From a virus, in the IMG/VR virus record IMGVR_UViG_3300035070_003528, positions 1-64,000 of that record: a DNA stretch of 64,000 bases; one strand, 5' to 3'. The notes under the pieces are model-generated. The model was not told where the DNA came from. It did no database searches and worked only from the letters and a program-made list of their open reading frames with translations. Both the position numbers and the translations under genes were made by a program. Positions 1-64,000 of the stretch are shown here, one piece after another. The stretch's first letter is position 1. Every line of letters starts with the position of its first letter.

Positions 1-929
1 TCGGCAATCAGTTCTTCATTAAAATTATCACCCAGCAACAACGCTAGTTTCTGATTGTTCTGCCACACTGCTCGTTGTGACTCTGTTAAACTTCCACTCA
101 TCATAGCAAACTCGTCTGTCGTAGCTTGTTCGTAATCCCGCAAAACACGCGCCCCAGTTGGTTCGTTGATGTAATGAGCAATAATATCCCACAGACTAAC
201 GTTTTTGCCGTCTACCTCACCCAATGCTTTAGGCGAAAGACGGTCAGGGAATAGGCGATAAGGAACAATGCTGGTTTCCTCATACTTATGAATACCCGGA
301 TCCTTCAACACCACCCCAATCGGGCAGGTGTGGTCTGGATTGTGTTTCAACCAAACGCGCATCGTCGCTTTCTGTTCAAGGCGTTTACTTGCCTCTGGAA
401 CTTTGCGCCCGGTTTTAACACCCTTTTCGCTGCCATCTGGACTGTCGTATTCATCCTGCAAATGGTTAATGATGAAGATGGTTTCAACTCCAAATTTAGT
501 CATCAACTCATCAAGCATACTTACTTCTACCTTGGGAGCGTGACCAAGTTTGCTCATTACAGCAAATTGACCACCGCCGATTACTTGTTTGTACTTTCCA
601 GCACGTTCCAAAAAGTAAGTTGTCCACGATTTAGCAAAGATTTCCCAGCTATCGAAGACAACGACCTTAACGCCATCAAGTTTCTTGAAATCCTCTAATA
701 CAGCCTGTACGAGCGCATGTTCCGGCTTTGGATGCGTAATGTCCTGCAAGATGTGTAGATAACTTCCGTAATGTGCGTAACCACGATTTTTATCACCAAA
801 TGATGGATACGGCTTCACGTCGAAGTTAAATACTGCAATCTCGCTTGGCTTTACGCCCGGTCGTCCCAGTGCGAACGAAGTTTTCCCAACGCCCATTTCG
901 CCAGTCACCTGAATAATACCATTAATCAT
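1..929 (-). CDS. Phage AAA ATPase, Sak4-like (3' part outside window)
   Basis: The minus-strand frame starts with ATG at 929 and stays open to the left edge (about 309 codons), so the C-terminus is missing. A P-loop GEMGVGKT lies at residues 10-17 and a Walker-B-like VVVFDSW follows about 80 residues later. This pattern matches the phage AAA_24/Sak4 family of RecA-like ATPases, which act with single-strand annealing or ssDNA-binding proteins in phage recombination. The start codon overlaps the stop of the upstream gene as TAATG, so the two are translationally coupled. Family assignment is from motif and context; another phage RecA-fold ATPase is possible. Confidence 0.75.
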   Translation of the reverse strand, partial: MINGIIQVTGEMGVGKTSFALGRPGVKPSEIAVFNFDVKPYPSFGDKNRGYAHYGSYLHILQDITHPKPEHALVQAVLEDFKKLDGVKVVVFDSWEIFAKSWTTYFLERAGKYKQVIGGGQFAVMSKLGHAPKVEVSMLDELMTKFGVETIFIINHLQDEYDSPDGSEKGVKTGRKVPEASKRLEQKATMRVWLKHNPDHTCPIGVVLKDPGIHKYEETSIVPYRLFPDRLSPKALGEVDGKNVSLWDIIAHYINEPTGARVLRDYEQATTDEFAMMSGSLTESQRAVWQNNQKLALLLGDNFNEELIA

Positions 930-1294
930 TATTCACCTTCTATCCAACGAGATTCGGCCTTAAAAAACGGGTCAACCTCATTTGGTTCAAGCGCAATGGC
1001 AATCCCACCACTACGCTGCCAGTAACGCAATTGGTCATAAGGTCTAGCCGACGCACTAGACATTAATTTAATGACCAACATACTCTGCTTTTGAGTCGCG
1101 CCAAGTTCTTGCATCTTGGATAATCCAGCATACAAAATACTCGCACTGTCTTCCGTCATGAACAAGTCCTCGTCCACGACAAGATACAATACAGCACCGT
1201 TAGCAACGTGTTTCTGAATTAGCGCGTCGGTAACAACCGGTAAATTCATGGCTGTCGCTATGATGCTAAGTGGTTGCTGTAGTTCTTTGATCAC
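929..1294 (-). CDS. Conserved-looking phage protein of unknown function (GTG start)
   Basis: About 121 residues. The frame opens at 1348, but a GTG at 1294 overlaps the stop of the upstream gene as GTGA and has an AAGG-type ribosome binding site, so I take 1294 as the start. The protein is a small mixed alpha/beta protein without a motif I recognise. It sits between an unknown 269-residue protein and the Sak4-like ATPase with overlapping ends on both sides, so it probably belongs to the same recombination/replication operon. Confidence 0.6.
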   Translation of the reverse strand: MIKELQQPLSIIATAMNLPVVTDALIQKHVANGAVLYLVVDEDLFMTEDSASILYAGLSKMQELGATQKQSMLVIKLMSSASARPYDQLRYWQRSGGIAIALEPNEVDPFFKAESRWIEGE

Positions 1295-2100
1295 AGGCTT
1301 GCCTTCATTGCGTTTAGATCCGCCATAGTGATGCCAGTGTCTTTCCAATCAGTCAGCAGACTAGGAACTGATTTGCCACCAGCAAGTTCAGCCATAATAT
1401 TCGTCGCGCATTCAGGCCAGTCAGCCGCATCTAGAACCCAACCAGCAGGAACAGGGTAGGTAGCAACTGCACCACCTTCTACTTCAACACCATTTGCGCG
1501 GCAATACTCAACGAGTTCTTCTTTTGTCGAGAACGCTGCTTCAATATAATCATGGTAACGCGGGACAACCGTGTCGTCATCCTTGCGAACAATTACGCCA
1601 TCCTTAAAGCGAACGGTGTCGTACCCAAATGTAGTCTCGTCTTCTGGATTAAATCGAGGATGGCGTTTGCTTGCCAAATGAATCCAAATTGGCGTATCAT
1701 ACATTGCTGATGGAACATTTTGTCGCAATCCATCAGCGAAAATGCCCCACTCGAAAACCGGCTGCATTACACTGTTAACCTTTTCGTTTTTGGCAACAAA
1801 GTACAAATTCCAGTCTTCATCTTGCTTGAAATTGATGTCAACTACGCTGGTGTCCTTAATCAACGTAACACGAAATGCTGCCGCACTACCTTTGTCACCC
1901 ATCGAGGCGGCTTTCTCTTTCGCTTTGGCTACGTCACCATTTTCAACAGCCACGAAACGATCTGCCCGTTCCAATCCTTCTGCAAACGAGAAGAACCCAG
2001 GTGTAACAACCGCCTGCTGAAACTTGCCATATAAACCAGATGTACCGGCTTTGGTGGCCTCATCGAGAAATGCTTCTAAATCAAATACTTGTTCGGTCAT
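1291..2100 (-). CDS. Unknown phage protein, first gene of recombination operon
   Basis: 269 residues, acidic, starting MTEQVFDLEAFLDEA, with a good Shine-Dalgarno (AAGGAG) upstream of 2100. I do not recognise the family. As the promoter-proximal gene ahead of a Sak4-like ATPase, it could be an ssDNA-binding or annealing partner, but nothing in the sequence proves this. The C-terminal about 50 residues are Trp/Ala-rich (ATNIMAELAGG) after a region of alternating charged strands. Confidence 0.6.
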   Translation of the reverse strand: MTEQVFDLEAFLDEATKAGTSGLYGKFQQAVVTPGFFSFAEGLERADRFVAVENGDVAKAKEKAASMGDKGSAAAFRVTLIKDTSVVDINFKQDEDWNLYFVAKNEKVNSVMQPVFEWGIFADGLRQNVPSAMYDTPIWIHLASKRHPRFNPEDETTFGYDTVRFKDGVIVRKDDDTVVPRYHDYIEAAFSTKEELVEYCRANGVEVEGGAVATYPVPAGWVLDAADWPECATNIMAELAGGKSVPSLLTDWKDTGITMADLNAMKASL

Positions 2101-2193
2101 TAAAAAACTCTCCTTAGTTAAATAAAGTTATATAGGAATAATACCAAAACAATTGTTATATATAAATAGGACAAACGGGTTACGTATTGATAC

Positions 2194-2222
2194 TTGACAA
2201 TGTGTTAAAATGGTTATTTATA
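2194..2222 (+). promoter_or_regulatory. Sigma70-type promoter, nearly leaderless
   Basis: TTGACA (2194-2199), 17-base spacer, TTTATA (2217-2222). Initiation 7-8 bases downstream would fall just before the ATG at 2231, so the nuclease gene would have little or no 5' leader. Confidence 0.5.
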
Positions 2223-2230
2223 TGGGTAAA

Positions 2231-2590
2231 ATGAGTAGAGACAAAGGAAAGCGAGGAGAGCGCGAAAGCTGCACAGTCCTCGAACGTATATTAGGCATCA
2301 AACTTCGTCGTTCGCAACAGGTAAAAGGAACGGCCGATTCTGCTGATATTGAACCAGTGGACAGCGAATGGAAATTGCATCCTGAAATAAAGAGAACAGA
2401 GAGCACGATTTCAGTAGCTACGTATAAGGCAATCAAACAAGCGGTTGCCGATTGTGGGGATAATATTCCGTTCGTCATGTCTAGAAAAAATGGTGAAGAT
2501 TGGCTAATTATCATTCGTGTTGATGACCTAATTCCATTTTGTGAAGAAGTGCTAAAAGTAAAGAGCCAGCATACGAAAGGCTGGCTCTAA
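2231..2590 (+). CDS. PD-(D/E)XK-type nuclease, putative Holliday-junction resolvase
   Basis: About 119 residues from ATG 2231 (ATGs at 2210-2222 lie inside the predicted promoter). The N-terminus KGKRGERE, the basic RRSQQVKG patch, an acidic residue in SADI and the EIKR motif fit a small PD-(D/E)XK nuclease: conserved Glu on helix 1, then Asp and E-x-K on the strand hairpin. Phage nucleases of this size often act as junction resolvases. It is the only plus-strand gene in the leftmost 4 kb and is convergent with the holin-like gene. Exact substrate is inferred. Confidence 0.6.
   Translation: MSRDKGKRGERESCTVLERILGIKLRRSQQVKGTADSADIEPVDSEWKLHPEIKRTESTISVATYKAIKQAVADCGDNIPFVMSRKNGEDWLIIIRVDDLIPFCEEVLKVKSQHTKGWL
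2562..2588 (-). terminator. Hairpin at the 3' end of the nuclease gene, terminator for the minus strand
   Basis: AGAGCCAGC (2562-2570) and GCTGGCTCT (2580-2588) form a perfect 9-bp stem with a 9-base loop. On the minus strand it is followed by a T-rich stretch (TTTACTTTT), placed to terminate the holin-like gene. On the plus strand it is inside the last codons of the nuclease gene and has no U-tract. Confidence 0.55.
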
Positions 2591-2609
2591 CAAGGAGGGT
2601 GAGAGAAGG

Positions 2610-2939
2610 CTATTTTCCTCGGAGCTTATTAACCCCAAGCACTACGGTATCCCAAACGAGATGGTATGCGGCCGTAGCACCCGCAAATAAGGTTGTTGCC
2701 AACGTAACTAATTCAGCTACTCCCCCGTTAGCAAAGTCAATCCCAATTACGTTAGTCCAATTAAGCAACAATACGGTTGCGCCAGACAACACCGCTACTA
2801 CAATTCGTTGAGCGGCCGTACTGGTTTCTTCGTCAACTACACCAACGTATTTCCCAAAATACTTCAATAACTGCATGATTACCATAACAACTAATGATAA
2901 CCCTGCGATTGCTTCTGGTGAAAGTCCAATAATTTCCAT
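2610..2939 (-). CDS. Small membrane protein, holin candidate
   Basis: 109 residues with hydrophobic segments at about 10-30, 45-65 and 75-95, and a short basic C-terminus (NKLRGK). Size, three predicted membrane spans and a charged tail match phage holins, which permeabilise the inner membrane for endolysin release. No lysin is adjacent; the nearest is near 55-58 kb, so the holin call rests on topology only. Ribosome binding site AGGAG upstream of the ATG at 2939. Confidence 0.5.
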   Translation of the reverse strand: MEIIGLSPEAIAGLSLVVMVIMQLLKYFGKYVGVVDEETSTAAQRIVVAVLSGATVLLLNWTNVIGIDFANGGVAELVTLATTLFAGATAAYHLVWDTVVLGVNKLRGK

Positions 2940-2965
2940 GTGTGTTTCTCCTGTTTAATTTATTA

Positions 2966-3220
2966 TCAGTCTCTATTATACTTGATAGACTTCATAGCGT
3001 CAACAATAAATCCATCAGGAACCTTGTAACAAACAACGGCGTAACCGGTGTACCCCTCATTAGCCGGATAGTTCCTGTAACACAATTTGTACATCTTTCC
3101 AATCGCTTCATCTTCATTATAAGAAAGAACAATTACCACATTGTGATTGGTTTCAATTTTGTAACTACCTTGGTAACTAACCTGACGCTCCGCCAAAATC
3201 GAACCTGCATAAATCATCAT
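2966..3220 (-). CDS. Small unknown protein coupled to phosphoesterase gene
   Basis: 84 residues from the ATG at 3220, which overlaps the stop of the upstream phosphoesterase as ATGA and has GAGGTGA six bases upstream; the longer frame to 3289 is therefore rejected. Tyr-rich, beta-prone sequence with two Cys. No family recognised. Confidence 0.6.
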   Translation of the reverse strand: MMIYAGSILAERQVSYQGSYKIETNHNVVIVLSYNEDEAIGKMYKLCYRNYPANEGYTGYAVVCYKVPDGFIVDAMKSIKYNRD

Positions 3221-4191
3221 GAATTCACCTCGCTTACTTGCATCGGTATAAATATTGGTTGATTGCCCCGATCTAGCACAACGCCACAACCGAGTACAAT
3301 TTGCCCGTTATATTGTCTTCCATATGCCATTGCATAGGCGTTCTCGTCAAGTCCACACCCGACATTAAGTGCATACCAATTTGGGCCAAGGTATTTAACC
3401 CCAGGATTAATATGTGTGTGTCCCTGTACAATACTGCGTCCCATTTTTAACGCTCTGTTATATGCCGCATGAGTCCCACCAGTTACGCCGTGTTCGTATG
3501 TAATCCCATCAGCAACCCATGATAAGCCCCATTTCCATCCGTCTGGACTTCCCCAAATTTCTTCAAACGAGCGGATATACCGTTTGGGGATGCCAGATTT
3601 AAAGGCACGACGCATGGGTCGATCATCATGATTACCAATACAAATGTATGCGTCAGGAAAAGCATCGTACCATTTCTGTAATGCAAGCTGGGCCTGCTTG
3701 GCCTCATGTCCAGCAGAATATCCATCTGGATCAGAGTCCCATGCCGAAAGCGCGTGTTCATCAACTACGTCACCAATAAAAACAATGGTATCGCAATTGT
3801 ATTTTTCTCGAACACCTATGCAAAAATCTAAATACGATGGGTGACTAAATGGCTCGTGAATATCTCCAATGACGAGAATGTTATTAGAACCAATAATATG
3901 TTCGTTTACAGTATAAGATTTTACAGCACTATCTTTTTTGACTTCACCTTGAAGCCGAGATAGTTTATCTTGCATATCACTGCCTAACGAGGTTTTGATC
4001 AACACCTGTGGCGTGTTGGCTAGATTACCTACAAATCGGTAAAAACGCTTTCTGCAAGCATTGCCAGTTAACTCTGTGTCGAATGTGTCGTTTACTAAAT
4101 CGGATAAGGTATCCCAGGTGATTTCTTCGTCAGATTGCTTCGTTGTGTAAATAAAAAGATTAATCCTGTCGTTTAATTCGTTGTTATTCAT
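3217..4191 (-). CDS. Calcineurin-like metallophosphoesterase
   Basis: 324 residues. Residues about 1-65 look like a small helical DNA-binding-type extension. Residues 105-290 carry the full two-metal phosphoesterase signature: GDIHEP (109-114), GDVVDEH (140-146), GNHDD (186-190) and GHTH (257-260). Such phage enzymes hydrolyse phosphomono- or diesters in nucleotides or nucleic acids; substrate is not evident here. A TATAAT box and AAGGAG lie upstream of the ATG at 4191, so this gene probably begins a minus-strand transcript. Confidence 0.85.
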   Translation of the reverse strand: MNNNELNDRINLFIYTTKQSDEEITWDTLSDLVNDTFDTELTGNACRKRFYRFVGNLANTPQVLIKTSLGSDMQDKLSRLQGEVKKDSAVKSYTVNEHIIGSNNILVIGDIHEPFSHPSYLDFCIGVREKYNCDTIVFIGDVVDEHALSAWDSDPDGYSAGHEAKQAQLALQKWYDAFPDAYICIGNHDDRPMRRAFKSGIPKRYIRSFEEIWGSPDGWKWGLSWVADGITYEHGVTGGTHAAYNRALKMGRSIVQGHTHINPGVKYLGPNWYALNVGCGLDENAYAMAYGRQYNGQIVLGCGVVLDRGNQPIFIPMQVSEVNS

Positions 4192-4265
4192 AAACTCTCC
4201 TTGTAAGAATTATATCACAAAGAGTACATGACATAAAACGATATATCTATAGCACTAAAGTAATA

Positions 4266-4294
4266 TTGTACGGCCGTGGTGCGGTTGTTATAAT
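4266..4294 (+). promoter_or_regulatory. Promoter of a short terminated transcript, contains ACGGCCGT
   Basis: TTGTAC (4266-4271), 17-base spacer, perfect TATAAT (4289-4294). The iterated palindrome ACGGCCGT occupies 4270-4277, overlapping the -35 box and spacer. A strong terminator follows within 60 bases. Confidence 0.6.
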
Positions 4295-4300
4295 GTTGGG

Positions 4301-4360
4301 GACATTTGAACACACCTCCATGTAAAACCCCTGTGATAATTTCATGGGGGTTTTCGTTTT
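4301..4360 (+). ncRNA. Candidate about 60-nt terminated RNA
   Basis: Predicted from the promoter at 4266-4294 and the hairpin at 4324-4354. There is no reading frame of useful length between them. It could be a small RNA or a premature-termination product upstream of the HNH cassette. Confidence 0.4.
4324..4360 (+). terminator. Intrinsic terminator
   Basis: A 12-bp stem (AAAACCCC then TGTG against CATG then GGGGTTTT, with two G-T pairs) and a short loop, followed by TTTTCGTTTT. The A-tract on the left arm lets it work on the minus strand too. Confidence 0.75.
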
Positions 4361-4394
4361 AGGCGATTAGTAGACGATTGTTGGTTGATTATGG

Positions 4395-4448
4395 TATAAT
4401 GGGGTAATTATAAATAAAAGCTCCAGCGGTGCTGATACACCCTAGAGC
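4395..4448 (+). promoter_or_regulatory. Extended -10 promoter and leader hairpin of the HNH gene
   Basis: TGGTATAAT (4392-4400) is an extended -10 element. The leader then folds into a hairpin at 4420-4448: GCTC/GAGC, AG/CT and GGTG/CACC helices capped by CTGATA. A compact hairpin preceding a free-standing homing endonuclease by about 80 bases may restrict its translation or be part of the mobile cassette. Confidence 0.45.
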
Positions 4449-4526
4449 ATGACCGACTAGATTGGATAGCCGATATATAGATGTTAGCGTACTCAACCAG
4501 TCTTGTCAAAGGATTGGTTTTTTGTT

Positions 4527-5609
4527 ATGTATAAGAAGTTTAATGAAACACGTGCCGAAACAATTTTTGTGGACGAATGGATAGAAATGGTTTGGGCAAG
4601 TTCTGTCAAGGATTATTACGAAAGCCTGGGATATGAATACACGGGCTATTTAGATAAATTCTGGGTTCATATAGACGATCTGGTAGCGTCTTCTGGGGTA
4701 TATGTCAATGTTCAATGCCCGGTCTGTATGGAAATCAGAAGTTCTCGGCGAAGTCAAACAAAATATTCTGGACACACTCTATGTAGGGGATGTACGAAAA
4801 TCCTGGATTTAACGAACATTAGATTTGGCAGATGGGTTGCTCTCCACATACACGAGATTGTTAATGGGCAGGTTTATTGGATGTGCCGATGCGATTGCGG
4901 AACAGAGAAGCCAGTTCAAGGAGCTAGTCTAATGAAGAAAAACACAACGTCTTGTGGTTGCTACCGACATGAGTTTTTGTCTTCTAGAACAGGAAAAAAA
5001 AGCCCGGTTTGGGTGGGGCCAATCACTCTCTGTTGCGAACAATGTGGGACGGAGTACGAAGCCAGGGATTCATGGGATGCAAAAAGGCGAAGATTCTGTT
5101 CAAAGGAATGCCAGGGCGTTTGGGCGTCTGAAAATAGAGTTGGGGAAAATAGTGCGAATTGGAAAGGCGGCGATGTTGAACTGAAATGCGAATGGTGTGG
5201 AGAATCGTTTCTTGTGCACCAAGGCAGGGCTAACGAGGCGAGGTTTTGTTCTAATGCATGTGTGGGAAAATGGCGCTCAGAAAACATCATTGGCGAACTT
5301 CATCCAAATTGGGATAGCAGTTTGTCTGATAGCGAAAGATATGTCAATAGGAGTTCTATAGAATATCATCAATACATAAAAGACGTAATGAAAAAAGATG
5401 AATATACCTGCCAAATCTGTGGAGGTACGGAAGACATAGAGGTTCATCATCAATATTCATACGCGCACTACCCAGAATATGCACATGACGTTCGTTATGG
5501 ACTTGTAATGTGTGAATTCGATCACAAGTCGTTTCATAGCTGGAATGGGGGATATAACAAAAGGTGCGAACCGGCAGATTTGGATAGGTGGTTGTACGAA
5601 ACTGCGTAA
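4527..5609 (+). CDS. Free-standing HNH homing endonuclease with multiple zinc ribbons
   Basis: About 360 residues from ATG 4527 (a TTG at 4503 is possible). It contains a series of Cys4 zinc-ribbon modules (CPVC..CRGC; CDCG..SCGC; CEQC..CSKEC; CEWC..CSNAC) and a C-terminal HNH nuclease domain with CQICGG, an HH pair (VHHQYSY) and a final H (HKSFH). This is the architecture of mobile HNH homing endonucleases, which cut DNA lacking the element. No gene is interrupted here; it lies between divergent regulatory DNA and the tail-tube gene. It contains no CGGCCG site, unlike its surroundings. Confidence 0.88.
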   Translation: MYKKFNETRAETIFVDEWIEMVWASSVKDYYESLGYEYTGYLDKFWVHIDDLVASSGVYVNVQCPVCMEIRSSRRSQTKYSGHTLCRGCTKILDLTNIRFGRWVALHIHEIVNGQVYWMCRCDCGTEKPVQGASLMKKNTTSCGCYRHEFLSSRTGKKSPVWVGPITLCCEQCGTEYEARDSWDAKRRRFCSKECQGVWASENRVGENSANWKGGDVELKCEWCGESFLVHQGRANEARFCSNACVGKWRSENIIGELHPNWDSSLSDSERYVNRSSIEYHQYIKDVMKKDEYTCQICGGTEDIEVHHQYSYAHYPEYAHDVRYGLVMCEFDHKSFHSWNGGYNKRCEPADLDRWLYETA

Positions 5610-5612
5610 ATA

Positions 5613-5641
5613 AAAAAGACCCTCATCGCGAGGGTCTTTTT
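5613..5641. terminator. Bidirectional intrinsic terminator
   Basis: Perfect 12-bp stem AAAAAGACCCTC / GAGGGTCTTTTT with loop ATCGC, between the convergent HNH and tail-tube genes. Confidence 0.9.
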
Positions 5642-5649
5642 GTTATACT

Positions 5650-6972
5650 TTAAGAGTAGCAGTTGGGAGGGATGTTGTTCAAAAATTCCATCTTTAGAAT
5701 TCCGTCCTCAGCACTATTGATTGATTGCACGTCGACTTCAAGAATTTGCATATCTGAGTCCTCGCCTCGCGAAACTTCACTGTAGTACAACTCCGTAAGG
5801 GATGCTGTCATTTTTTGGAATACGCCAGTCGATAATTTATAAGGCGATGTCCAGGTGGCTACCATTCGATTCGAGCTTGCTCCAGACCAGACCTCATACT
5901 CGCTTTCATCATTAAATAACAACCGCATACTTCCTTCAAGCATATTTGAACCGAAGAAAGCCCCTTGTGGGCCTTGTTGATTTACGGCCGTTCTGTAATT
6001 GCGATTGCCAGCCGTATACGATAGCGTGAGGTCGAGTGCCTTTTCAAAAGGTACAGAATCCCTAGTTAAGCTCAATGTCCACGCAGGCCACACTCGCACC
6101 GCGCTAACCGCTGGTAGGTCTGTCAAGTCGCAAGTTGCGGTCGGGCGACCTTCCCAACTAACTGAACCAGTGATTAGCCCATCTCGCGCCTCGGCTGGTG
6201 TGCTCAACTCAAACTCAGTTACCAGCATTCCTCCAAAAACTCGCATTCTCGAAGTAGCTCCGGCTGACGGATCGCCCATGGATTGAATACTAAATGTCGG
6301 GTTGCTACTGCCGTTAACACTAACGATGTGCTGGAAATACTTGATGCCATTAATGCTAATTGTTGCATCATTATCTGACCATGCGGTGATGCTGCTTGCC
6401 CCAATCGCACTAAACGAAGTTCGTGTATACAGACTACCAGATGAAGTGAAACTAATAATTTCACTCGCGGAGAAACCGTCGCTATCTACCCCCTGAACGT
6501 TAACCCAGCCTGGGGCAGAAGTGCTACCTACATAAATCTGTAGAATAGCCCCGCCATCACCCGGCTGATTAACTAATACAATCGATTTGCTAGTAGCCGC
6601 CGCAACCGGTTCAAGCTCAAGCATACTTGCGCCGTTTGTAGACGGAACCGAGTTACTAGACATGCTACCCAATGCACCGTAGACGATCAAGGGTAAAAAG
6701 TCCATCGTTACATCAAAGGAAAAATCTCCATCAGACCATCGACGACCAACGACTGGACGACGATTGTATCGCGCTCGGCTTCCGGCTCGTCCTTCTGGGA
6801 ATATCGTGGCTTGTCGATCCCATAGATCGGGTGTACCACTTACCGTGATAGGAACCCAAGGGCCACCTTGCCAATAATAAGGATTCGCACTGAGGCTCGG
6901 AGCAACGCCATAAACGTCTTCCCTTGCAATAGCAAGTCCTATGTTGAATGTTGATTGTGGTACACCACTCAT
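5650..6972 (-). CDS. Major tail (tube) protein
   Basis: 440 residues, rich in Ser/Thr/Gly and predicted beta-strand, last gene of the head-to-tail order capsid, connector, terminator, tube. The size is larger than a minimal tube protein, leaving room for an extra beta-sandwich domain. It has its own strong promoter just upstream, as expected for the most abundant tail protein, and AGGAG seven bases ahead of the ATG. Identification is from gene order, composition and promoter; I recognise no catalytic motif. Confidence 0.7.
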   Translation of the reverse strand: MSGVPQSTFNIGLAIAREDVYGVAPSLSANPYYWQGGPWVPITVSGTPDLWDRQATIFPEGRAGSRARYNRRPVVGRRWSDGDFSFDVTMDFLPLIVYGALGSMSSNSVPSTNGASMLELEPVAAATSKSIVLVNQPGDGGAILQIYVGSTSAPGWVNVQGVDSDGFSASEIISFTSSGSLYTRTSFSAIGASSITAWSDNDATISINGIKYFQHIVSVNGSSNPTFSIQSMGDPSAGATSRMRVFGGMLVTEFELSTPAEARDGLITGSVSWEGRPTATCDLTDLPAVSAVRVWPAWTLSLTRDSVPFEKALDLTLSYTAGNRNYRTAVNQQGPQGAFFGSNMLEGSMRLLFNDESEYEVWSGASSNRMVATWTSPYKLSTGVFQKMTASLTELYYSEVSRGEDSDMQILEVDVQSINSAEDGILKMEFLNNIPPNCYS

Positions 6973-7005
6973 AGTTTATCTCCTAATAATTAAAATACTT
7001 AAAGT

Positions 7006-7034
7006 ATTATACATAATTCCTATTTACTAATCAA
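7006..7034 (-). promoter_or_regulatory. Strong sigma70-type promoter for the tail-tube gene
   Basis: On the minus strand TTGATT (7034-7029), 17-base spacer, TATAAT (7011-7006). The -35 box sits directly after the TAA of the upstream gene. An AATACTT/AAGTATT inverted repeat overlaps the -10 box and transcription start. Confidence 0.75.
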
Positions 7035-7498
7035 TTAGTTCCCCTGAACTCCCACTGTAGCACAAGGCCGGTATAATCAATGCCCTGCCAATTCAATAAC
7101 CCACCTGCACCATAATTCCAACTACCAAAAACAGCGCGTTGAGCACCTAATGATAACAGGTCTTCCATTACAGCGCGTTCCTGAAACTTCTCTCGGAACT
7201 TACCAGGAAAAGGTAACACGGCATTTTCTAAATACTTAAGCGTCCCACCTTGCGACATACGTTGAGCTACAAAGAGTAACCCAGTAATATTAATGACGTT
7301 CTCCCAGCGATTAGGATGAGCCTTAGTATCTTGTGTACCTTCACTTGGATAAAACACAACGGCCGGTATCACACCAGTCCCAATGCTATCAGGATTTTGC
7401 GCGAAACCATACGCATTTCGGATCCCATCAATCGTTCTGCAATGGGTAGCCAACTTGTCTATTATTCGTTGTTCGGCATCGGCCGTAAAATTCGCCAT
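7031..7498 (-). CDS. Tail-terminator / head-tail adaptor candidate
   Basis: 155 residues, beginning MANFTADAEQRIIDKL, with alternating strands and helices typical of tail-terminator proteins that cap the tube and join it to the head. It lies between the connector and tube genes, the usual position. The start overlaps the stop of the connector gene. No sequence motif is decisive. Confidence 0.6.
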   Translation of the reverse strand: MANFTADAEQRIIDKLATHCRTIDGIRNAYGFAQNPDSIGTGVIPAVVFYPSEGTQDTKAHPNRWENVINITGLLFVAQRMSQGGTLKYLENAVLPFPGKFREKFQERAVMEDLLSLGAQRAVFGSWNYGAGGLLNWQGIDYTGLVLQWEFRGTN

Positions 7499-8394
7499 TA
7501 GAAACTACTCACATCTATTCCACGATAACGACGAAGCGCATCACGAATGTCTTTCGGCCAACTGTCTGCAAGTTCAAACCCACCCATTTGCGGGAAGAAA
7601 TGTCTTGTACCAGTTGGGTTATTCCTAACTTCGTATTGCCAACGAGCCAGTCGCATGGTATTAATTTTAATTTCGTATTCCGGTTCCCAGATTTGAACCA
7701 ACGTACCGCTTGCGTGATCTCGTGCTGTTGTACCATTCATCCCACGGATTACGTGTGTGAAGTTCTCTGGGCTTGCACCGTATCCAGTATCGAGAACATA
7801 AACAAATTCTGTGTCAGAACCGCTTCCAAGTCGCCAAATTTGTTCACTCTTAAACCGTGGCGAAAAACCAATGTCGTTATAACCAGCAGATGAACCTGTG
7901 TACAACGTTGTGTTACTTGCCGCCATGTCATCCAACAAACAAGTTCCGCTGTTTATCCACGCTTCGTTAGTATACTCATAATCACTGCGATAACCTTCAA
8001 TAATATCAGTTACTACACTACGACGAGGCGTACCAGACCAGTTAAGCAGACTACCGCTGTTGTCGCGAATCTCCGCTGTGTTATAAGGGGTTAGGTTCCA
8101 GTTGTCTCCACACCGTAACATCACAGCATCGAGAGATATTGGCTGATCCCCAGCCTGCCCACTTAGACCAATTAGCTCCAAAAACATATTGGGATATTCA
8201 ACAGTACGGCCGTCAGGGGGATGATCGAAATACAACGTTCGTCTTGTTGGAAAGAACTTTTTGCGCGTGAAACGATCTACACCACGAGATGCCTGAATTA
8301 GATAATCACGAAGAATCACATTCAAGCCGCTTGATGTATTATCATTAAAATCGAAATAACTTTTTAGTTCACTGAGACTCGCGTAACTATTCAT
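7498..8394 (-). CDS. Head-tail connector protein (gp6-like)
   Basis: 298 residues. The N-terminus (LSELKSYFDF, then LIQASRGVDRFTRKKFFP) resembles the phage gp6-like connector fold, an adaptor ring that binds the portal. The protein is about twice the usual adaptor length, so the C-terminal half (residues about 120-298) is an added domain. No Shine-Dalgarno is visible: the ATG follows a hairpin and T-tract at 8403-8434. Confidence 0.65.
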   Translation of the reverse strand: MNSYASLSELKSYFDFNDNTSSGLNVILRDYLIQASRGVDRFTRKKFFPTRRTLYFDHPPDGRTVEYPNMFLELIGLSGQAGDQPISLDAVMLRCGDNWNLTPYNTAEIRDNSGSLLNWSGTPRRSVVTDIIEGYRSDYEYTNEAWINSGTCLLDDMAASNTTLYTGSSAGYNDIGFSPRFKSEQIWRLGSGSDTEFVYVLDTGYGASPENFTHVIRGMNGTTARDHASGTLVQIWEPEYEIKINTMRLARWQYEVRNNPTGTRHFFPQMGGFELADSWPKDIRDALRRYRGIDVSSF

Positions 8395-8402
8395 AAATAA
8401 TC

Positions 8403-8434
8403 AAAAAAAGGGGATGGCCTGAGTAGACCACCCC
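8403..8434 (-). terminator. Hairpin with T-tract between decoration and connector genes
   Basis: On the minus strand GGGGTGG pairs with CCATCCCC (one bulge, 10-base loop), followed by seven Ts and then, within nine bases, the connector ATG. It would end most transcripts from the capsid genes or act as an attenuator. Confidence 0.6.
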
Positions 8435-8465
8435 CACAGGCATATTGCCATTACGATTTTAAAAA

Positions 8466-8864
8466 CTACGCAATCACATCGCTGAGCACAGTCGTGCCGG
8501 TCAATTGAGTTACAGGCACATTACGTTGACCCTGTACTTCAAAAATAACCGTAGCAACTGTGCTGCCCCCAGTATTGTCGTAAGACAGACGATACCAAGT
8601 TGCGCTAGATTGCAGCGGCATACCCCGAACAACCAGTTGAGATGCAACGGGCGCAATACTCAAACCAACTTGTTCAAAGGTGCCATTAGATGCAGCACTG
8701 CGCTCGATGTTAAATACCGTCTGTGCAGAGTTTGCCACAGCCAGTACGTTCAGCCAACGACCAGTCGCGCCAATGTTAAAAGGATTACTGGAACCCCCGT
8801 CTGCGAAAGTTACACCAGACAGAGCCACAGCATATTGGATAGCACTACCATTCATTCCATTCAT
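8466..8864 (-). CDS. Head decoration-like or minor structural protein
   Basis: 132 residues, Ser/Thr/Ala/Val-rich, beta-strand-rich and without charge clusters; ends TVLSDVIA. It directly follows the major capsid gene, where siphoviruses often encode capsid decoration proteins. No family recognised; assignment is positional. Confidence 0.5.
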   Translation of the reverse strand: MNGMNGSAIQYAVALSGVTFADGGSSNPFNIGATGRWLNVLAVANSAQTVFNIERSAASNGTFEQVGLSIAPVASQLVVRGMPLQSSATWYRLSYDNTGGSTVATVIFEVQGQRNVPVTQLTGTTVLSDVIA

Positions 8865-8876
8865 TTCATTATCTCC

Positions 8877-10337
8877 TTATGCGCTAACCTTTTGGGCCTT
8901 GAATCTCCAAGGCTCTACAACTGCACCACCTAACCGGCGACGCATGAATAGCGCAACTTTGTTTTGACCAGTCGTGGTAGCATCCATTACTCGTTCCACC
9001 GTCATACCTACACGGTCTGCGATAACATAACCATTGAAATTACCAAAGATCAATGGATATTTATTTACGCCAACGGCCGGAATCGATTCCGATTCGTAGA
9101 ATGGATAACCCAATACGGTCGCAGGTTCACCAGCGCGGATAGCCGGTTCCCAAAGGTATTGACCAGTCGTGTCTTTCAGCTTGCGGATTGCGGCGTGTGT
9201 ACTACGAGTACCCATCAGAATAGCACCGTTGCGATACTGTTGAGGAAGCGAGTAAACCAAGTCAATCAAACCGTCTGCTAACAACGTGCTGGATGCCCCA
9301 GAATTAACTACTGCTACACCAGTTACAGGGATTTCTTCTGCGCCGGATCGTGCGCCCAAAATACCGTAAGGAACGTTCCCGCCCGTACCGGTGATGAAGC
9401 GAACATCTTCGTCGATACCAGCGGCTTCACCAAACAACTCGGCCATCATCTGAATCATGTTAAAAGCACTGTCTTCTAACTGATTCCGGCTCAAGTCAAC
9501 TCGCGCCATCGTGGTGTGAATCGGAATACGTTCCATACCAAATGTCGGATTAGTCAAAGCGGCAGATGCGTCAGATGGATTTTCATCAATCCAGGTCACA
9601 GTCACAGCAGAGGTATAACGATCATCCCCGCCCAACAACTTGGGCCATTCAATAGCATCACGATTGGTCGTAACCTTTCGTGCGTATCGGCGAACAACAC
9701 CAGTGTCAGCGATTTTCTTCACCATCTGCGCCCGATAATCTTCCGGCACTAGATAACCACCAAGTTCACCAGTTGATTCGGCAATAGTAGCTTTGACGGT
9801 CTTGTAATCAATACCATCACGTACGTCTTGTTCAATTTGTTCCGGCAACATGATCATCGTCTTCAACAGATTTTCTTCATTGCCACTCACGCGACCAGTA
9901 CGCACGTATTTCACAAACGCACTTTGCTGGTCAACTCGTTTTTGCTGATAATCACTCCCATACAGGTCTTTGATAAGAGCAGTCGTTGCATCTTTGTCAG
10001 TACCGAATTTCGTAACATACACATTTTTTGTCGTGTTGTTTTGTTCAACATTTTCTTCGGTCGTTTCAAAGGGCAAACGAGCAGCAGTTTTAACCACAGG
10101 TTCAGAAACTTCTTTACTCTCGAACTCAACGGCCGTAGCTGCATCAACAGCCTGTAGCGATTTGATTTGAGAGGTATAGGTTTCAACCTGAGATTGATAA
10201 CTAGCAGCGCGTTCTTGCAGTTTTGCTACTTCATCCATTTTACCGTCAGAGAGTGCAGTATTGGCCTCAGCCAAGACCGTCTTCACAGTCCCTAGCAATT
10301 CGGCTCGTTTTGCAATCAATTCTTTCAGATTCATCAT
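8877..10337 (-). CDS. HK97-fold major capsid protein
   Basis: 486 residues. Residues 1-70 form a helical, coiled-coil scaffold-like delta domain (LKELIAKRAELLGTVK). The capsid domain runs from about 190 (GGYLVPEDYR) to the end, with N-arm, E-loop, P-domain and A-domain signatures usual for the HK97 family, including FITGTG and a late MRRRLGG stretch. Length is typical for a capsid that carries its scaffold and is cleaved by the protease encoded just upstream. AGGAG precedes tandem ATGs. Confidence 0.92.
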   Translation of the reverse strand: MMNLKELIAKRAELLGTVKTVLAEANTALSDGKMDEVAKLQERAASYQSQVETYTSQIKSLQAVDAATAVEFESKEVSEPVVKTAARLPFETTEENVEQNNTTKNVYVTKFGTDKDATTALIKDLYGSDYQQKRVDQQSAFVKYVRTGRVSGNEENLLKTMIMLPEQIEQDVRDGIDYKTVKATIAESTGELGGYLVPEDYRAQMVKKIADTGVVRRYARKVTTNRDAIEWPKLLGGDDRYTSAVTVTWIDENPSDASAALTNPTFGMERIPIHTTMARVDLSRNQLEDSAFNMIQMMAELFGEAAGIDEDVRFITGTGGNVPYGILGARSGAEEIPVTGVAVVNSGASSTLLADGLIDLVYSLPQQYRNGAILMGTRSTHAAIRKLKDTTGQYLWEPAIRAGEPATVLGYPFYESESIPAVGVNKYPLIFGNFNGYVIADRVGMTVERVMDATTTGQNKVALFMRRRLGGAVVEPWRFKAQKVSA

Positions 10338-10347
10338 TTTCTCCTAA

Positions 10348-11223
10348 CTAAATTTCTAAAGTAATTTCTGTCAATCGGGCTTCCAGTTCCTGCTGTTTTA
10401 ACTCCCGTCCTAGACGTTCCTTCTCGGAACCGTTGTCATCATCGGTCGATTCAACTTCTAGTTCAGGAAGTCCCGCTGATTTATAATGTTTATTCAACTC
10501 CGCAATTGGAGTATCTACCATTCGGTATTCTGCTGGGCGATGTGTCCCAGTCATCTCCACCATAGGCCATCTAGTGATCTCACCAGATTTCGTAACTCGT
10601 TTGGCCGCTGACAACACACCAGACGATGGATATAGCATCCGTTTCTCAATAAGTGGCTTAACCAGCTTTTTATATGCCTCGTGTTCAGTGATCTTAGCCT
10701 TAAACCACATACCAACTTCATCTTCTTCCATTTCAGTGACTCGACCAATCACGGTGGATTTAATCGTTCCGTCCATGCCGTGGTCAAACAAAAATGGAAT
10801 TGCGCCCATGCCATCGAAAACGCTTTTAATCTCGGCTGTTTTTTGCGTGAAATACTCTCCGTGGTAATCCTTATTTTCAGAATCTCCCCACAGAATTCCG
10901 TATGCACCAATTTCATCATCACCAATGGCTTTAATAGCAGTTAGAAACGAGGCGTACTTTGTTTCATACCCAGCCACTCGCTTGACCTTTTCCCATTGAT
11001 TAACATCGGAAATTTCAACATCTTCTCCATCACGAGAATACGGAACTTTCCACAAATCCTTGTCCTTCTGGGCAATGACATAAGTCGGAAACGTTTCTAC
11101 AATCCAGCCACTATAGCCAAATTTTTCTTCCCACTCGTGCCGAACGTCAGAAATCATTGCGTCGAACGAAATCTCGTCAATTGATTCTGTTTGAACATCT
11201 TCTAATTCAGGTTCTTCATCCAT
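10348..11223 (-). CDS. HK97-type prohead protease
   Basis: 291 residues. Catalytic-type His in FLFDHGMDG (near 145) and Ser in YPSSGVL (near 201) fit the herpesvirus-protease-like prohead maturation protease, which cuts the capsid delta domain. The first 100 residues are an acidic extension with a TYVIAQKDKD-type strand region, and the C-terminus is a charged helix that could be scaffold-like. First gene of the head operon, preceded by a promoter-terminator leader at 11,251-11,340. Confidence 0.8.
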   Translation of the reverse strand: MDEEPELEDVQTESIDEISFDAMISDVRHEWEEKFGYSGWIVETFPTYVIAQKDKDLWKVPYSRDGEDVEISDVNQWEKVKRVAGYETKYASFLTAIKAIGDDEIGAYGILWGDSENKDYHGEYFTQKTAEIKSVFDGMGAIPFLFDHGMDGTIKSTVIGRVTEMEEDEVGMWFKAKITEHEAYKKLVKPLIEKRMLYPSSGVLSAAKRVTKSGEITRWPMVEMTGTHRPAEYRMVDTPIAELNKHYKSAGLPELEVESTDDDNGSEKERLGRELKQQELEARLTEITLEI

Positions 11224-11250
11224 AATTTCGCATAGCCTAAGTAATTAAAC

Positions 11251-11288
11251 AAAAAAAGAGCGACAAGCCAATTAAGACCTGTCGCTCT
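11251..11288 (-). terminator. Terminator or attenuator in the leader of the head operon
   Basis: On the minus strand AGAGCGACA / TGTCGCTCT, 9-bp stem, followed by seven Ts. It lies about 20 bases after the predicted start of transcription from 11,312-11,340 and 28 bases before the protease ATG. Confidence 0.8.
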
Positions 11289-11311
11289 GGGCGATCTAAA
11301 TATTCGTTTTT

Positions 11312-11340
11312 ATTTTATGTTATCCTGCCCCGCTTGTCAA
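11312..11340 (-). promoter_or_regulatory. Near-consensus sigma70-type promoter of the head operon
   Basis: TTGACA (11340-11335), 17-base spacer, TAAAAT (11317-11312). The -35 box overlaps the stop codon of the 40-residue membrane protein. Confidence 0.75.
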
Positions 11341-11459
11341 GGACGGTGTTTAAAAAACAACCAACCGCCAACTCCGAGGCCGATAACCAGCAAAATAGTA
11401 CCACAAACTTGTACTGCATTATCTATCAATAACCCAAATAATCCGATGTCACTTCCCAT
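11337..11459 (-). CDS. Micro-membrane protein, 40 residues
   Basis: One hydrophobic helix at about 20-36 (GTILLVIGLGVGG) and a short basic tail (FKHRP). TAGGAG ribosome binding site six bases before the ATG. Function unknown; one of at least eight tiny membrane proteins in this window. Confidence 0.6.
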   Translation of the reverse strand: MGSDIGLFGLLIDNAVQVCGTILLVIGLGVGGWLFFKHRP

Positions 11460-11467
11460 AATTTCTC

Positions 11468-12334
11468 CTACGCTAATAAACCTTCTAACAAAGGCGTTTG
11501 CCAGTCGTAAGAAGATTTAAATAACGTCATATTGCCATCCATGTCCAGGTATTTAGAAAATAACCCGTGTTCGTATAAATCTGCATTAATCCAATCGCGT
11601 TTCTTTAACTGATTATAGAAATAAGCACCATACGCGAATTGATTCAAATTGTCTACTTCATGCAATCTGTCAAACATGTACGTGTATACAGGTTCCATAT
11701 CAATTGGTTCACCAAATCCAATCGCTTGATACGGTAGGACAACAAAGTATTCAACAACATCACGATATTCATTAGCAATGTTTAGCATAGTGTCCACGTC
11801 GTTAATACTCATTGGAATAAAATGAAGATTAAGTTTTGTGATGCCGCATAGCTTTTTAATCGCAACTCGCCAGTATTTCTCTAAATGAGCATGGGTAGTA
11901 ACAGCAACTCCGCCAGCATATTCTTCTGTAGCATCGAGAACTGTATTAGACAAATGCATTCCGTTCGTTGTGTAATTAGGCATGATACCCAATCCGCGAA
12001 TTGTTTTCATGAACTCAGGGAAATCTGGATGCATCGTTGGTTCACCAGCCCCACCAATCGCAATCTGGAACGGCCGTTCATTCATGCTCATCGAACCGAA
12101 ATACTGCGTTGCCTTGCCGACTACATTGTCATAATTCTTCCCCCGTGGTGTTGAGCTAATATAGCAATACTGACACCTACCGGCGCATAGGCTATTTATT
12201 GCCACATCGTAGAGTTCTGGATACTGCAACTCAGTATAGTCATTACTATCACAGATTCTCCAATGAACAGTTTTCCCGCTTGGGGAGAACAATGCCGCAT
12301 AATTGCTATCACTAAATACACGTTTTCTAACCAT
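11468..12334 (-). CDS. Radical SAM protein
   Basis: About 288 residues from the ATG at 12334, which overlaps the stop of the upstream gene. The iron-sulphur cluster motif CAGRCQYC (CxxxCxxC) is near residue 50; GGAGEPTMHPDF and the NYTTNG segment are standard SAM-barrel features. Short C-terminal region with no second Cys cluster, so it resembles stand-alone modification enzymes rather than SPASM proteins. Its partner gene upstream begins with an Asn-Ser-Ser-Ser motif, making that protein a possible substrate. Reaction unknown. Confidence 0.85.
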   Translation of the reverse strand: MVRKRVFSDSNYAALFSPSGKTVHWRICDSNDYTELQYPELYDVAINSLCAGRCQYCYISSTPRGKNYDNVVGKATQYFGSMSMNERPFQIAIGGAGEPTMHPDFPEFMKTIRGLGIMPNYTTNGMHLSNTVLDATEEYAGGVAVTTHAHLEKYWRVAIKKLCGITKLNLHFIPMSINDVDTMLNIANEYRDVVEYFVVLPYQAIGFGEPIDMEPVYTYMFDRLHEVDNLNQFAYGAYFYNQLKKRDWINADLYEHGLFSKYLDMDGNMTLFKSSYDWQTPLLEGLLA

Positions 12335-12800
12335 CGTATGATGCCTCGTGGGAAAACAATCGCTCAACAAGTTTGCCTATTTCGGTAGGAGCACCGTCTT
12401 TGAGAGAAATCAAATACGATGATTCACGATATTCATAATCATTCTCGAAAAAATCATCTGTAATAATTCCTTCTTTAACCAGACCAAGACCAATATCAAT
12501 AATTCGCTTACGTTGATCAGCACTATATGGTTCATCAAAGATAGTTCCGTAATGCGACATAATAGTTGCGGCATCATCTTCATCCATCTCTTCAAAATAC
12601 TCGTCGATATATTCCAGCTTGCTCATATCTTTTACTACTACAATATCAAATACATCACGAGACTTCTTTTCTGTTCCAAAGTGCTTCAATAATTCATCAA
12701 TGAAATTGTGCATGGTATCCGGCGAACTCGCCATACTGTACACAACTGACGAACTGTTTGTAATAATGTCTGTGCTAAACGGTTTAATAACAATGTTCAT
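12327..12800 (-). CDS. Unknown protein with N-terminal TNSSS motif, next to radical SAM gene
   Basis: 157 residues, strongly acidic. The N-terminus FSTDIITNSSSVVYS resembles a short motif (F.T.F.TNSSSSSF) that I recall at the start of otherwise unrelated hypothetical proteins. The rest is helical with an acidic cluster EEMDEDDAA. It overlaps the start of the radical SAM gene by 8 bases, so the two are co-translated. The motif could be a recognition or modification tag; this is speculative. Confidence 0.6.
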   Translation of the reverse strand: MNIVIKPFSTDIITNSSSVVYSMASSPDTMHNFIDELLKHFGTEKKSRDVFDIVVVKDMSKLEYIDEYFEEMDEDDAATIMSHYGTIFDEPYSADQRKRIIDIGLGLVKEGIITDDFFENDYEYRESSYLISLKDGAPTEIGKLVERLFSHEASYDG

Positions 12801-12820
12801 TTATCTTATCCTTTTGTAAA

Positions 12821-12991
12821 TTATTTAACTTCTTCTGGCATATTATCAAACAAAATCAATAACAAGCCGCAACTACCAAATAAAAACATCAGCACTTGCC
12901 AATACGCGCTTGCACCAATTGTCCACAATGTCGTACCAATCAGCAACGCCATACAAAACATGCCGATACCGGTTTTTGTGTTAATACTCAT
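12821..12991 (-). CDS. Micro-membrane protein, 56 residues
   Basis: Two hydrophobic segments (about 10-25 and 33-48) with a Glu-rich C-terminus (MPEEVK). Its start overlaps the stop of the next upstream micro-protein, so it is coupled. Function unknown. Confidence 0.55.
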   Translation of the reverse strand: MSINTKTGIGMFCMALLIGTTLWTIGASAYWQVLMFLFGSCGLLLILFDNMPEEVK

Positions 12992-13118
12992 CATTTAAAA
13001 CAGTTAGAATGCCTAACAATAGTAACATACTACAGATACATAATACAAATGGGTGTTGAAAAAAATAGCCAAACGCAACGGCCGTTATTATCATTGGTAA
13101 TCCAGCGATTCGTTTCAT
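12981..13118 (-). CDS. Micro-membrane protein, 45 residues
   Basis: Two hydrophobic stretches and an acidic tail (NDEY). ATG at 13118 overlaps the stop of the RNA ligase gene as ATGA. The palindrome ACGGCCGT lies in its coding sequence (Thr-Ala-Val). Function unknown. Confidence 0.55.
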   Translation of the reverse strand: MKRIAGLPMIITAVAFGYFFQHPFVLCICSMLLLLGILTVLNDEY

Positions 13119-14194
13119 AAACATTCCTGCCCCACATATTTCATAACCATACTTGACGCATTTTTACCATCGACCATTGCAAACAAAGCCCCACTATAAC
13201 GGTGTTCTTTTACTGCGACAGCGAATTCCTTCCTGCTCGTTTTTGGCGCAGCGTCATATGCTCGAACTATTTCCTGTGTAATATCATTAGAAACAGTATT
13301 GAATTCGTCGTACCATTCCTCTATTTGCTGAATGAATTCATCTGGAATATCAGGCATGTCTTTGCCATTTTTCCACATTTCATATGCGTTTTTTTTGCTA
13401 ATATTATTAATGATTTTATGTAACCACACATAATCATCGCCTTTTACTTTAAATCTCTGCCCGTTGCTATATAGCAAAACATATCCCTCTTGCTCTGTGC
13501 CAACTAATTCGTTAGCAGCGCAAATCACTTCCTCGTAACTGTTGAGTTCGTAAACAACCGGCGTACTAAACCCCATGTATGTCGCAAACTCTTTAACAGT
13601 TGAAAAGGGTAGTTCATCACCAGTATATCTGTCAAAAATAGCCAATAAAACCAAATCGGTTCTATCTCCATAGTTAACAACTATCGGAGACAATTCTTTA
13701 TTCTCTGGGTAAATTATTTCAAATAACAGAGTCCATGTATATGGTATCTCGTCTACATAGAAATATATATTCAAATAATTCGTTGCCCAAGCGGCCTGAT
13801 TGGAAAAAAATGAGCCACGAGTAGCAATTTTGTGTTCACCGTCTTGTCGATACAAAATACCAAGACTGCCATCAACTTTCTCAAATACATTCACGAGATG
13901 AGTACCGTTTCTTGGTAATGCAACAGATTCGCCACTTGCTCCATATTGCTGACCGTAATTAAAGAATTTTGGAAATGGTTGCGCAACTATCTCTCCAGTT
14001 GTCTTGTCAATAATCAATCCACGACAAACTCGCTCGTATGCATTCCATTCGTTAGCCCATTGCGCTTCATGAGTGTAGCTAAACAAAACCAAGCTGCCAT
14101 TGTGATCTGTTTTAATTCGGCCGTATTTTGTCCAGTCAGTTTCTCCGGCTAATAACGCATCTCTTATTTCTAAAGCGGTGTCGATTAATCTCAT
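13115..14194 (-). CDS. T4 Rnl1-like RNA ligase
   Basis: 359 residues. Nucleotidyltransferase motifs are in order: motif I KVDGS (Lys106 is the expected AMP-accepting lysine), ERVCRGLIID upstream, motif IIIa FEIIYP (159-164), motif IV EGYVL (236-240) and motif V FKVKG (248-252). ATP-dependent RNA ligases of this type repair tRNAs cut by host anticodon nucleases. No polynucleotide kinase/phosphatase is seen nearby, but a tRNA-Leu gene lies 2.4 kb downstream in the same direction. Confidence 0.85.
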   Translation of the reverse strand: MRLIDTALEIRDALLAGETDWTKYGRIKTDHNGSLVLFSYTHEAQWANEWNAYERVCRGLIIDKTTGEIVAQPFPKFFNYGQQYGASGESVALPRNGTHLVNVFEKVDGSLGILYRQDGEHKIATRGSFFSNQAAWATNYLNIYFYVDEIPYTWTLLFEIIYPENKELSPIVVNYGDRTDLVLLAIFDRYTGDELPFSTVKEFATYMGFSTPVVYELNSYEEVICAANELVGTEQEGYVLLYSNGQRFKVKGDDYVWLHKIINNISKKNAYEMWKNGKDMPDIPDEFIQQIEEWYDEFNTVSNDITQEIVRAYDAAPKTSRKEFAVAVKEHRYSGALFAMVDGKNASSMVMKYVGQECL

Positions 14195-14203
14195 TAAAAA
14201 TCC

Positions 14204-14506
14204 TTACATAAATAACGTAACAACATAACCAGTCGCTACAACAAAAACTGGGCGTAATAAACTAGACACTATATTTACAACTCCATCCTCTGTACTCGCT
14301 TTTTTACTGGAATCAGTTTTCGGTGTTTCGGTTGTAAGCATCCCAATTAACAACGCAATACCAATGGCAACTGGTATCGTTAATTCAGGGACATTAAAAT
14401 AAGGAATAACAAACCATCCCCACAATTTAACGAATGCCCAACCGTTCAAAAGCGCACTCGCAAATATAATTGATACATACAATATAAACAATCCAACGTA
14501 TTTCAT
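14204..14506 (-). CDS. Small membrane protein, three spans
   Basis: 100 residues with hydrophobic segments at about 3-25, 30-60 and 78-98, separated by a polar Lys/Ser/Thr loop (TPKTDSSKK). Good AGGAG spacing. Could be a second holin or superinfection-exclusion protein; nothing decides. Confidence 0.55.
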   Translation of the reverse strand: MKYVGLFILYVSIIFASALLNGWAFVKLWGWFVIPYFNVPELTIPVAIGIALLIGMLTTETPKTDSSKKASTEDGVVNIVSSLLRPVFVVATGYVVTLFM

Positions 14507-14515
14507 AACAATCTC

Positions 14516-14791
14516 CTACCAACGCTCGTGATAATTTGTTAACTCTTGGACGAATTTATCAAACTCAATTTCCATAATATCAAAGTAATCCCAAGTGAAT
14601 CGTTTTGCGAAATACTTATTCCCACTCTTGACTAATGTCCATGTATTAAAACCTGGACTTAACCAACCTTCTGTCCATACAGACATCAACGGATCGATTG
14701 TATTTCGCTCTTTATCAGTCCACGCTCCATCGTATACATGGCTAATTCCATTTGGTTCCATATTTTTCATAAACAAAGATGCAATATTCAT
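14516..14791 (-). CDS. Unknown small protein
   Basis: 91 residues, Trp-rich and acidic at the C-terminus (EIEFDKFVQELTN). AAGGAG eight bases before the ATG. No recognised family. It is the first gene after the long non-coding stretch 14,792-15,228, so its promoter should lie there. Confidence 0.5.
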   Translation of the reverse strand: MNIASLFMKNMEPNGISHVYDGAWTDKERNTIDPLMSVWTEGWLSPGFNTWTLVKSGNKYFAKRFTWDYFDIMEIEFDKFVQELTNYHERW

Positions 14792-15228
14792 AACAATCTC
14801 CTTAAGTAATTTCGATTATTATATAACATAAATTAATTCGTCACAATGGTAATAAAGTGCTATGTCTTGACTACTGTATAGATTTGTAGATAATGTAAGT
14901 ATGATCCAAAACTAACTAATGTAGTTCAGTATTAGGTAACGGCCGTGGTTGTTACTGTGCTGGACAGAATGTGAATGTGAGATCAACTAGGCTAACACAG
15001 GTTGGCCTTTTTTATTTCTATATACTATTCTTTCATTATTTATAGGAATTATTTTTGTTACTAAAAGTCATTTACTGTCGTTGATAAGTGCGTGCGTGTG
15101 CCTTTTTGACTGTGATGCACAGACTGTGACTGGTTGCAACTGCTGTCGCTAAGAAATATGTGATAACTGTGTGGATTTGTGACAAAAATATGTGTTGTGT
15201 GTTAAAAAACGAGGTGCTGTTCCAACGC
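14792..15228. other. Non-coding region with terminated-RNA candidate and TGTG-rich stretch
   Basis: No credible gene on either strand. It contains ACGGCCGTGGTTGTT at 14,939, resembling the promoter region at 4,270, then a terminator at 14,989-15,014. From 15,090 to 15,215 the plus strand is rich in TGTG and ACTGTG words, with TGTGATAA and TGTGGATT resembling degenerate DnaA boxes. An origin or regulatory region is possible but unproven. Confidence 0.4.
14989..15014 (+). terminator. Intrinsic terminator
   Basis: AGGCTAAC / GTTGGCCT, 8-bp stem with one G-T pair and tetraloop ACAG, followed by six Ts. It ends a possible short RNA starting near 14,960. Confidence 0.75.
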
Positions 15229-15246
15229 AAAAAACCGGCTACCCGG
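15229..15246 (-). terminator. Small intrinsic terminator
   Basis: On the minus strand CCGG GTAG CCGG followed by six Ts, 24 bases after the stop of the 15,270-16,085 gene. The stem is short, so strength is uncertain. Confidence 0.5.
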
Positions 15247-15269
15247 CAATCAACTTAAGCAAATCAGTG

Positions 15270-16085
15270 TTATTCTAGTTTATATCGCCAGTTCCCTTTA
15301 TTCACTTCGCCCCAGTTGATTTCACTAACAAGCACACGGCTGTGTTGATTCTTTGCCAGCTTAACCAATTCGATTTCCATGTCGTTTGCTACTGTGACAA
15401 ACATGCGTTCGTGCTCTTCAATCGCTGCCTGTAGCGTATCGGCCGTCGGGTTTAGGTGACGAGTACGATTAACAACTTCTTTATGAATCGCAATTAAATC
15501 ACTTGGCTTGCCACTGATGACAAAGATGTGGTTATAAACATCGATGTATTCGCCATCTTCTTCAACTTCTTCCACGGTTCGTTGGTAGCCACCTGTCACA
15601 CGCGAGTTAGGCGGAGTAGCGAAAGTGGCATCGACCCACTGTGCAGTCATGTCGCTCATGCACAGAATGATGTCACCATCTTGCGGCTCAATAACGCACA
15701 GAATAACTAATGTTCCATCAGGTTGCGGAATACGCATCACTCGTTCGATACCATGTTCACGGCGCAGTTTGTTGCAATCATTGTCATCGCCAACAACCTG
15801 GACAACGGTTCCGGTTTTGAAGTGCGCCATTGTATCAACAATGATATTGAACTTATCCATGCGGAATTGTCTACTACAGGACTCGCATTCATTTTTGTTC
15901 TTACAGCGATAAGTCCAGTGTTCAAACGTTCGCGTGGCATTGTTTAGCTTATAACTAGGAAACCAGCACCACGCTACCGGACTGGACATCATGTCGGCAA
16001 TTACACCAGCGCGATGACCCTCGGCTTCCGCTAAGAATGCGCCAAGGTTAAATGAATTTTGTTCAAATACTTTTTGATCTAACAT
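15270..16085 (-). CDS. Unknown protein with Cys cluster
   Basis: 271 residues starting MLDQKVFEQNSFNLG. A CKNKNECESC cluster near residue 60 may bind zinc. The centre is beta-rich, with VVQVVGDDNDC and CVIEPQDGDIILC segments; the C-terminus is helical. The N-terminal layout (FNLGAFLAEAEG) loosely resembles that of the 1,291-2,100 protein (FDLEAFLDEATK), so the two may be distant relatives. No family recognised. Confidence 0.55.
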   Translation of the reverse strand: MLDQKVFEQNSFNLGAFLAEAEGHRAGVIADMMSSPVAWCWFPSYKLNNATRTFEHWTYRCKNKNECESCSRQFRMDKFNIIVDTMAHFKTGTVVQVVGDDNDCNKLRREHGIERVMRIPQPDGTLVILCVIEPQDGDIILCMSDMTAQWVDATFATPPNSRVTGGYQRTVEEVEEDGEYIDVYNHIFVISGKPSDLIAIHKEVVNRTRHLNPTADTLQAAIEEHERMFVTVANDMEIELVKLAKNQHSRVLVSEINWGEVNKGNWRYKLE

Positions 16086-16086
16086 A

Positions 16087-16341
16087 TTAACTCCAATCTA
16101 TTTGATCTTCACGAATCACTTCTTTAGTCACAACTTTCTTAATCGGGACTCTATTGTATTTTCGGGCAACCCGTAGCAATATCTCATCTTTTTCTCTTAG
16201 GGCTTGTTCAATTGTGTCAAAGTCAGGTAGGATGTGTCTGGACGCATGTTCTGATTCTTTCAATACTGCTTTTACTACTTTATCAATATTATCCCAATAG
16301 AATGTTGTTATTTCGATTTCTTTTATTCTTGGCGCGTTCAT
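16087..16341 (-). CDS. Unknown small protein
   Basis: 84 residues, mixed charge, helical. Start overlaps the upstream gene's stop (ATGA). Nothing specific recognised. Confidence 0.5.
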   Translation of the reverse strand: MNAPRIKEIEITTFYWDNIDKVVKAVLKESEHASRHILPDFDTIEQALREKDEILLRVARKYNRVPIKKVVTKEVIREDQIDWS

Positions 16342-16544
16342 GATTTCCTTCTCTTTCTAATCTCGCTGATTATTGTGCCAAGTTGTCCAGTTCTATGGAA
16401 TTTCCCACAATAATCACATTTGTAATATCGCTGCCCTTTTTGATAAGCGTCTGACTCATTATCATAAGCAACTTTATAAGTACAAGATCGCTGTCGCCGT
16501 CTTTTTTCTTGTGCTTGCTCAGAAAACTCACTGTACTTATTCAT
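16338..16544 (-). CDS. Small zinc-finger-like protein
   Basis: 68 residues, very basic. YKCDYCGKFHRTG supplies a CxxC pair followed by His, and an earlier Cys could complete a metal site, so a nucleic-acid-binding role is likely. It sits directly downstream of the tRNA gene. Confidence 0.55.
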   Translation of the reverse strand: MNKYSEFSEQAQEKRRRQRSCTYKVAYDNESDAYQKGQRYYKCDYCGKFHRTGQLGTIISEIRKRRKS

Positions 16545-16558
16545 AATTAACCTTTCAG

Positions 16559-16640
16559 TCGGCTAGATAGGAATCGAACCTATAAGGAATAATCCAATTG
16601 ATTTTAAGTCAATCGCGTTTGCCAATTTCGCCACTAGCCG
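16559..16640 (-). tRNA. tRNA-Leu (anticodon TAA)
   Basis: 82 nt. Acceptor CGGCTAG/CTAGCCG with discriminator A, D-arm GCG/CGC, anticodon stem ATTGA/TCAAT with loop CTTAAAA (anticodon TAA), long variable arm and T-arm ATAGG/CCTAT with loop TTCGATT. The long variable arm is right for Leu. CCA is not encoded. C1-G72 is an unusual first pair. Confidence 0.92.
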
Positions 16641-16656
16641 TACAAATCTATTCTCG

Positions 16657-16995
16657 TCAATTTTCAACACGAAAACTTTGCACAACACCATCGAACACTG
16701 TGATTTCATTCCAGTATCTTCCGTTTACCTCTCTTTTGGTACAATACACTCGCATGTAAGCAGTCCCGTTTTCTGCGTTACTACTATCATCATTGTCATC
16801 TGCTTTGCATTCGTGAGCAATAACAGTTGTCACATCATTGTTGATTAGCGTGATTTCATAAGATAGAAGCTGGTCTTGATACTGTGCGCTCATTGCGTCT
16901 TCTGTGGCATTGATGTCTATTTCGTACCCCTGTCCATCTTGGCACGATGTTGATAAAATAATCACAAAAATTAATACCGCCATTAGTTTCTTCAT
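16657..16995 (-). CDS. Small lipoprotein
   Basis: About 112 residues from the ATG at 16995 (TGGAG upstream; the longer frame is rejected). Signal peptide MKKLMAVLIFVIILSTSC with lipobox Cys18, then a mature acidic domain with three further Cys. Phage lipoproteins often block superinfection or change the host envelope; the role here is unknown. The gene is preceded by a long leader with a 30-bp stem. Confidence 0.7.
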   Translation of the reverse strand: MKKLMAVLIFVIILSTSCQDGQGYEIDINATEDAMSAQYQDQLLSYEITLINNDVTTVIAHECKADDNDDSSNAENGTAYMRVYCTKREVNGRYWNEITVFDGVVQSFRVEN

Positions 16996-17002
16996 AATAT
17001 TC

Positions 17003-17137
17003 TCCAAATAAAAAAGACCATTTACTAACTGCTCAAAGTTTCCCTTGAGTGCCACCCCAAGTCAATTATCTAATACACTATTTACGGGCTTATGTATTTA
17101 GACGACTAACTTTGAAGCAGCTAGTAAATGGTCTTTT
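17003..17137 (-). promoter_or_regulatory. Long imperfect stem ending in a T-tract, in the lipoprotein leader
   Basis: 17,108-17,137 and 17,013-17,040 are complementary over about 29 bases with one mismatch and one bulge, enclosing about 67 bases. On the minus strand the stem is followed by TTTTTTATTT and then the GGAG of the lipoprotein gene, so it looks like an attenuator or a structured RNA. The apical part contains GGGGTGGCAC. Confidence 0.65.
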
Positions 17138-17296
17138 AGTATAGCACAATTCCGTAAACAATAGTGTGGCAGACTATTGCGGCTAGTTAAAAGTTAAATT
17201 GTTAAGTGTTGAGTGAGGAGATTTACAACTGTTTTATCTAAACCCTCTTGCCGAAGTACCGAATTCAGTCTCGACTTTCAATCAACAACTGTCAAA

Positions 17297-17325
17297 ATGA
17301 TACTACCATACGGCCGTTTTGTCAA
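17297..17325 (-). promoter_or_regulatory. Sigma70-type promoter with ACGGCCGT in the spacer
   Basis: TTGACA (17325-17320), 17-base spacer containing ACGGCCGT, TATCAT (17302-17297). It would drive the lipoprotein leader about 300 bases downstream. The 17,138-17,296 stretch has no gene that I can support. Confidence 0.65.
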
Positions 17326-17343
17326 CCAGTACCATTATCCCAA

Positions 17344-17430
17344 TTAAGTTCCCCTTGTGATTGACAGTCCAATAAATACCCCAATAAAAAACGCGATTAC
17401 GATAATTGTTAAGATAGTTATAATGCTCAT
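17344..17430 (-). CDS. Micro-membrane protein, 28 residues
   Basis: Nearly all hydrophobic (IITILTIIVIAFFIG), short basic end (TRGT). ATG at 17430 overlaps the upstream stop as ATGA, with a GAGGTGA ribosome binding site. Confidence 0.5.
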   Translation of the reverse strand: MSIITILTIIVIAFFIGVFIGLSITRGT

Positions 17431-17747
17431 TTCACCTCATCAGACCATTGCTTTCGGTAATAGTCATAATACGGTTCTACAATTCGTTCATTAAAATTGC
17501 CTACGGTTAATTCATTAAGCCAGTCATCTTCCTCTGGCGAACCGGCCGTGTTTTTGTAGAATTCAACAAATGCTTCTGTTAATAGTTTCTCTTTGGTCGC
17601 AACTGTGTCGTATGGATACATATTCATCATATGATTGATGTGGTTTACATACCATTCAAGTGGATGAGATAGCCCACAGGCCATTCCTAATTGCGCTGTG
17701 TAGATGAATGTTTCCATTTGCTCTACGGTCATCTTTTCTTCTTCCAC
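17427..17747 (-). CDS. Unknown acidic protein
   Basis: 106 residues, helical and Tyr/Trp-rich with no cysteine cluster. GGAGGA precedes the start. No family recognised. Confidence 0.5.
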   Translation of the reverse strand: MEEEKMTVEQMETFIYTAQLGMACGLSHPLEWYVNHINHMMNMYPYDTVATKEKLLTEAFVEFYKNTAGSPEEDDWLNELTVGNFNERIVEPYYDYYRKQWSDEVK

Positions 17748-17755
17748 GATTCCTC

Positions 17756-17893
17756 CTATATCAATACAAATGATAAGAATAAAATAATAGATATAATAAT
17801 CATGCCGATGCTAAATATTACTAAATCGTTCCAGCAATCCATTCTGTTCCAGAATTCCATGTCATCCCATCGTTCGTTCTCAGAGTCATTCAT
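17756..17893 (-). CDS. Micro-membrane protein, 45 residues
   Basis: Polar N-terminal half rich in Trp and Asp/Glu, then a hydrophobic helix (IIIISIILFLSFVLI). ATG overlaps the stop of the zinc-ribbon gene. Function unknown. Confidence 0.5.
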   Translation of the reverse strand: MNDSENERWDDMEFWNRMDCWNDLVIFSIGMIIISIILFLSFVLI

Positions 17894-18122
17894 TAGTCAC
17901 CAATCCGTTGTACAAATAAATATCCTCACCATCCCAGGTAAATTCGGTTATGATTGGTTGGTCATATTCCATGTGATTATACCCATCTGGCACAGTTGCA
18001 TGTGGGATTACATCGTTTGGCTCAAATTCAACTCGCAACACAACACCACAGCGGCATTTCTTTGATTTGAAATTGTTTAGTTTATTCTCTTTTCCACAAA
18101 TACATCTAACTACTGCATACAT
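17886..18122 (-). CDS. Small zinc-ribbon protein
   Basis: 78 residues. CxC pairs (CICG near residue 8, CRCG near 24) form a zinc knuckle; the remainder is acidic and beta-prone. Similar knuckles occur in the proteins at 33,183 and 43,355. Confidence 0.55.
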   Translation of the reverse strand: MYAVVRCICGKENKLNNFKSKKCRCGVVLRVEFEPNDVIPHATVPDGYNHMEYDQPIITEFTWDGEDIYLYNGLVTNE

Positions 18123-18149
18123 ATTTCACCTCATACCCGAAGGTAATAC

Positions 18150-18350
18150 TTACATTAGTGGCAAGCCGTATTTATTTGGATACCAGAGTTTGCATAATGT
18201 CTCTTTTGCAATTTGATATTCAGTGAGTAAATCGGCCGAGATTGGAACATTTTTTATAAACGCCTTTTCCCGCAATGCCTTCAATTCGCCCTTGAATAGA
18301 TTTTTCTTATTTCGTTTTGTTGCCTGTTTGGCTAGCCTAGTTATTTTCAT
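18150..18350 (-). CDS. Small basic protein
   Basis: 66 residues from ATG 18350 with GGAG seven bases upstream; a longer frame to 18437 overlaps the neighbour and is rejected. Lys/Arg-rich N-terminal half (KQATKRNKKNLFKG). Possible nucleic-acid binder. Confidence 0.5.
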   Translation of the reverse strand: MKITRLAKQATKRNKKNLFKGELKALREKAFIKNVPISADLLTEYQIAKETLCKLWYPNKYGLPLM

Positions 18351-18735
18351 TTCGACTCCACAGGTGATTGAAGTTAATGAATTCAGGCAATTCTTCGCAT
18401 TCAAAGAATTCGTCGCCAGGAACAAGCCATTCTCCATTCTTCAATTCAGGCTTTCCCTCATAGAGATAAGCAGAGCCGTTTTCGTCAAAGGCGAAATATT
18501 TATAATTCTCTGGCACGGCATCCCAATTGATGGAGATGATTGGTTGCGGCCGTTTTTCAACAGTTTGTTTCCAGTTGTCATTGCTTGGTTTGCATTTCAT
18601 AAAATCTCCCGTAATATCAAGCCACCCATAATTGCCCATACTCGGTTTTTTCTTGTACCAGTACCAAGCACCACTGCCGTCCTGTGCAACATATTTCGCC
18701 CAACTCGGCGCGTCTTTCCAATTTGGCTTATTCAT
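18337..18735 (-). CDS. Protein with two tandem repeats, unknown function
   Basis: 132 residues made of two repeats of about 45 residues. Repeat 1 begins NWKDAPSWAKYVAQD and ends DFMKC; repeat 2 begins NWDAVPENYKYFAFD and ends EFFEC. Both have the pattern W-x-x-x-P, aromatic core, G-x-A/S, Tyr, P and W. Duplicated small beta modules of this type are common in phage genomes; function unknown. Confidence 0.55.
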   Translation of the reverse strand: MNKPNWKDAPSWAKYVAQDGSGAWYWYKKKPSMGNYGWLDITGDFMKCKPSNDNWKQTVEKRPQPIISINWDAVPENYKYFAFDENGSAYLYEGKPELKNGEWLVPGDEFFECEELPEFINFNHLWSRNENN

Positions 18736-19012
18736 AATATACCTCCCAAAAATCTTGAATTAATTCTTCGTCATCAGTAAGTTGTTTCAGCACTCGTCGG
18801 AGTGCGATTTCTTCGCCAATGTATTGGTCGTAATTATCGTTGACTGAACAATATGCATAATCTTCAAGCACAGTAGTTGTGTTGTTTTCGTCAAATGCGA
18901 TAGAACAACCAACGGCGCGATTTGCATATGCATCGTGACCAACTCGCATGGGTGAATCAGACATATTAAGATACTTGAATTCTACCGTATAGTCGTATAC
19001 ATGGAAAATCAT
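18728..19012 (-). CDS. Unknown acidic protein
   Basis: 94 residues, Tyr/Asp-rich, ending EVYYE. Overlaps neighbours at both ends (ATGA coupling upstream). No family recognised. Confidence 0.5.
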   Translation of the reverse strand: MIFHVYDYTVEFKYLNMSDSPMRVGHDAYANRAVGCSIAFDENNTTTVLEDYAYCSVNDNYDQYIGEEIALRRVLKQLTDDEELIQDFWEVYYE

Positions 19013-19140
19013 GTCGCTTCACCGTATTGTTCATGGTACTGAATTCGCAAAACAAATTTAATATCGTCTTGTTCTTGCTTAGTTAAGAACCAATAATTTC
19101 GCAGCTTGTTTTTGAGTTTACCAAAATCCTTATCGTTCAC
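19009..19140 (-). CDS. Small unknown protein (GTG start)
   Basis: 43 residues, charged and helical. GTG at 19140 with GGAG eight bases upstream; stop overlaps the next ATG. Fills the gap in an otherwise gap-free operon. Confidence 0.45.
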   Translation of the reverse strand: MNDKDFGKLKNKLRNYWFLTKQEQDDIKFVLRIQYHEQYGEAT

Positions 19141-19336
19141 GTTGTTCTCCTATTTGTGACCATGCCTCTCTGTATATTAATACCTTATCATCTACATCAA
19201 CATCATCCCAATCTGGTAATACATCTCTGTTCTGCACCATATCAAACTCTTGTACCGCTCGTACTTTGTCACCTTCCAATAAGTACACGGTCATTTTAGC
19301 CACGTGTACTAAATCAGAAAACACTTCATTATCCAT
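19130..19336 (-). CDS. Small unknown acidic protein
   Basis: 68 residues, Asp/Val-rich (DWDDVDVDDKV). Overlaps the helix-turn-helix gene by 8 bases. No family recognised. Confidence 0.5.
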   Translation of the reverse strand: MDNEVFSDLVHVAKMTVYLLEGDKVRAVQEFDMVQNRDVLPDWDDVDVDDKVLIYREAWSQIGEQRER

Positions 19337-19559
19337 TATACATTTTCTCCCACAATTTCCATGCTTGCTCCTTTGATAATTCTGGTTTACCCAACAACGC
19401 CCTCATTCTATTTATCTCTCGTAATGTAAACTTGTGGTCGCCAGAGATATTTTTAAACGAGACTATTTTACCATTTCTTAACCAACGATAAATAGTGCGT
19501 CTGGACACGCCAAGAAATTCAGTTACATGTCCGGTATAGAATTCGTAAATGTCATCCAT
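19329..19559 (-). CDS. Excisionase/MerR-type helix-turn-helix protein
   Basis: 76 residues from ATG 19559 (TAATG coupling with the nuclease gene). VTEFLGVSRRTIYRWLRNG is a helix-turn-helix of the excisionase/MerR class, followed by a wing (SGDHKFTLREINRMR). It is probably a DNA-binding regulator of this minus-strand operon or of the divergent tail operon. No integrase is present to pair with an excisionase role. Confidence 0.7.
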   Translation of the reverse strand: MDDIYEFYTGHVTEFLGVSRRTIYRWLRNGKIVSFKNISGDHKFTLREINRMRALLGKPELSKEQAWKLWEKMYNG

Positions 19560-20011
19560 TACCATCTCTCCCACAGTCTGTAACTCAAACTCGTGCATAT
19601 TTTAACTAGCTTCTTGTCATCTAATTTACGTGCGCTCAAGTCAGGTGCGCGACGTACTATTTTCATAACCCCGCTGTCGGTGATTGTTATCAACCCAGCA
19701 TACGGAGGAAGTTCGCCAACCACAGGCCAAAAACCATGCACCACAAAATAGAACCGGCGTGGAATATTACCTGGACTTGGCGAATTAAAATAACTTCTCA
19801 ATTGATTGTGTTTTGGCTTGTTGAAGTCATTCAGAAAATCTGCCCTGTTTAGCTTTATCTCATATTCATGCGCATACCCATATCTGGTCACTCCCACGAA
19901 ATCGCTCTCTGCATTATTGAATAAATAGATATTCGGTATGCCGAATTTATACATGTTCCTCACAAGAACAAGTTGCTTGTATAGTATTTTCTGAATGTCC
20001 TTCTCTGTCAT
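19559..20011 (-). CDS. PD-(D/E)XK nuclease-like protein
   Basis: 150 residues. ESDFVGVTRYGYAHEYEIK gives the Asp and E-x-K nuclease core, preceded by a Tyr/Asn-rich strand and followed by a basic helix with Lys and Arg. VRR-NUC or Holliday-resolvase-like enzymes are the nearest guess. The first codon lies six bases after a TATAAT, suggesting a leaderless mRNA. Confidence 0.55.
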   Translation of the reverse strand: MTEKDIQKILYKQLVLVRNMYKFGIPNIYLFNNAESDFVGVTRYGYAHEYEIKLNRADFLNDFNKPKHNQLRSYFNSPSPGNIPRRFYFVVHGFWPVVGELPPYAGLITITDSGVMKIVRRAPDLSARKLDDKKLVKICTSLSYRLWERW

Positions 20012-20017
20012 ATTGAT

Positions 20018-20023
20018 ATTATA
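20018..20023 (-). promoter_or_regulatory. -10 box of a leaderless minus-strand promoter
   Basis: TATAAT on the minus strand with exactly six bases to the ATG at 20011. No good -35 box is seen. It is divergent from the leaderless tail promoter 43 bases away. Confidence 0.5.
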
Positions 20024-20065
20024 TAATCGAATTGATTGCGATGATATAGTACAAATGTGTCATAG

Positions 20066-20094
20066 TTGATTTTCGCATAGCGGTGACATATAAT
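20066..20094 (+). promoter_or_regulatory. Promoter of the tail operon, leaderless
   Basis: TTGATT (20066-20071), 17-base spacer, TATAAT (20089-20094), then six bases and ATG 20101. The start of transcription should coincide with the A of the ATG. This also rules out the upstream in-frame ATG at 20083. Confidence 0.75.
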
Positions 20095-20100
20095 GGCAAC

Positions 20101-20550
20101 ATGGATAAATTAAAAACATTTCCCAAGAGTACGGAAATATTAGAAGTTTCTGAACTCGGCATTGACGACGCACCCGGTGTGGTGTTTGAATTTTGGAAGA
20201 ACCCCAGCAAGCCCACTGTGACGGCCGTTTTCGACGTAGTAATGGCATCTGCCGATGAACTCAGCGGGTTGTCAAAATACAAGATGGAAGATTTGGAGAA
20301 GCGATATTATTCTGCATTGTGCGAATTGATTATCGATTGCAATATCGAATCTCTTGATTTTAGTTCACCAGAAGCAGCAATGGCATCATTTGAAGCACCT
20401 GATATTCCAATTGGGTTTGTGCATCAAGTTATCGCTAGTTATCTAAGTCATTTGCTACAGTTCAATGATGCTGTAAAAAAAGCACTCGCGTTGTATTTGA
20501 TAGGCTCGGCTTCTGGAAACGACAACGCGACGACAAAGGACGAAAAGTAG
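20101..20550 (+). CDS. Tail assembly chaperone, short (0-frame) form
   Basis: 149 residues from ATG 20101, directly before the tape-measure gene, the standard place for the G-type chaperone. The protein is acidic and helical. The mRNA carries A AAA AAA at 20,475-20,481 near its 3' end, allowing a -1 slip into an open frame that reaches the tape-measure start. The short form should be the main product and coat the tape measure during tail assembly. Confidence 0.75.
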   Translation: MDKLKTFPKSTEILEVSELGIDDAPGVVFEFWKNPSKPTVTAVFDVVMASADELSGLSKYKMEDLEKRYYSALCELIIDCNIESLDFSSPEAAMASFEAPDIPIGFVHQVIASYLSHLLQFNDAVKKALALYLIGSASGNDNATTKDEK

Positions 20551-20741
20551 ACGAGAGTATATTTACGCAAGCCGAGCAGGAACTTGATCCTGAATTGCGC
20601 GATACCATCTACAACATGCGAATAGCAGCGGCGTACAATCATCACACTGGGGCTGGCATTACTCATTTTGATGTGGCACAGTGGGGATGGCGAGATCAAT
20701 CCCTTGCGCTTAATGCTATTGTTTTTATGAATAAAACATAA
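20101..20741 (+). CDS. Tail assembly chaperone, -1 frameshift (G-T) fusion
   Basis: The 0 frame is read through GTA AAA AAA, then a -1 slip at the heptamer A AAA AAA (20,475-20,481) continues from 20,481. The -1 frame is open for about 86 codons to TAA 20,739-20,741, which overlaps the tape-measure ATG as TAATG. The extension contains TQAEQELDPELRDTIYN, AAAYNHHTG and VAQWGWRDQ. This reproduces the lambda G/GT arrangement. Slip efficiency cannot be read from sequence. Confidence 0.75.
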
Positions 20742-23491
20742 TGACTATACAATTACTGATTGATAGCAAATTTAATAGTGCTGGGGTTAAGGAAGCAGAG
20801 GCCAAGGTACAGCGTCTTGCTAAGTTTATTGAGCAAGAGATGAGTACAACCAGCGGGAGTTCTGATTTTTTTGTTAATCAGATGAATGCAGTTAATAACC
20901 CCGGTACAATCGCCGCTATAGAACAACAAATAGCTAAAGTGGATGCGCTTGCCGCAGCGTTTAAGAATGCAGCTATTCAACAATTCTCTCTTGGAAACAT
21001 TGCGGTTGGCGAGGGTATTCAAAAACAGGGCGAAGCACTTGAGCGCACGGCCGAGAGTATGCGCAAATTAACGGGAGCGACAGAACAGCAGAATAACGAG
21101 CAGGAAAAACAAGGCGGGGTTCTTGATTTCATTAACAACAAGTTTAATAAATTTGCTTTTGGCTTGTTTGTTGTGCAAGGTGCTATCAATACAGTAACTC
21201 GATTAATAAAAGGAATGACGGACGCACTTATCGAGGGTGCAAGTATAGCGGATCGTAGTAATTCGTTTAATGTTCTACTGGAAGACGCTGGGGTTAATGC
21301 CGAGGCGATGAGGGCTAGTTTGGTCGGTGCATCACAAGGCGCGATTACGCTTGATGCGGCAATGCGACCGACATTGCAGTTAATGAAAGCAGGTGTTCCA
21401 GAAGTCGCTGGTATGGCTGACAAGTTACTTGAAATGGCAGTTGCTTCCGCAAAACTGTCTGGTGATTTGAGCCAAACAGAGCAAATTTACACAACGCTTG
21501 TTCGTGGTATCGTTCGTGGCTCTCCCCGATTGATTGATAATGCTGATATTTATTTGAAACTCGGTGATGCAAATGAGATATACGCTGCATCTATAGGGAA
21601 AACAGTCGAGCAACTAACTGCCCAGGAGAAAATCATTGCAACAGCAAATGCCGTCGAGGCTCAAGGCGATGCGTTAATAGAACTTGCCGATAAGGTAGAC
21701 AGCACGGCAATTACGTTCCAGAACTTGAAAACAGACGCGGAAGAAGCTGGTCAAGCCCTGTTGTCAGAGGCGGCAACCGGTGCGGCTGGTGCAATAGAAT
21801 GGTTCACCGATCTTGTGCTTACAATGGGTGATGCAACCAGTGCGATGTATGGATTTAGCGAGGAAACGCAAGTCAAGTTGAGACAATTTCGAGAAGCATT
21901 TGCCCAAAACCCATTCACGACATTTGTTCAATCTGTCATTGTTGGCGCAACGGCCGTTAGTGAGGTTATTAAATTTGTTATTAATACCTTGATGGAATTT
22001 CAGAAAGCATTAAAAGATGCGACGATAGCTGGGGTTCAGTCTATTGGCATTCTTGTTGACGTAGCTCGTGGCGCAATGACAGCCGCAGAGGGCATGGCCC
22101 AGATAAAACAAGTGGCGTTGGATGCGGCAAATTCTATGCGTGACGGATTTGACGCATCAGAAGAATGGAATCAAGCGATGGGGCGCGTGGATGAAAAGGC
22201 TAGAGAAGCCGCAATATCGCTTGGTCTTGTTACTCCAGAGATGGATAATCTTGAACAATCGACTGATATGGCATCGGCTGCAAACGATAGGCTTAGTTCA
22301 TCATTTAATAGTCTTTCTGCTGGTATCCAAGCTGCAATAGAAGCCCGTACTGGGTTAGATGCGCAATATCGAGACCGAAAAATAGACATAGAAGAAGGTC
22401 TTAGAGATAAGATCCTTGATATTAACAAAGACACGGCCGAGAAACTTGGCGACATTAGCACGGATTTGCGCGATAAGCTGATAGAAATTGGCGAAAAATA
22501 CCAAGAGGATGTCACGAAATTAGCAGAAGATACGGCAGAGAAATTACAAGACATAGACACGGACTTGGCTGAGAAACTTGCTGACATTACGGAATCTTCG
22601 CAAGACGACAGAACGAATGCCATCAAGAATCGTAACAAGGGCATTGAAGATGCGGAAGAAGATCACCAACGCAAACTAACCGACATCGAGCGCAAGTACG
22701 AAGCGAGTCGGATGAAGGCATTGATTGACCGTGATGCTCGTGCGTTGTTTGAGGCTGAACAAAGTCGCAAGGATGACATCGCTAGTGCTGATGAAGATTT
22801 GCAGGACAAGTTAAAAGATGAAGAAGAAAAACTTCAAGAACAAATTGATAAAATAAATGAGCTTGAAGAAAAACGTCGCCAAGATGCCATTGATGCGGCC
22901 GAAAAACGTCGCCAGGATGCGCTAAAATCTCAAGCCGAACAACTGGACGACCTTAAAAAAGCATTGGCAAAGCAAAAAGAGGAAGAAAATAAAAATGCAG
23001 CAGAGAAACGACGTGACGCTCTGCAAGACGCACAAGAACGTCGCCAAGATGCACAGGATGGCTATCGTGACAGTTTACAGGACTTGGATGAATGGTATCG
23101 AGAACAACAGCTTCGTCAAAAAGAAGCAAACTTACAACAGAAACTAAACGAATTACAGCACTTGGAAGAAATGGGCGAATTAACTCAAGCCCATTTAGAC
23201 GAACTTCGTGGTATGTGGAATGATTACAACGGATTTGTTTCAAACGCCGGGGGCAGTGGTGGTGGGGGAAGTTATGGTAGCCCATCGTCAGGTGGCGGAG
23301 GCGGAGGCGGATCGTCCAGCACTCCTGGTATCGGCGTTGGGGGCGGCACTGGTGCTGGAGTTGGCAACAACAGTCAGATTAATCAATGGCAGCAAAACAA
23401 CATGAAGCTACAGATTAATAGCAATGATAAAATGTTAGAAGACGTGCTTCGTAGTAGCACATATGATTATATGATAGAGGTAGTGCAATGA
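20741..23491 (+). CDS. Tail tape-measure protein
   Basis: 916 residues. Helical N-terminus, a hydrophobic segment at about 135-160 (FGLFVVQGAINTV), then long alpha-helix. Residues about 600-830 are an extremely charged coiled coil with repeats such as AEKRRQDA and KLADI. A Gly/Ser-rich linker (about 840-885) separates a short C-terminal tail (DKMLEDVLRSS). At roughly 0.15 nm per residue the tail would be near 140 nm. It follows the frameshifted chaperone, as expected. Confidence 0.9.
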   Translation: MTIQLLIDSKFNSAGVKEAEAKVQRLAKFIEQEMSTTSGSSDFFVNQMNAVNNPGTIAAIEQQIAKVDALAAAFKNAAIQQFSLGNIAVGEGIQKQGEALERTAESMRKLTGATEQQNNEQEKQGGVLDFINNKFNKFAFGLFVVQGAINTVTRLIKGMTDALIEGASIADRSNSFNVLLEDAGVNAEAMRASLVGASQGAITLDAAMRPTLQLMKAGVPEVAGMADKLLEMAVASAKLSGDLSQTEQIYTTLVRGIVRGSPRLIDNADIYLKLGDANEIYAASIGKTVEQLTAQEKIIATANAVEAQGDALIELADKVDSTAITFQNLKTDAEEAGQALLSEAATGAAGAIEWFTDLVLTMGDATSAMYGFSEETQVKLRQFREAFAQNPFTTFVQSVIVGATAVSEVIKFVINTLMEFQKALKDATIAGVQSIGILVDVARGAMTAAEGMAQIKQVALDAANSMRDGFDASEEWNQAMGRVDEKAREAAISLGLVTPEMDNLEQSTDMASAANDRLSSSFNSLSAGIQAAIEARTGLDAQYRDRKIDIEEGLRDKILDINKDTAEKLGDISTDLRDKLIEIGEKYQEDVTKLAEDTAEKLQDIDTDLAEKLADITESSQDDRTNAIKNRNKGIEDAEEDHQRKLTDIERKYEASRMKALIDRDARALFEAEQSRKDDIASADEDLQDKLKDEEEKLQEQIDKINELEEKRRQDAIDAAEKRRQDALKSQAEQLDDLKKALAKQKEEENKNAAEKRRDALQDAQERRQDAQDGYRDSLQDLDEWYREQQLRQKEANLQQKLNELQHLEEMGELTQAHLDELRGMWNDYNGFVSNAGGSGGGGSYGSPSSGGGGGGGSSSTPGIGVGGGTGAGVGNNSQINQWQQNNMKLQINSNDKMLEDVLRSSTYDYMIEVVQ

Positions 23492-23820
23492 GTTACGCAA
23501 TAAACGGAAGCGCAACAAGCATTGGGCCAACTAGCGTTAGGTGGATACCAATCGTGTCAATAATAGATCACAATCAACAGCCTGTTATTGCCGGTTTCGA
23601 TATTGAACTCGTGTTTGATGTTAGCCGCCCAGCCGATGGATACCAATGGCTAGACAACGTATCATCGACTTCCGTGAATCTAACGATCCCAGATCGATGG
23701 AAAACATCGTTTATTACACTGTCATCTGTGTATTGTGAAATAATGGAATCTCCACCTCAACTTGACATCCACTTAGAACCATTCACGTTGATGGTACACG
23801 GGGTATATGCGACGATATGA
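23488..23820 (+). CDS. Small tail-tip protein
   Basis: 110 residues, beta-rich, no charge clusters. Overlaps the tape-measure stop (ATGA) and the next gene start. Position suggests a distal-tail or tail-hub component; no motif recognised. Confidence 0.5.
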   Translation: MSYAINGSATSIGPTSVRWIPIVSIIDHNQQPVIAGFDIELVFDVSRPADGYQWLDNVSSTSVNLTIPDRWKTSFITLSSVYCEIMESPPQLDIHLEPFTLMVHGVYATI

Positions 23821-26789
23821 GACATGCATGGTCACAGGCAGAACTTGATTTAGTAAGTAGTAAATGCCAACGAGCGAAATGGTATCTTGCTATTCATCGG
23901 CCGCAAATACTAGCCTACTACGAAGTTGTATCTACTCCAGTAGATCATCCTGTAAGCGCAATCGATGTGCTTAATGTATCAGGTAGCCAATTTGTTGATG
24001 GCGGTCACACCGTTTGGGTAGGAACAGCAAGTGGAGCAAGTGATTTAGGTGCAGTTCGCCTACGTCGCCCACCAAGCGAATGGGATGGGCCATTTATGCC
24101 TGTCATGGAAAGCGGCAGTGGACTTGTGCGCTGGAATGAAGCAACTCACATGACTGTTGTTGATGAGTATCGACCGTGGGTGAAGCACCCTAGATATAAT
24201 ACAGCAACGTCACAGTGGAATTGGGACTATGACTATACTGATGCTGGGCAGTTAAAAATATATCCACCAATGGCGGTAATGGGTGCGCCTTTTGTCGGGA
24301 TACTAAATAACAATCAAATCAGTGGTAGCTTTGTCGGTGAACACAGCTTGGCTTTCGATCAATCAATAAGCAGCTACACATGGACATTTCCTGACGGCCG
24401 TAACTATTCATACAACGGCACAGAAACCAGTCCACTTGTTGTTGGTTTTACTGGTGCAAGCCCATTTGGCAATTATGCAAAACTCGCCGTTGTTGATTCC
24501 GGTGCGGCTTCTCACGTTGGTAAGCGACTGATGTTTGCATTTGATGATTTGAGTTCATTGCCCCGTGTCGCATTTACTAGCATTACTGGTGGCAAAAATC
24601 AAGGTGGGTATGTTACTCAAATTCAAACATACGGTCTTGATGACACTAGCTTGCCGCCTGGAACAGAAATAATAATTTTTGAGGCAGCGAGTTATGGCAA
24701 CACAGCATGTGAAATGGGTGGGAATAGCCCGTTTCGACAAAACGTTGTGTTTAGGGGATGGATAACAAACGAACAAATAACCAAAGACCCCAATACTGGT
24801 ATGGCAATTATTACGGCCGAGACAATCGACGGCATAATGAAAAACCAGCCAAGTTACGACACATTTTATGTGCAAACAAGTCCAGTACCATCATCTAGCG
24901 AGATAATTGGCACATACAATTTGTCCCTTGACCGTGTTGCTTTTAATCACATGCGCTGGAGGTCTACGGTTGGCGATATTTGTGACTTCTATCCAGCAAG
25001 TGGATTGGCAATGAGTTTGCATCCTGTATACCAAAATCTTCCTCGTGGAAGTTGGTGGGAGCAACTTCGTACTAATTATTACGAACGCGGAATGCTGTGG
25101 GGTGTTGGCAGCGATATGCAGAGTAATATTTTTAGCTATGAAGATATTAATATCACCGGAACAAGTGCTAACTATACTGCATTCCCGCAATTTAACTCTC
25201 GTAACTTTGGTGGGCAAATCAGTATCGAGCGCGTTTACCACGATACGGCCGCACAGGTCAAAATGTACGCAGTTGCAAGTACAACTCCATTTGGCGCAGA
25301 ATCCCCTGGTAATGTACTTGGTTACGCTGGTGGTAATGTTGAGCACACACAGGGTTTGATGGTTGACACACAAGACCGTTTGATTACATGGAGCGGCAAC
25401 TGGAGAGCTAAACAAAATGCTGAATTTAAACGAGTTGTCACACCGCTGGCTGGGAATTTGCGTATTGACCCAATCCCCAATGCCATTATTCCATTCACGA
25501 TTGCATCAGATAGAAATGCACGTAAGTTGAATTGGAGCAACAAGTTGTTCATCCCGCAAGATGTGACAATTAATTACAACATCGGCCGTGGTGTAACAAC
25601 AGAATTAGTTTCCGAGGAAGTGGTAAACGGCAAAGGTGGTAGTTCGATAACATTTCCCGTAATAACGGCATTACCACCACCAGATCCAGAAGACAATCCA
25701 CCACCACCCGGCCCGTCTGTAGGCAGTGACGTTGTGTATGTTATGGGAGCAAACCATTTAGGACGGACTCGAAACTTCGGAGCTAATCATCCAGTTTGGG
25801 ACGATGTACCAATCCCATCAGTAACACGGTGTTATGATTTTATACTTGACCCGTGGAATCCCAAGAACGGGGGATGGCTATCCACAACCCAAGGCCTGTA
25901 TCGCACGAGTAACCTAGACAGTGCTGTTCCAAGTTGGACACAAGTATTGTCCAAGTCTGGAATAGAATCTAGCACGGGACGCAGCGACTATGGTTCTGGA
26001 TACAAGATAATTGGAAGCATTAACAAACAGGGCTACTTTGCGTTCTTCTTCCTTGTCTATACGGCTGGGGAGCAATACCTGTATTGTGCGTATACGTCAA
26101 ACAACGGGACAACTTGGGGATTCTCAGAAGTGAGCAACTTTAGCCTTGGAGACTGGGGTGGTGCGGCCGACTACGTTCCTCACCTTGTTAGCAACAATGT
26201 CGTTCTTTACGCAGCCGGGATTGAAGTAATTAACTCCCCAACTTCTGCTCGTCCAGAGGTTTTTAGATCCATGAACGGGGGGGTCACTTGGAGTAGCGTT
26301 GGATCAATCGGAAGTTTTGTTACCGCTGGGAACGCTACCCCATTTTCAGTCCATTGCCCTTACAACGACAATAGCGACGGTCTTGATGTATATGTAGCCA
26401 ATGTATTGGGTGTGTACAAGAGTATCAATGGCTCGACATTTAGTAGCTTGGGCATTACCCCTCAGACGAACATTAATCGAACTTCTATTGAGACATATAC
26501 CCAAGATCAAAAGATTGTGTACATTTGGGACAGCAGCGACAACATACGGGTATCGACGAATAATGCCATTAGTTTTGACACACGCGGTTCCGTTCCAGGT
26601 ACACTAAAAGCGGCTGGTGGGTTTCCGTTTAATTCACAACGATATTACGCAGTAAGTAATACTGGGATTTATGCGAGTTTTGATGGAGGAAACAGTTTCG
26701 TTGACAAAACAAACAACTTCCCTGTTTCAGAACTTAGTCCAAGCGCAAGTTACAACAAGGCAGTTATTGTGCCAGTGTGGGTGTCATGA
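23817..26789 (+). CDS. Tail-tip/fibre protein with Pro-rich hinge and beta-propeller
   Basis: 990 residues. Residues 1-610 are beta-rich tail-hub-like sequence. A proline hinge (PPPDPEDNPPPPGP, about 615-635) leads to a C-terminal domain (640-990) with repeated Asp-box-like turns (SNNGTTWGF, NGGVTWSS, SFDGGNSF) and blades ending in Y-R/K-S-x-N. This is the pattern of sortilin/BNR beta-propellers, which bind sugars or proteins, so the domain is a good receptor-binding candidate. Confidence 0.7.
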   Translation: MRHAWSQAELDLVSSKCQRAKWYLAIHRPQILAYYEVVSTPVDHPVSAIDVLNVSGSQFVDGGHTVWVGTASGASDLGAVRLRRPPSEWDGPFMPVMESGSGLVRWNEATHMTVVDEYRPWVKHPRYNTATSQWNWDYDYTDAGQLKIYPPMAVMGAPFVGILNNNQISGSFVGEHSLAFDQSISSYTWTFPDGRNYSYNGTETSPLVVGFTGASPFGNYAKLAVVDSGAASHVGKRLMFAFDDLSSLPRVAFTSITGGKNQGGYVTQIQTYGLDDTSLPPGTEIIIFEAASYGNTACEMGGNSPFRQNVVFRGWITNEQITKDPNTGMAIITAETIDGIMKNQPSYDTFYVQTSPVPSSSEIIGTYNLSLDRVAFNHMRWRSTVGDICDFYPASGLAMSLHPVYQNLPRGSWWEQLRTNYYERGMLWGVGSDMQSNIFSYEDINITGTSANYTAFPQFNSRNFGGQISIERVYHDTAAQVKMYAVASTTPFGAESPGNVLGYAGGNVEHTQGLMVDTQDRLITWSGNWRAKQNAEFKRVVTPLAGNLRIDPIPNAIIPFTIASDRNARKLNWSNKLFIPQDVTINYNIGRGVTTELVSEEVVNGKGGSSITFPVITALPPPDPEDNPPPPGPSVGSDVVYVMGANHLGRTRNFGANHPVWDDVPIPSVTRCYDFILDPWNPKNGGWLSTTQGLYRTSNLDSAVPSWTQVLSKSGIESSTGRSDYGSGYKIIGSINKQGYFAFFFLVYTAGEQYLYCAYTSNNGTTWGFSEVSNFSLGDWGGAADYVPHLVSNNVVLYAAGIEVINSPTSARPEVFRSMNGGVTWSSVGSIGSFVTAGNATPFSVHCPYNDNSDGLDVYVANVLGVYKSINGSTFSSLGITPQTNINRTSIETYTQDQKIVYIWDSSDNIRVSTNNAISFDTRGSVPGTLKAAGGFPFNSQRYYAVSNTGIYASFDGGNSFVDKTNNFPVSELSPSASYNKAVIVPVWVS

Positions 26790-27430
26790 AGATAGATTGC
26801 TTGTGTATTACAACCAGCCGAAGGAAGACGTTTAAGAATTGGGTTCTATGGAATTACCTAAAACAAAACTACGCAAATAAACGCCTTGTTGTAATAAGCG
26901 ATGATGATGATTGGCCTGAGTGGGTTGATTTCATGTATGCACACATTGATGAGCCAATTCCGGTTAAACGCAACATGGCAATGAGTGTCGCGTCTGGTGA
27001 TGTGATTACATGGTTTGACGACGACGATTGGCAGCACGTTAATAAATTAAAAATAATAGCAGAAAACATAGAGCTACTAACAATGGTGGGATGCAGTCAC
27101 TCGTTCTTTTACGAGCCAATTACACAAAAAGCGACTTATGTTGACACCGGAACTGTGCCGATATTCAACAGCCTTGGCTTGATGAGGTACGGTCTACCAG
27201 CGTTTGCTGAACATATGATACAATACAGTGACACGGATTGGATTAATAAATTACTTGCGTATCGTAGTGTTGTAATAAGCGAAACAATGATGTTCTTTTG
27301 GATTACGCATCAACACAACATTAGTAATCCAATTAATAAAATAAAACCGAATGAGAAGATGAACTACTATCTTGATGGAGAATCATGGCAACAATTGAAG
27401 AAGCTCGCTCTGCGCTTGCAAACCGCTTAG
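26786..27430 (+). CDS. GT-A glycosyltransferase inside the tail operon
   Basis: About 214 residues from ATG 26786 (ATGA overlap; the GTG at 26777 is less likely). Short family-2 fold with LVVISDDDDWPEW, an R-N-M-A-M segment typical of the sugar-nucleotide site and a DxD metal motif in WFDDDDWQ (about 75-82). It lies between two fibre-type genes, so it may glycosylate a tail fibre. It overlaps the next gene by 46 bases. Confidence 0.8.
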   Translation: MKIDCLCITTSRRKTFKNWVLWNYLKQNYANKRLVVISDDDDWPEWVDFMYAHIDEPIPVKRNMAMSVASGDVITWFDDDDWQHVNKLKIIAENIELLTMVGCSHSFFYEPITQKATYVDTGTVPIFNSLGLMRYGLPAFAEHMIQYSDTDWINKLLAYRSVVISETMMFFWITHQHNISNPINKIKPNEKMNYYLDGESWQQLKKLALRLQTA

Positions 27431-30390
27431 GGCAATATAAAAAACAAACACCAGTTCGTGTAGCATTTTTAGGTGATGGCCGTGGGAACGCAGCTAGTAA
27501 TATGGTTCCGCCTGGAGAGCCCGACAAATACTGGGCTAGAGAAAGCATCGATGGCGACAAGCCGTTCAAGGTGATTAATCGCAGTCCAAATTTTACCCCA
27601 GCATTTAATTTACCCGTTCTACTTGGCTATCCAGAGGACGATCCAGACCAAGAACAGGTTATGGGTATTCACCGTGGATTGGTTCAATTTAGTATTGGCA
27701 ATGCTGGTTCGGCAATAAGTGGCACTGCCCCGCACCACACGAAGCATGAATGGGGCGGCGGTGACGAGGTGTATGTAGACCCTCGCATGTTCAAGCCTGG
27801 GTTAATCAAGCCGACTTCACCAGCCTCAATGTATGTCAAGGTACTGGCTTTTCAACACTATTATAATACATGGCAACGGTATGATGGTGGCACATCACCG
27901 AATCTAGCCCAATACGTTCCCGCATCAGATTATCGTTATGTGCTGCTTACGCTTGACCCAGACACTAATCAATTGTGCGTTCGCCCCGGTAGTGTCTTTA
28001 CGCCCGATCTGAGCATTGATAGCATTATTAGCAATCAGGCGACAAATACATTTCGGCACATACCTACCCCACCTGGAAATGAAATTCCACTTGGGGTCGC
28101 ATTGCTTGAGCCTGGTACGACAAAAATAGATTGGAACACCAATGGCGTAAATAACTTGCTTCCAATGCGAGTTCTGTTGAGTTCGCCAACGAGAGAAATA
28201 AACGAACGCCTCAGCTTGCTTGAATCGGCGACTGGAGTCAGTAGCTTACCATCAACAGGCGCAGCTAACTCTATTCAATCCGATTTATTACCAGCGCGTA
28301 TAGATGGCAACATTACGCGAATTGTACTTAACCGCAATAGTACATCAGCCGCATTGCCGACTCTTTTTGTCGGAGAGCTTGGTTTTGTAAATAATTCTCC
28401 AGTTCAACTCGTTCTTGGCACAGCAAGCGGCAATGCTGTATTTAGCTCTGGTGGTGGGGCATCAGTGCTAGATGACTTGGCAGACGTGCGCATCGAAGAC
28501 CTGCTTGGGAACCGGGCGTTTATGTTCGACAGCGGGGCAAACATTTGGACATCAACAAGCGTACTTACTGTTCCCGTTTTGTCTGGGATAGGCTATATAT
28601 TCAACGAGACACAGACGGGAATATATACAAAAAACGTACCGCTTATAGTTTACGATGGTGGATTTAATGAAATACTAACCGTAGGGTACGCTGGGGAGTC
28701 AGGCCAACTGGAATATAACCCAAGTCAGGCGGATAATAGATTTATCTTTTGGAATAGCAGCGGTATATCGGCCGAATTCGATTCTAATACAAATACGGCT
28801 CGTCTAGCGACAATCAATTCGCCGTCTGCAATCGATATACAATACGATAGCGACAAGGTGTTGTTAAATTCTCAATCAGGCACAATGGCTGAATTAGATG
28901 CTACAAACGATTTGTTTAGATTTGCCACGGAAAGTTCGCCAAGTGCATTAGCAATAAACTACGCAAATAATAACATTGCATTCGCGGTTGATAACGTTCG
29001 TTTTGAAACAACGAATGCCAGTTGTGCGTTGGGTATAAACTACGCAGAAGACTCTATTATTGTGGCAAGCGGCGTTAATTTATACAAATTTGGGACAAGT
29101 AATGTAGATGGCGACAGCTTTGTGTTTTTCGCTGGTGGTCATGGGTTTCATGTTGGTGGTTCTCCAACTCCATCAAGTATAGTCGAGAGATTAACTTTAC
29201 ATGAGGTTGATTTGCGTGGTTTGGTTATGTCATCCCGCTCTAGACAAAGTGGCGGGGGGGAATTATTTAGATTCGTAAAATACGGGCGCAACCCAAGTCT
29301 CCCAGTCGATACGTCCTATATGATAGAAACGGTGAATCAGATAGATCCAACAACAAGTAGCGAAGATGCCGAATGGACTATTCAAACACGTGTTGCTGGC
29401 ACAATGGGAAGCCGGTTGCGTATAGGCGTGTCCGAAACCGAGATAAATGGAGCAAGAGCAGACCACGATACCAAAATAGCAACAAGCGCAAATGCTAGTA
29501 TGTTTGTTGTGGACAGTGGACTGGGCGCAGTTCAAATTGGAACGTCTGCTGCTGGACAGATTGCTGATTTCAGAGACCATTTGATTGAATTTAATAAGAA
29601 TCAAAATGATATTGATACGGTTATTAGAACGTCTGGTAATGCCAGTATGTTTGTTGTGGATGCGGGAAATAATAGGATTGGGATTGGCACGGCAACGCCT
29701 GGTTTTGACTTAGAATTAAGAAAAGACACTAACGGACTAACTGCGTTTCAAATCACAAACAATACAGTCGGGACTGATTCGCTGGCGCAGTACAGGCTGG
29801 CGACCGGAAGCAGCGCCTATGCTATCGGCCTAGCTAGTTCTGCAATCTCTGGTGCGTTAGGAGATTATGCGGGGTACGGGTTTTTTGATGCGAATTCATT
29901 TATGACAGGATTGGCAATCGCAGCAACAGCAACAAACGGAGTAGTTGATATTAGAACGGGGGGAAGAAACCTTTCCAATAGAAAGGTAATTGTCGGCAAT
30001 GGAATTCAAGTTGGCACTCCAACGGGTGGTGACAAGGGCGTTGGGACAATCAACGTATCAGGAAATGTGTATAAGAACAACTCGCTGTACAACAATCCAG
30101 ATTACGCTTTTTTCAATTATTTTCACGGGCATAATGGGCCATTTTCAAACAACCCAGGAGCAAGAGAATATGCTGGGCTTTTGCCAATTGATCAATTAAA
30201 AGAGTATGTAAGCAAAACCTATCATTTGCCAGGGAGAAACGACAATGAGCCTATGGGGATTTTCGACATGGCTGACATCGCACAGCAATGGATAGAAGAA
30301 CTGTCTTTGTATATAATAGAATTAAATGATCGAGTAAGACATATGGAATCTTTATTATTAGATAAGGGTATAGTTATAAACAAAAGGTAA
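27385..30390 (+). CDS. Tail fibre protein with C-terminal trimerisation region
   Basis: 1,001 residues. Residues about 1-290 are globular and end in a LSLLESATG helix. The middle has many short beta-helix repeats such as SPSAIDIQYDS, SPSALAINYAN and SCALGINYAE, and a duplicated SANASMFVVD / SGNASMFVVD pair. NRIGIGTATPG is a typical fibre signature. The C-terminus (PDYAFFNYF, KTYHLPG, IEELSLYIIELNDRV) matches the chaperone-like ending of many tail fibres. GGAG precedes the ATG. Confidence 0.8.
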   Translation: MATIEEARSALANRLGQYKKQTPVRVAFLGDGRGNAASNMVPPGEPDKYWARESIDGDKPFKVINRSPNFTPAFNLPVLLGYPEDDPDQEQVMGIHRGLVQFSIGNAGSAISGTAPHHTKHEWGGGDEVYVDPRMFKPGLIKPTSPASMYVKVLAFQHYYNTWQRYDGGTSPNLAQYVPASDYRYVLLTLDPDTNQLCVRPGSVFTPDLSIDSIISNQATNTFRHIPTPPGNEIPLGVALLEPGTTKIDWNTNGVNNLLPMRVLLSSPTREINERLSLLESATGVSSLPSTGAANSIQSDLLPARIDGNITRIVLNRNSTSAALPTLFVGELGFVNNSPVQLVLGTASGNAVFSSGGGASVLDDLADVRIEDLLGNRAFMFDSGANIWTSTSVLTVPVLSGIGYIFNETQTGIYTKNVPLIVYDGGFNEILTVGYAGESGQLEYNPSQADNRFIFWNSSGISAEFDSNTNTARLATINSPSAIDIQYDSDKVLLNSQSGTMAELDATNDLFRFATESSPSALAINYANNNIAFAVDNVRFETTNASCALGINYAEDSIIVASGVNLYKFGTSNVDGDSFVFFAGGHGFHVGGSPTPSSIVERLTLHEVDLRGLVMSSRSRQSGGGELFRFVKYGRNPSLPVDTSYMIETVNQIDPTTSSEDAEWTIQTRVAGTMGSRLRIGVSETEINGARADHDTKIATSANASMFVVDSGLGAVQIGTSAAGQIADFRDHLIEFNKNQNDIDTVIRTSGNASMFVVDAGNNRIGIGTATPGFDLELRKDTNGLTAFQITNNTVGTDSLAQYRLATGSSAYAIGLASSAISGALGDYAGYGFFDANSFMTGLAIAATATNGVVDIRTGGRNLSNRKVIVGNGIQVGTPTGGDKGVGTINVSGNVYKNNSLYNNPDYAFFNYFHGHNGPFSNNPGAREYAGLLPIDQLKEYVSKTYHLPGRNDNEPMGIFDMADIAQQWIEELSLYIIELNDRVRHMESLLLDKGIVINKR

Positions 30391-30397
30391 ACAACCA

Positions 30398-31018
30398 ATG
30401 AGTAATACAAGTTTGACAAATTACAGTCTACAATCGATACTTCCAAAAGATGTGTCTGGATACAAGTTCATGGCATGGGTGAGATCGGATGCGTCCGTTG
30501 CACCGTTTACGCTGCCACGAGGAATCGGTACGTCAGTCAATGATAGTGGTTATATGTTTAGCAGCTTAGGAGTTGGGGTACATTCTGGTCTATCACCCGT
30601 AAGAAGTCTAGACCCGCTAATGACATTGGGTGGTGTTTACATAGAGAACATCAATGCCGCAACACCGGCCTCTCCTGTAGCATCTGGGCAAGCTAAATTT
30701 ATCACCGCCACTGAATTGGGTGAAATTCATGCGATTCCAGCAGCGAAGACAGCCAGCCAGGTGAGTACATCAGCAAATGCGCTAAAAACAACCAGTGGTA
30801 TTCTTTACGCAATCCACTTAGCGGCAAGCAATGTAAATGTTGGCAGTGTATTCCAGGCTAGGGATTTTGATCGGGATATGTTTACAATAATCGCGCCACA
30901 AAGCAGTTTTACACACGAGGTAATAATTCCTAGTGGTGGCATCGCATTTGGAACATCGTTGCTACATGCGCAAACAATCAGTGGTGGTGCGGCTAGCATG
31001 ACATTTGTGTTTCGTTAA
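30398..31018 (+). CDS. Small structural protein at the end of the tail operon
   Basis: 206 residues, Ser/Ala/Gly-rich, predicted beta. It has the composition of virion proteins and ends the tail operon. Its TAA overlaps the stop of the convergent glycan operon at TTAA (31,015-31,018). No family recognised. Confidence 0.5.
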   Translation: MSNTSLTNYSLQSILPKDVSGYKFMAWVRSDASVAPFTLPRGIGTSVNDSGYMFSSLGVGVHSGLSPVRSLDPLMTLGGVYIENINAATPASPVASGQAKFITATELGEIHAIPAAKTASQVSTSANALKTTSGILYAIHLAASNVNVGSVFQARDFDRDMFTIIAPQSSFTHEVIIPSGGIAFGTSLLHAQTISGGAASMTFVFR

Positions 31019-31512
31019 GTTATTACAAGTTCTGGGAATAGTTCTTGTATCCAAGGTTGTGTTAGAATTATATTAATCGCCTCTCTAACACAACCTTCTC
31101 CACCTTTTTTAGCCAGCACAATAATACCGTCAATTGATTTTACTTCATCTTCGGCATCGGCAGGGCAGAAGGCTAGTGTAGCATTTTGTAGTAGTTCCAA
31201 ATCTGGTACGTCATCAGAAATGGCAATATACTTTGTGGGGTGTTCATGAATAAACTTCGCCTCGACCAACCATGCTATTTCTGCATATTTATTACCAACT
31301 CCCAATGAGCAAGTTATTTGCAGTTTATTTGCGCGATGTTTAATTGATTGATCGTTTTCTCCAGACATGATAAATGGGACAATATTAGTTCTTTCTTTTA
31401 GTAATTGGAATCCATGCCCATCCCTCACAGAGAACCATCTTTCTTTGTTGGGATAAGATACCGTTCCGTCCGTCATCACCCCGTCCGCGTCAACTATCAT
31501 TGGAATCGTCAT
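31015..31512 (-). CDS. KdsC-like HAD phosphatase
   Basis: About 165 residues from ATG 31512, after GGGAG. The nucleophile motif DADGVMTDG (Asp in DxD), FIMSGEN and a late DDVPDLELL metal motif define the C0-type HAD phosphatase family of KdsC and the phosphatase domains of sialic-acid pathways, which removes the phosphate from 8- or 9-phosphorylated ulosonic acids. Presence here suggests that at least one synthase in the operon makes a phosphorylated acid. Last gene of the operon. Confidence 0.8.
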   Translation of the reverse strand: MTIPMIVDADGVMTDGTVSYPNKERWFSVRDGHGFQLLKERTNIVPFIMSGENDQSIKHRANKLQITCSLGVGNKYAEIAWLVEAKFIHEHPTKYIAISDDVPDLELLQNATLAFCPADAEDEVKSIDGIIVLAKKGGEGCVREAINIILTQPWIQELFPELVIT

Positions 31513-31690
31513 CATCGTTCTCCCAAATCTGCTCAAATTCATCGAATCTGCACAGTTCTATTTTTTCTTCACCGTAATGAATACCCTTGAAATACGCAAA
31601 TAAACTGTGCGGAGATGATTCCCCGACCTTTTTCACTTCGGTTCCTTCATCAAAAAAAGTATGCGGCCGTGCGATATAAATTACTGTCAT
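31490..31690 (-). CDS. Unknown small acidic protein
   Basis: 66 residues, ending in a run of Asp (ENDDDDSND). It overlaps the phosphatase start. The N-terminus MTVIYIARPHTF is strand-like. No family recognised. Confidence 0.45.
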   Translation of the reverse strand: MTVIYIARPHTFFDEGTEVKKVGESSPHSLFAYFKGIHYGEEKIELCRFDEFEQIWENDDDDSNDS

Positions 31691-32506
31691 TTATCCTCTC
31701 AGTTTTTCACGTACTGGAATCTCACTCGGATAAACTCGCTTAACTCCATCACCAAAGATGACTGGAATCTTATTCCGTTCTCGCGCAATTAATTCCAATC
31801 CCTTTTGCTCTAACGATGCCGCCTGATCTGTTCCAGGTAACGACCGATCTAACGTAGCGTGTGCTTCAATACCCCATGCGCCCATTGCTATTCCATATAT
31901 ACTGGACATAGGACTCGATGAGTGATTCGAGTAACCGACTGGTAATGAATATCGTTGTCTTAGTGTATTAATTACATTAAGGTTAATTTCGTTATCAGCA
32001 ACAGGATAGCTGCTCGTGCAGTGCATTAGAATAAGATTATATCCATTTGGAAACAACTTTACAGCATGATCGATTTCTTCAATGGTTGACATGCCAGTTG
32101 ATAAGATAATTGGAATACCCGTATCAATCGATGCGTTCAGCAGCGCATCATTTACTAGCAATGCACTAGGGATTTTAATGAACGGGGGATGGTATTTCGC
32201 TAATTTCTCTAGACTAGGAATATCCCACACAGAAGCGAATGCTTGTCCAGCGTATTGCTTCATCCATAGATTTAGCTGGTCGTCATTGATTTCAATTCGC
32301 TCTTTATATTCGATGTATGTCATTGGCGTACCGTCGAACCATTCTCGTGGTTTATTCCATTGATCTTTTGGCACACATAGTCGCGGGGTGCGAAGCTGTA
32401 TTTTAACGTAGTCAAAATTTGCATCTAATGACATATTAGATAGTTTGATTAAATTCTTAAAACTGCCGTTGTGATTCAAACCCAATTCAGAAATCAACTT
32501 AGTCAT
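31691..32506 (-). CDS. Nonulosonate synthase (NeuB family), copy 1
   Basis: 271 residues: TIM barrel only, without the C-terminal antifreeze-like domain of classical NeuB. Signatures: ISELGLNHNGS (PEP-binding start), FIKIPSALLV, ILSTGMSTIEEI, LMHCTSSYP, GYSNHS and EAHATLDRSLPGTDQAASLE. It condenses PEP with an N-acetylmannosamine-like sugar. The DRSLPGTDQ motif is the normal NeuB/LegI/KDN type. With the adjacent phosphatase, a 9-phosphate product is possible. Confidence 0.85.
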   Translation of the reverse strand: MTKLISELGLNHNGSFKNLIKLSNMSLDANFDYVKIQLRTPRLCVPKDQWNKPREWFDGTPMTYIEYKERIEINDDQLNLWMKQYAGQAFASVWDIPSLEKLAKYHPPFIKIPSALLVNDALLNASIDTGIPIILSTGMSTIEEIDHAVKLFPNGYNLILMHCTSSYPVADNEINLNVINTLRQRYSLPVGYSNHSSSPMSSIYGIAMGAWGIEAHATLDRSLPGTDQAASLEQKGLELIARERNKIPVIFGDGVKRVYPSEIPVREKLRG

Positions 32507-33186
32507 TTTATCACCTTTGCTCTAAATTCAACACGGCCGTCATCCATATCCAAATAAGCCGCCTCGTACCCCTCGTAAGAACATGCTTTGATTAACTCAA
32601 GTACCAACATCGCAGAATATGCAGTTCGCTCATCGTCTTTAAACATTTCGTTCAGCGTTGTACCAAGATCGTGCGCCCCACGAAATTCTTTCAACGTATG
32701 AACAACGTCAATGTTTTGCTCAATATCAATGGGTGTAAAATCGCCCTCTGAGATGAGTTCTGCAACATTGTGTAGGAAAGTAGGCAATTCGTCGAAAAGT
32801 CTCTGTTGTAGTGTTTCCGCGGTGTCAGATAGGCGCACAGGAACAGGATGTTGGAGATAAATATCACCACGATCTATTTTGGCCGTCATGCGGTGAGCCG
32901 TCCAGCCACTTCCTTCGCCAGTTAGAACAGCCCAGAAGTTAGGGAAACTACCACGATGGTGCGGTAATAAACTTGGGTGAATATTTATTGTGCCAAGTCT
33001 TGGAATATCAAATTCGTTGTTTTTAATAATACGATTGTAGAGCAGGGAGACAACCAAATCATATGAAGGATTTACAAGACTATGATCCTCTAGATATTGA
33101 ATATCATGTCCCATTTCTCTTAATTCCTGCAAAAACGCTGCTCGTATAGCCGAGTATTTCTTTTGAGTTAATATTCCTATTTTCAT
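32503..33186 (-). CDS. Sugar N-formyltransferase
   Basis: About 227 residues from ATG 33186 (ATGA coupling). The formyltransferase core NIHPSLLPHHRG includes the catalytic Asn68 and His70, and GWTAHRMTAKIDRGD supplies the Asp. It uses N10-formyl-tetrahydrofolate to formylate an amino group. No acetyltransferase of the PseH type is in the operon, so this enzyme probably formylates the C4 amine of the PseC product. Methionyl-tRNA formyltransferase is excluded by length and context. Confidence 0.8.
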   Translation of the reverse strand: MKIGILTQKKYSAIRAAFLQELREMGHDIQYLEDHSLVNPSYDLVVSLLYNRIIKNNEFDIPRLGTINIHPSLLPHHRGSFPNFWAVLTGEGSGWTAHRMTAKIDRGDIYLQHPVPVRLSDTAETLQQRLFDELPTFLHNVAELISEGDFTPIDIEQNIDVVHTLKEFRGAHDLGTTLNEMFKDDERTAYSAMLVLELIKACSYEGYEAAYLDMDDGRVEFRAKVIK

Positions 33187-33428
33187 TCTACCCACAATTT
33201 TCCCTGTTTCATGATAACAACACCACTCCCACCAGATGTAATCGTTGCAATAGATCCATCATCATAATATGTTTGAGTATCAGACATCCATTCTTTGCAG
33301 TTTGGGCAAATATCTATAGCAATTTCTCTTTTGTAAATTTCGTACCACACTTTTTTGCTTTCTCGTTCATTAAACATAAATGTATGGCAACATTTTCTAC
33401 AGGTTATTTTATAATTGAAGTCGATCAT
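33183..33428 (-). CDS. Small zinc-ribbon protein
   Basis: 81 residues: CRKCC near the N-terminus and CPNC near the middle form a four-Cys zinc ribbon; then a Gly-rich strand region. It lies between the formyltransferase and synthase 2 genes with overlaps on both sides. Function unknown. Confidence 0.5.
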   Translation of the reverse strand: MIDFNYKITCRKCCHTFMFNERESKKVWYEIYKREIAIDICPNCKEWMSDTQTYYDDGSIATITSGGSGVVIMKQGKLWVE

Positions 33429-34282
33429 CGCACTACCGGCCGTAGCCAGTCCTCGTCGCTTCGTCGATAATTATCTCTACAGAATTGTTCGCCCGTTGTG
33501 AATCCATCCTGATACCCGCCACGAGCTAGACGAAAACGCTCTGCCCATGTAACCATTTCTCTAAATTGAGATGGGGATAAACTATGTTCGGCCTCGTTGC
33601 CAAGTTTATCGAAAAGGTCGAAATGAGCCTCGATGGTTGTTGCGCCTAATAAAACTGAACTTGCGTTCAAAACCGGGTCTACGAAATGGCTACTCAGTCC
33701 ATAATCAATGAACCCAGTTCCATCCATATCGTACGTAAACTCGCTCACAATTTCCAGCATCCGTCGCATATTAAACTCTTTTAATTGAATTGGATAGCCT
33801 GGATGACAGTGCAAAATGGTGATGTCGTCAGGGAAATCGTCACCAGGACGTAGCAATGTGATCGCTGTTTCGATTTCTTCAATTGTCGCCGCCCCAGTTG
33901 ACAGAATAACCGGTTTCCCGTTTTGCGCCAGTTTGTTTAGTAACGGAATATAGGTAATGTCCCAACTAGCCACTTTCCACTCGTTAACAAATTCATCGAG
34001 AACATCAACGGCATCAACATCGAATGGCGTACACAGAAATTCGATATGATTGGTACGGCATTCAGCAGCGAGTTGTGGTAGCCATTCTCGCGGTAGAGCA
34101 ACGGCATTCAGCGACTTTTGTACATTTGGATTACTGTGTAATGTATCGCCTGTAAATAGTTGGAATTTAGCATGTGTTGCTCCAGCCGCAGCAGCTTCTT
34201 CGATCAAAGCCAGTGCTCGGTTAAGTGAACGGCCGTCCTTTTTTGTAACATAATTAGAGCCGATTTCAGCGATAAATTTCAT
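33425..34282 (-). CDS. Nonulosonate synthase (NeuB/PseI family), copy 2
   Basis: 285 residues, divergent from copy 1 and likewise lacking the antifreeze-like domain. Motifs IAEIGSNYV, AKFQLF, KVASWDIT, PLLNKLAQNGKPVILSTGAATIEEI, LHCHPGYP and EAHFDLFDK fit the PseI group. It would join PEP to the PseG product to give a pseudaminic-acid-type nonulosonate. Confidence 0.8.
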   Translation of the reverse strand: MKFIAEIGSNYVTKKDGRSLNRALALIEEAAAAGATHAKFQLFTGDTLHSNPNVQKSLNAVALPREWLPQLAAECRTNHIEFLCTPFDVDAVDVLDEFVNEWKVASWDITYIPLLNKLAQNGKPVILSTGAATIEEIETAITLLRPGDDFPDDITILHCHPGYPIQLKEFNMRRMLEIVSEFTYDMDGTGFIDYGLSSHFVDPVLNASSVLLGATTIEAHFDLFDKLGNEAEHSLSPSQFREMVTWAERFRLARGGYQDGFTTGEQFCRDNYRRSDEDWLRPVVR

Positions 34283-35078
34283 TGTATACCTTTTGTATCA
34301 TCTCAAGCATGTGAGAAGTATTTTGTTTCTGCATATTACTCGCCTGTCTGGCTACCATAGATAGCGTGAAGGTATCTGTCAATACATCTGGGTTAATACC
34401 TTGTGGCATAGCAAGTTTTTGGTAAATAAAATAACTGTAGTTAACCATTTGATTTGGTGCTGTTAGTATCAAGACGGTTGGTGCGCCCTGGTAAACCATT
34501 TCTTTTGCAGTCACACCAGCGGCTGTAATTACACACCGGGCGTTACGAGAATCTTGCATAAGTAAATTATGAGGAACGTCATTTGTCACCACAAAGTCAA
34601 TTCCGTGTTCTTCGCAGTAGTCCATGTAAGGCTGTGCGTTCTTCCAGTAATCAATGTAATTACTGCCGGGGATAAACATCACTGTTTCGCCGCCAATCCA
34701 ACTGTTTTCCTGCACGTCTTTACTAACGGCGTAGAACATTGCATTGCCGTATGATGTGGCTTCCCAACTAAAATCCTCTGCACCACCAGATACATAAACA
34801 ACTAAGTCAACGCCAGTTCCTTCATACTGAACACCAAATTCATCAGAAAGTAGTACGCTAAATACATCTGCGTCAAGTAGGTGTTCGTATTGCTGATTAC
34901 CTGGGTCAATGATAATAATATCGCCATGAATATAATTTGGCTTAGTATCACCCAATGACATTATTGTATATTCGTTATCAATATATTGGGAAATAGCATT
35001 AATGCGAGAACGATTACCATTGACAGGAATTAATTCTCCGTTCAATTCAACGTGCGTGGCATAAGCAAGATATATCAT
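34266..35078 (-). CDS. pseG: PseG-like UDP-sugar hydrolase
   Basis: 270 residues, GT-B-like. The C-terminal half has CVITAAGVTAKEMVYQGAPTVLI and TAPNQ, equivalent to the SAGGST..EL...G.P and NQ motifs of PseG, which removes UDP from the 2,4-diacylamido altrose. The N-terminal domain lacks the usual G-x-G-H-x-x-R loop, so it is a diverged member; a NeuC-type role is not excluded. Position between PseF and PseI supports PseG. Confidence 0.65.
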   Translation of the reverse strand: MIYLAYATHVELNGELIPVNGNRSRINAISQYIDNEYTIMSLGDTKPNYIHGDIIIIDPGNQQYEHLLDADVFSVLLSDEFGVQYEGTGVDLVVYVSGGAEDFSWEATSYGNAMFYAVSKDVQENSWIGGETVMFIPGSNYIDYWKNAQPYMDYCEEHGIDFVVTNDVPHNLLMQDSRNARCVITAAGVTAKEMVYQGAPTVLILTAPNQMVNYSYFIYQKLAMPQGINPDVLTDTFTLSMVARQASNMQKQNTSHMLEMIQKVYNEIYR

Positions 35079-35785
35079 AAGTAATTCAGCAACTCCGCAG
35101 CGTGAATAAAATCATCAGGCGTGTCAATATCAACTGATTTCCGTTTGTCCATTTGGAAAAACTGGTAAGGAGGATAGCGGTAAGTGCGATACAAGCTAAA
35201 TTGATTAGCATTAGTAATGTAAATTGCGCCATTTTCGATAACCGGCCATTCTTCTAGCCATTGTTTACCCAATCTGAAACGGGGATCGTGGTTCAATGGC
35301 TTTGCTTCGCTCATCCCATTTATTGACCACACGAACGAATCCACTTGGTATCCAGAGAACAAACATCCTGTTCTGTCGCTTGCGTACCATTGGTTAATTG
35401 CGTTATCAATATCTTCCGCTGTGCGCAAGGGACTTGTAGGCGCGAGAAGAACAAGGTAGTCTGGTGCAACAAGTTCGCTTTTGTGCTGCAAGGTTCGCAA
35501 CATATCAAGAAAGACCTCATCAGTTTGCGTAAAGTCCTGCGAGAGTTTTGGGTCTCTATTTAATACATCGAAACGCATTCCCGACTTATCGATTTGGAAC
35601 GCAATATCATTTGCCATCACAGCAAGTTCTTCGTCCTCTGTGCTAAAGTAGACTTTATCAACGCTACTTTCTAACGCCGCTTTGATAGTCCAATAAATCA
35701 GCGGGTGTCCCTTGATTAGTTTTGCGTTTTTGCGCGGAACTCTCTTGCTATTTCCTCGTGCTGGAATGAATGCGTAAATTGTCAT
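35075..35785 (-). CDS. pseF: CMP-nonulosonate synthetase (PseF/NeuA family)
   Basis: 236 residues, full length. The CTP-binding motif ARGNSKRVPRKN (9-20), LLAPTSPLR, ENGAIYIT and the metal-site DIDTPDD are all present. It transfers CMP to the nonulosonate 2-hydroxyl, the activation step before glycosyltransfer. It is the only cytidylyltransferase in the window and would have to serve both synthases. Confidence 0.88.
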   Translation of the reverse strand: MTIYAFIPARGNSKRVPRKNAKLIKGHPLIYWTIKAALESSVDKVYFSTEDEELAVMANDIAFQIDKSGMRFDVLNRDPKLSQDFTQTDEVFLDMLRTLQHKSELVAPDYLVLLAPTSPLRTAEDIDNAINQWYASDRTGCLFSGYQVDSFVWSINGMSEAKPLNHDPRFRLGKQWLEEWPVIENGAIYITNANQFSLYRTYRYPPYQFFQMDKRKSVDIDTPDDFIHAAELLNYL

Positions 35786-36666
35786 ACCGCCTCCTTTTGT
35801 TTATATTTGCACCAATCTAGGTAGTCTTGTTTCGTACATGATACATGATAGCCACCCATGAATCTAACGTGAAAATCATAATGGCATTCATGACAAAGCA
35901 CAATCCCGTTATCCTTTTTATACCTCATTTCTAGATAATCGCTATAATTGAACAGGTGGTGCGCAACTGTTTTGTGCCCAGAGCCACAAACCGCACAATT
36001 GTATCCGTATTTTTTTCGTACCCCTCTTCGCCAGATTAAGTACCTTTCGTCGTCTTCTCTCTTTGCCTCTCTTTCTTCATCTGTTAAATTAGGATTGTAT
36101 CTTGGATTCGTTTCTCCAGTTAACCTTTCAATAAGATCCTCCGTTCTTTTGCATCCACAGCTTTCTTGCCCAGTTCTTAACGCGTTGCCGGAGACAATTA
36201 TTTCTTTTCCGCAATCACACACGCATCGTCTGTATTGATACTTTCCTCCCAAGTACTCTTTAACAACGAGCCTGCCATATCGCTCTCCCGTCATGTCTAT
36301 GTATCGGGAATGGGTTTCTCCAATCTTTAAGCACCCGCAACTTTTTGTTTTAAAAATCAATTGGTTTGTAGAGACTTTTGTTACCTCGCCACAATCGCAT
36401 ACACAAAGCCACTTTTTATCATCAACCAAATACTTCAAAACATAAAGCTTGTCAAATCTCATTCCCCTTAAATCCCTTACCATACTACACGACTTGCAGT
36501 ACGTGGAGCGGATTTTTTCTAGATTTAAATATGAAACAATTCTGGTTTTTAAACACAGAGGGCATGAGACATAAACATTTTTACCTGATTTTCTGTTTTC
36601 CATTGAATCCGGATCCAGAAATATGAAAACTGGATCTGATTTCGTCATCGTCAATATATCATTCAT
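35782..36666 (-). CDS. HNH homing endonuclease inserted in the glycan operon
   Basis: About 294 residues from ATG 36666. Repeated zinc modules (CPLC..CKSC; CDCG..SCGC; CDCG..SCGC) precede a C-terminal HNH domain (CAVCGS, VAHHLF, CHECHYDFH). The architecture matches the enzymes at 4,527 and 51,524. It is placed exactly between the PseC and PseF genes, overlapping both by a few bases, so neither gene is broken and operon translation continues. It contains no CGGCCG site. Confidence 0.85.
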   Translation of the reverse strand: MNDILTMTKSDPVFIFLDPDSMENRKSGKNVYVSCPLCLKTRIVSYLNLEKIRSTYCKSCSMVRDLRGMRFDKLYVLKYLVDDKKWLCVCDCGEVTKVSTNQLIFKTKSCGCLKIGETHSRYIDMTGERYGRLVVKEYLGGKYQYRRCVCDCGKEIIVSGNALRTGQESCGCKRTEDLIERLTGETNPRYNPNLTDEEREAKREDDERYLIWRRGVRKKYGYNCAVCGSGHKTVAHHLFNYSDYLEMRYKKDNGIVLCHECHYDFHVRFMGGYHVSCTKQDYLDWCKYKQKEAV

Positions 36667-37705
36667 AAGCACACACTCCGCTATTTATTGTATCAACGAT
36701 GTACTGGCATTCATCATCACTTAACGAATTATGGATAGGTATGCTAAGGCTGTGATTATAGTGGTGTTCTGCGATTGGACAATTTGCGTATAAGTGACTA
36801 TACAATGGTTGCATGTGTACTGGCTTGTAGTGAATTTGTGTTCTTATCTGATTTTGCAACAGATAGTCTTTGACAAAATCTCTTTGCTCTTTTGTTTTGA
36901 ATGTAATTGGAAACAAGTGCAAAGAATGGTTTTTATGATAAGGCGGGAGTTTCACCAAATGATCTAATTCTGCCCGATAGAATTGAGCAATTGTGTGCCG
37001 TCTGTTATGATCTGTATCCCACCTATCAAGTTGAGATAGTAATAGAGCCGCCTGGATGTCTGTCATTCTGTAATTCGCCCCAACAAAAGAAGCATCCCCA
37101 TCACTATTTCTTCCATGATTGCGGTACTCACGAGCAAATTCTACAAACTCCTTATTGTTAGTCAGGATAGTGCCTCCTTCTCCAGAATTCCCCAAGGTCT
37201 TTACGGCATGGTGCGAGGTTATTCTACATTGATAGTCACCAAACTCATTCATGTGCTCATGAAAAAAATGAGCGTCGTCAGCTATTAATCCACTACCAAC
37301 AACCGGATAACCACACAAGGAGACGGATAGATCGTATGTCTGGGTTGTCAATAATTTGTCATCTGCATCGGCAAGCTTGATTGGGATTCCTAGTCTGGTA
37401 ACAGAATTCGCGGTAGCCACAAATGTTAATGTGGGTACTGATACCCATTTTGGCTTTTCCATCTGATTAAAAAACCACTCAGCGGCAATGTACAAACCGG
37501 CAGTAGCATTAGATACAGCAACAGCAAAGCGATAGCCAGTAAATTCAGCTATCGCTTTTTCATATTTTTCTATTGTTGGGCCAGATGTAAGCCAATTACT
37601 TCTCAGGACTTTTTCGACTGCGCTTACGTCTTGATCCGTTATCGTCGGCTGTGCGTAATGAATCGGTAATGTCGGTGTCGTCAATTTCTTCCTCGTGTTC
37701 AACAA
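36659..37705 (-). CDS. pseC: PseC-like aminotransferase (DegT/DnrJ/EryC1/StrS family)
   Basis: 348 residues, full length. Conserved stretch NWLTSGPTIEKYE at the start, DDAHFFHEH, and the PLP lysine in HHAVKTLGNSGEGG (Lys169), very close to the H-x-V-K-x-x-x-x-x-E-G-G motif of PseC. It aminates C4 of the 4-keto sugar made by PseB using glutamate. The N-terminal 36 codons overlap another frame (37,596-37,829). Confidence 0.85.
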   Translation of the reverse strand: MLNTRKKLTTPTLPIHYAQPTITDQDVSAVEKVLRSNWLTSGPTIEKYEKAIAEFTGYRFAVAVSNATAGLYIAAEWFFNQMEKPKWVSVPTLTFVATANSVTRLGIPIKLADADDKLLTTQTYDLSVSLCGYPVVGSGLIADDAHFFHEHMNEFGDYQCRITSHHAVKTLGNSGEGGTILTNNKEFVEFAREYRNHGRNSDGDASFVGANYRMTDIQAALLLSQLDRWDTDHNRRHTIAQFYRAELDHLVKLPPYHKNHSLHLFPITFKTKEQRDFVKDYLLQNQIRTQIHYKPVHMQPLYSHLYANCPIAEHHYNHSLSIPIHNSLSDDECQYIVDTINSGVCAYE

Positions 37706-37829
37706 TGGTATAAACTATTCCTTTTTCGTCGTATTCGCACCTCCGGGTGTGAAGTATGGCTTGTTCGTAACTCCACCCTAATCCAATGCCATCTTCGTGA
37801 CTATCTAATTTTACTGTGTAAGTTGTCAT
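37596..37829 (-). CDS. Small unknown protein overlapping pseC
   Basis: 77 residues, starting MTTYTVKLDSHEDG with an AAGGA ribosome binding site. The last 36 codons share DNA with the start of pseC in another frame, ending in a basic tail (SRRKRSRKSPEK). The N-terminal half looks like a real protein, so I keep it, but the C-terminal part may be an extension caused by loss of an earlier stop. Confidence 0.45.
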   Translation of the reverse strand: MTTYTVKLDSHEDGIGLGWSYEQAILHTRRCEYDEKGIVYTIVEHEEEIDDTDITDSLRTADDNGSRRKRSRKSPEK

Positions 37830-37843
37830 AATTCTATAGTTCC

Positions 37844-38113
37844 TTAGTCCTGAGTTTTGTATGCTTGTATATCAGAAACGTCTAACACGTGCAAGGTTTG
37901 CCCGTCTACTTCTAAAGAAAGAGCATCAGAGGCGTTGTAATAAATCACAGTGCCTATTGTAATAGCTATATCTCCCAAATCGACGACTTCCCCACTAATG
38001 AGATACCCATGCTTCGTTGAGTTAACCATTACAATACCAGAGTCTAATTCTTTTTCAAATGATTTGTCGGGCTTAATTAAAACCCGATCTCCATAAGCGA
38101 AAATTGTTGCCAT
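37844..38113 (-). CDS. groES: GroES-like co-chaperonin
   Basis: 89 residues, near the usual length of 95. GDRVLIKPD at the N-terminus, a mobile loop with SGIVMVNSTKHG, then GEVVDLGD and IYYNASDALSLEVDG, following the GroES beta-barrel order. The mobile loop retains the hydrophobic IVMV triplet that binds GroEL. Like T4 gp31 it may adapt host GroEL to fold a phage protein. TAATG coupling with the PseB gene. Confidence 0.8.
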   Translation of the reverse strand: MATIFAYGDRVLIKPDKSFEKELDSGIVMVNSTKHGYLISGEVVDLGDIAITIGTVIYYNASDALSLEVDGQTLHVLDVSDIQAYKTQD

Positions 38114-39045
38114 TAAATATCTCTCCTAATCATTTCTACTAATTCTATTTGTGTAAATCTCTCGGCTTGTTGTGACGATAACATGCCGTCATACCCGTAT
38201 GGTAATTCGCCGAATCTACCTTGAGCGAGATGCAGGTACTTCCCATGTAAATCAGTAACGGCCGACATACTCAATTCTTCATCGCAAGTCATTTGTTCGT
38301 GTAATTTCTCACCGGGGCGAATACCGATTATTTTAACCGTCGCTTTTTTATTATACGCAATTTGATACGCATCTGCCAATTCCGCAATAGTACACGATTT
38401 CAAGTTGGGGATTATTTTACATCCACTGTAATCAGTTGCCATCAGCACATAATCAACTGCATCGGTAATTTGGTAAAAATAACGAGTCATAGTCGGTTCA
38501 GTTATTTCCAAAACAGAAATATCTTTCTTCATCTCACTATGCCATTTTTCAATCAGACTTCCTGTGCTTTTCCACACGTTGCCAAATCTAAGCACAGTTC
38601 CGCCTGAGTTTAGTACCATTTGTTCTGCGACTGCCTTACTTTGTCCGTATACATTAACGGGAGCAGCAGCCTTATCCGTACTGATGAAAACAAAATTACG
38701 GGTATCGTACTCAGAGAATACATCTAGTACATTTTGAGTGCCATCGATATTTACACCAATTACTTCACGGGTATTCACCTGCGCCATGCTAATATGCTTG
38801 TATGCAGCAGCGTGAATAACATCGGGCCAATTTGCTTTGCCAATTACATCTTTTACAGATTCTTTATTACGAATATCACCGTTGATCATCGTAACGTCAC
38901 TGCCCCATTTGCGAGACAGCGTTTCTTGGTCTGCCCATCGTCGGCTAATACCGTAGATGTGATTATAAATGCCCCGGCGCAACACCTCGTCAACAACGTG
39001 ACGGCCGAGGAACCCAGTGATACCTGTGATTACTAAATCAGTCAT
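38113..39045 (-). CDS. pseB: PseB-like UDP-GlcNAc 4,6-dehydratase
   Basis: 310 residues, extended short-chain dehydrogenase. NAD motif GITGFLG (8-14), STDKAA (122-127), and the catalytic pair Tyr133/Lys137 in VYGQSK. RPGEKLHEQM is the usual C-terminal motif of PseB/FlaA1 enzymes. It starts the pathway from UDP-GlcNAc to the 4-keto-6-deoxy sugar and its C5 epimer. Confidence 0.85.
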   Translation of the reverse strand: MTDLVITGITGFLGRHVVDEVLRRGIYNHIYGISRRWADQETLSRKWGSDVTMINGDIRNKESVKDVIGKANWPDVIHAAAYKHISMAQVNTREVIGVNIDGTQNVLDVFSEYDTRNFVFISTDKAAAPVNVYGQSKAVAEQMVLNSGGTVLRFGNVWKSTGSLIEKWHSEMKKDISVLEITEPTMTRYFYQITDAVDYVLMATDYSGCKIIPNLKSCTIAELADAYQIAYNKKATVKIIGIRPGEKLHEQMTCDEELSMSAVTDLHGKYLHLAQGRFGELPYGYDGMLSSQQAERFTQIELVEMIRRDI

Positions 39046-39415
39046 CGCTCGATACGGCCTCTAGGTGTGTGTTCATAATTAATGCATTAAGTTCAGGGAC
39101 ATACGCAACTGGGTAATCTATCTCATCTAACTCTTCAAGGTTTACCGTAAGGTAACTTAGAATATCTGAGAATACGTCCTCTAGCCATTTCATGGTTGCT
39201 TCATCAATGTTATAATTTTCGTCGCGATACCGATAAGTAATATTTCCCCATCCAATCCATCCATCAAGAATGGACTCGCGGTCGGTTCTGTAGGGAAATG
39301 TTATGGTGTTTTTTAACGCTGAAATAAATCTAAAATCGTTGCTACTAATATCAAATATCTCAGCGGCACGATTAATATTTAATCCGATATTAATTGTATC
39401 GTGCGGGCTAATCAT
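39038..39415 (-). CDS. Unknown protein in glycan operon
   Basis: 125 residues, acidic, helical at the C-terminus (LEELDEIDYPVAYVPELN). Overlaps neighbours at both ends. No family recognised. Confidence 0.45.
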   Translation of the reverse strand: MISPHDTINIGLNINRAAEIFDISSNDFRFISALKNTITFPYRTDRESILDGWIGWGNITYRYRDENYNIDEATMKWLEDVFSDILSYLTVNLEELDEIDYPVAYVPELNALIMNTHLEAVSSDD

Positions 39416-40521
39416 TTACCACCAATTACCTCTGCGATATGTTGTGCATTTGATAAATTGTCATACACATCATAATACCGTTCTTTTTCGCATAGCGCGA
39501 TAGTTCTATAGTCATCTAAATTCGCCGCGATTTTATCCAACGCGGCCAACCATCCTGCTTCATTTGATTTATCACACGTTGTCAAAATGCCCTGGTCAAC
39601 AAATATACCAGATTTGCAATCAAAGAAATCTCGATATACTTCTGATTTTGTCGCAACGAATGGAATGCCCATTGCAATATATTCCATCACCTTGAGCCTA
39701 CTTCGTCGTTGATCGTATGGCATAGCCAATGGGGCGAGTCCAATATCAAAGCTACTTAATATACGAGGCCAATCGAAGAACATTACATAGTGACGAAACC
39801 ATAGCTGATCATCTGGTAATCCAAGTTGTTTAATCAATCTATTGTCGCCAACCAGCCCAAATTGCCAATCATCGTGCTTAGATAAAAACTTGTGTAACGC
39901 ACGTTCAACGCCACTGCGTGAGAAGCTAGTGAGATGGCTAAGACTTCCTCCCCACCCAACAGTCAACTTGCTACCTTTAACATGGGGAATATCGTATCGG
40001 TGCGATTCGATGTAATTTGGCAAGTATTTCATTGGCGCAAACTTATTCCAGTCTGAACACAGCACACGACTTGGGGTAATGCCACCTGTAACATATTTCA
40101 ATCCGTCACGAAACTGGTCAACAGGATGCTTATCTAATGTACGAACGTATTTATGCCCACCTGTGTTGACCTCTACTTCACCTTTGCCCCAGAACTTAAA
40201 GGCAGCGTTCTCTTCACCGATGTACTGATAGGCATCATCAAACGATACATAAACTTTTTTGCCTCGGCTCATCCAGTATGTAGCAACTTTGATGCTTTCA
40301 TCGAGCAGTACACGTTGGATGATAATAATGTCAGTTTCGTTACACGCCAGTTTGCATCGTGCGTTATTGGTCATCCAGTCTTGAACATAAATCCAAGAAA
40401 TGTCATACCCAATTGATCTCAGTGCGTTTGCGGGAACAGAAAACGTGTAATTCGACGAATTATATTCAGCGAAATTGTCTGCAAATACTAGGGCTAATTT
40501 AAATTTATTCTTGCTGGTCAT
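39412..40521 (-). CDS. GT-B glycosyltransferase
   Basis: 369 residues. C-terminal half contains LTVGWGGSLSHL, a WQFGLVGD strand, then FDIGLAPL and RSRLKVMEYIAMGIPFVATKSEVYRD, the E-x7-E-like site of GT4/GT-B retaining enzymes (here LKVMEY...G.P.V). The N-terminal half binds the acceptor. Donor and acceptor are unknown. Confidence 0.75.
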   Translation of the reverse strand: MTSKNKFKLALVFADNFAEYNSSNYTFSVPANALRSIGYDISWIYVQDWMTNNARCKLACNETDIIIIQRVLLDESIKVATYWMSRGKKVYVSFDDAYQYIGEENAAFKFWGKGEVEVNTGGHKYVRTLDKHPVDQFRDGLKYVTGGITPSRVLCSDWNKFAPMKYLPNYIESHRYDIPHVKGSKLTVGWGGSLSHLTSFSRSGVERALHKFLSKHDDWQFGLVGDNRLIKQLGLPDDQLWFRHYVMFFDWPRILSSFDIGLAPLAMPYDQRRSRLKVMEYIAMGIPFVATKSEVYRDFFDCKSGIFVDQGILTTCDKSNEAGWLAALDKIAANLDDYRTIALCEKERYYDVYDNLSNAQHIAEVIGGK

Positions 40522-41668
40522 TTTTTAATTCGTTATACCGCCGGTCTACCCAATTATTATCATGTTTCATTTCTAGTGCTTTCCTAAATGCAAACAGTGC
40601 TTCATTGCGGTCGCCAATAGCCAGATAGCACTCGCCGACAAATCCATAGGTTGCCCAGTTATTCGGCTCTTTTTGCAATGCCCAATTAATGCAATGATGA
40701 ACAAATGCATTATTATTCGATTCTATTGCCTTGTGTGCTGAAACGATAAAAGCTGGGTATTCCGCATCATTGACGTATTTAATTGCCTGTAATTCATTTA
40801 CCAGCGATTGTTTAACGCCGGTAAATGAGCAAGCCAGCATCAAAGTGACAAGTTGTTCGTCTATGTTCGCCTGTGGTACGAATTGAAGTTTTTTCAGTGT
40901 TGCGGCAAGTTCTTCTATTACAATGTTATCGCTGCCTCGTAAATCATTGGGATTAAGCAAACTCATAGCCGTTTCTGGATAACGAGTTGCCAAGAACACA
41001 CGACTGCGACCTTCTTTATACTGTCGCTGCATGAACGATTCCAATGTGTGTTTATGATAATGGAGATTGATTGCCGTTGGATCAAATGAAGTTGCATACC
41101 CCTGCTTGCGTAGTTCGTGACCAAACGCAACATCTTCCCAGGCGGCTGTGGGGAACTCTTCTGGAAATCCACCGAAATTAAGGAAATCATCGCGATTCAT
41201 CGAGAAGTTCGTTGTTAGCAAAAACCCAGTAGCGTCTGTTTTCCAGCCGGTGTTAGTTCGTAGATTAGACCAATTCGCTTGCATCCCCATACGATCTAGC
41301 CACTGCATGAAACGAGTATCTAGCACGTCTGGATGAAATGGGCTGTATCCTTGTAATGCCGTATGTTTATTGTAATAATGGTGGATTTGATGACGTAGAA
41401 TTAAATCTCGTTGCGGGAAGCAATCGTCCCCAACAAAAAGAACAGTATCCCCAACTGCCTCACGTGCGCCTACGTTACGCGCAACTGCTGGGCCACGATT
41501 AGTTTCATTATTGATTACACGCACAAATGGAGAGTTGTATTCAATATATTCTCCGCCATCGTTTACAACAATAACCTCAAATTCTTTCGCTGTTTGATGG
41601 TCGTATTTATCTAAATGAGCGTACAAAATATGCTTGTTGTTGTATGTTGGGATAATTACACTAATCAT
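40505..41668 (-). CDS. Family-2 glycosyltransferase with C-terminal TPR
   Basis: About 387 residues from ATG 41668. GT-A domain at 1-220: SVIIPTYNN start, VVNDGG, the DDC metal site, a WEDVAFGHEL acceptor motif. The last about 110 residues form helical repeats, ending in a clear tetratricopeptide unit (YGFVGECYLAIGDRNEALFAF). TPR-bearing transferases often act on proteins, which suits a virion-glycosylation role; inferred. Confidence 0.8.
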   Translation of the reverse strand: MISVIIPTYNNKHILYAHLDKYDHQTAKEFEVIVVNDGGEYIEYNSPFVRVINNETNRGPAVARNVGAREAVGDTVLFVGDDCFPQRDLILRHQIHHYYNKHTALQGYSPFHPDVLDTRFMQWLDRMGMQANWSNLRTNTGWKTDATGFLLTTNFSMNRDDFLNFGGFPEEFPTAAWEDVAFGHELRKQGYATSFDPTAINLHYHKHTLESFMQRQYKEGRSRVFLATRYPETAMSLLNPNDLRGSDNIVIEELAATLKKLQFVPQANIDEQLVTLMLACSFTGVKQSLVNELQAIKYVNDAEYPAFIVSAHKAIESNNNAFVHHCINWALQKEPNNWATYGFVGECYLAIGDRNEALFAFRKALEMKHDNNWVDRRYNELKNDQQE

Positions 41669-41673
41669 AATGC

Positions 41674-42222
41674 TTACTTGCCCCCTTTCATTGCCGTTTT
41701 CACACAAAACGGAGCACATACACCATTGCTGAAATGACTCGCTGCTTCTAATGCCAGCAAAATACGAGACTGCGGCTCATTTGATGCGCTGGAAAATAAA
41801 CTTCCTAGAGCAAAGTTAGCCCCGCACCCCACCGCCGCATAATCATCCATATGTATATTAACCTGATAATCAACCTCTATGTTATAAATCTCTCCACGGT
41901 ATCCAACAATAAACTGTCCTCCAGATTCTTGCCCGTCCCGTATGGTCGAGAATCCCCCAGACGATAGACATTCTCTGACACAATCAACAAAAGCTGTTGC
42001 CATATATTCTGTGTCATCCATTCCATCTGGCTGATTTGGGGCGTTTAGTTTATACTGTAATAGCTGTCCCATTCTGAATGATGTGGTATACCCGATAATA
42101 AACTCTCCTTTAACAAACACCTTCTCTAATTTGGACGAAAATATTTCCCATCCATTAGCGGCAGCAGAGTCAGCACCAACATAAACTGTTCCGTTCTCTT
42201 TTATTGCAACAATGCACGTCAT
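41674..42222 (-). CDS. Proteasome/HslV-like Ntn hydrolase
   Basis: 182 residues, starting MTCIVAIK. After Met removal the N-terminal residue is Thr. With that Thr as number 1, Asp17 (in VGADS) and Lys33 (in SKLEK) fall at exactly the catalytic positions of proteasome beta subunits and HslV. A central GGQFIVGYRG strand pair and AVGCGANFALG match the later beta-sandwich of the fold (FALGSL with Gly-rich turn). No unfoldase ATPase is encoded in the window. It may be a self-assembling peptidase; target unknown. Confidence 0.8.
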   Translation of the reverse strand: MTCIVAIKENGTVYVGADSAAANGWEIFSSKLEKVFVKGEFIIGYTTSFRMGQLLQYKLNAPNQPDGMDDTEYMATAFVDCVRECLSSGGFSTIRDGQESGGQFIVGYRGEIYNIEVDYQVNIHMDDYAAVGCGANFALGSLFSSASNEPQSRILLALEAASHFSNGVCAPFCVKTAMKGGK

Positions 42223-43358
42223 AATGTTCTCTTTATTTCCTTAACCACAACGGTCGTTGCCTTGCCAAGATTCTCTCCGAATTCATCACGAATAAACTTA
42301 GCCACTTGTTTTGTGTCAAATTCCGCAATGTGCTCTTGAATATTCGCCAACATATTAGGGAAAGTTTGCTGTGTTGCACTCAATGCCGCAACTGGAGCTA
42401 GTGGTTGTAGAATATCGTATCCGTTTTGCTGGTATTCAATTACAACTGCACCTAACGCAACTGCTTCTAACATAATCGTGCTATGCTGACCAACTACAAT
42501 TGTGTTGCCATTACGGCATAGAATCAGATTCTCCGGCGCGTTGTATGTCGTTAGTTTCTGGGGTAAATCACCGTATGTTCCTGCTTCTAGCTCAAACGGA
42601 TGTGGGCGAAACACGAAATCGAAACCAAGTTTTGTGGCAAAGTTGTGAAGGAAACTTGCATCTTGTGCTATGTTTCCAATGTATTCCTCTTGAAGTGTCG
42701 GGACAAAAAGCACGGTTTGCCGCCCACCGGATAGAGCATGTGCTTCTTCTCTACTCATGTTAACATATTTATCTAAATGGACAGGCCCAGATACAACCAG
42801 TTGGCTATTTTTCAACCCGGCAGCGATGTATTGCTTTTTAGTTGTGCTACTCCAAACAAACAGCTTGTCAACAAATTCACTTGCTGACTGTTGTTTATTC
42901 ATGGTAATCTGATCTCTGTCGCGCAATACACCCTCTTGAAAAGCGAATACTGGTACACCTGTTTCTTGTGCAAGGTAAGCAAGCGGTTTAGCAAAGAAGT
43001 TGTTACTGTGGAGAATCAAAACGGCCGTTGCGCTTGAAATTACATTGCGATAGGTTACGATTAATTCAGCCGCCTCTCTAACTGAGTATACTTGCCACCA
43101 AGGAGCAACCCCAGGCAACAATGGCATGTCTCTAAGCGTTCTCTCGACAATGCTGTCAACCAATTTGTCGTCACCGGGTTTAAATGATGTATACGAATGA
43201 ATGTACGGTTGACCAGACGCATTCATGTACAACAGCGGCGGGTCGATGTTGATGGCATTATTGGTTATCAACCAGCGCACATCTCGATCTGCCAATGCGT
43301 CAAATACCGGCTGTAATTTTTTCTTATGGTGTTCTCTACCACTGAATACTAAGATCAA
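42219..43358 (-). CDS. GT-B transferase (capsule/CDP-glycerol-type fold)
   Basis: 379 residues, TTG start with GGAGGA. Motifs LFVWSSTTKKQY, VVSGPVHLDKY, FVFRPHPFE and VVGQHSTIMLEAVALGAVV fit the superfamily of CDP-glycerol and capsule polysaccharide transferases. Likely transfers a sugar or nonulosonate made by this operon. Confidence 0.7.
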   Translation of the reverse strand: MILVFSGREHHKKKLQPVFDALADRDVRWLITNNAINIDPPLLYMNASGQPYIHSYTSFKPGDDKLVDSIVERTLRDMPLLPGVAPWWQVYSVREAAELIVTYRNVISSATAVLILHSNNFFAKPLAYLAQETGVPVFAFQEGVLRDRDQITMNKQQSASEFVDKLFVWSSTTKKQYIAAGLKNSQLVVSGPVHLDKYVNMSREEAHALSGGRQTVLFVPTLQEEYIGNIAQDASFLHNFATKLGFDFVFRPHPFELEAGTYGDLPQKLTTYNAPENLILCRNGNTIVVGQHSTIMLEAVALGAVVIEYQQNGYDILQPLAPVAALSATQQTFPNMLANIQEHIAEFDTKQVAKFIRDEFGENLGKATTVVVKEIKRTL

Positions 43359-43573
43359 CTAATTCCTCCAATCTTATGTTCTAGATCGGCTGTAACCTCA
43401 AGCCAATTTTCCGGCACTGAATTGTTTGGCGCATATTCCCACACAATAAACTCTGTTCTGTACCCCCTGCCGCATTTTTTGCACCTGAATATTTTGTAAT
43501 GCGACACAGAAATAGTTTCGCCACAAACGCAGTCAACAAAACATTGGGTATCTTCGCTGCTGTAATTAATCAT
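43355..43573 (-). CDS. Small zinc-ribbon protein
   Basis: 72 residues. Paired CVCGE and CKKCGR motifs, separated by a CFVD strand, form a ribbon close to the one at 17,886. Overlaps the start of the transferase gene. Function unknown. Confidence 0.5.
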   Translation of the reverse strand: MINYSSEDTQCFVDCVCGETISVSHYKIFRCKKCGRGYRTEFIVWEYAPNNSVPENWLEVTADLEHKIGGIS

Positions 43574-43595
43574 AGTACCCCACTAAATACTAGTA

Positions 43596-43757
43596 TCATA
43601 ATATTTTTTCTATGAACAGCCAGCCAATATGCAATTGGTTCGATCTTTGCTTATTAAATGTTTGAGCATTTTTGAAGTGATAAAGTCTAAATTTATTTGA
43701 TAAGCGAAGAACAACTTTGCCTATCTTGAAAATCTTTTTCAGTCTAAGATTGCTCAT
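43596..43757 (-). CDS. Small basic protein, 53 residues
   Basis: Lys/Arg/Phe-rich N-terminus (LKKIFKIGKVVLRLSNKF), possibly amphipathic and membrane-binding. ATG overlaps the upstream stop as ATGA with AGGAG. Confidence 0.5.
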   Translation of the reverse strand: MSNLRLKKIFKIGKVVLRLSNKFRLYHFKNAQTFNKQRSNQLHIGWLFIEKIL

Positions 43758-44665
43758 TGTAAGACTCCTGAAAAAAAACTAGCTTTCTCTGTATTTGCAA
43801 TATCATAATAAGTAATCTTTACATTTTCTGGAAATTGACGAACCAAGTTTTCGTCATAAGTTGGGAGTAATACCTCCTCGCAGTTATGTAATCCAATAGC
43901 ATCCTGTAATTCAATTTGTTCGTGCTGTGCTAGTTGTGGGAATGTTTTCATAAACTTACGCCATTCTGTGTTGTTAGGAAACCCGATAACCAGTTTTTTG
44001 TCACCGAGTTCAATAGACTGGAACATAACCAATGCCTTCCAATCAAATCGACTGTCGTAATACATTCCAATTGTTTTCTTTCGCAATTCAGTTGGGCGAG
44101 GACGAGTTGGCACATCAAGCCCAGCAGAAACAACTTTCTTTATTTTATTCTTCAATAGAAATTGACGCTCTTGTTCGTGACTAACAACTAGGCTTATTTT
44201 GTTATACCAACGCAGAAAATCCATATGCTGGCGGTCTAGTATACTACTGGTTTTAACGGCCGTCGCTTTACCAACGTGTTCAACTGCTTGCCAAATAACT
44301 GGATTGTGTAAATCGAACGAGACAATCAGTTCGTCAAAATTAATCATATCCAGAATGCTAGTAATATCATTGTGTGGATAATACCAAAAGCGCAGTCGAT
44401 CAATACCCAGAACTTTCCACGCTGGCAATGAAGTAGTATCAATATTGATACCATCTAACACACCGGGCATAGCGATTTCATTGAATGATTTATCCCGTTC
44501 GGCCGTTGTGCTACTACGTGAAACAATTGGGATAATACTAATACCGAGTTTGGTAAATGGGTCAGAAAGTTGTGCTGACGCGATTACAATTCGCTCTGAT
44601 GTTGGGGTGCGCAATATCTCAGCCAGCAGTAATTCAGACGAACGGGTTACGATGAATAACTTCAA
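43754..44665 (-). CDS. Probable glycosyltransferase
   Basis: 303 residues from a TTG at 44665 after GGAGGAG, overlapping the upstream stop as TTGA. Rossmann-like N-terminal half (LKLFIVTRSSELLLAE) and a C-terminal half with VVSAGLDVPTRP and LVIGFPNNTEW, loosely GT-B-like. No catalytic motif is certain; context with three transferases supports the call. Confidence 0.5.
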   Translation of the reverse strand: MKLFIVTRSSELLLAEILRTPTSERIVIASAQLSDPFTKLGISIIPIVSRSSTTAERDKSFNEIAMPGVLDGINIDTTSLPAWKVLGIDRLRFWYYPHNDITSILDMINFDELIVSFDLHNPVIWQAVEHVGKATAVKTSSILDRQHMDFLRWYNKISLVVSHEQERQFLLKNKIKKVVSAGLDVPTRPRPTELRKKTIGMYYDSRFDWKALVMFQSIELGDKKLVIGFPNNTEWRKFMKTFPQLAQHEQIELQDAIGLHNCEEVLLPTYDENLVRQFPENVKITYYDIANTEKASFFSGVLQ

Positions 44666-45849
44666 ATTCGCTCCTCCCATGTGCTAATGTAACTAGCAAC
44701 GGCCGTTTTGCCCACTGCTCCGCGATTGATGTCAAGCACACTGTTGTTCCAATTGTGTTGCATAATAACGTTCTGTAACTCAGCTATGTTTTTTGTTGGC
44801 AACACGTCATTGAACTGCAACTCATCAAGTTTGCTTACAATCGCACGTGCGACTCGTTCTGTTGCAGGTGCATCTAATCCACATGCCGCAATGTACTCTA
44901 CATCTGGGTCTGGCTCGAAAAACGCTGTTGTTGCATACTCTAGTAATTCACTAACACTGAGGCAACTTGGACGATTGGCGTATCCATCGTCCTCTGGTTC
45001 GCCAAATGAAACAACTGGTTTGTTTTGTAACATTGCGTCGAGTTCCGTAATACAACCAACCCGATTTACCACAGCGTCACACGCTGCAATTACATTAAAC
45101 ACAGTGTCTTGGGTAACGCAGACGTAGTTACGCTCGTCGCACCAGCGTTGTATTTCAATGACATCTTCCATTGGGTGCGGTTTTACAAGTATTTGCCAAG
45201 ATGGATTCTCGTCGTGCAGAGCATCAACGGCCGTCATGAAGCGTTGGCGTTCTCTCATTTCGTTTTGCGCAAATACCAGCGGGTCTTCTCTTCCGCTGAT
45301 TTTTGTAACGCCTAGGTCATGCCAGTCGCTTTTGTTAAACTGTGTGTCTTGAAACGCGAATTTTGCTTGTGGAAATGATGTGAATACACCAACAACCGGG
45401 TCATCTCCAAGTCCGTATTTGGCACGTACTTTGTCGCAATCGTCAATTAGATTCGTGTGGGTGTAATGCACATCGAAACGGGGGCAACCAGTTACAACTG
45501 CGTCGGTTGTAGTAAATTGTTTGGCAACGTGTTCGTTCCACGATAGGAATAAATCAATTTTTCCATCTTGACTGTTTACAAACCACTGCTCTTGTTCGAC
45601 AGTGTTCGGCCGTCCTTCTGTTGGCATTACAATACTGTATGGCGCACGACGAATAATTTCTTCATTACGAAAACCAATTGCATGGTTCAGTATCACAACA
45701 TGAGGCTTGAATAATTCCATTGTTTCTCGCCACAAGTCGATTGAAACAGCTATTACATCATAATTACGTAACTCAACCAAGCGTTTTTTGACCAACAAAC
45801 ATGGAATTGTGTCTCGATAACGACTGTCTACAAAAATTGCTACTCTCAT
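44662..45849 (-). CDS. GT-B transferase (CDP-glycerol/capsule type)
   Basis: 395 residues. DLFLSWNEHVAKQF, VTGCPRFDVHY, ILVKPHPMEDV, ACDAVVNRVGCITELDAMLQNKPVVSFG: the order of motifs in CDP-glycerol glycerophosphotransferase-like and surface polysaccharide enzymes. First enzyme of the glycan operon. Acceptor unknown. Confidence 0.7.
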   Translation of the reverse strand: MRVAIFVDSRYRDTIPCLLVKKRLVELRNYDVIAVSIDLWRETMELFKPHVVILNHAIGFRNEEIIRRAPYSIVMPTEGRPNTVEQEQWFVNSQDGKIDLFLSWNEHVAKQFTTTDAVVTGCPRFDVHYTHTNLIDDCDKVRAKYGLGDDPVVGVFTSFPQAKFAFQDTQFNKSDWHDLGVTKISGREDPLVFAQNEMRERQRFMTAVDALHDENPSWQILVKPHPMEDVIEIQRWCDERNYVCVTQDTVFNVIAACDAVVNRVGCITELDAMLQNKPVVSFGEPEDDGYANRPSCLSVSELLEYATTAFFEPDPDVEYIAACGLDAPATERVARAIVSKLDELQFNDVLPTKNIAELQNVIMQHNWNNSVLDINRGAVGKTAVASYISTWEERI

Positions 45850-46010
45850 GCAATCATGTACTCCATCAACGTAGGCAGGGGCAAAACAGTCGTATGCTTA
45901 TCCCCGTGGTGTCGGCCTACAAAGATTAGACTAGCACCACTGGTTGACCACACGAACGAAACAATTGGTGTGTTGCAGTCCTTGCAGCGAAGCAATACGC
46001 TAGTTGCCAT
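45846..46010 (-). CDS. Small zinc-knuckle protein, 54 residues
   Basis: Single CxxC knuckle (RCKDCN) then a beta-rich stretch with an RHHGDKH cluster. TAATG and ATGA couplings to both neighbours. Confidence 0.5.
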   Translation of the reverse strand: MATSVLLRCKDCNTPIVSFVWSTSGASLIFVGRHHGDKHTTVLPLPTLMEYMIA

Positions 46011-46210
46011 TAAGAAAAGAAAATTCGGTTCAGAGTTGCTTTTAGCTGGGACAGGAATTGACCAAGTTGTTCCTGGTTGCCAGTGTCAACATTACGGCCG
46101 TGATTCAACACGACTTCCCACACTCGTTGGGCATCTGCCAAAGACACCGGTTCTCCCTGTGCCATTTTTGCGAATGCTGCTGTTTGTAATTCTAGGTTAA
46201 GATTGTTCAT
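46010..46210 (-). CDS. Small unknown protein, first gene of glycan operon
   Basis: 66 residues, helical. AAGGAG seven bases before the ATG at 46210, directly after two tandem terminator hairpins. No family recognised. Confidence 0.5.
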   Translation of the reverse strand: MNNLNLELQTAAFAKMAQGEPVSLADAQRVWEVVLNHGRNVDTGNQEQLGQFLSQLKATLNRIFFS

Positions 46211-46225
46211 AATTCTCCTTAAAAT

Positions 46226-46249
46226 AAAAAATGCGCCACTGTGGGCGCA
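46226..46249 (-). terminator. Second of two tandem terminators in the glycan leader
   Basis: On the minus strand TGCGCC/GGCGCA stem with six Ts after it. Confidence 0.75.
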
Positions 46250-46253
46250 AATT

Positions 46254-46288
46254 AAAAAGCAACTAGCCCATCAGGTGGTTCTAGTTGC
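46254..46288 (-). terminator. First of two tandem terminators in the glycan leader
   Basis: On the minus strand GCAACTAG/CTAGTTGC, perfect 8-bp stem with further inner pairs, followed by TTTTT. The left arm begins within a few bases of the predicted start of transcription. Confidence 0.75.
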
Positions 46289-46289
46289 C

Positions 46290-46317
46290 ATTATATCATC
46301 GTTATACGAAATGTCAA
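46290..46317 (-). promoter_or_regulatory. Near-consensus promoter of the glycan operon
   Basis: TTGACA (46317-46312), 16-base spacer, TATAAT (46295-46290). The -35 box overlaps the TGA of the neck-protein gene, the same layout as at 11,335-11,340. Two terminators follow at once. Confidence 0.8.
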
Positions 46318-46826
46318 CGATTGAATATTTGTTGCAATGCGTTTCCTATTTTTTGCGCAGCTTGTTGTAAATAACTATCTGCGCGAGTAACCGAATAGCG
46401 ACTCTCGCCGGTTCGTCGTATATCTATTCCAATCTCAGCCCCTATTTCTGTCACGTTGCGCCAACCGTGCTGCCTATGAAATGCGGCTTGCTTTGCATTA
46501 TCATGCACATATGGTGAATATGTAGCTGGATTATCGACGGTTGTAGACGATCCAAACGGAGAATTGACCGCCCAACTTGGCCCAAGATTTTGACTACGGG
46601 GGTCAACACGGCCATTTGCGTGAACTAACCCACTGCCACGTACCCAATATGGAACAGGCGGTCTGTTTCCAGCATTTTCTGGGGGGTACACACGTGCCTC
46701 TCGTACAAAGTCGTATCCAATGCGACGAGAAATATCTTGAACTTGTAATGTCGCTTCTTGTTCAACACGTGCGGCGAAAATAAGATTCGCTTTGTTCACA
46801 ATATAAGCGCGTAAATCTACTGCCAT
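46314..46826 (-). CDS. Neck / HK97 gp10-like head-tail protein
   Basis: 170 residues. Helical N-terminus followed by NPATYSPYVHDNAKQAAFHRQHGW and a helical C-terminus with QQAAQKIGNALQQI, the pattern of phage gp10-like neck or tail-completion proteins (Y-x-P-Y-V motif). Directly follows the portal gene. Confidence 0.65.
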   Translation of the reverse strand: MAVDLRAYIVNKANLIFAARVEQEATLQVQDISRRIGYDFVREARVYPPENAGNRPPVPYWVRGSGLVHANGRVDPRSQNLGPSWAVNSPFGSSTTVDNPATYSPYVHDNAKQAAFHRQHGWRNVTEIGAEIGIDIRRTGESRYSVTRADSYLQQAAQKIGNALQQIFNR

Positions 46827-48421
46827 TGTTCAAACAACTCGTTTAGTTCTTCTTCTGTGGCAATCGCTTTCAGGCCAGTCGTTATCTCATCAAATATATC
46901 CCTAGGAATAATATTTGTTTCAAACGGCCGTGCTAGAGCATCGCCCTGTCGTTCTAGATTGCGACGAGCCACAGTACGGTATCGTTTTAGTTCTGCCCGA
47001 ACCCCCTCTTGAACTGCTTTTACGTTAACTTCATTACCGATTGCCGGTTCGTCATTTCGGCTCATTTGATTTGTTATTGATTCAGGATCTTGAAAATCGC
47101 TGAGATTACCCACTTCCGGCGGTTTTGCTTGGTCGCGCCCAGAAACATCTGCAATGCCAAAGAACTGAGCCACGAAACTACTGTTTGTCGCCAGGGGCAT
47201 CGGCAAATCGCCAAGTCCTTCCATTCCCTCTGGATCAACCAACGGTGCATCACCATCGTTCTCACGCATTTCATTAACTGTTCGCCAACGACTGTAAATC
47301 ATGCTCTCTTGAATATTTAGCGCACGGTCGTATGTGCGGGGGTCTTCGTACATAGCATAAACTTCGTCATTGGGATAAAACCGCTTAATGACTTGGTTTT
47401 GGATATGATCTTGGAGCATGATAAACAGGGGATAATATACCTGCTCTTTGAGAATCTTATCCATTTCCTTAAGGCCTTCTCCAGATGTCAATCCATTACT
47501 ATGAATTGGGAAGCCGAAGAAAATCGTATCTATTTCATCACGATTCATCTGCTGCGCCAAGATGGTTTGTAGTTCATTTTGTGTAAAACCAAGCGACTTT
47601 GTATCAATCTGTCCCGCACGGGTTACGGCAATTGTACTTCCCTCGTCCTGCCAATCCCGTTTAATCTGTGCTTTGGCTACCTCGAAGTCTGCGGGTGAAA
47701 GGTCTGGATCTAGGCTAACTAAGGTCAGTGGCAATCCGCGATTTTCATTAAACAGCTTATCCTGAGACTTTTGTAAACCAAGTTGGATTTGCGCCGGAGC
47801 AATAGCAGCTAAAAACGGTGGCAAACTGCGCCAGTAGTCGGACGGATCGGCATATCGTATCCACAGAATATAACGACCGTCTATTATGATTGGTTTAGCA
47901 TCGTTCTCTCTGGGGAAGTAGGCGAATTTGGTGACGTAGTTATTTTTATCTTTAATTGGTTCTATTTGGTGAGAATTAATAGGCCAAATTTCGACAAGTT
48001 CATCGGAGTTATCCGTGTTAGGAGCAAGAAACGCAAATGCGCCCTTGCGACTGGTTTGCAGATGACTCATTAAATAACCAAGCAAATAACTTTTGGTCAT
48101 CCACGGGTTTGGGTTATGGTATATATCGAGGAACGGATGATCTAAGTCGTCAATCATCTTGCGCGACTCGCCTTTTCGTTTCATCCTGAATTTTGCTGCC
48201 CAAACATTTCTGTTTATTAGCTGAATATCAGCGTACACCCAGCCAATGATACTCAATAAACGAATAAGTTCTTCTTCTGTGTACGCATCCCAATTCACTG
48301 CCTGACTGTCATAAATGCTTACATCACTGCCAATATATCGTGGCACAGATTGTGTTAGTGCGGCTTTTGAGAACCGACTTACCATCCAATTGCCAACTGT
48401 TCCAAGAAAACTATCTGCCAT
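46817..48421 (-). CDS. Portal protein
   Basis: 534 residues. N-terminal wing, then central stem/crown region (GWVYADIQLINRNVW, PNPWMTKSYLLGYLM, QTILAQQMNRDEI, PIHSNGLTSGEG) typical of the HK97-family portal that forms the dodecameric DNA gate. The charged C-terminus (RNDEPAIGNEVNVK, then long helix) is of usual length. It sits between the terminase and neck genes. Confidence 0.88.
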   Translation of the reverse strand: MADSFLGTVGNWMVSRFSKAALTQSVPRYIGSDVSIYDSQAVNWDAYTEEELIRLLSIIGWVYADIQLINRNVWAAKFRMKRKGESRKMIDDLDHPFLDIYHNPNPWMTKSYLLGYLMSHLQTSRKGAFAFLAPNTDNSDELVEIWPINSHQIEPIKDKNNYVTKFAYFPRENDAKPIIIDGRYILWIRYADPSDYWRSLPPFLAAIAPAQIQLGLQKSQDKLFNENRGLPLTLVSLDPDLSPADFEVAKAQIKRDWQDEGSTIAVTRAGQIDTKSLGFTQNELQTILAQQMNRDEIDTIFFGFPIHSNGLTSGEGLKEMDKILKEQVYYPLFIMLQDHIQNQVIKRFYPNDEVYAMYEDPRTYDRALNIQESMIYSRWRTVNEMRENDGDAPLVDPEGMEGLGDLPMPLATNSSFVAQFFGIADVSGRDQAKPPEVGNLSDFQDPESITNQMSRNDEPAIGNEVNVKAVQEGVRAELKRYRTVARRNLERQGDALARPFETNIIPRDIFDEITTGLKAIATEEELNELFEQWQ

Positions 48422-48436
48422 TATTAATCTCCGCGA

Positions 48437-50041
48437 TTACTCGATATGGATAAGACCAAATGAAAGAGGTACAACGCAGAACTCAATAGCAGCAAGGCAC
48501 AGCACGAATGCCATAGCTAGGTCATCGTGCATCCCCTTCGGTGCTTTATTTGTTCCGCTCTCTACCACACTCATTTGATCGTAAGTTTCTTCATCGTAAA
48601 ATATACAATCACCAGCCTTTAGGCGTTTTGCCGCTTCGTGAAAAGCCAGTGGTTTACTTGCGCTATTTTGTGTCCAACCCGTTTTTCTACTACGTTCAGA
48701 TGCCGCCCAGCCTTTCAACAGGCGCAAGTTACTGTTGTCCTGTAGCCAATTTTTCACGGTTCTCCCATGCTCATTTAGCTCGAACAACACAGCGGCACTA
48801 TTATAAAATCTTCCAATAAGGTCAATATAAAATGAAAATAAAGTTGGTTCAATGTGTTCGTTAAGAACAGCTACTTGCTCTTTTGTGCTTATTTTCATTA
48901 CGCTTAATGCGCTGTCATCGCTTGCAGCTAGTCCTTCTGCTGGATCGGCCGTGACGACATACCGTTCCTCTGGAATAGGCAGTTCGTAAATACGCAATCC
49001 TGGCACAATGGGCAACTCGTTTTCTTGCCCCATTTCATCAAATTCTTCTATTCCGTCACCAACAAGGCCGTCACCGCCCACGAACACAATTGGCTTGCGG
49101 GGTTGGTAGCACTTGTCTAGCCAAGTTTTTTTAAACCGTTTATTCACGCTTTTTGGTGCAAGTGCTTCTTCTGGATGGGCAGGGAATGTTTCGTAAATAT
49201 AATCCAACGTCCCGTCCATGTTTTCAGACAGTTCTTTTTGTTTCTCGTACCATTCTAATGTGCGACCTGGAACAACATCGTATGGAATAAAACTAGGCGT
49301 GTATTCCGTCTGCCCTCGCATTGCCCCTTTGTACAATTCTGTAAACGTACTTTGCGGTCTGCTCTTGTCCGTTTTACTGACAAGAAACAACTTTCCTTTT
49401 AACCCAACTGTTGGGGCAAGGTTCAGCAGCACTTGTTGAAGTGAAATATTACTGCGATACAATAGTGCGGCTTCATCAATTAGTACATGTGTTGCGGAAT
49501 AAGAATCCCCTTTGTGAGAGGAAAGCGCAAAACAAACAGAACCGTTGGCTAATCTCCATTCTGTCTTTGTGTCACGTACTGTTTCGCTACGCATCCAAAA
49601 CGGTAGCGATTCGTAAATCCCTTTTATCTTCTCCAGTAATTCTTGCGCCTCTATTTCACCGCGAGACAGGATTAAAATAAAAGCTTTGGGGCGAAATAAC
49701 ATCTCGTACACAAAATAAACCAATGCCAGTGTGGTCATGCCAACCTGTCGCGCCTTTAGGCACACAACACGATTGAGGGTATAGAATTTGCGAAGCGCAT
49801 CAAGCTGGTTATCGTACTCTACATCGGTATCCCACAGCACAAACGGGACAGATCGTTTCTCGTCATTGGAAAACACATAGACATAGTTAATAATCCAGTA
49901 AACTAGACCGAATGGCGTAGTTAGACTATCTGCCATGCACCTGTCTAGTTCTCTGATTATTTCCGGCTTACCATACCCGTTTGGGTCGCCGTCTGGACGT
50001 TCCGATACGTATTTTATGCCATCGAATGCATTGTTTCGCAT
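48437..50041 (-). CDS. terL: Terminase large subunit
   Basis: 534 residues. ATPase: CLKARQVGMTT Walker A variant (94-104), VLIDEAAL Walker B (187-194), coupling motif in LVSKTD. Nuclease: VTADPAEG with Asp366 and a late MHDDLAMA (about 504-511). It cuts and pumps DNA through the portal. Confidence 0.92.
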   Translation of the reverse strand: MRNNAFDGIKYVSERPDGDPNGYGKPEIIRELDRCMADSLTTPFGLVYWIINYVYVFSNDEKRSVPFVLWDTDVEYDNQLDALRKFYTLNRVVCLKARQVGMTTLALVYFVYEMLFRPKAFILILSRGEIEAQELLEKIKGIYESLPFWMRSETVRDTKTEWRLANGSVCFALSSHKGDSYSATHVLIDEAALLYRSNISLQQVLLNLAPTVGLKGKLFLVSKTDKSRPQSTFTELYKGAMRGQTEYTPSFIPYDVVPGRTLEWYEKQKELSENMDGTLDYIYETFPAHPEEALAPKSVNKRFKKTWLDKCYQPRKPIVFVGGDGLVGDGIEEFDEMGQENELPIVPGLRIYELPIPEERYVVTADPAEGLAASDDSALSVMKISTKEQVAVLNEHIEPTLFSFYIDLIGRFYNSAAVLFELNEHGRTVKNWLQDNSNLRLLKGWAASERSRKTGWTQNSASKPLAFHEAAKRLKAGDCIFYDEETYDQMSVVESGTNKAPKGMHDDLAMAFVLCLAAIEFCVVPLSFGLIHIE

Positions 50042-50073
50042 AACGACATAATATCACAAACGTTGTCAATAGT

Positions 50074-50682
50074 CTATTGGTCTACTATTTTGTACTCACC
50101 CTCTATGCTCTCGTCATTTAATTGTGGCCTTGGTGGACTCAGTTCGGCAGCGTGTTGCTTATGAACCTCAAGATAATAATCAAACGAGAACCGAGTTTGG
50201 TCTATCTCGACCTTTTTGGGAACTTCGATAGGAACCAAGCTGGCCTGTTTAGTCATCAGCCTGTCCAATGCTTTGAGCAGCGTATCTTTTGCTTTTACAT
50301 AATGCCCAATGTCATTAATTGTTAGCCCATCATCATCTAAAAAATCAGCTAAGGTTCCTAATTCCTCAATATCTTCTAGCACATTGTTTATTTGTTCGTC
50401 AGTTTGGTCTAACTGTCTGACCAGAATCCCCTCTGCGAGTCTTTCTCTATTCTCTTTTGTTTCTTGTCGCACCGCGAGAAGATCTCGATAAGCAGTCATA
50501 TTTGAATAAGCAGGCATATGTTCAGCAAACCACGGTAATTTACGTGCTTCTTCTGATATACGCTGGTATGTCCAGTCATCATTAGGCCGAGCCATCATCA
50601 TTTCCATGATCATAGTTCGTCTTTCGTCAATTATTTTTTCACTCATTGTATTTGCGGTTGCCCCGCGTCTTTTTCTTGGCAC
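50074..50682 (-). CDS. Terminase small subunit-like protein (GTG start)
   Basis: 202 residues. The basic N-terminus (PRKRRGATAN) precedes a helical region and an acidic middle (TDEQINNVLEDIEELG), ending in a portal/TerL-type interaction tail. Located just upstream of terL, as expected for the DNA-recognition subunit. A GTG at 50682 follows AAAGGA. Confidence 0.6.
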   Translation of the reverse strand: MPRKRRGATANTMSEKIIDERRTMIMEMMMARPNDDWTYQRISEEARKLPWFAEHMPAYSNMTAYRDLLAVRQETKENRERLAEGILVRQLDQTDEQINNVLEDIEELGTLADFLDDDGLTINDIGHYVKAKDTLLKALDRLMTKQASLVPIEVPKKVEIDQTRFSFDYYLEVHKQHAAELSPPRPQLNDESIEGEYKIVDQ

Positions 50683-50723
50683 TTTATTACTATTCCTTTT
50701 TTATTGTAATCGTCTATGATTTA

Positions 50724-50752
50724 TTGTAATACATAACGAACACCCCTATCAA
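50724..50752. promoter_or_regulatory. Two face-to-face promoters sharing the same boxes
   Basis: Plus strand: TTGTAA (50724-50729), 17 bases, TATCAA (50747-50752). Minus strand: the same bases read TTGATA, 17 bases, TTACAA. Each -35 is the other's -10, so the plus (methyltransferase) and minus (terminase) operons should compete for polymerase. Confidence 0.5.
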
Positions 50753-50761
50753 GGACAATGT

Positions 50762-51052
50762 ATGATTAGTATACCAGAAAAGTTCTTATGCCCTAATTGT
50801 CTATCGTCACACAAGTTGGACGAAAACATGTTATTTGTTATAGACAGTCTGGAAATGCTAGACAATCCGGATTGGCATCCAATAATTTGCCCAACATGCG
50901 GCATCGATTTTATTATCACAGACGAATTTCGTTGTTTTATCCCAGATGAACCGACGATTGTTTCGGCTGAAACACAAAACGAGTTACTTGCCATGAAAAC
51001 AGTTGTTGCGGTAATGGGCGTATGGCGAACAAAAAAACCGGAGGCAAATTAA
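50762..51052 (+). CDS. Zinc-ribbon protein
   Basis: 96 residues. CPNC and CPTC knuckles near residues 10-14 and 43-46 give a four-Cys ribbon; helical C-terminus with Lys/Arg. TAATG coupling to the methyltransferase fragment. Confidence 0.55.
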   Translation: MISIPEKFLCPNCLSSHKLDENMLFVIDSLEMLDNPDWHPIICPTCGIDFIITDEFRCFIPDEPTIVSAETQNELLAMKTVVAVMGVWRTKKPEAN

Positions 51053-51495
51053 TGAATGTACTATCGCTTTTTGACGGAATGAGTTGTGGGCAAATCGCGC
51101 TACATCGCGCTGGGATTAAATTTGATAAATACTATGCCAGTGAAATAGATAAATATGCAATCGCCGTGACTCAGCACAACTATCCCAGCACAACCCAATT
51201 GGGTGATGTTACAAAATGGAGAGAGTGGGATATTGATTGGGAGTCGATTGGGTTAATTATTGGGGGATCTCCATGCCAAGGGCTTTCCCAATCTGGGGCT
51301 GGGGCTGGATTAAAAGACGAGCGTAGTGCATTGTTTTTTGTGTTTATGGATATACTGCGCCACGTACAATCATTAAATAGCAATGTGGTATTTTTGCTGG
51401 AAAATGTTGTGCCTCGTAAAAAAGAGTGGGCAGAGAACATGACGGAAGCATTATTTTTGGCGTATATGGGCAGCAATTGGGAAAGAGTTGACTAG
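51052..51495 (+). CDS. DNA cytosine-5 methyltransferase, N-terminal part (split gene)
   Basis: 147 residues. LSLFDGMSCGQIAL (motif I), the motif II acidic ASEID, and IIGGSPCQGLSQ with the catalytic Cys75 (motif IV) and FLLENVVPRKKEW (motif VI). The frame ends in 12 unrelated residues (LAYMGSNWERVD) where the target-recognition half should continue. The C-terminal half is encoded at 52,155-52,844, after an inserted HNH gene. GGAGG ribosome binding site. Confidence 0.85.
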   Translation: MNVLSLFDGMSCGQIALHRAGIKFDKYYASEIDKYAIAVTQHNYPSTTQLGDVTKWREWDIDWESIGLIIGGSPCQGLSQSGAGAGLKDERSALFFVFMDILRHVQSLNSNVVFLLENVVPRKKEWAENMTEALFLAYMGSNWERVD

Positions 51496-51523
51496 TATCG
51501 GCATCTAATTTATAATTACTGGT

Positions 51524-52171
51524 ATGATTATAACTAAGAAAGTATTCGCAACCGTATCCGGCAGAAATAAAAAGCACTATGAGGAAAAGGGATACAATCT
51601 CCCTTACAAAAAAGATAATCGGGGAAGAACCGGTATACCAAAGGGTACGCAAATCGAAGTCGATGTATTAGATATACATCCATCGAGCCAGATTAAGATA
51701 CAATATAAATGCGATGATTGCGGAAACATTTCGGAAGTTCCGGCTCAATCGATTTTTTGGAGAAAAAACAGCCAGTATAACAAAACCGGAGAAACAGTAT
51801 GTAGGTCATGTGCAAACAAGAGGATGTCTGGAGAAAACAGCGGAAACTATAAACACGGTAATATTCGCTATCCAGAATATGTATCAAATGCCAGAAAAAG
51901 GGGCATTGAGTTCTCGTTATCCGTAGAAGAATTCGAGGAAATAACAAGCCAAGAATGTCATTATTGCGGGGGGGTTTCTGTCGATAGAAACCCCAAGAGT
52001 CGGGGGCAGGGGATTGACAGAAGAGACAGTAATCGCGGATACGAATACTCCAACTGTGTTCCATGTTGCGCGACGTGCAATTTTGTCAAAAATTCTATGC
52101 CATACAACGAATTTATTCAATACATTAAGGACTTATACACAAAGACAAAGGACTATGAAATTCAAGAATAA
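51524..52171 (+). CDS. HNH homing endonuclease splitting the methyltransferase
   Basis: 215 residues. A zinc module (CDDCG..CRSC), a SGENSGNYKHG linker, then an HNH domain (CHYCGG, DRRDSNRGY, CCATC). The gene begins 28 bases after the N-terminal methyltransferase fragment and overlaps the start of the C-terminal fragment by 17 bases. No space remains for a ribozyme core, so it is a gene insertion rather than an intron. Confidence 0.85.
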   Translation: MIITKKVFATVSGRNKKHYEEKGYNLPYKKDNRGRTGIPKGTQIEVDVLDIHPSSQIKIQYKCDDCGNISEVPAQSIFWRKNSQYNKTGETVCRSCANKRMSGENSGNYKHGNIRYPEYVSNARKRGIEFSLSVEEFEEITSQECHYCGGVSVDRNPKSRGQGIDRRDSNRGYEYSNCVPCCATCNFVKNSMPYNEFIQYIKDLYTKTKDYEIQE

Positions 52172-52844
52172 AACAACCGGAGAAATGGTCGAGTGGAACT
52201 ATATCGGCATAAACTCAGCATTGCTTTCCGCACAATCGAGAAAGAGGCTGTATTGGACTAATATCCCCAATGTTGAGCAACCAGAAGACAAAAATATATA
52301 CTTGATTGACATCATCGAATCTGGACGGACAGATTCGATGAAAAGCTATTGCATTGATGCAAACTATTTTAAAGGTGGAAACCTAAAACAATATTTCGAG
52401 AAATCTCGCAGACAGCTTGTTTTTCAAGACAAGTCGCCCACTATTGTTTCCACAATATATAAAGAGAATCCCAAAAGTGTGCTACACAGAAAAAAGTTAG
52501 GCTTGCTAATTGGCGAACAAGTTCCAACAACATTCAGCCGACATGAAAAACTGTCTGGAAAAATATTGGATAAATCCCTTCCGTTAGAATCTAGCAATTG
52601 GAGAGGGTTAAATAGAAACCAAAGACAAACCGCAATTGCAAATATGATTGAATCTGGGGATGTTGTTATTAGAAAATTAACTCCAATTGAATGTGAAAGA
52701 TTGCAGACAGTAGATGATAACCATACCCAGTTTGGTGATTTTGGCGGTAAGATCAAAAAAATAAGTAATACCCAGCGGTACAAAATGCTAGGTAACGGAT
52801 TTACCGTAAGCGTTATTTCTCACATCTTATCTCTTATGATATAG
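52155..52844 (+). CDS. DNA cytosine-5 methyltransferase, C-terminal part
   Basis: 229 residues from ATG 52155. INSALLSAQSRKRLYW (motif VIII) opens the target-recognition region; RKLTPIECERLQT is motif IX-like and MLGNGFTVSVISHILS is motif X. With the 51,052 fragment it covers the whole enzyme. A second motif X copy lies at 53,541-53,606. The pair may work as two subunits, as known for some split cytosine methyltransferases. Confidence 0.82.
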   Translation: MKFKNKTTGEMVEWNYIGINSALLSAQSRKRLYWTNIPNVEQPEDKNIYLIDIIESGRTDSMKSYCIDANYFKGGNLKQYFEKSRRQLVFQDKSPTIVSTIYKENPKSVLHRKKLGLLIGEQVPTTFSRHEKLSGKILDKSLPLESSNWRGLNRNQRQTAIANMIESGDVVIRKLTPIECERLQTVDDNHTQFGDFGGKIKKISNTQRYKMLGNGFTVSVISHILSLMI

Positions 52845-52890
52845 TGGGTGGATATTGTTTTGTAACGAATAGATAAAGGCCGGTAGGATA

Positions 52891-53541
52891 ATGATGGGAA
52901 AAATTTTATATATCTACAAGATAACAAATATAATAAATGGGAAAATCTATGTGGGAAAACACTCTGCAAAAAATATAGAGAATTCATATATGGGGTCTGG
53001 TATAGCTATCAGAAGAGCTATAAAAAAGTACAGACTAGATAATTTTCGCAAGGAAATTCTTTGTATTTGTGAAAACGAAAAAAAATTAAATGAAATGGAA
53101 ATTTTCTGGATAGCCAAAACGGGTTCTTTTAATGATGGCTACAATATGACCAAGGGTGGCGAAGGGGCGCTTGGGTATAAACCAACAGAGGATGTCATTA
53201 AAAGAGCCGCCGAGTCCAGAGCTAGATATTACGAAGAAAATCAAAGCGCCCGTGAAATCTTATCCGAAAAAGCAAGAGAAAGAATCGGTGAGAAAAATCC
53301 GTTTTGGGGTAAGCGCCTATCTCAAGCGCATATCAAAAAAATGACTCAAGCAAGAATTAGAGCAATAACCGGAAGAAATAACCCGTCTGCCGTTAGGGTA
53401 AAATGTATAGAAAAAGATATTGTTTTTGATACAGCAAAAGAAGCGGCAGAGTATTGTGGATTAAAATATTCGACCACAATACTCAAGGCCGCAAAGGGCC
53501 AGCTAAAAACAGCAGGAGGATACAAATGGGAACTGGTCTAA
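52891..53541 (+). CDS. GIY-YIG homing endonuclease
   Basis: 216 residues. LYIYKITNIINGKIYVGKH is the GIY-YIG core with its later Arg helix (RRAIKKY) and Glu (NEMEIFWI). Residues 85-165 hold NUMOD3-type SxxAR/GxxNPFWGK modules, and 170-216 a helix-turn-helix (KEAAEYCGLKYSTTI). It was inserted at the end of the methyltransferase gene. Confidence 0.88.
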   Translation: MMGKILYIYKITNIINGKIYVGKHSAKNIENSYMGSGIAIRRAIKKYRLDNFRKEILCICENEKKLNEMEIFWIAKTGSFNDGYNMTKGGEGALGYKPTEDVIKRAAESRARYYEENQSAREILSEKARERIGEKNPFWGKRLSQAHIKKMTQARIRAITGRNNPSAVRVKCIEKDIVFDTAKEAAEYCGLKYSTTILKAAKGQLKTAGGYKWELV

Positions 53542-53606
53542 CCAACGGATGGACTGTTGATGTAATAGCTCATATCTTTTCGCACATGGAGAATCATGCT
53601 AATTAA
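53541..53606 (+). pseudogene. Displaced motif-X tail of the methyltransferase
   Basis: Twenty-one codons read TNGWTVDVIAHIFSHMENHAN and stop. They are homologous to the GNGFTVSVISHILSLM tail at 52,790-52,841 but differ at most synonymous sites. They lack a start and lie between the GIY-YIG gene and the primase-like gene, whose ATG overlaps this stop by 11 bases. It is the original 3' end of the gene left behind. Confidence 0.8.
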
Positions 53607-54477
53607 TTTCGCGTATAACCCCCATCTCGTTAACAAGCCACCGAAGCTACCGTATGTAGCTCATCGTGCGAATTGGCGCAGGATAAATGGTGGATTTATT
53701 AACAAACGAGGTAGGCCAGAGACATTAGCGAAATTAATTAAACAGGGATACCCGTATACATCAGCGCATCGTCGGTATCGCCACAAGCGGAACTTCATTA
53801 AAGGTCAGGTTCTTTCTCTGGATTTCGATCATGATGGATTTGATACGTTGCTCAATGATACGTTCATCAATACCTATGCTTATTTTATCTACAACACGCC
53901 TAGTAGTACGGCCGATAATCCCCGTTCTCGCGCTGTGTTTGTGCTACCCCATGCAGTTGATCAACCAATTTTGTTTGGAGCAATGGCACAGGGATTGGTG
54001 GAAATGTATGGTGATGCAGACGAGAGTTGCAAAGACCCTGCTCGTATTTTTTTCGGCAGTTTAGATTGTAACATCGTCACGATTGGAAATGTTCTACCAA
54101 ACGAGTTGATGGAAGAAATCGCATCGGATGTATTGAAGCGAGAACAAGAACACCAGAGTTACGAGCCTATTGTTAATAACATCTCATCAGAAACAGTACG
54201 TGATGCTGTTATGCGTCAAATAGAAAGAATTCAATTCGCTGCCCCAGGTGAAAAACATGGCACACGGCTTGCTGTCGGAACTACCGTTGGCGGCTATGTT
54301 GCTGCTGGTTACTTGTCTTATCAAGAAGCAAGTAGCTATTTGTTACAAGCCGCTATAAGTAATACATCTGCCCCACGTCTTGCCGAGAAAGATGTACTTG
54401 ATGGACTTTCTTACGGCATGTCAAATCCCCTTTGTATACCCCCAAAAACGTTCGCTGATTACGGCATCGAAATTTAG
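53596..54477 (+). CDS. Archaeo-eukaryotic primase-like protein
   Basis: 293 residues. VLSLDFDHD (72-80) resembles the primase/RepB hhhDhD motif, followed by NPRSRAVFVLP and CKDPARIFFGS, equivalent to the AEP strand and S-x-x-R motif. The C-terminal 90 residues resemble a PriCT-type helical domain (HGTRLAVGTTVGGYVAAG). Probably primes phage DNA synthesis or acts as a primase-polymerase. Confidence 0.65.
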   Translation: MLINFAYNPHLVNKPPKLPYVAHRANWRRINGGFINKRGRPETLAKLIKQGYPYTSAHRRYRHKRNFIKGQVLSLDFDHDGFDTLLNDTFINTYAYFIYNTPSSTADNPRSRAVFVLPHAVDQPILFGAMAQGLVEMYGDADESCKDPARIFFGSLDCNIVTIGNVLPNELMEEIASDVLKREQEHQSYEPIVNNISSETVRDAVMRQIERIQFAAPGEKHGTRLAVGTTVGGYVAAGYLSYQEASSYLLQAAISNTSAPRLAEKDVLDGLSYGMSNPLCIPPKTFADYGIEI

Positions 54478-54537
54478 TACCCCCTAGCTCGGTTAGCAGT
54501 ATTATGTTACTATGGGTAAAAAAGCTATGGTAATATA

Positions 54538-55092
54538 ATGTGCATGGATGAAACCAAAACCAAGCTGGGGGAAATTGAGCGTCATTTAGAACAAACCGCC
54601 CAGAGACAAATAGAAATACTCAAGACAATCAGTCGCCTGGACAAGCAAAATAGCGAAACCCTCAGCGACGTTGCGCTGGTTCTCCGTGAGCAAGCGCGTA
54701 ATAACCTAGATACAAGTAGGCTGTTAAACGATTTGTCCAGTGAGGTTGCTGGTCTTGCGTTTGAGATTGAGGAACTAAAAAGCTGGCGCAGATTAACAAC
54801 CGGTGGTCACAGCTATGATTGGATTAGCGAAAGTCGCGCAGAACAAAGCCGTATGGCATACCGTGCGCTCAAAGATAGTTTTAACGAAACAGAATTAAGA
54901 GAAATCATTATGAATCTATCTATAGATCCGGCAGAAATTACTGGTGGCAGTTTGGCAGAGATGGCAATGTGGCTAGTTGAGCATTGCCGACGAAACGGCA
55001 AGTTCTGGAACCTTGTGAAAGAAGGACGAGTTGCTAGACCAATGGGGTTGTGGCCTGTCAGTACCGGAGAACTTGGAGGCAGCACATCATGA
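54538..55092 (+). CDS. Coiled-coil protein with effector-associated-like domain
   Basis: 184 residues. Residues 5-85 are a heptad-rich coiled coil. Residues 106-168 read as a helical domain: AYRALKDSFNETELREI, NLSIDPAEITGGSLAEMA, LVEHCRRNGKFWNLV, VARP. The pattern (AL..F....L......L......I.GG......A..L......G....L......RP) matches effector-associated domain 1 (EAD1) of bacterial conflict systems. In a phage it may mimic or decoy a host adaptor; a structural homotypic adaptor is the alternative. Confidence 0.6.
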   Translation: MCMDETKTKLGEIERHLEQTAQRQIEILKTISRLDKQNSETLSDVALVLREQARNNLDTSRLLNDLSSEVAGLAFEIEELKSWRRLTTGGHSYDWISESRAEQSRMAYRALKDSFNETELREIIMNLSIDPAEITGGSLAEMAMWLVEHCRRNGKFWNLVKEGRVARPMGLWPVSTGELGGSTS

Positions 55093-55232
55093 CAACCTTT
55101 CTCGCCCAAAGCGTTGAATACGTTCGTAGAACTAATGAGTTAATAAAAATACACAATGAGAAAACAAAAATACGTGTAGAATATTTACAAAAAGACTTAA
55201 AAACAAAGGAAAAGAATGTTAACAAGAAATAA
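55089..55232 (+). CDS. Small helical protein
   Basis: 47 residues, ATGA overlap with the upstream gene. Lys-rich (LQKDLKTKEKNVNKK) coiled-coil-like. The end overlaps the lysin start. Confidence 0.5.
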   Translation: MTTFLAQSVEYVRRTNELIKIHNEKTKIRVEYLQKDLKTKEKNVNKK

Positions 55233-57786
55233 AATTGGTTTCCATGTCGGCCCAGATGCCCCAGGGAGCAACTTGACTGGAATTGGTAACTGGATGAGAC
55301 AACTTCATGCCGCTGGAATACCGATGGTATTGAAATCAGTAGACAACTACGGCCCTATTTATGAAGCAGATAAAATAGTTGATCCAAACAATACTGTTGA
55401 CCACACATTTGTTTTTAGACTGTCTGATTCAGACTTTTATTCATTCGACACGCCACCTTATAAAGATCCTCAGTATATAAACGATCCGGAAGGTGGGGCT
55501 GTTCTACATTGGAACATGACAAAGCAAAAACTTCCTCCTGAATTCAATAAAGAACGAGTGTGGCTTGAGCTAACTAATGAAGTTGATCGCAATTTGTGTA
55601 CTTGGTTAGACGAGTTTGCCCTTAAAATAGCGCAACTAGCGAATGCCGAGGGGTATAAAGTTGCGTTATTTGGCTGGGCTGGGGGCGAACCAGAACCGCA
55701 GGGCTGGGAGGAAATGCTGGACTTCCTCCGATATTGTGGGGATAATCGCGATAAATGCGCGATTGCAATACATGAATATAGCTTTATTGTCACAGATATA
55801 TTCGATCAATGGCCGTTCAAAGTTGGTAGATTCCAATATCTTTTCGCAATTTGTGATAAATTTGGGATAAATCGGCCAACTACGTTGATTACAGAATGGG
55901 GATGGACTTTAAATGACGCACCTGGGTCTACAACTGCCCTAATAGATATTGAAGCAGTTTCAAATGTGTATAATCAGTATGACAATATACTAGGGGCAGC
56001 GATCTGGTATCTTGGCCCAGGATTTAACATTGCAGATAAGGTTCAAAAACTTATCCAGCCAGTCACGGACTGGACAATTAATTCATTCGTTGAAATAGAC
56101 GAAATTAATCCACCTATAGACGAATTGCCGTCAATAAATGGATGGGAGCAATATATGGAAACAAGTAAGATAGCAGTAGACGTAACTGTAGAAATAGAAG
56201 ACAAGGAAACATTCATTGGATTGGTGCGCGGAATTGGAAGCGCAAATGCCACAGGTGCTCAGTACAGATGGCTATACAACGATGGAACATACAATGTATA
56301 CACCGACTGGGTTGGTCTATCAGCAAGCAGCATACCACAATTAGATATACGAGGACTGGAATTCTTGGTTAGTACAAGTCGGATGTTAACCAAAACGGTT
56401 CCAGTAGAAATCGAATGCCCAAACCCTAATCCGCTCCCTGTTGTTGAGTTTCCGCTCGTTGTGGACTATTCTCACTGGCAGGGAGCAACAAACCACGTGG
56501 CTTTGAAAACAGCAGGCGTTTATAAGTTTATGTCAAAAATTACTGAACATACTGTTTATGTTGACACCGAATTTCTGTCTAGATACCAAAATGCGGTTGC
56601 TGCTGGATATAAAAAAGAAGACATCGCGCCGTATCATTTTTACCGATTCAACAAAAGCCCGGTTGATCAAGCCAATCACTTCGTCAATACATATAAATCA
56701 CTTGTGGGCAATCCAGCCTGTGCATTTGTAGCAGATGTAGAAGACGTTGATAACACTGCCGTTGGCAAACAAGGCGAATTGAAGCTGTTTCTAGATATTG
56801 TAGAATACTTAACTGGGTTCAAGCCTATTATTTATACCGGTAGCTGGTGGTGGACGGCCGCTCGATGGGGTGGTGCTGTTCCTTGGGCGAAAAACTATGC
56901 AATGGTAGAAGCCGAGTACCCGCTAGACCCAGTAAATGACTTCGTTGATTTCAATGCAGCGCACAACTGGACTAAAACACACAGCCCAGCATTGTCATCT
57001 GACTTCACGATTCATAGCTTCTGGCAATTTACAAGCAAGGCAAATGGGATTGCGTTCGGTGTGAGTAGTAAATACCTCGATGTTCAATCGTTCAATGGCA
57101 ATCTTGACGAACTACGTGCTGTTTATACAAAAAAAGGAACTGTGTTAACTGACCCGCGTCCAAATACCAATAAAATAGACATGCTACAGTATATTAGAGG
57201 GCAAAATGGCATTCAATACGAGATGCGCTTTCCAAATGGAAACCAAGAACGCTATCAAGTTCAGTGGGACGTTGCCAATCCGCAAATATGGTACATCGTC
57301 AAGGGCGAAAATCAAGGGCATTACGAGCGTTGGTCTTACGATGACAATTACATCTACCTAGAAATGGACACCTCTCCAGCAAACGCCCCCGATGGGCAGG
57401 CTGTGTATTACACCATTGACAAAAACGGCCGTTCGCCAAAATATCGTCGATTCATGTCTGTTGGAGAGGTATTTAATGACGGTGGACATGTCGTCACATT
57501 CAGAAACGTGTCAAATTGTGCAATAAATACCAGTGACCCCCGCAGTGGAAACGCTGCAAATAACACAACGTTTATTCGTGGGGCATATACAGATACTTTC
57601 TATAACAATATTGTACTAACGGATGTAATTGAGTGTTTGGAAAATACTGAGGGTCAATTCTGGGGTAAAGGATTTGGACGAGTTCGCTGGCAAAGTACCT
57701 GGGGAGAAGCCGAGATCAGTGAAATTCATTCACCCGGCTCTCGTCCAGATGTGTTGCGCCAGCATATTACTTGCCTTGGTCAATAA
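55216..57786 (+). CDS. Large lysin with two glycoside hydrolase domains
   Basis: 856 residues. Residues 1-295: TIM-barrel clan-A type domain with the acid/base Glu in WLELTNE (Glu122) and a nucleophile Glu in ITEWGW (Glu227). Residues about 410-650: GH25 muramidase with VVDYSHWQG, YHFYRF, FVADVEDVD and IIYTGSWWW. Residues about 660-856: beta-rich binding domain. It cleaves peptidoglycan and perhaps a second envelope polysaccharide. No signal peptide is seen. AAGGAAAAG ribosome site. Confidence 0.8.
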   Translation: MLTRNKIGFHVGPDAPGSNLTGIGNWMRQLHAAGIPMVLKSVDNYGPIYEADKIVDPNNTVDHTFVFRLSDSDFYSFDTPPYKDPQYINDPEGGAVLHWNMTKQKLPPEFNKERVWLELTNEVDRNLCTWLDEFALKIAQLANAEGYKVALFGWAGGEPEPQGWEEMLDFLRYCGDNRDKCAIAIHEYSFIVTDIFDQWPFKVGRFQYLFAICDKFGINRPTTLITEWGWTLNDAPGSTTALIDIEAVSNVYNQYDNILGAAIWYLGPGFNIADKVQKLIQPVTDWTINSFVEIDEINPPIDELPSINGWEQYMETSKIAVDVTVEIEDKETFIGLVRGIGSANATGAQYRWLYNDGTYNVYTDWVGLSASSIPQLDIRGLEFLVSTSRMLTKTVPVEIECPNPNPLPVVEFPLVVDYSHWQGATNHVALKTAGVYKFMSKITEHTVYVDTEFLSRYQNAVAAGYKKEDIAPYHFYRFNKSPVDQANHFVNTYKSLVGNPACAFVADVEDVDNTAVGKQGELKLFLDIVEYLTGFKPIIYTGSWWWTAARWGGAVPWAKNYAMVEAEYPLDPVNDFVDFNAAHNWTKTHSPALSSDFTIHSFWQFTSKANGIAFGVSSKYLDVQSFNGNLDELRAVYTKKGTVLTDPRPNTNKIDMLQYIRGQNGIQYEMRFPNGNQERYQVQWDVANPQIWYIVKGENQGHYERWSYDDNYIYLEMDTSPANAPDGQAVYYTIDKNGRSPKYRRFMSVGEVFNDGGHVVTFRNVSNCAINTSDPRSGNAANNTTFIRGAYTDTFYNNIVLTDVIECLENTEGQFWGKGFGRVRWQSTWGEAEISEIHSPGSRPDVLRQHITCLGQ

Positions 57787-58186
57787 AAACCTTGCACAAC
57801 TCGTACTGCGGAGATGGCAATTCGTTATCAATTCCCTGATCCCAAATCGCAAAGCACGTATCGCGTTGTTCCTCTGTATACGGCCCCATCGGAGGTAAAT
57901 CTTGCAAAAACGGCCGTGTCGGCGGAACAATTGCTTGCGGTGTAGCAACGGATTGTAATTCTGTGAAGAAGGCTGTCGCCGTTGCGTTGAAATCAATCGA
58001 TTGAGGTGTCCATGTCGGTAATGGCGTAATAGTTGGCACGGTAATAACATCCCCTTGGGTGTTAATCACCGATGGCGCAACAGGCTGTCTATTAACCACA
58101 ACGGATAACCCATTTTGGCTCATAAGCATATACCCAACAACTAAAACAAGAATAACGAGAATTGGAGTTGATTTATTCATCTCCAT
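57767..58186 (-). CDS. Membrane-anchored Thr/Pro/Ala-rich protein
   Basis: 139 residues. N-terminal membrane helix (PILVILVLVVGYMLM, about 8-24) then a low-complexity stalk (TPLPTWTPQSIDFNATATAFF), and a C-terminal part with two Cys (CFAIWDQ, LCKVF). Convergent with the lysin gene, overlapping by 20 bases. Spanin-like or lysis-control roles are possible; the stalk type is common in Chloroflexota proteins. Confidence 0.5.
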   Translation of the reverse strand: MEMNKSTPILVILVLVVGYMLMSQNGLSVVVNRQPVAPSVINTQGDVITVPTITPLPTWTPQSIDFNATATAFFTELQSVATPQAIVPPTRPFLQDLPPMGPYTEEQRDTCFAIWDQGIDNELPSPQYELCKVFIDQGK

Positions 58187-58281
58187 ATGATAATCAATTG
58201 CTTTTATTTAATAAACAGTACATTCGTGCCATTCGTATTGCGCTGAAAAGATATATAATATTGAAAACAAAGGAGATATTT

Positions 58282-58497
58282 ATGATACTTAAAATTACAG
58301 ATCAAACAGGACACAGTGTTGCAGATACAGATACGGATTACGACCTAGCCGTGGACTTGTTCAAGAAAGCAGTAGATCGCGGCATGTGGGGCAAGGGAAT
58401 CAAGGACGGCCGTAGCGAATTCGTTTCTGTCACGACATTGGATGAAATTCTTGATTATGACGAAGTAATTATGTTGCCTCGTCAAGTTGGTGGATAG
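58282..58497 (+). CDS. Small unknown protein
   Basis: 71 residues from ATG 58282 (AGGAG seven bases upstream, TATAAT at 58,254); a longer frame from 58162 has no ribosome site. Acidic, beta-alpha. Contains ACGGCCGT in GR codons. Confidence 0.55.
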   Translation: MILKITDQTGHSVADTDTDYDLAVDLFKKAVDRGMWGKGIKDGRSEFVSVTTLDEILDYDEVIMLPRQVGG

Positions 58498-58500
58498 ATT

Positions 58501-59322
58501 ATGCAGAATTCGTATCTAGATGGACTCACGCAATGGGAGTTGATACAACTTGTCGCTACATCTACTTATCAAGAAAATTCGCTACGACAGCAAACCTTGG
58601 AAGCGTGGCGGGAGATGGCGTACTATGCCCATGACAATTTCAAAGAATTCCTAACCGGCGTACTAAGTAGTGCGATAGAAGAACGTACTTATATATCAAT
58701 TAGAGTGGAAATCGTTATTCATGGCAATGCTTTTTATGATTCGTATTACATACGAAGAGTGCCTGATATTTCCTACTCATCCTCTTATCTAGAAATATTT
58801 GTTAGCTCAAATCGTTCTCGGGAATTCGCGGTTTCTTTTTCTCCGCCAAGCGAAGATATATTATTTTATCCATCGAAGATGTATGAATATATTAGTCGGG
58901 TTATCGCTGCAATTGAAGCACACATTGCAAATAATGATAATTGGCGCAGATTCGCAGAAGGGGTACATAGAACACAAAATGCGTGGCAATGGACTATTGA
59001 TGACCCTGTAAAAAAAGTAAATAAACGGGCAGAAAAACTACTGCTCTCTCATTGCACGAAAAAACAGCGCAAACAATATAAGGCAAATCAGTATTTTGTT
59101 GTGATTGGTGGCGAAACTGGCACAATGTATCGAATTAGACGTGCATCCCAAATAAACATCGACGTGTTTGTTGACGGTGAAATTGAATACAAACTCTGCA
59201 CCGTTGCCGATCCTAGAAAAAACAGTGGGCTACCAATAGAGGATCAGTTACTTGCACAGAAAACTATGATAGAATTACAGGAAAATCATTTTCTGGAGAT
59301 AGCGAAACGATGGGAACTGTAA
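58501..59322 (+). CDS. Unknown protein
   Basis: 273 residues. N-terminal half is Tyr/Ser-rich; the C-terminal half begins with a KKVNKRAEKLLLSH basic helix and has a CTKKQRKQYKANQYFVVIGGETGTMYRI segment found in several phage proteins of unknown role. No family recognised. Confidence 0.5.
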   Translation: MQNSYLDGLTQWELIQLVATSTYQENSLRQQTLEAWREMAYYAHDNFKEFLTGVLSSAIEERTYISIRVEIVIHGNAFYDSYYIRRVPDISYSSSYLEIFVSSNRSREFAVSFSPPSEDILFYPSKMYEYISRVIAAIEAHIANNDNWRRFAEGVHRTQNAWQWTIDDPVKKVNKRAEKLLLSHCTKKQRKQYKANQYFVVIGGETGTMYRIRRASQINIDVFVDGEIEYKLCTVADPRKNSGLPIEDQLLAQKTMIELQENHFLEIAKRWEL

Positions 59323-59399
59323 TATTTATCATACTGTGTTTCATTTTGTTAGTTGCAAACATATTGGCAATAAATTACGCATTTAAGAGGCAATCGTGA
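59310..59399 (+). CDS. Micro-membrane protein, 29 residues
   Basis: One hydrophobic helix (VIFIILCFILLVANI) and a basic end (FKRQS). Start lies inside the end of the upstream gene; its stop overlaps the next GTG. Confidence 0.5.
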   Translation: MGTVIFIILCFILLVANILAINYAFKRQS

Positions 59400-59593
59400 A
59401 GCAAATTTTGATTAAATACCACCCGCTGTGGCAAGAAGTATACAACTATGAGTTCAATCAGGCTTGCCAACGGTTTAAAAACAGTCGTGGATACTGGCCT
59501 CAAGAAACGTACAATTATGTTCTCAATTCGGTTGAGGCGGAAGCGCGAAGTAACGCAGAAGCAGTTATTAGGGCGTTGAATGAAGACTCGTGA
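59396..59593 (+). CDS. Small unknown protein (GTG start)
   Basis: 65 residues, aromatic-rich N-terminus then helices. GAGGCAAT upstream of the GTG; coupled to both neighbours. Confidence 0.5.
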   Translation: MKQILIKYHPLWQEVYNYEFNQACQRFKNSRGYWPQETYNYVLNSVEAEARSNAEAVIRALNEDS

Positions 59594-59789
59594 GATGGTT
59601 CTGCAATGGGTAGAAGAAAACCCGTTGTGCAACAAAGAAACTATTGTTGCACATATAAAGGGCAAGCCAAGTCTGCTTGTTCGCAATGTCATAGCAGACT
59701 TGTTTAAAGAAAATGTACTTTACTGCACTCGCGCTGGGAAAATATTTATTCCAGTGCCAATAAACTCTGCGTTTAAGGAGATTTTATGA
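59580..59789 (+). CDS. Small winged-helix-like protein
   Basis: 69 residues. NKETIVAHIKGKPSLLVRNVIADLFKENVLYCTRAGKIF has the helix-helix-wing outline of a small winged helix, likely a DNA-binding regulator. No palindromic operator identified. Confidence 0.5.
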   Translation: MKTREMVLQWVEENPLCNKETIVAHIKGKPSLLVRNVIADLFKENVLYCTRAGKIFIPVPINSAFKEIL

Positions 59790-60097
59790 ATTCGCTCGTG
59801 CGTATGCAGAAATTAGACGAATTACACACGCGGATGAAATCAATTTTGGCCGCAAAAGGTAATGATTATGCAAATGATGACGTACTCAGTAACTTCAAAC
59901 TAGCTGGAGCAATATGTCAAATGACGGCAGAAAAACAGTGTTTGTCACTTATTGCAACAAAAGTCGCTAGATTGGGTGTGCTATTAGACGGAAAGCAGGT
60001 GCATAACGAAGCAATTGACGACAGTGTGATAGATTTAATAAATTACGGCTTTTTATTACTATGTTTACTGGAGGACAATGATGAAACTGCTAATTAA
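59786..60097 (+). CDS. Nucleotide-modification-associated domain 1 (DUF1599) protein
   Basis: 103 residues. NDYANDDVLSNFKLAGAI, LIATKVARLGVLL and DSVIDLINYGFLLL are the conserved blocks of the Nmad1/DUF1599 family, a helical domain near nucleotide-modifying enzymes in phages, related to MazG-like folds. May bind or hydrolyse modified nucleotides. Confidence 0.7.
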   Translation: MNSLVRMQKLDELHTRMKSILAAKGNDYANDDVLSNFKLAGAICQMTAEKQCLSLIATKVARLGVLLDGKQVHNEAIDDSVIDLINYGFLLLCLLEDNDETAN

Positions 60098-60452
60098 TAC
60101 CTTAGATAATCAATGGCATGACGCAGATGAGGTGATTTTACATGCTGTTATGCAGATTTTGACAGATTTTGTTGAAAAAGAGCAACCGGACACACTAGAT
60201 TTCTCAGGCGATCAGAATTACGCCCATGCCTGGAATGTCATCACAGAAGTATATGATTGGTGGAAAAACGGCCGTATTGCCCGACACGGCCCCCTTGACG
60301 ACCTAGATTTGACAGATTTAGACCTAAATGACATATCTGATGACGACAGGGGCTTGTTTAGTGCTAGTAATGCCCTTCGTATGCGTTGGTATGAAGAAGA
60401 TACGACAATGATACAGCGCGTTGTGTCTATCCGTGATTATTTGTGGACTTGA
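60078..60452 (+). CDS. Unknown acidic protein
   Basis: 124 residues, Asp-rich (LDDLDLTDLDLND), with DWWKNGR and RMRWYEED helices. Overlaps the DUF1599 gene by 20 bases, GAGGA ribosome site. Family not recognised. Confidence 0.5.
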   Translation: MMKLLINTLDNQWHDADEVILHAVMQILTDFVEKEQPDTLDFSGDQNYAHAWNVITEVYDWWKNGRIARHGPLDDLDLTDLDLNDISDDDRGLFSASNALRMRWYEEDTTMIQRVVSIRDYLWT

Positions 60453-60503
60453 TGTAACGCCATGACTATGACAAATGTCACTGTTTCATGTGCTAATTTA
60501 GGT

Positions 60504-60509
60504 TATAAT
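60504..60509 (+). promoter_or_regulatory. TATAAT box of a mini-transcript
   Basis: TATAAT with a weak CTGTTT -35 at the right distance. Transcription should start near 60,516, just before an AGGAGG. Confidence 0.5.
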
Positions 60510-60531
60510 AGACAAAACAAAGGAGGTAAAC

Positions 60532-60585
60532 ATGGAACTGTTGATTGAACTGATTACGTTGCTCGGTAATTATTGGGCAGGCTAG
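60532..60585 (+). CDS. 17-residue peptide in its own transcription unit
   Basis: MELLIELITLLGNYWAG, with a perfect AGGAGG six bases before the ATG, its own TATAAT and its own terminator. Amphipathic-hydrophobic; could be a toxin-like membrane peptide, a signal, or a leader peptide. Confidence 0.5.
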   Translation: MELLIELITLLGNYWAG

Positions 60586-60594
60586 TAGAATAAC

Positions 60595-60627
60595 AAAAAG
60601 GACTCTGTTAATAGCAGGGTCTTTTTT
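60595..60627 (+). terminator. Intrinsic terminator of the mini-transcript
   Basis: AAAAAGGACTCTG / CAGGGTCTTTTTT, 13-bp stem with G-T pairs and loop TTAATAG. Confidence 0.85.
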
Positions 60628-60682
60628 GTTAATAGCACTTAAGCACTATTCCCCTATCTGTCATTTATTATATAATATTCAA

Positions 60683-60766
60683 ATGAAACGAAATAATCTA
60701 ATAGCAGTAATTATTTGCACAGCAATCGGCTTTATTGGAGTTATTATTGCTGTTCTGGTGAGGTGA
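60683..60766 (+). CDS. Micro-membrane protein, 27 residues
   Basis: Basic start (MKRNN) and one helix (LIAVIICTAIGFIGVIIAVL). TATAAT at 60,671 and a near-leaderless ATG. Confidence 0.45.
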   Translation: MKRNNLIAVIICTAIGFIGVIIAVLVR

Positions 60767-60767
60767 A

Positions 60768-60872
60768 ATGATTAAATTGTGGTATATCAAGACATTAATC
60801 AAATGTATATTCCGGCAAATCGCTAACTCAATCAAGTTGATTACAAAGTTAATTCCGGTGAGGATGTTATGA
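60768..60872 (+). CDS. Small basic amphipathic peptide
   Basis: 34 residues, Ile/Lys-rich, starting one base after the previous stop and overlapping the next start (ATGA). GAGGTGA ribosome site. Confidence 0.4.
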   Translation: MIKLWYIKTLIKCIFRQIANSIKLITKLIPVRML

Positions 60873-61102
60873 TTCCAAAGATTGATTCTGTGCAGGACGA
60901 GCTTGATTATTACATGCGCGATGACAGATGTGTGTGTTGGTCATGTACTCGTAGTAAAGAATTTGCTACCATTGTAAACAAGCTCGATAGCGATGAAGAT
61001 AAAAAATGGATGATAGCGTTTTATAATTCTGTTGTCGAACAAGAAGACGCAAGTGAATTAGAAATATTATATTGGAAGACTAGAAATGCAACCGATCCAT
61101 AA
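60869..61102 (+). CDS. Small zinc-binding-like protein
   Basis: 77 residues with CVCWSC near residue 20; acidic remainder. No family recognised. Confidence 0.5.
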   Translation: MIPKIDSVQDELDYYMRDDRCVCWSCTRSKEFATIVNKLDSDEDKKWMIAFYNSVVEQEDASELEILYWKTRNATDP

Positions 61103-61265
61103 AATAATGATGTTCAAGGTAATCTGTAGACTGATTCTCATCATAATCGAAATGATGGACAAATCGGGCAACACGGTCGATATAATCCAAAAAGAACTTG
61201 ATGAAACAGTTGATTTTTTAATGAAATACTACATGGGAGAATGGCACGACGATGAGAATAGTTAA
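61086..61265 (+). CDS. Small unknown protein, 59 residues
   Basis: Hydrophobic helix (FKVICRLILIIIEMM) then an acidic part (EWHDDENS). Overlaps both neighbours by 14-17 bases. Confidence 0.45.
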   Translation: MQPIHKIMMFKVICRLILIIIEMMDKSGNTVDIIQKELDETVDFLMKYYMGEWHDDENS

Positions 61266-61440
61266 GGATGATTCAGTAACAACCGTGTACGGATATTATC
61301 GGTGTCCAGAATGCGGCCGTACTTATTACGCTGGTGGTATTTTCTATCACAGTGATAATTGTTCTAAACACGGTTATTTAGAATGCGAGTATCATGTTGG
61401 GCCACGATGCAAGGAGTACAGTGATGCAGAAGACGAATGA
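61252..61440 (+). CDS. Small zinc-ribbon protein
   Basis: 62 residues. CPECGRTY knuckle, an HSDNC stretch and a late C form a metal site. GGAGAATGG ribosome site. Confidence 0.55.
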   Translation: MRIVKDDSVTTVYGYYRCPECGRTYYAGGIFYHSDNCSKHGYLECEYHVGPRCKEYSDAEDE

Positions 61441-61570
61441 AAAACGCGTTGTCACATGCCTAGTTTGCGATGGGGCAGGAGAATACGAACGAAATGGTAA
61501 AACGAGAACCTGCTGGCTTTGTAACGGAACTGGCGAGACAATTTTATTCGAGGTGAAAAGTAATGGGTGA
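61424..61570 (+). CDS. DnaJ-type zinc-finger peptide
   Basis: 48 residues with CLVCDGAGEY and CWLCNGTG, two CxxCxGxG units as in the DnaJ cysteine-rich domain, but no J domain. May present or sequester zinc, or bind unfolded protein. Confidence 0.6.
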   Translation: MQKTNEKRVVTCLVCDGAGEYERNGKTRTCWLCNGTGETILFEVKSNG

Positions 61571-61616
61571 TATTACACGAGAAGAATGGGAAAATGACGT
61601 ACTAAACACACGTTAG
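61563..61616 (+). CDS. 17-residue ORF
   Basis: MGDITREEWENDVLNTR, after GGTGAAAAG. Start overlaps the previous gene's end. Possibly translated; low support. Confidence 0.3.
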   Translation: MGDITREEWENDVLNTR

Positions 61617-61645
61617 GGACGTTACGGCCGAAAAGGAAGAACAAA

Positions 61646-62008
61646 ATGACAACTGGGATAACAATAAACAACGCAAAAGCGATAGCATACAGTCTGAGTA
61701 AGGGCAAAGACAATGGTGGGATAAGCCGCAATGCGCTTGCCGATCATTTAATTCATGCCGCAAACCAGATGGAAAAGCAAATGACTGAAATCGAATTGCT
61801 AACAAAAGCCCTTGCCATTTATGCAGACCGTGATAATTGGGCGCAAGATGCCTGTACTAGCGTATTAACTGGTGAGGTTCGCGCTGATGGTTGGGAGTTA
61901 GAAGAAGATGTGACGGTGCTTCTAGACGATTATTTTGTATGGAGTTACGATGGTTCTGCCGGGTACGATATAGCACAACGTGTCTTGAATAAAATAAAGG
62001 ATAAATAA
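61646..62008 (+). CDS. Unknown protein
   Basis: 120 residues, helical, with an acidic centre (LEEDVTVLLDDYFVW). AAGGAAG ribosome site. No family recognised. Confidence 0.5.
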   Translation: MTTGITINNAKAIAYSLSKGKDNGGISRNALADHLIHAANQMEKQMTEIELLTKALAIYADRDNWAQDACTSVLTGEVRADGWELEEDVTVLLDDYFVWSYDGSAGYDIAQRVLNKIKDK

Positions 62009-62010
62009 GA

Positions 62011-62178
62011 ATGAAGAATGGAATGACAGAAATATTTAGAATATTTTGCGACGATAGACAAATAAACCATTGGCGAGAACCGTTCTGGCATTATTGCCAA
62101 GCGAACAATATACAAGACACGACTGAGGCCATGACGGCCGCATGGGACGAATTCTTACTGATGCTCTATCATTTTTAG
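62011..62178 (+). CDS. Small unknown protein, 55 residues
   Basis: Helical, His/Trp-rich (QINHWREPFWHYCQ). Coupled to the previous gene. Carries CGGCCG in TAA codons (MTAAWDEF). Confidence 0.5.
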   Translation: MKNGMTEIFRIFCDDRQINHWREPFWHYCQANNIQDTTEAMTAAWDEFLLMLYHF

Positions 62179-62196
62179 TGACAAATGGAGAATGAT

Positions 62197-62412
62197 ATGA
62201 AAATTAATGATGTTGTAGCTACAAATGAGAATAATTTCCGTATAATATACAACAAGCCAAAAACGCGCCTGGTTATCCAAGATGGTTTGATTTATATTGA
62301 CAGCAGTCAGGAGATGCCAAATGCATGGCGTAGATTATGGTACTGGGTTTTGCTTGGCTGGAAGTGGGAGTCGTTAAATCAATCAGAAGACAAGGTAATG
62401 GTGAAGGAATGA
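62197..62412 (+). CDS. Small unknown protein
   Basis: 71 residues from ATG 62197 (TGGAG upstream). Strand-rich, with an aromatic patch (WRRLWYWVLLGWKWE). ATGA overlap with the next gene. Confidence 0.5.
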   Translation: MKINDVVATNENNFRIIYNKPKTRLVIQDGLIYIDSSQEMPNAWRRLWYWVLLGWKWESLNQSEDKVMVKE

Positions 62413-62627
62413 GCGACGACAAAGAAGCAGCATTTATTGTCGATGACGTAATTCAGTTGGCAGAAGCAGTCCTTAGTAATTGGTATTATAATAATCCGAA
62501 TGGAGCCGATAGAGGCGATTACTGCTGGAGAAGACAGTATTTGCGTAATGGTCTCATTTTTAATGAAGACCACGATCCGAGTTGCCCAGTTATAATTGCA
62601 GACGCGGTATTAACTGGGTACAAGTAA
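62409..62627 (+). CDS. Small unknown protein
   Basis: 72 residues; acidic helix then YYNNPNGADRGDYCWR and HDPSCPVIIADAVL. Last gene of the plus-strand run. Confidence 0.5.
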   Translation: MSDDKEAAFIVDDVIQLAEAVLSNWYYNNPNGADRGDYCWRRQYLRNGLIFNEDHDPSCPVIIADAVLTGYK

Positions 62628-62671
62628 ATAGCCACACCTTTTTCAGCATGTCACGAAAAAGATGTGGCTAT
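62628..62671. terminator. Long hairpin between convergent operons
   Basis: ATAGCCACACCTTTTTC / GAAAAAGATGTGGCTAT, 17-bp stem with one mismatch and a 10-base loop. No long U-tract on either side, so it may act as bidirectional terminator or RNA-end protector. Confidence 0.7.
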
Positions 62672-62694
62672 TTCATTACTATCAGTGGTTGTAA

Positions 62695-63198
62695 TTAATC
62701 GAAGTTTCTCTCGCCGTGCAATCTGTCATATTCATCCATAAATCTCTGCCTTTCTTCTAAGCACTCATTGCAATAACATGGATTGTCTTCGTTATCATAC
62801 CATTCGTCTTCTTCTTCATCGTATAAATAAGCTGTACAGATGTCGTGATCGTAATAATAATCAGCCGGTGTTTCAGACGATCTAGCCATTTCTAGAAATT
62901 CAGATACATAATCATGAGAGCATTGAGCGGTTTCATCGAATACAAAATTTTCGTTTATCGCTTTAATATCAAAATCCCTTTGCTTTCTGTAATACCAAGT
63001 AGACATGTCGTATTTTACAGTAGCTCCATTAGCCAGGGCATAGTCTACACTTAGATTTGCTGTAAAATCAATAAACTCTTGTAAATTATCCCATGTAACT
63101 AGGGGCTGATTCCATCGATTAACTAACCCGTCTGGTATATTTTCAAAATCATAAAACACGAAACACACAACAATATATTCTCGTTCTTTCATATACAT
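62695..63198 (-). CDS. Unknown protein, paralogue of the next gene
   Basis: 167 residues. VTWDNLQEFIDF lines up with VNLDNLQEYVKY of the neighbour, as do flanking strands. Acidic C-terminus with CYCNEC. Function unknown. Confidence 0.55.
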   Translation of the reverse strand: MYMKEREYIVVCFVFYDFENIPDGLVNRWNQPLVTWDNLQEFIDFTANLSVDYALANGATVKYDMSTWYYRKQRDFDIKAINENFVFDETAQCSHDYVSEFLEMARSSETPADYYYDHDICTAYLYDEEEDEWYDNEDNPCYCNECLEERQRFMDEYDRLHGERNFD

Positions 63199-64000
63199 TA
63201 GAATGGAATTCCTTGTGCTGTTAGCTCGTTATTATAATCTTCAATTGCTGCTTGTAACTCTCGCTCTTGTGCAAGTTCTTCATCAGAATAAAAAACCTCA
63301 ACTAGATCGCCGAGTTGTTCGCGGCCAAGCTGCCCAACTTTTATTGCCATGTAATCCACTGGATCTGTTATGCCCATTGCCAGAGAATATAGTTCTGTAT
63401 CAAAGCCATCATCCAGCACATCTTTATTGGTCATGTGGTTTCTATTGTCGTTTACAAACCATTTGCTTATTTGGTTTTCTGTAAACTCCTCTTCTTTGAT
63501 ATAGCTAGCATCAATGTCCAGCACATATCCGGCGCATTCTGCCATCAATTCAATGAATTTGTTCTTTTTGTATTTAACGTATTCTTGAAGGTTGTCTAGA
63601 TTTACTGCCCCATGAGGCCATGTGCTTGCGAACCAACGCATTTTATTAGCTAGGCGCACATTGAATCTTTCCCCATTGGGTATTTTAAAAACTGGGTAGA
63701 ATACAATAATTTTAATCCCGTTAGAGTCGTCCTCTTTTTTTGATTTAGTCAAATTCCATTCTCTGCTGGAGGTTCTTTTTCTTACAGTGAAGATGTTTTC
63801 TTTTTCTACCAGTTCTCTTATCTGCTGCTGGACATCAACCTCAACAAAACAAAAGTCACTGTGATCCGGGTCTTCTTCCGTGACTATTATTGACATTCCG
63901 TCTGTTTGCGGGACGCGCATGAAGTTTATTTTGCTTCTACGTATTTTCTTGGACAGTCGCGCCCAATCAATATCGTCGTTAATAACACATCGGAACAGTT
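63198..64000 (-). CDS. Unknown protein (5' part outside window)
   Basis: The annotated ATG at 63920 is internal: the frame is open upstream to the right edge and reads natural protein sequence (CVINDDIDWARLSKKIRRS) into MRVPQTDG. So at least 267 residues, with the N-terminus missing. Middle resembles the 62,695 protein. Family not recognised. Confidence 0.6.
   Translation of the reverse strand, partial: LFRCVINDDIDWARLSKKIRRSKINFMRVPQTDGMSIIVTEEDPDHSDFCFVEVDVQQQIRELVEKENIFTVRKRTSSREWNLTKSKKEDDSNGIKIIVFYPVFKIPNGERFNVRLANKMRWFASTWPHGAVNLDNLQEYVKYKKNKFIELMAECAGYVLDIDASYIKEEEFTENQISKWFVNDNRNHMTNKDVLDDGFDTELYSLAMGITDPVDYMAIKVGQLGREQLGDLVEVFYSDEELAQERELQAAIEDYNNELTAQGIPF

Follow-up and report, generated by a model that had tools for sequence, protein, structure and literature searches.

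Does a phage make an activated sialic-acid-like sugar that carries formyl instead of acetyl, and does it do so with enzymes of its own? The 64-kb stretch of DNA analysed here (the window) is the first part of an IMG/VR record totalling 101,465 bp, which may be a fragment and whose remainder was examined in the form of loci. The operon that raises the question is real and lies within a tailed phage, for which a near-identity DNA search among phages gave no match. Its pathway genes occupy the positions assigned to them in the original prediction, all on the minus strand (as are all features described below) and with short overlaps. We read the operon, with a probability of about 0.6, as a phage-borne version of the PseJ (formyl) branch by which nonulosonates are made, with a second synthase added to it. 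Judged from sequence, its product is probably an activated sialic-acid-like sugar bearing formyl in place of the usual acetyl.

PseB-, PseC- and PseF-like enzymes

In a profile search, none of the pathway proteins reaches the NCBIfam curated equivalog cut-offs, and so every name used here denotes a diverged family member; at each step, the best-scoring family is the corresponding Pse-pathway model. The PseB-like UDP-GlcNAc 4,6-dehydratase (38,113-39,045), with a TDK...Y-x3-K active site, scores 157 bits against TIGR03589 and 115 against the next family, FnlA, and its top PDB sequence match is 4tqg, followed by PseB/FlaA1 (2gn4). The PseC-like DegT aminotransferase (36,659-37,705), whose PLP lysine lies in SHHAVKTLGNSGEGG, scores 232 bits against TIGR03588 (runner-up family, 134). 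A descent of these two proteins from unrelated sugar pathways is thus not what the scores indicate, since the Pse-pathway models rank highest for both, though below curated cut-offs. The PseF-like CMP-nonulosonate cytidylyltransferase (35,075-35,785) belongs to the CMP-sugar synthetase family, with 88 bits against TIGR03584 and 42 against the runner-up. PseB, PseC, PseG, a PseI-type synthase and PseF had been predicted to share one operon; PseB-, PseC-, PseF- and NeuB-family members are indeed there, but the "PseG" is a distant relative only.

Interspersed among these genes are three that do not belong to the pathway: an HNH gene (35,782-36,672), a GroES-like gene (37,844-38,113) and an 81-aa Cys-rich, zinc-ribbon-like ORF (33,183-33,428) to which profile search assigned no family. 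A group I intron, considered next to a split methylase, was rejected, the Rfam search having given only tRNA.

A PseJ-like formyltransferase in the acyltransferase slot

The sugar N-formyltransferase (FT; 32,503-33,195; PF00551, 1.7e-20) keeps the intact Asn-His-Asp triad claimed for it (Asn71, His73 and Asp108). Phylogenetically, it forms one clade with PseJ (support 99/86), separate from Fmt, PurN, PurU and a further group of phage FTs; the branch leading to it is long (2.0), and VioF, ArnA and comparable sugar FTs lie outside the sampling of this tree. The FT of a second phage, G001, also groups with PseJ. A phage FT profile gives PseJ 211 bits and, once the PseJ/LgrA group is passed, the next sugar FT 116, while the window FT as a single sequence scores 77 bits for Fmt and 65-82 for PseJ-type models. 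Structure-based search, proposed earlier as a check on each protein, was informative here: the AF2 model (pLDDT 81) retrieves sugar N-formyltransferases, including PseJ, through Foldseek, whereas the AlphaFold model of the PseG-like protein reaches a pLDDT of only 32. Bacterial PseJ has been crystallised with UDP-4-amino-4,6-dideoxy-L-AltNAc, the PseC product (PDB 6ci4, title), and the phage enzyme is predicted to act on this same sugar.

The absence of PseH extends beyond the operon: TIGR03585 (PseH), PF00583, PF13302 and hexapeptide acyltransferases are all missing from the whole 101-kb record, which, with the reservation that the record is possibly a fragment, agrees with the expectation that no PseH would be found elsewhere in the phage. 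A similar arrangement is found in bacteria, where PseJ usually occupies the PseH position: among 41 loci with PseB-PseC-FT-NeuB, PseG is present in 32, the order PseG-FT-NeuB in 27 and any PseH-like gene in only 5. Other IMG/VR phages carry PseB-PseC-synthase clusters in which the slot after the synthase holds FT or PseH. Strict mutual exclusion of the two can be dismissed, because, of 27 phage contigs, 5 combine an FT with a clear PseH-like gene and one more combines it with a weak one; the extra FTs of such contigs mostly belong to a second, non-PseJ clade, which occurs alongside PseH in marine phage clusters. The original prediction of a formyltransferase "in place of PseH" therefore survives as to the PseJ-clade FT and the missing PseH, but not as new chemistry, PseJ being a known bacterial alternative. 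The formyl-for-acetyl reading is thus supported, at the level of sequence, as an existing bacterial branch carried by a phage.

The PseG-like protein and removal of UDP

Between the PseF-like gene and the synthase described below is a distant relative of PseG (34,266-35,078; TIGR03590, E=5.5e-4), whose match to that model spans just 36 residues. It aligns to PseG in the C-terminal half only, where the AGxTxxE...NQ motif of the UDP site is kept (HMM match to residues 179-241, E=6e-5). The GxGHxxR motif, with its presumed catalytic histidine, occurs in 44 of 44 complete PseGs; here it is replaced by NGNRSR, and the histidine is lost. With so low a pLDDT, the fold is unproven, and a pattern search found no relatives. 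UDP removal in the window phage is consequently doubtful, and the claim that the sugar is made "wholly from phage genes" is not established, as the UDP-sugar hydrolase step would rely on a PseG relative that lacks the catalytic motif.

Two synthases and a HAD phosphatase

The predicted PseI-type synthase is present as a NeuB-family member, here called NeuB2 (33,425-34,282; PF03102, 3e-50). It is of the PseI/SpsE type, matches the models for NeuB and for PseI with similar scores, has SpsE (1vli) as its top PDB match and keeps the equivalents of NmNeuB E25, K53, K129, H215 and H236. Overlooked earlier were a second NeuB-family synthase of a phage-common subfamily, NeuB1 (31,691-32,506), and the phosphatase that closes the operon (31,015-31,542). 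The TIM-barrel catalytic and metal residues are kept in both synthases, and the position of NmNeuB Glu134 is non-acidic in NeuB1. Both proteins (271 and 285 aa) lack the C-terminal SAF (antifreeze-like) domain, the profile match stopping before it. The phosphatase is a HAD protein resembling KdsC and KDN-9-phosphate phosphatase, with KdsC-type PDB matches, 81 bits for NF058599 (equivalog cut-off, 180) and 68 for TIGR01670. Taken together, two synthases and such a phosphatase make a second nonulosonate likely. NeuB1-type proteins have at least 547 matches in IMG/VR, suggesting a common but little-studied phage trait.

A linked glycosyltransferase module

Adjoining the operon are further genes that form a module with it; this module, pathway genes included, recurs collinear in its entirety in G001, which likewise has no PseH. 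The added genes encode a GT4-like glycosyltransferase (39,412-40,521; PF13692; 268 bits to G001); a GT2 glycosyltransferase (40,505-41,719; PF00535, 5e-19) with C-terminal TPR-like repeats, recognised by weak TPR models that find no match in its G001 orthologue; an Ntn-hydrolase/proteasome-like protein (41,674-42,222; PF00227, 20 bits, below cut-off), also with a G001 orthologue; and a protein of no assigned family (43,754-44,680; 67 bits to G001). Two further glycosyltransferases are of the BFO_1060/surf_polysacc type. One (42,219-43,358), with FQEG and RPHP motifs, is a candidate sugar transferase; it scores 42 bits against NF046086, and its orthologue in G001, the only relative found, scores 70. 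The other (44,662-45,849) has a KPHP motif and scores 106 bits. In G001, PseG is bona fide (TIGR03590, 3e-15), the PseB orthologue scores 321 bits against TIGR03589, and the PseF orthologue matches that of the window with 170 bits. Single-sequence searches of viral contigs with NeuB2, FT and the PseG-like protein retrieved nothing; alignment queries were needed.

Proposed pathway and alternatives

The route that follows is inferred from sequence, in its individual reactions and its stereochemistry as well as in the removal of UDP and the choice of acceptor. PseB would dehydrate and epimerise UDP-GlcNAc, and PseC would aminate C4. The PseJ-like FT would then formylate the C4 amine from N10-formyl-THF, at the step for which PseH uses acetyl-CoA. 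For the release of UDP, the candidates are the diverged PseG-like protein and a PseG supplied by the host; NeuB2 would next condense the 6-deoxy sugar with PEP and PseF would produce a CMP-Pse5Ac7Fo-like donor; Pse5Ac7Fo is a real sugar (PMC3210612). NeuB1, probably together with the HAD phosphatase, would supply a second nonulosonate, and the linked glycosyltransferases could build a glycan bearing both, with a virion (tail) protein as the likeliest acceptor and the host surface as the alternative. The L-manno (pseudaminic) configuration, as opposed to that of other isomers, is putative.

Conceivably, the pathway is broken or host-dependent, with an inactive PseG-like protein and a UDP-4-formamido sugar that enters a host pathway or itself serves as UDP donor. 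The loss of GxGHxxR, an alignment confined to the C-terminal motif and the fact that, among 27 other phage contigs with PseB/NeuB, 25 show no PseG at all fit this possibility, but the retention of downstream NeuB2 and PseF with intact residues, both conserved with G001, whose PseG is normal, makes it rather unlikely. It is improbable that the product is instead a formylated isomer of the legionaminic type, made through UDP-linked precursors. That SpsE is the top match of NeuB2 is consistent with such a product, as is the Bacillus subtilis sps route from UDP-GlcNAc to Leg via SpsM, C, D, G, E and F (PMC7439481). However, the PseB model scores highest for the dehydratase, and the substrate of PseJ is the L-altro sugar. 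In addition, the T-x9-M/Y-x3-K triad of the dehydratase has Tyr rather than Met, a trait of soluble, inverting PseB. The divergence of the window FT, and the coexistence of non-PseJ FTs with PseH in marine phages, could also mean that the FT acts on another amino sugar of the glycan while a host acetyltransferase N-acylates the nonulosonate. This seems very improbable given that the window and G001 FTs fall with PseJ and that the operon has no other 4-amino-sugar pathway genes.

If the operon is, as we favour, a phage-borne PseJ branch, then a formyl pathway known in bacteria is here, and in related phages, virus-borne; a search of open-access papers, with incomplete coverage, turned up none that describes a PseJ pathway in a phage. 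Virus-made sialic-acid-like sugars would let phages directly decorate their tails or remodel host glycans, and swapping of formyl and acetyl would mean cheap chemical variation. More tentatively, many phages could harbour modular nonulosonate factories, with two unlike synthases and interchanged PseH and PseJ, through which related phages vary the N-acyl group of a sialic-acid-like virion coat, the window phage making two sugars, one of them formylated.

Comparison with known systems

The closest parallel is the PseJ branch, exemplified by Anoxybacillus kamchatkensis PseJ (PDB 6ci2/6ci4/6edk), with which the operon shares the FT clade, the adjoining PseB, PseC, synthase and cytidylyltransferase genes and the lack of PseH. 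It differs in being phage-borne, in having an FT only ~25% identical to bacterial PseJs and in its diverged PseG, truncated synthases, second synthase and HAD phosphatase. The canonical CMP-Pse5Ac7Ac pathway of C. jejuni and H. pylori (PseB-C-H-G-I-F) has PseB, PseC, PseI-type and PseF-type steps that are alike by family, whereas the operon is without PseH and its PseG is without the His motif. NeuB1 adjoining a KdsC/KDN-9-P-phosphatase-like HAD protein resembles the KDN-9-phosphate pathway, of the BT1713-BT1715 type, although a dedicated second cytidylyltransferase is missing and the substrate is putative. With the legionaminic acid pathway of B. subtilis sps (PMC7439481), the operon has in common UDP-linked precursors and a NeuB2 nearest SpsE, but it has an FT where sps has the acyltransferase step SpsD. 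Finally, the nonulosonate transferases of Tannerella forsythia (PMC6388019) resemble the module's glycosyltransferases in their E-G and HP motifs; the window proteins score below cut-off and their donor is putative, but the NCBIfam BFO_1060 family is the candidate counterpart.

A phage-borne nonulosonate operon

Judged by its sequence, the operon on the minus strand (39045 to 31015) is a real, phage-borne nonulosonate operon of PseJ type; its two synthases are truncated and its PseG has diverged. The IMG/VR record is 101,465 bp long, with bases 1-64,000 forming the window, and its capsid, portal and tail-tube proteins mark a tailed phage, which also encodes a GH25 lysin; no near DNA relative was found among 50,697 phage records. 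Convergent with the operon are genes at 27385-31018, which from their position might be tail-fibre-like, an arrangement kept in the relative phage G001. Elsewhere, a Radical SAM protein (PF04055; 11468-12370) lies near the capsid genes, and a C5-cytosine methyltransferase-like gene (51022-52844) is in two pieces separated by an HNH-like ORF (51524-52171); a GIY-YIG-like ORF (52891-53541) lies alongside. At this split locus no intron reached the Rfam gathering score.

Enzymes of the operon

The predicted homologues of PseB (38113-39045), PseC (36659-37705) and PseF (35075-35785) are present, each scoring best with the matching Pse model, though below curated cut-offs. A GroES-like (Cpn10) gene (37844-38113) lies between pseB and pseC, with no GroEL noticed nearby, and an HNH-type ORF (35782-36672) lies between pseF and pseC, where G001 has a 70-aa ORF. 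Both NeuB-family synthases, NeuB2 (33425-34282) and NeuB1 (31691-32506), keep by sequence comparison the equivalents of NmNeuB E25, K53, K129, H215 and H236 and are missing the C-terminal SAF domain; the Glu134 position is Leu in NeuB1. The last gene encodes a KdsC/KDN-9-P-phosphatase-like HAD protein (31015-31542).

The weak link is the PseG-like protein (34266-35078), whose match to TIGR03590 reaches only E=5.5e-4 and which aligns with an HMM of 46 PseGs only at residues 179-241, the UDP-site motif. The N-terminal GxGHxxR of all 44 complete PseGs is replaced by NGNRSR; the lost His is presumably catalytic, as in C. jejuni PseG. Because the gene start lies within the end of pseF, there is no space for a longer N-terminus. 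The PseG homologue of the original prediction is thus diverged, and the evidence does not establish that the phage encodes the entire route.

The formyltransferase (32503-33195) belongs to the Formyl_trans_N family, has a short N-terminal half and appears PseJ-like. In a tree whose comparators were Fmt, PurN and PurU, mostly taken from PseJ-bearing genomes, it falls within the PseJ clade (support 99/86) on a long branch. A profile of ten phage formyltransferases matches PseJ best (211 bits), followed by the LgrA formylation domain (~180), the best other sugar formyltransferase scoring 116; identity to PseJ is 43-47% for five phage enzymes. As a single sequence, the window protein scores 65-82 bits with PseJ-type models versus 77 with Fmt. 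Structure comparison of its AF2 model (pLDDT 81) gives sugar N-formyltransferases as matches; among those listed, PseJ has the highest target-normalised TM (0.76) but does not have the best E-value. No acetyltransferase of the families searched was detected: TIGR03585 (PseH), PF00583, PF13302 and hexapeptide families have no match in the phage's record, possibly a fragment, nor do TIGR03585, PF13302 and hexapeptide families in that of G001, also possibly a fragment.

Comparison with other phages

G001 (99,998 bp) has capsid, portal and tail genes in common with the window phage, as well as the complete glycan module, whose genes are almost collinear in the two phages. It comprises a pair of BFO_1060-type glycosyltransferases, separated by a third module protein, then a GT2, a proteasome-like protein and a GT4, followed by PseB, PseC, PseF, the formyltransferase, PseG, NeuB2 and NeuB1. 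Small order differences affect the formyltransferase and the GT2/proteasome-like pair, and G001 does not share the HAD, GroES-like or zinc-ribbon-like gene. In G001, PseB reaches 321 bits and PseG has an E-value of 3e-15. That the set is shared at this level of divergence suggests it has been retained for a long time. The proteasome/Ntn-hydrolase-like protein (window 41674-42222) lies within the module of both phages.

Among other phage contigs, which were chosen through synthase searches so that counts are not frequencies, the gene after PseB-PseC-NeuB2 is a PseJ-type formyltransferase in L010, L069, L088 and L144, a separate-clade formyltransferase in L056, L063 and L092 (L063 and L092 having a PseJ-type enzyme further on), and a PseH-like GNAT in L081, L106, L107 and L115; L017, L042, L073, L074 and L098 have this GNAT without a PseC match. 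A PseH-like gene is missing from the record in 8 of 10 contigs with formyltransferase, PseB, PseC and synthase. PseG occurs in only 2 of 27 contigs; L069 and most of the 27 have PseB-PseC-synthase-formyltransferase/PseH clusters with no recognisable PseG. The second formyltransferase clade, apart from PseJ, occurs in nonulosonate clusters of L017, L042, L056, L063, L073, L074, L092 and L098, often accompanied by PseH.

NeuB1-type genes are common in IMG/VR (at least 547 confirmed matches). Several phages (L038, L057) have NeuB1 with its own cytidylyltransferase beside the PseB-PseC-NeuB2 set, and in a 484-kb phage (LR756508; L005, 11055-15876) at least three GT29 sialyltransferases (94-111 bits, PF00777) flank a NeuB1-type synthase; the GT29 family is best known in eukaryotes. 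These associations suggest a distinct nonulosonate as the product of NeuB1; the window's one cytidylyltransferase might serve both nonulosonates, or the NeuB1 product might be used elsewhere.

Possible function and bacterial precedent

The favoured function of the module would be to glycosylate a virion protein: it contains glycosyltransferases whose HP motifs resemble those described for NulO transferases (PMC6388019), its GT2 has weak TPR matches, recalling FlmG, in which specificity for the protein is set by modular organisation (PMC7591256), and it adjoins tail genes in both phages. Alternatively, it may alter the host surface to prevent superinfection.

PseB, PseC, formyltransferase and NeuB occur within 8 kb in 41 of 80 bacterial PseJ loci; of these 41, 32 have PseG, 27 the order PseG-formyltransferase-NeuB, and five any PseH-like gene. 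The sugar Pse5Ac7Fo occurs in Pseudoalteromonas (PMC3210612), and Geobacillus islands carry PseC, F, G and I without PseH (PMC5109656). The proposed replacement of PseH by a formyltransferase agrees with the PseJ-clade enzyme and the lack of PseH in the record, but formyl-for-acetyl is, on this bacterial evidence, an already existing branch, and the window operon is a variant of a pathway known in bacteria.
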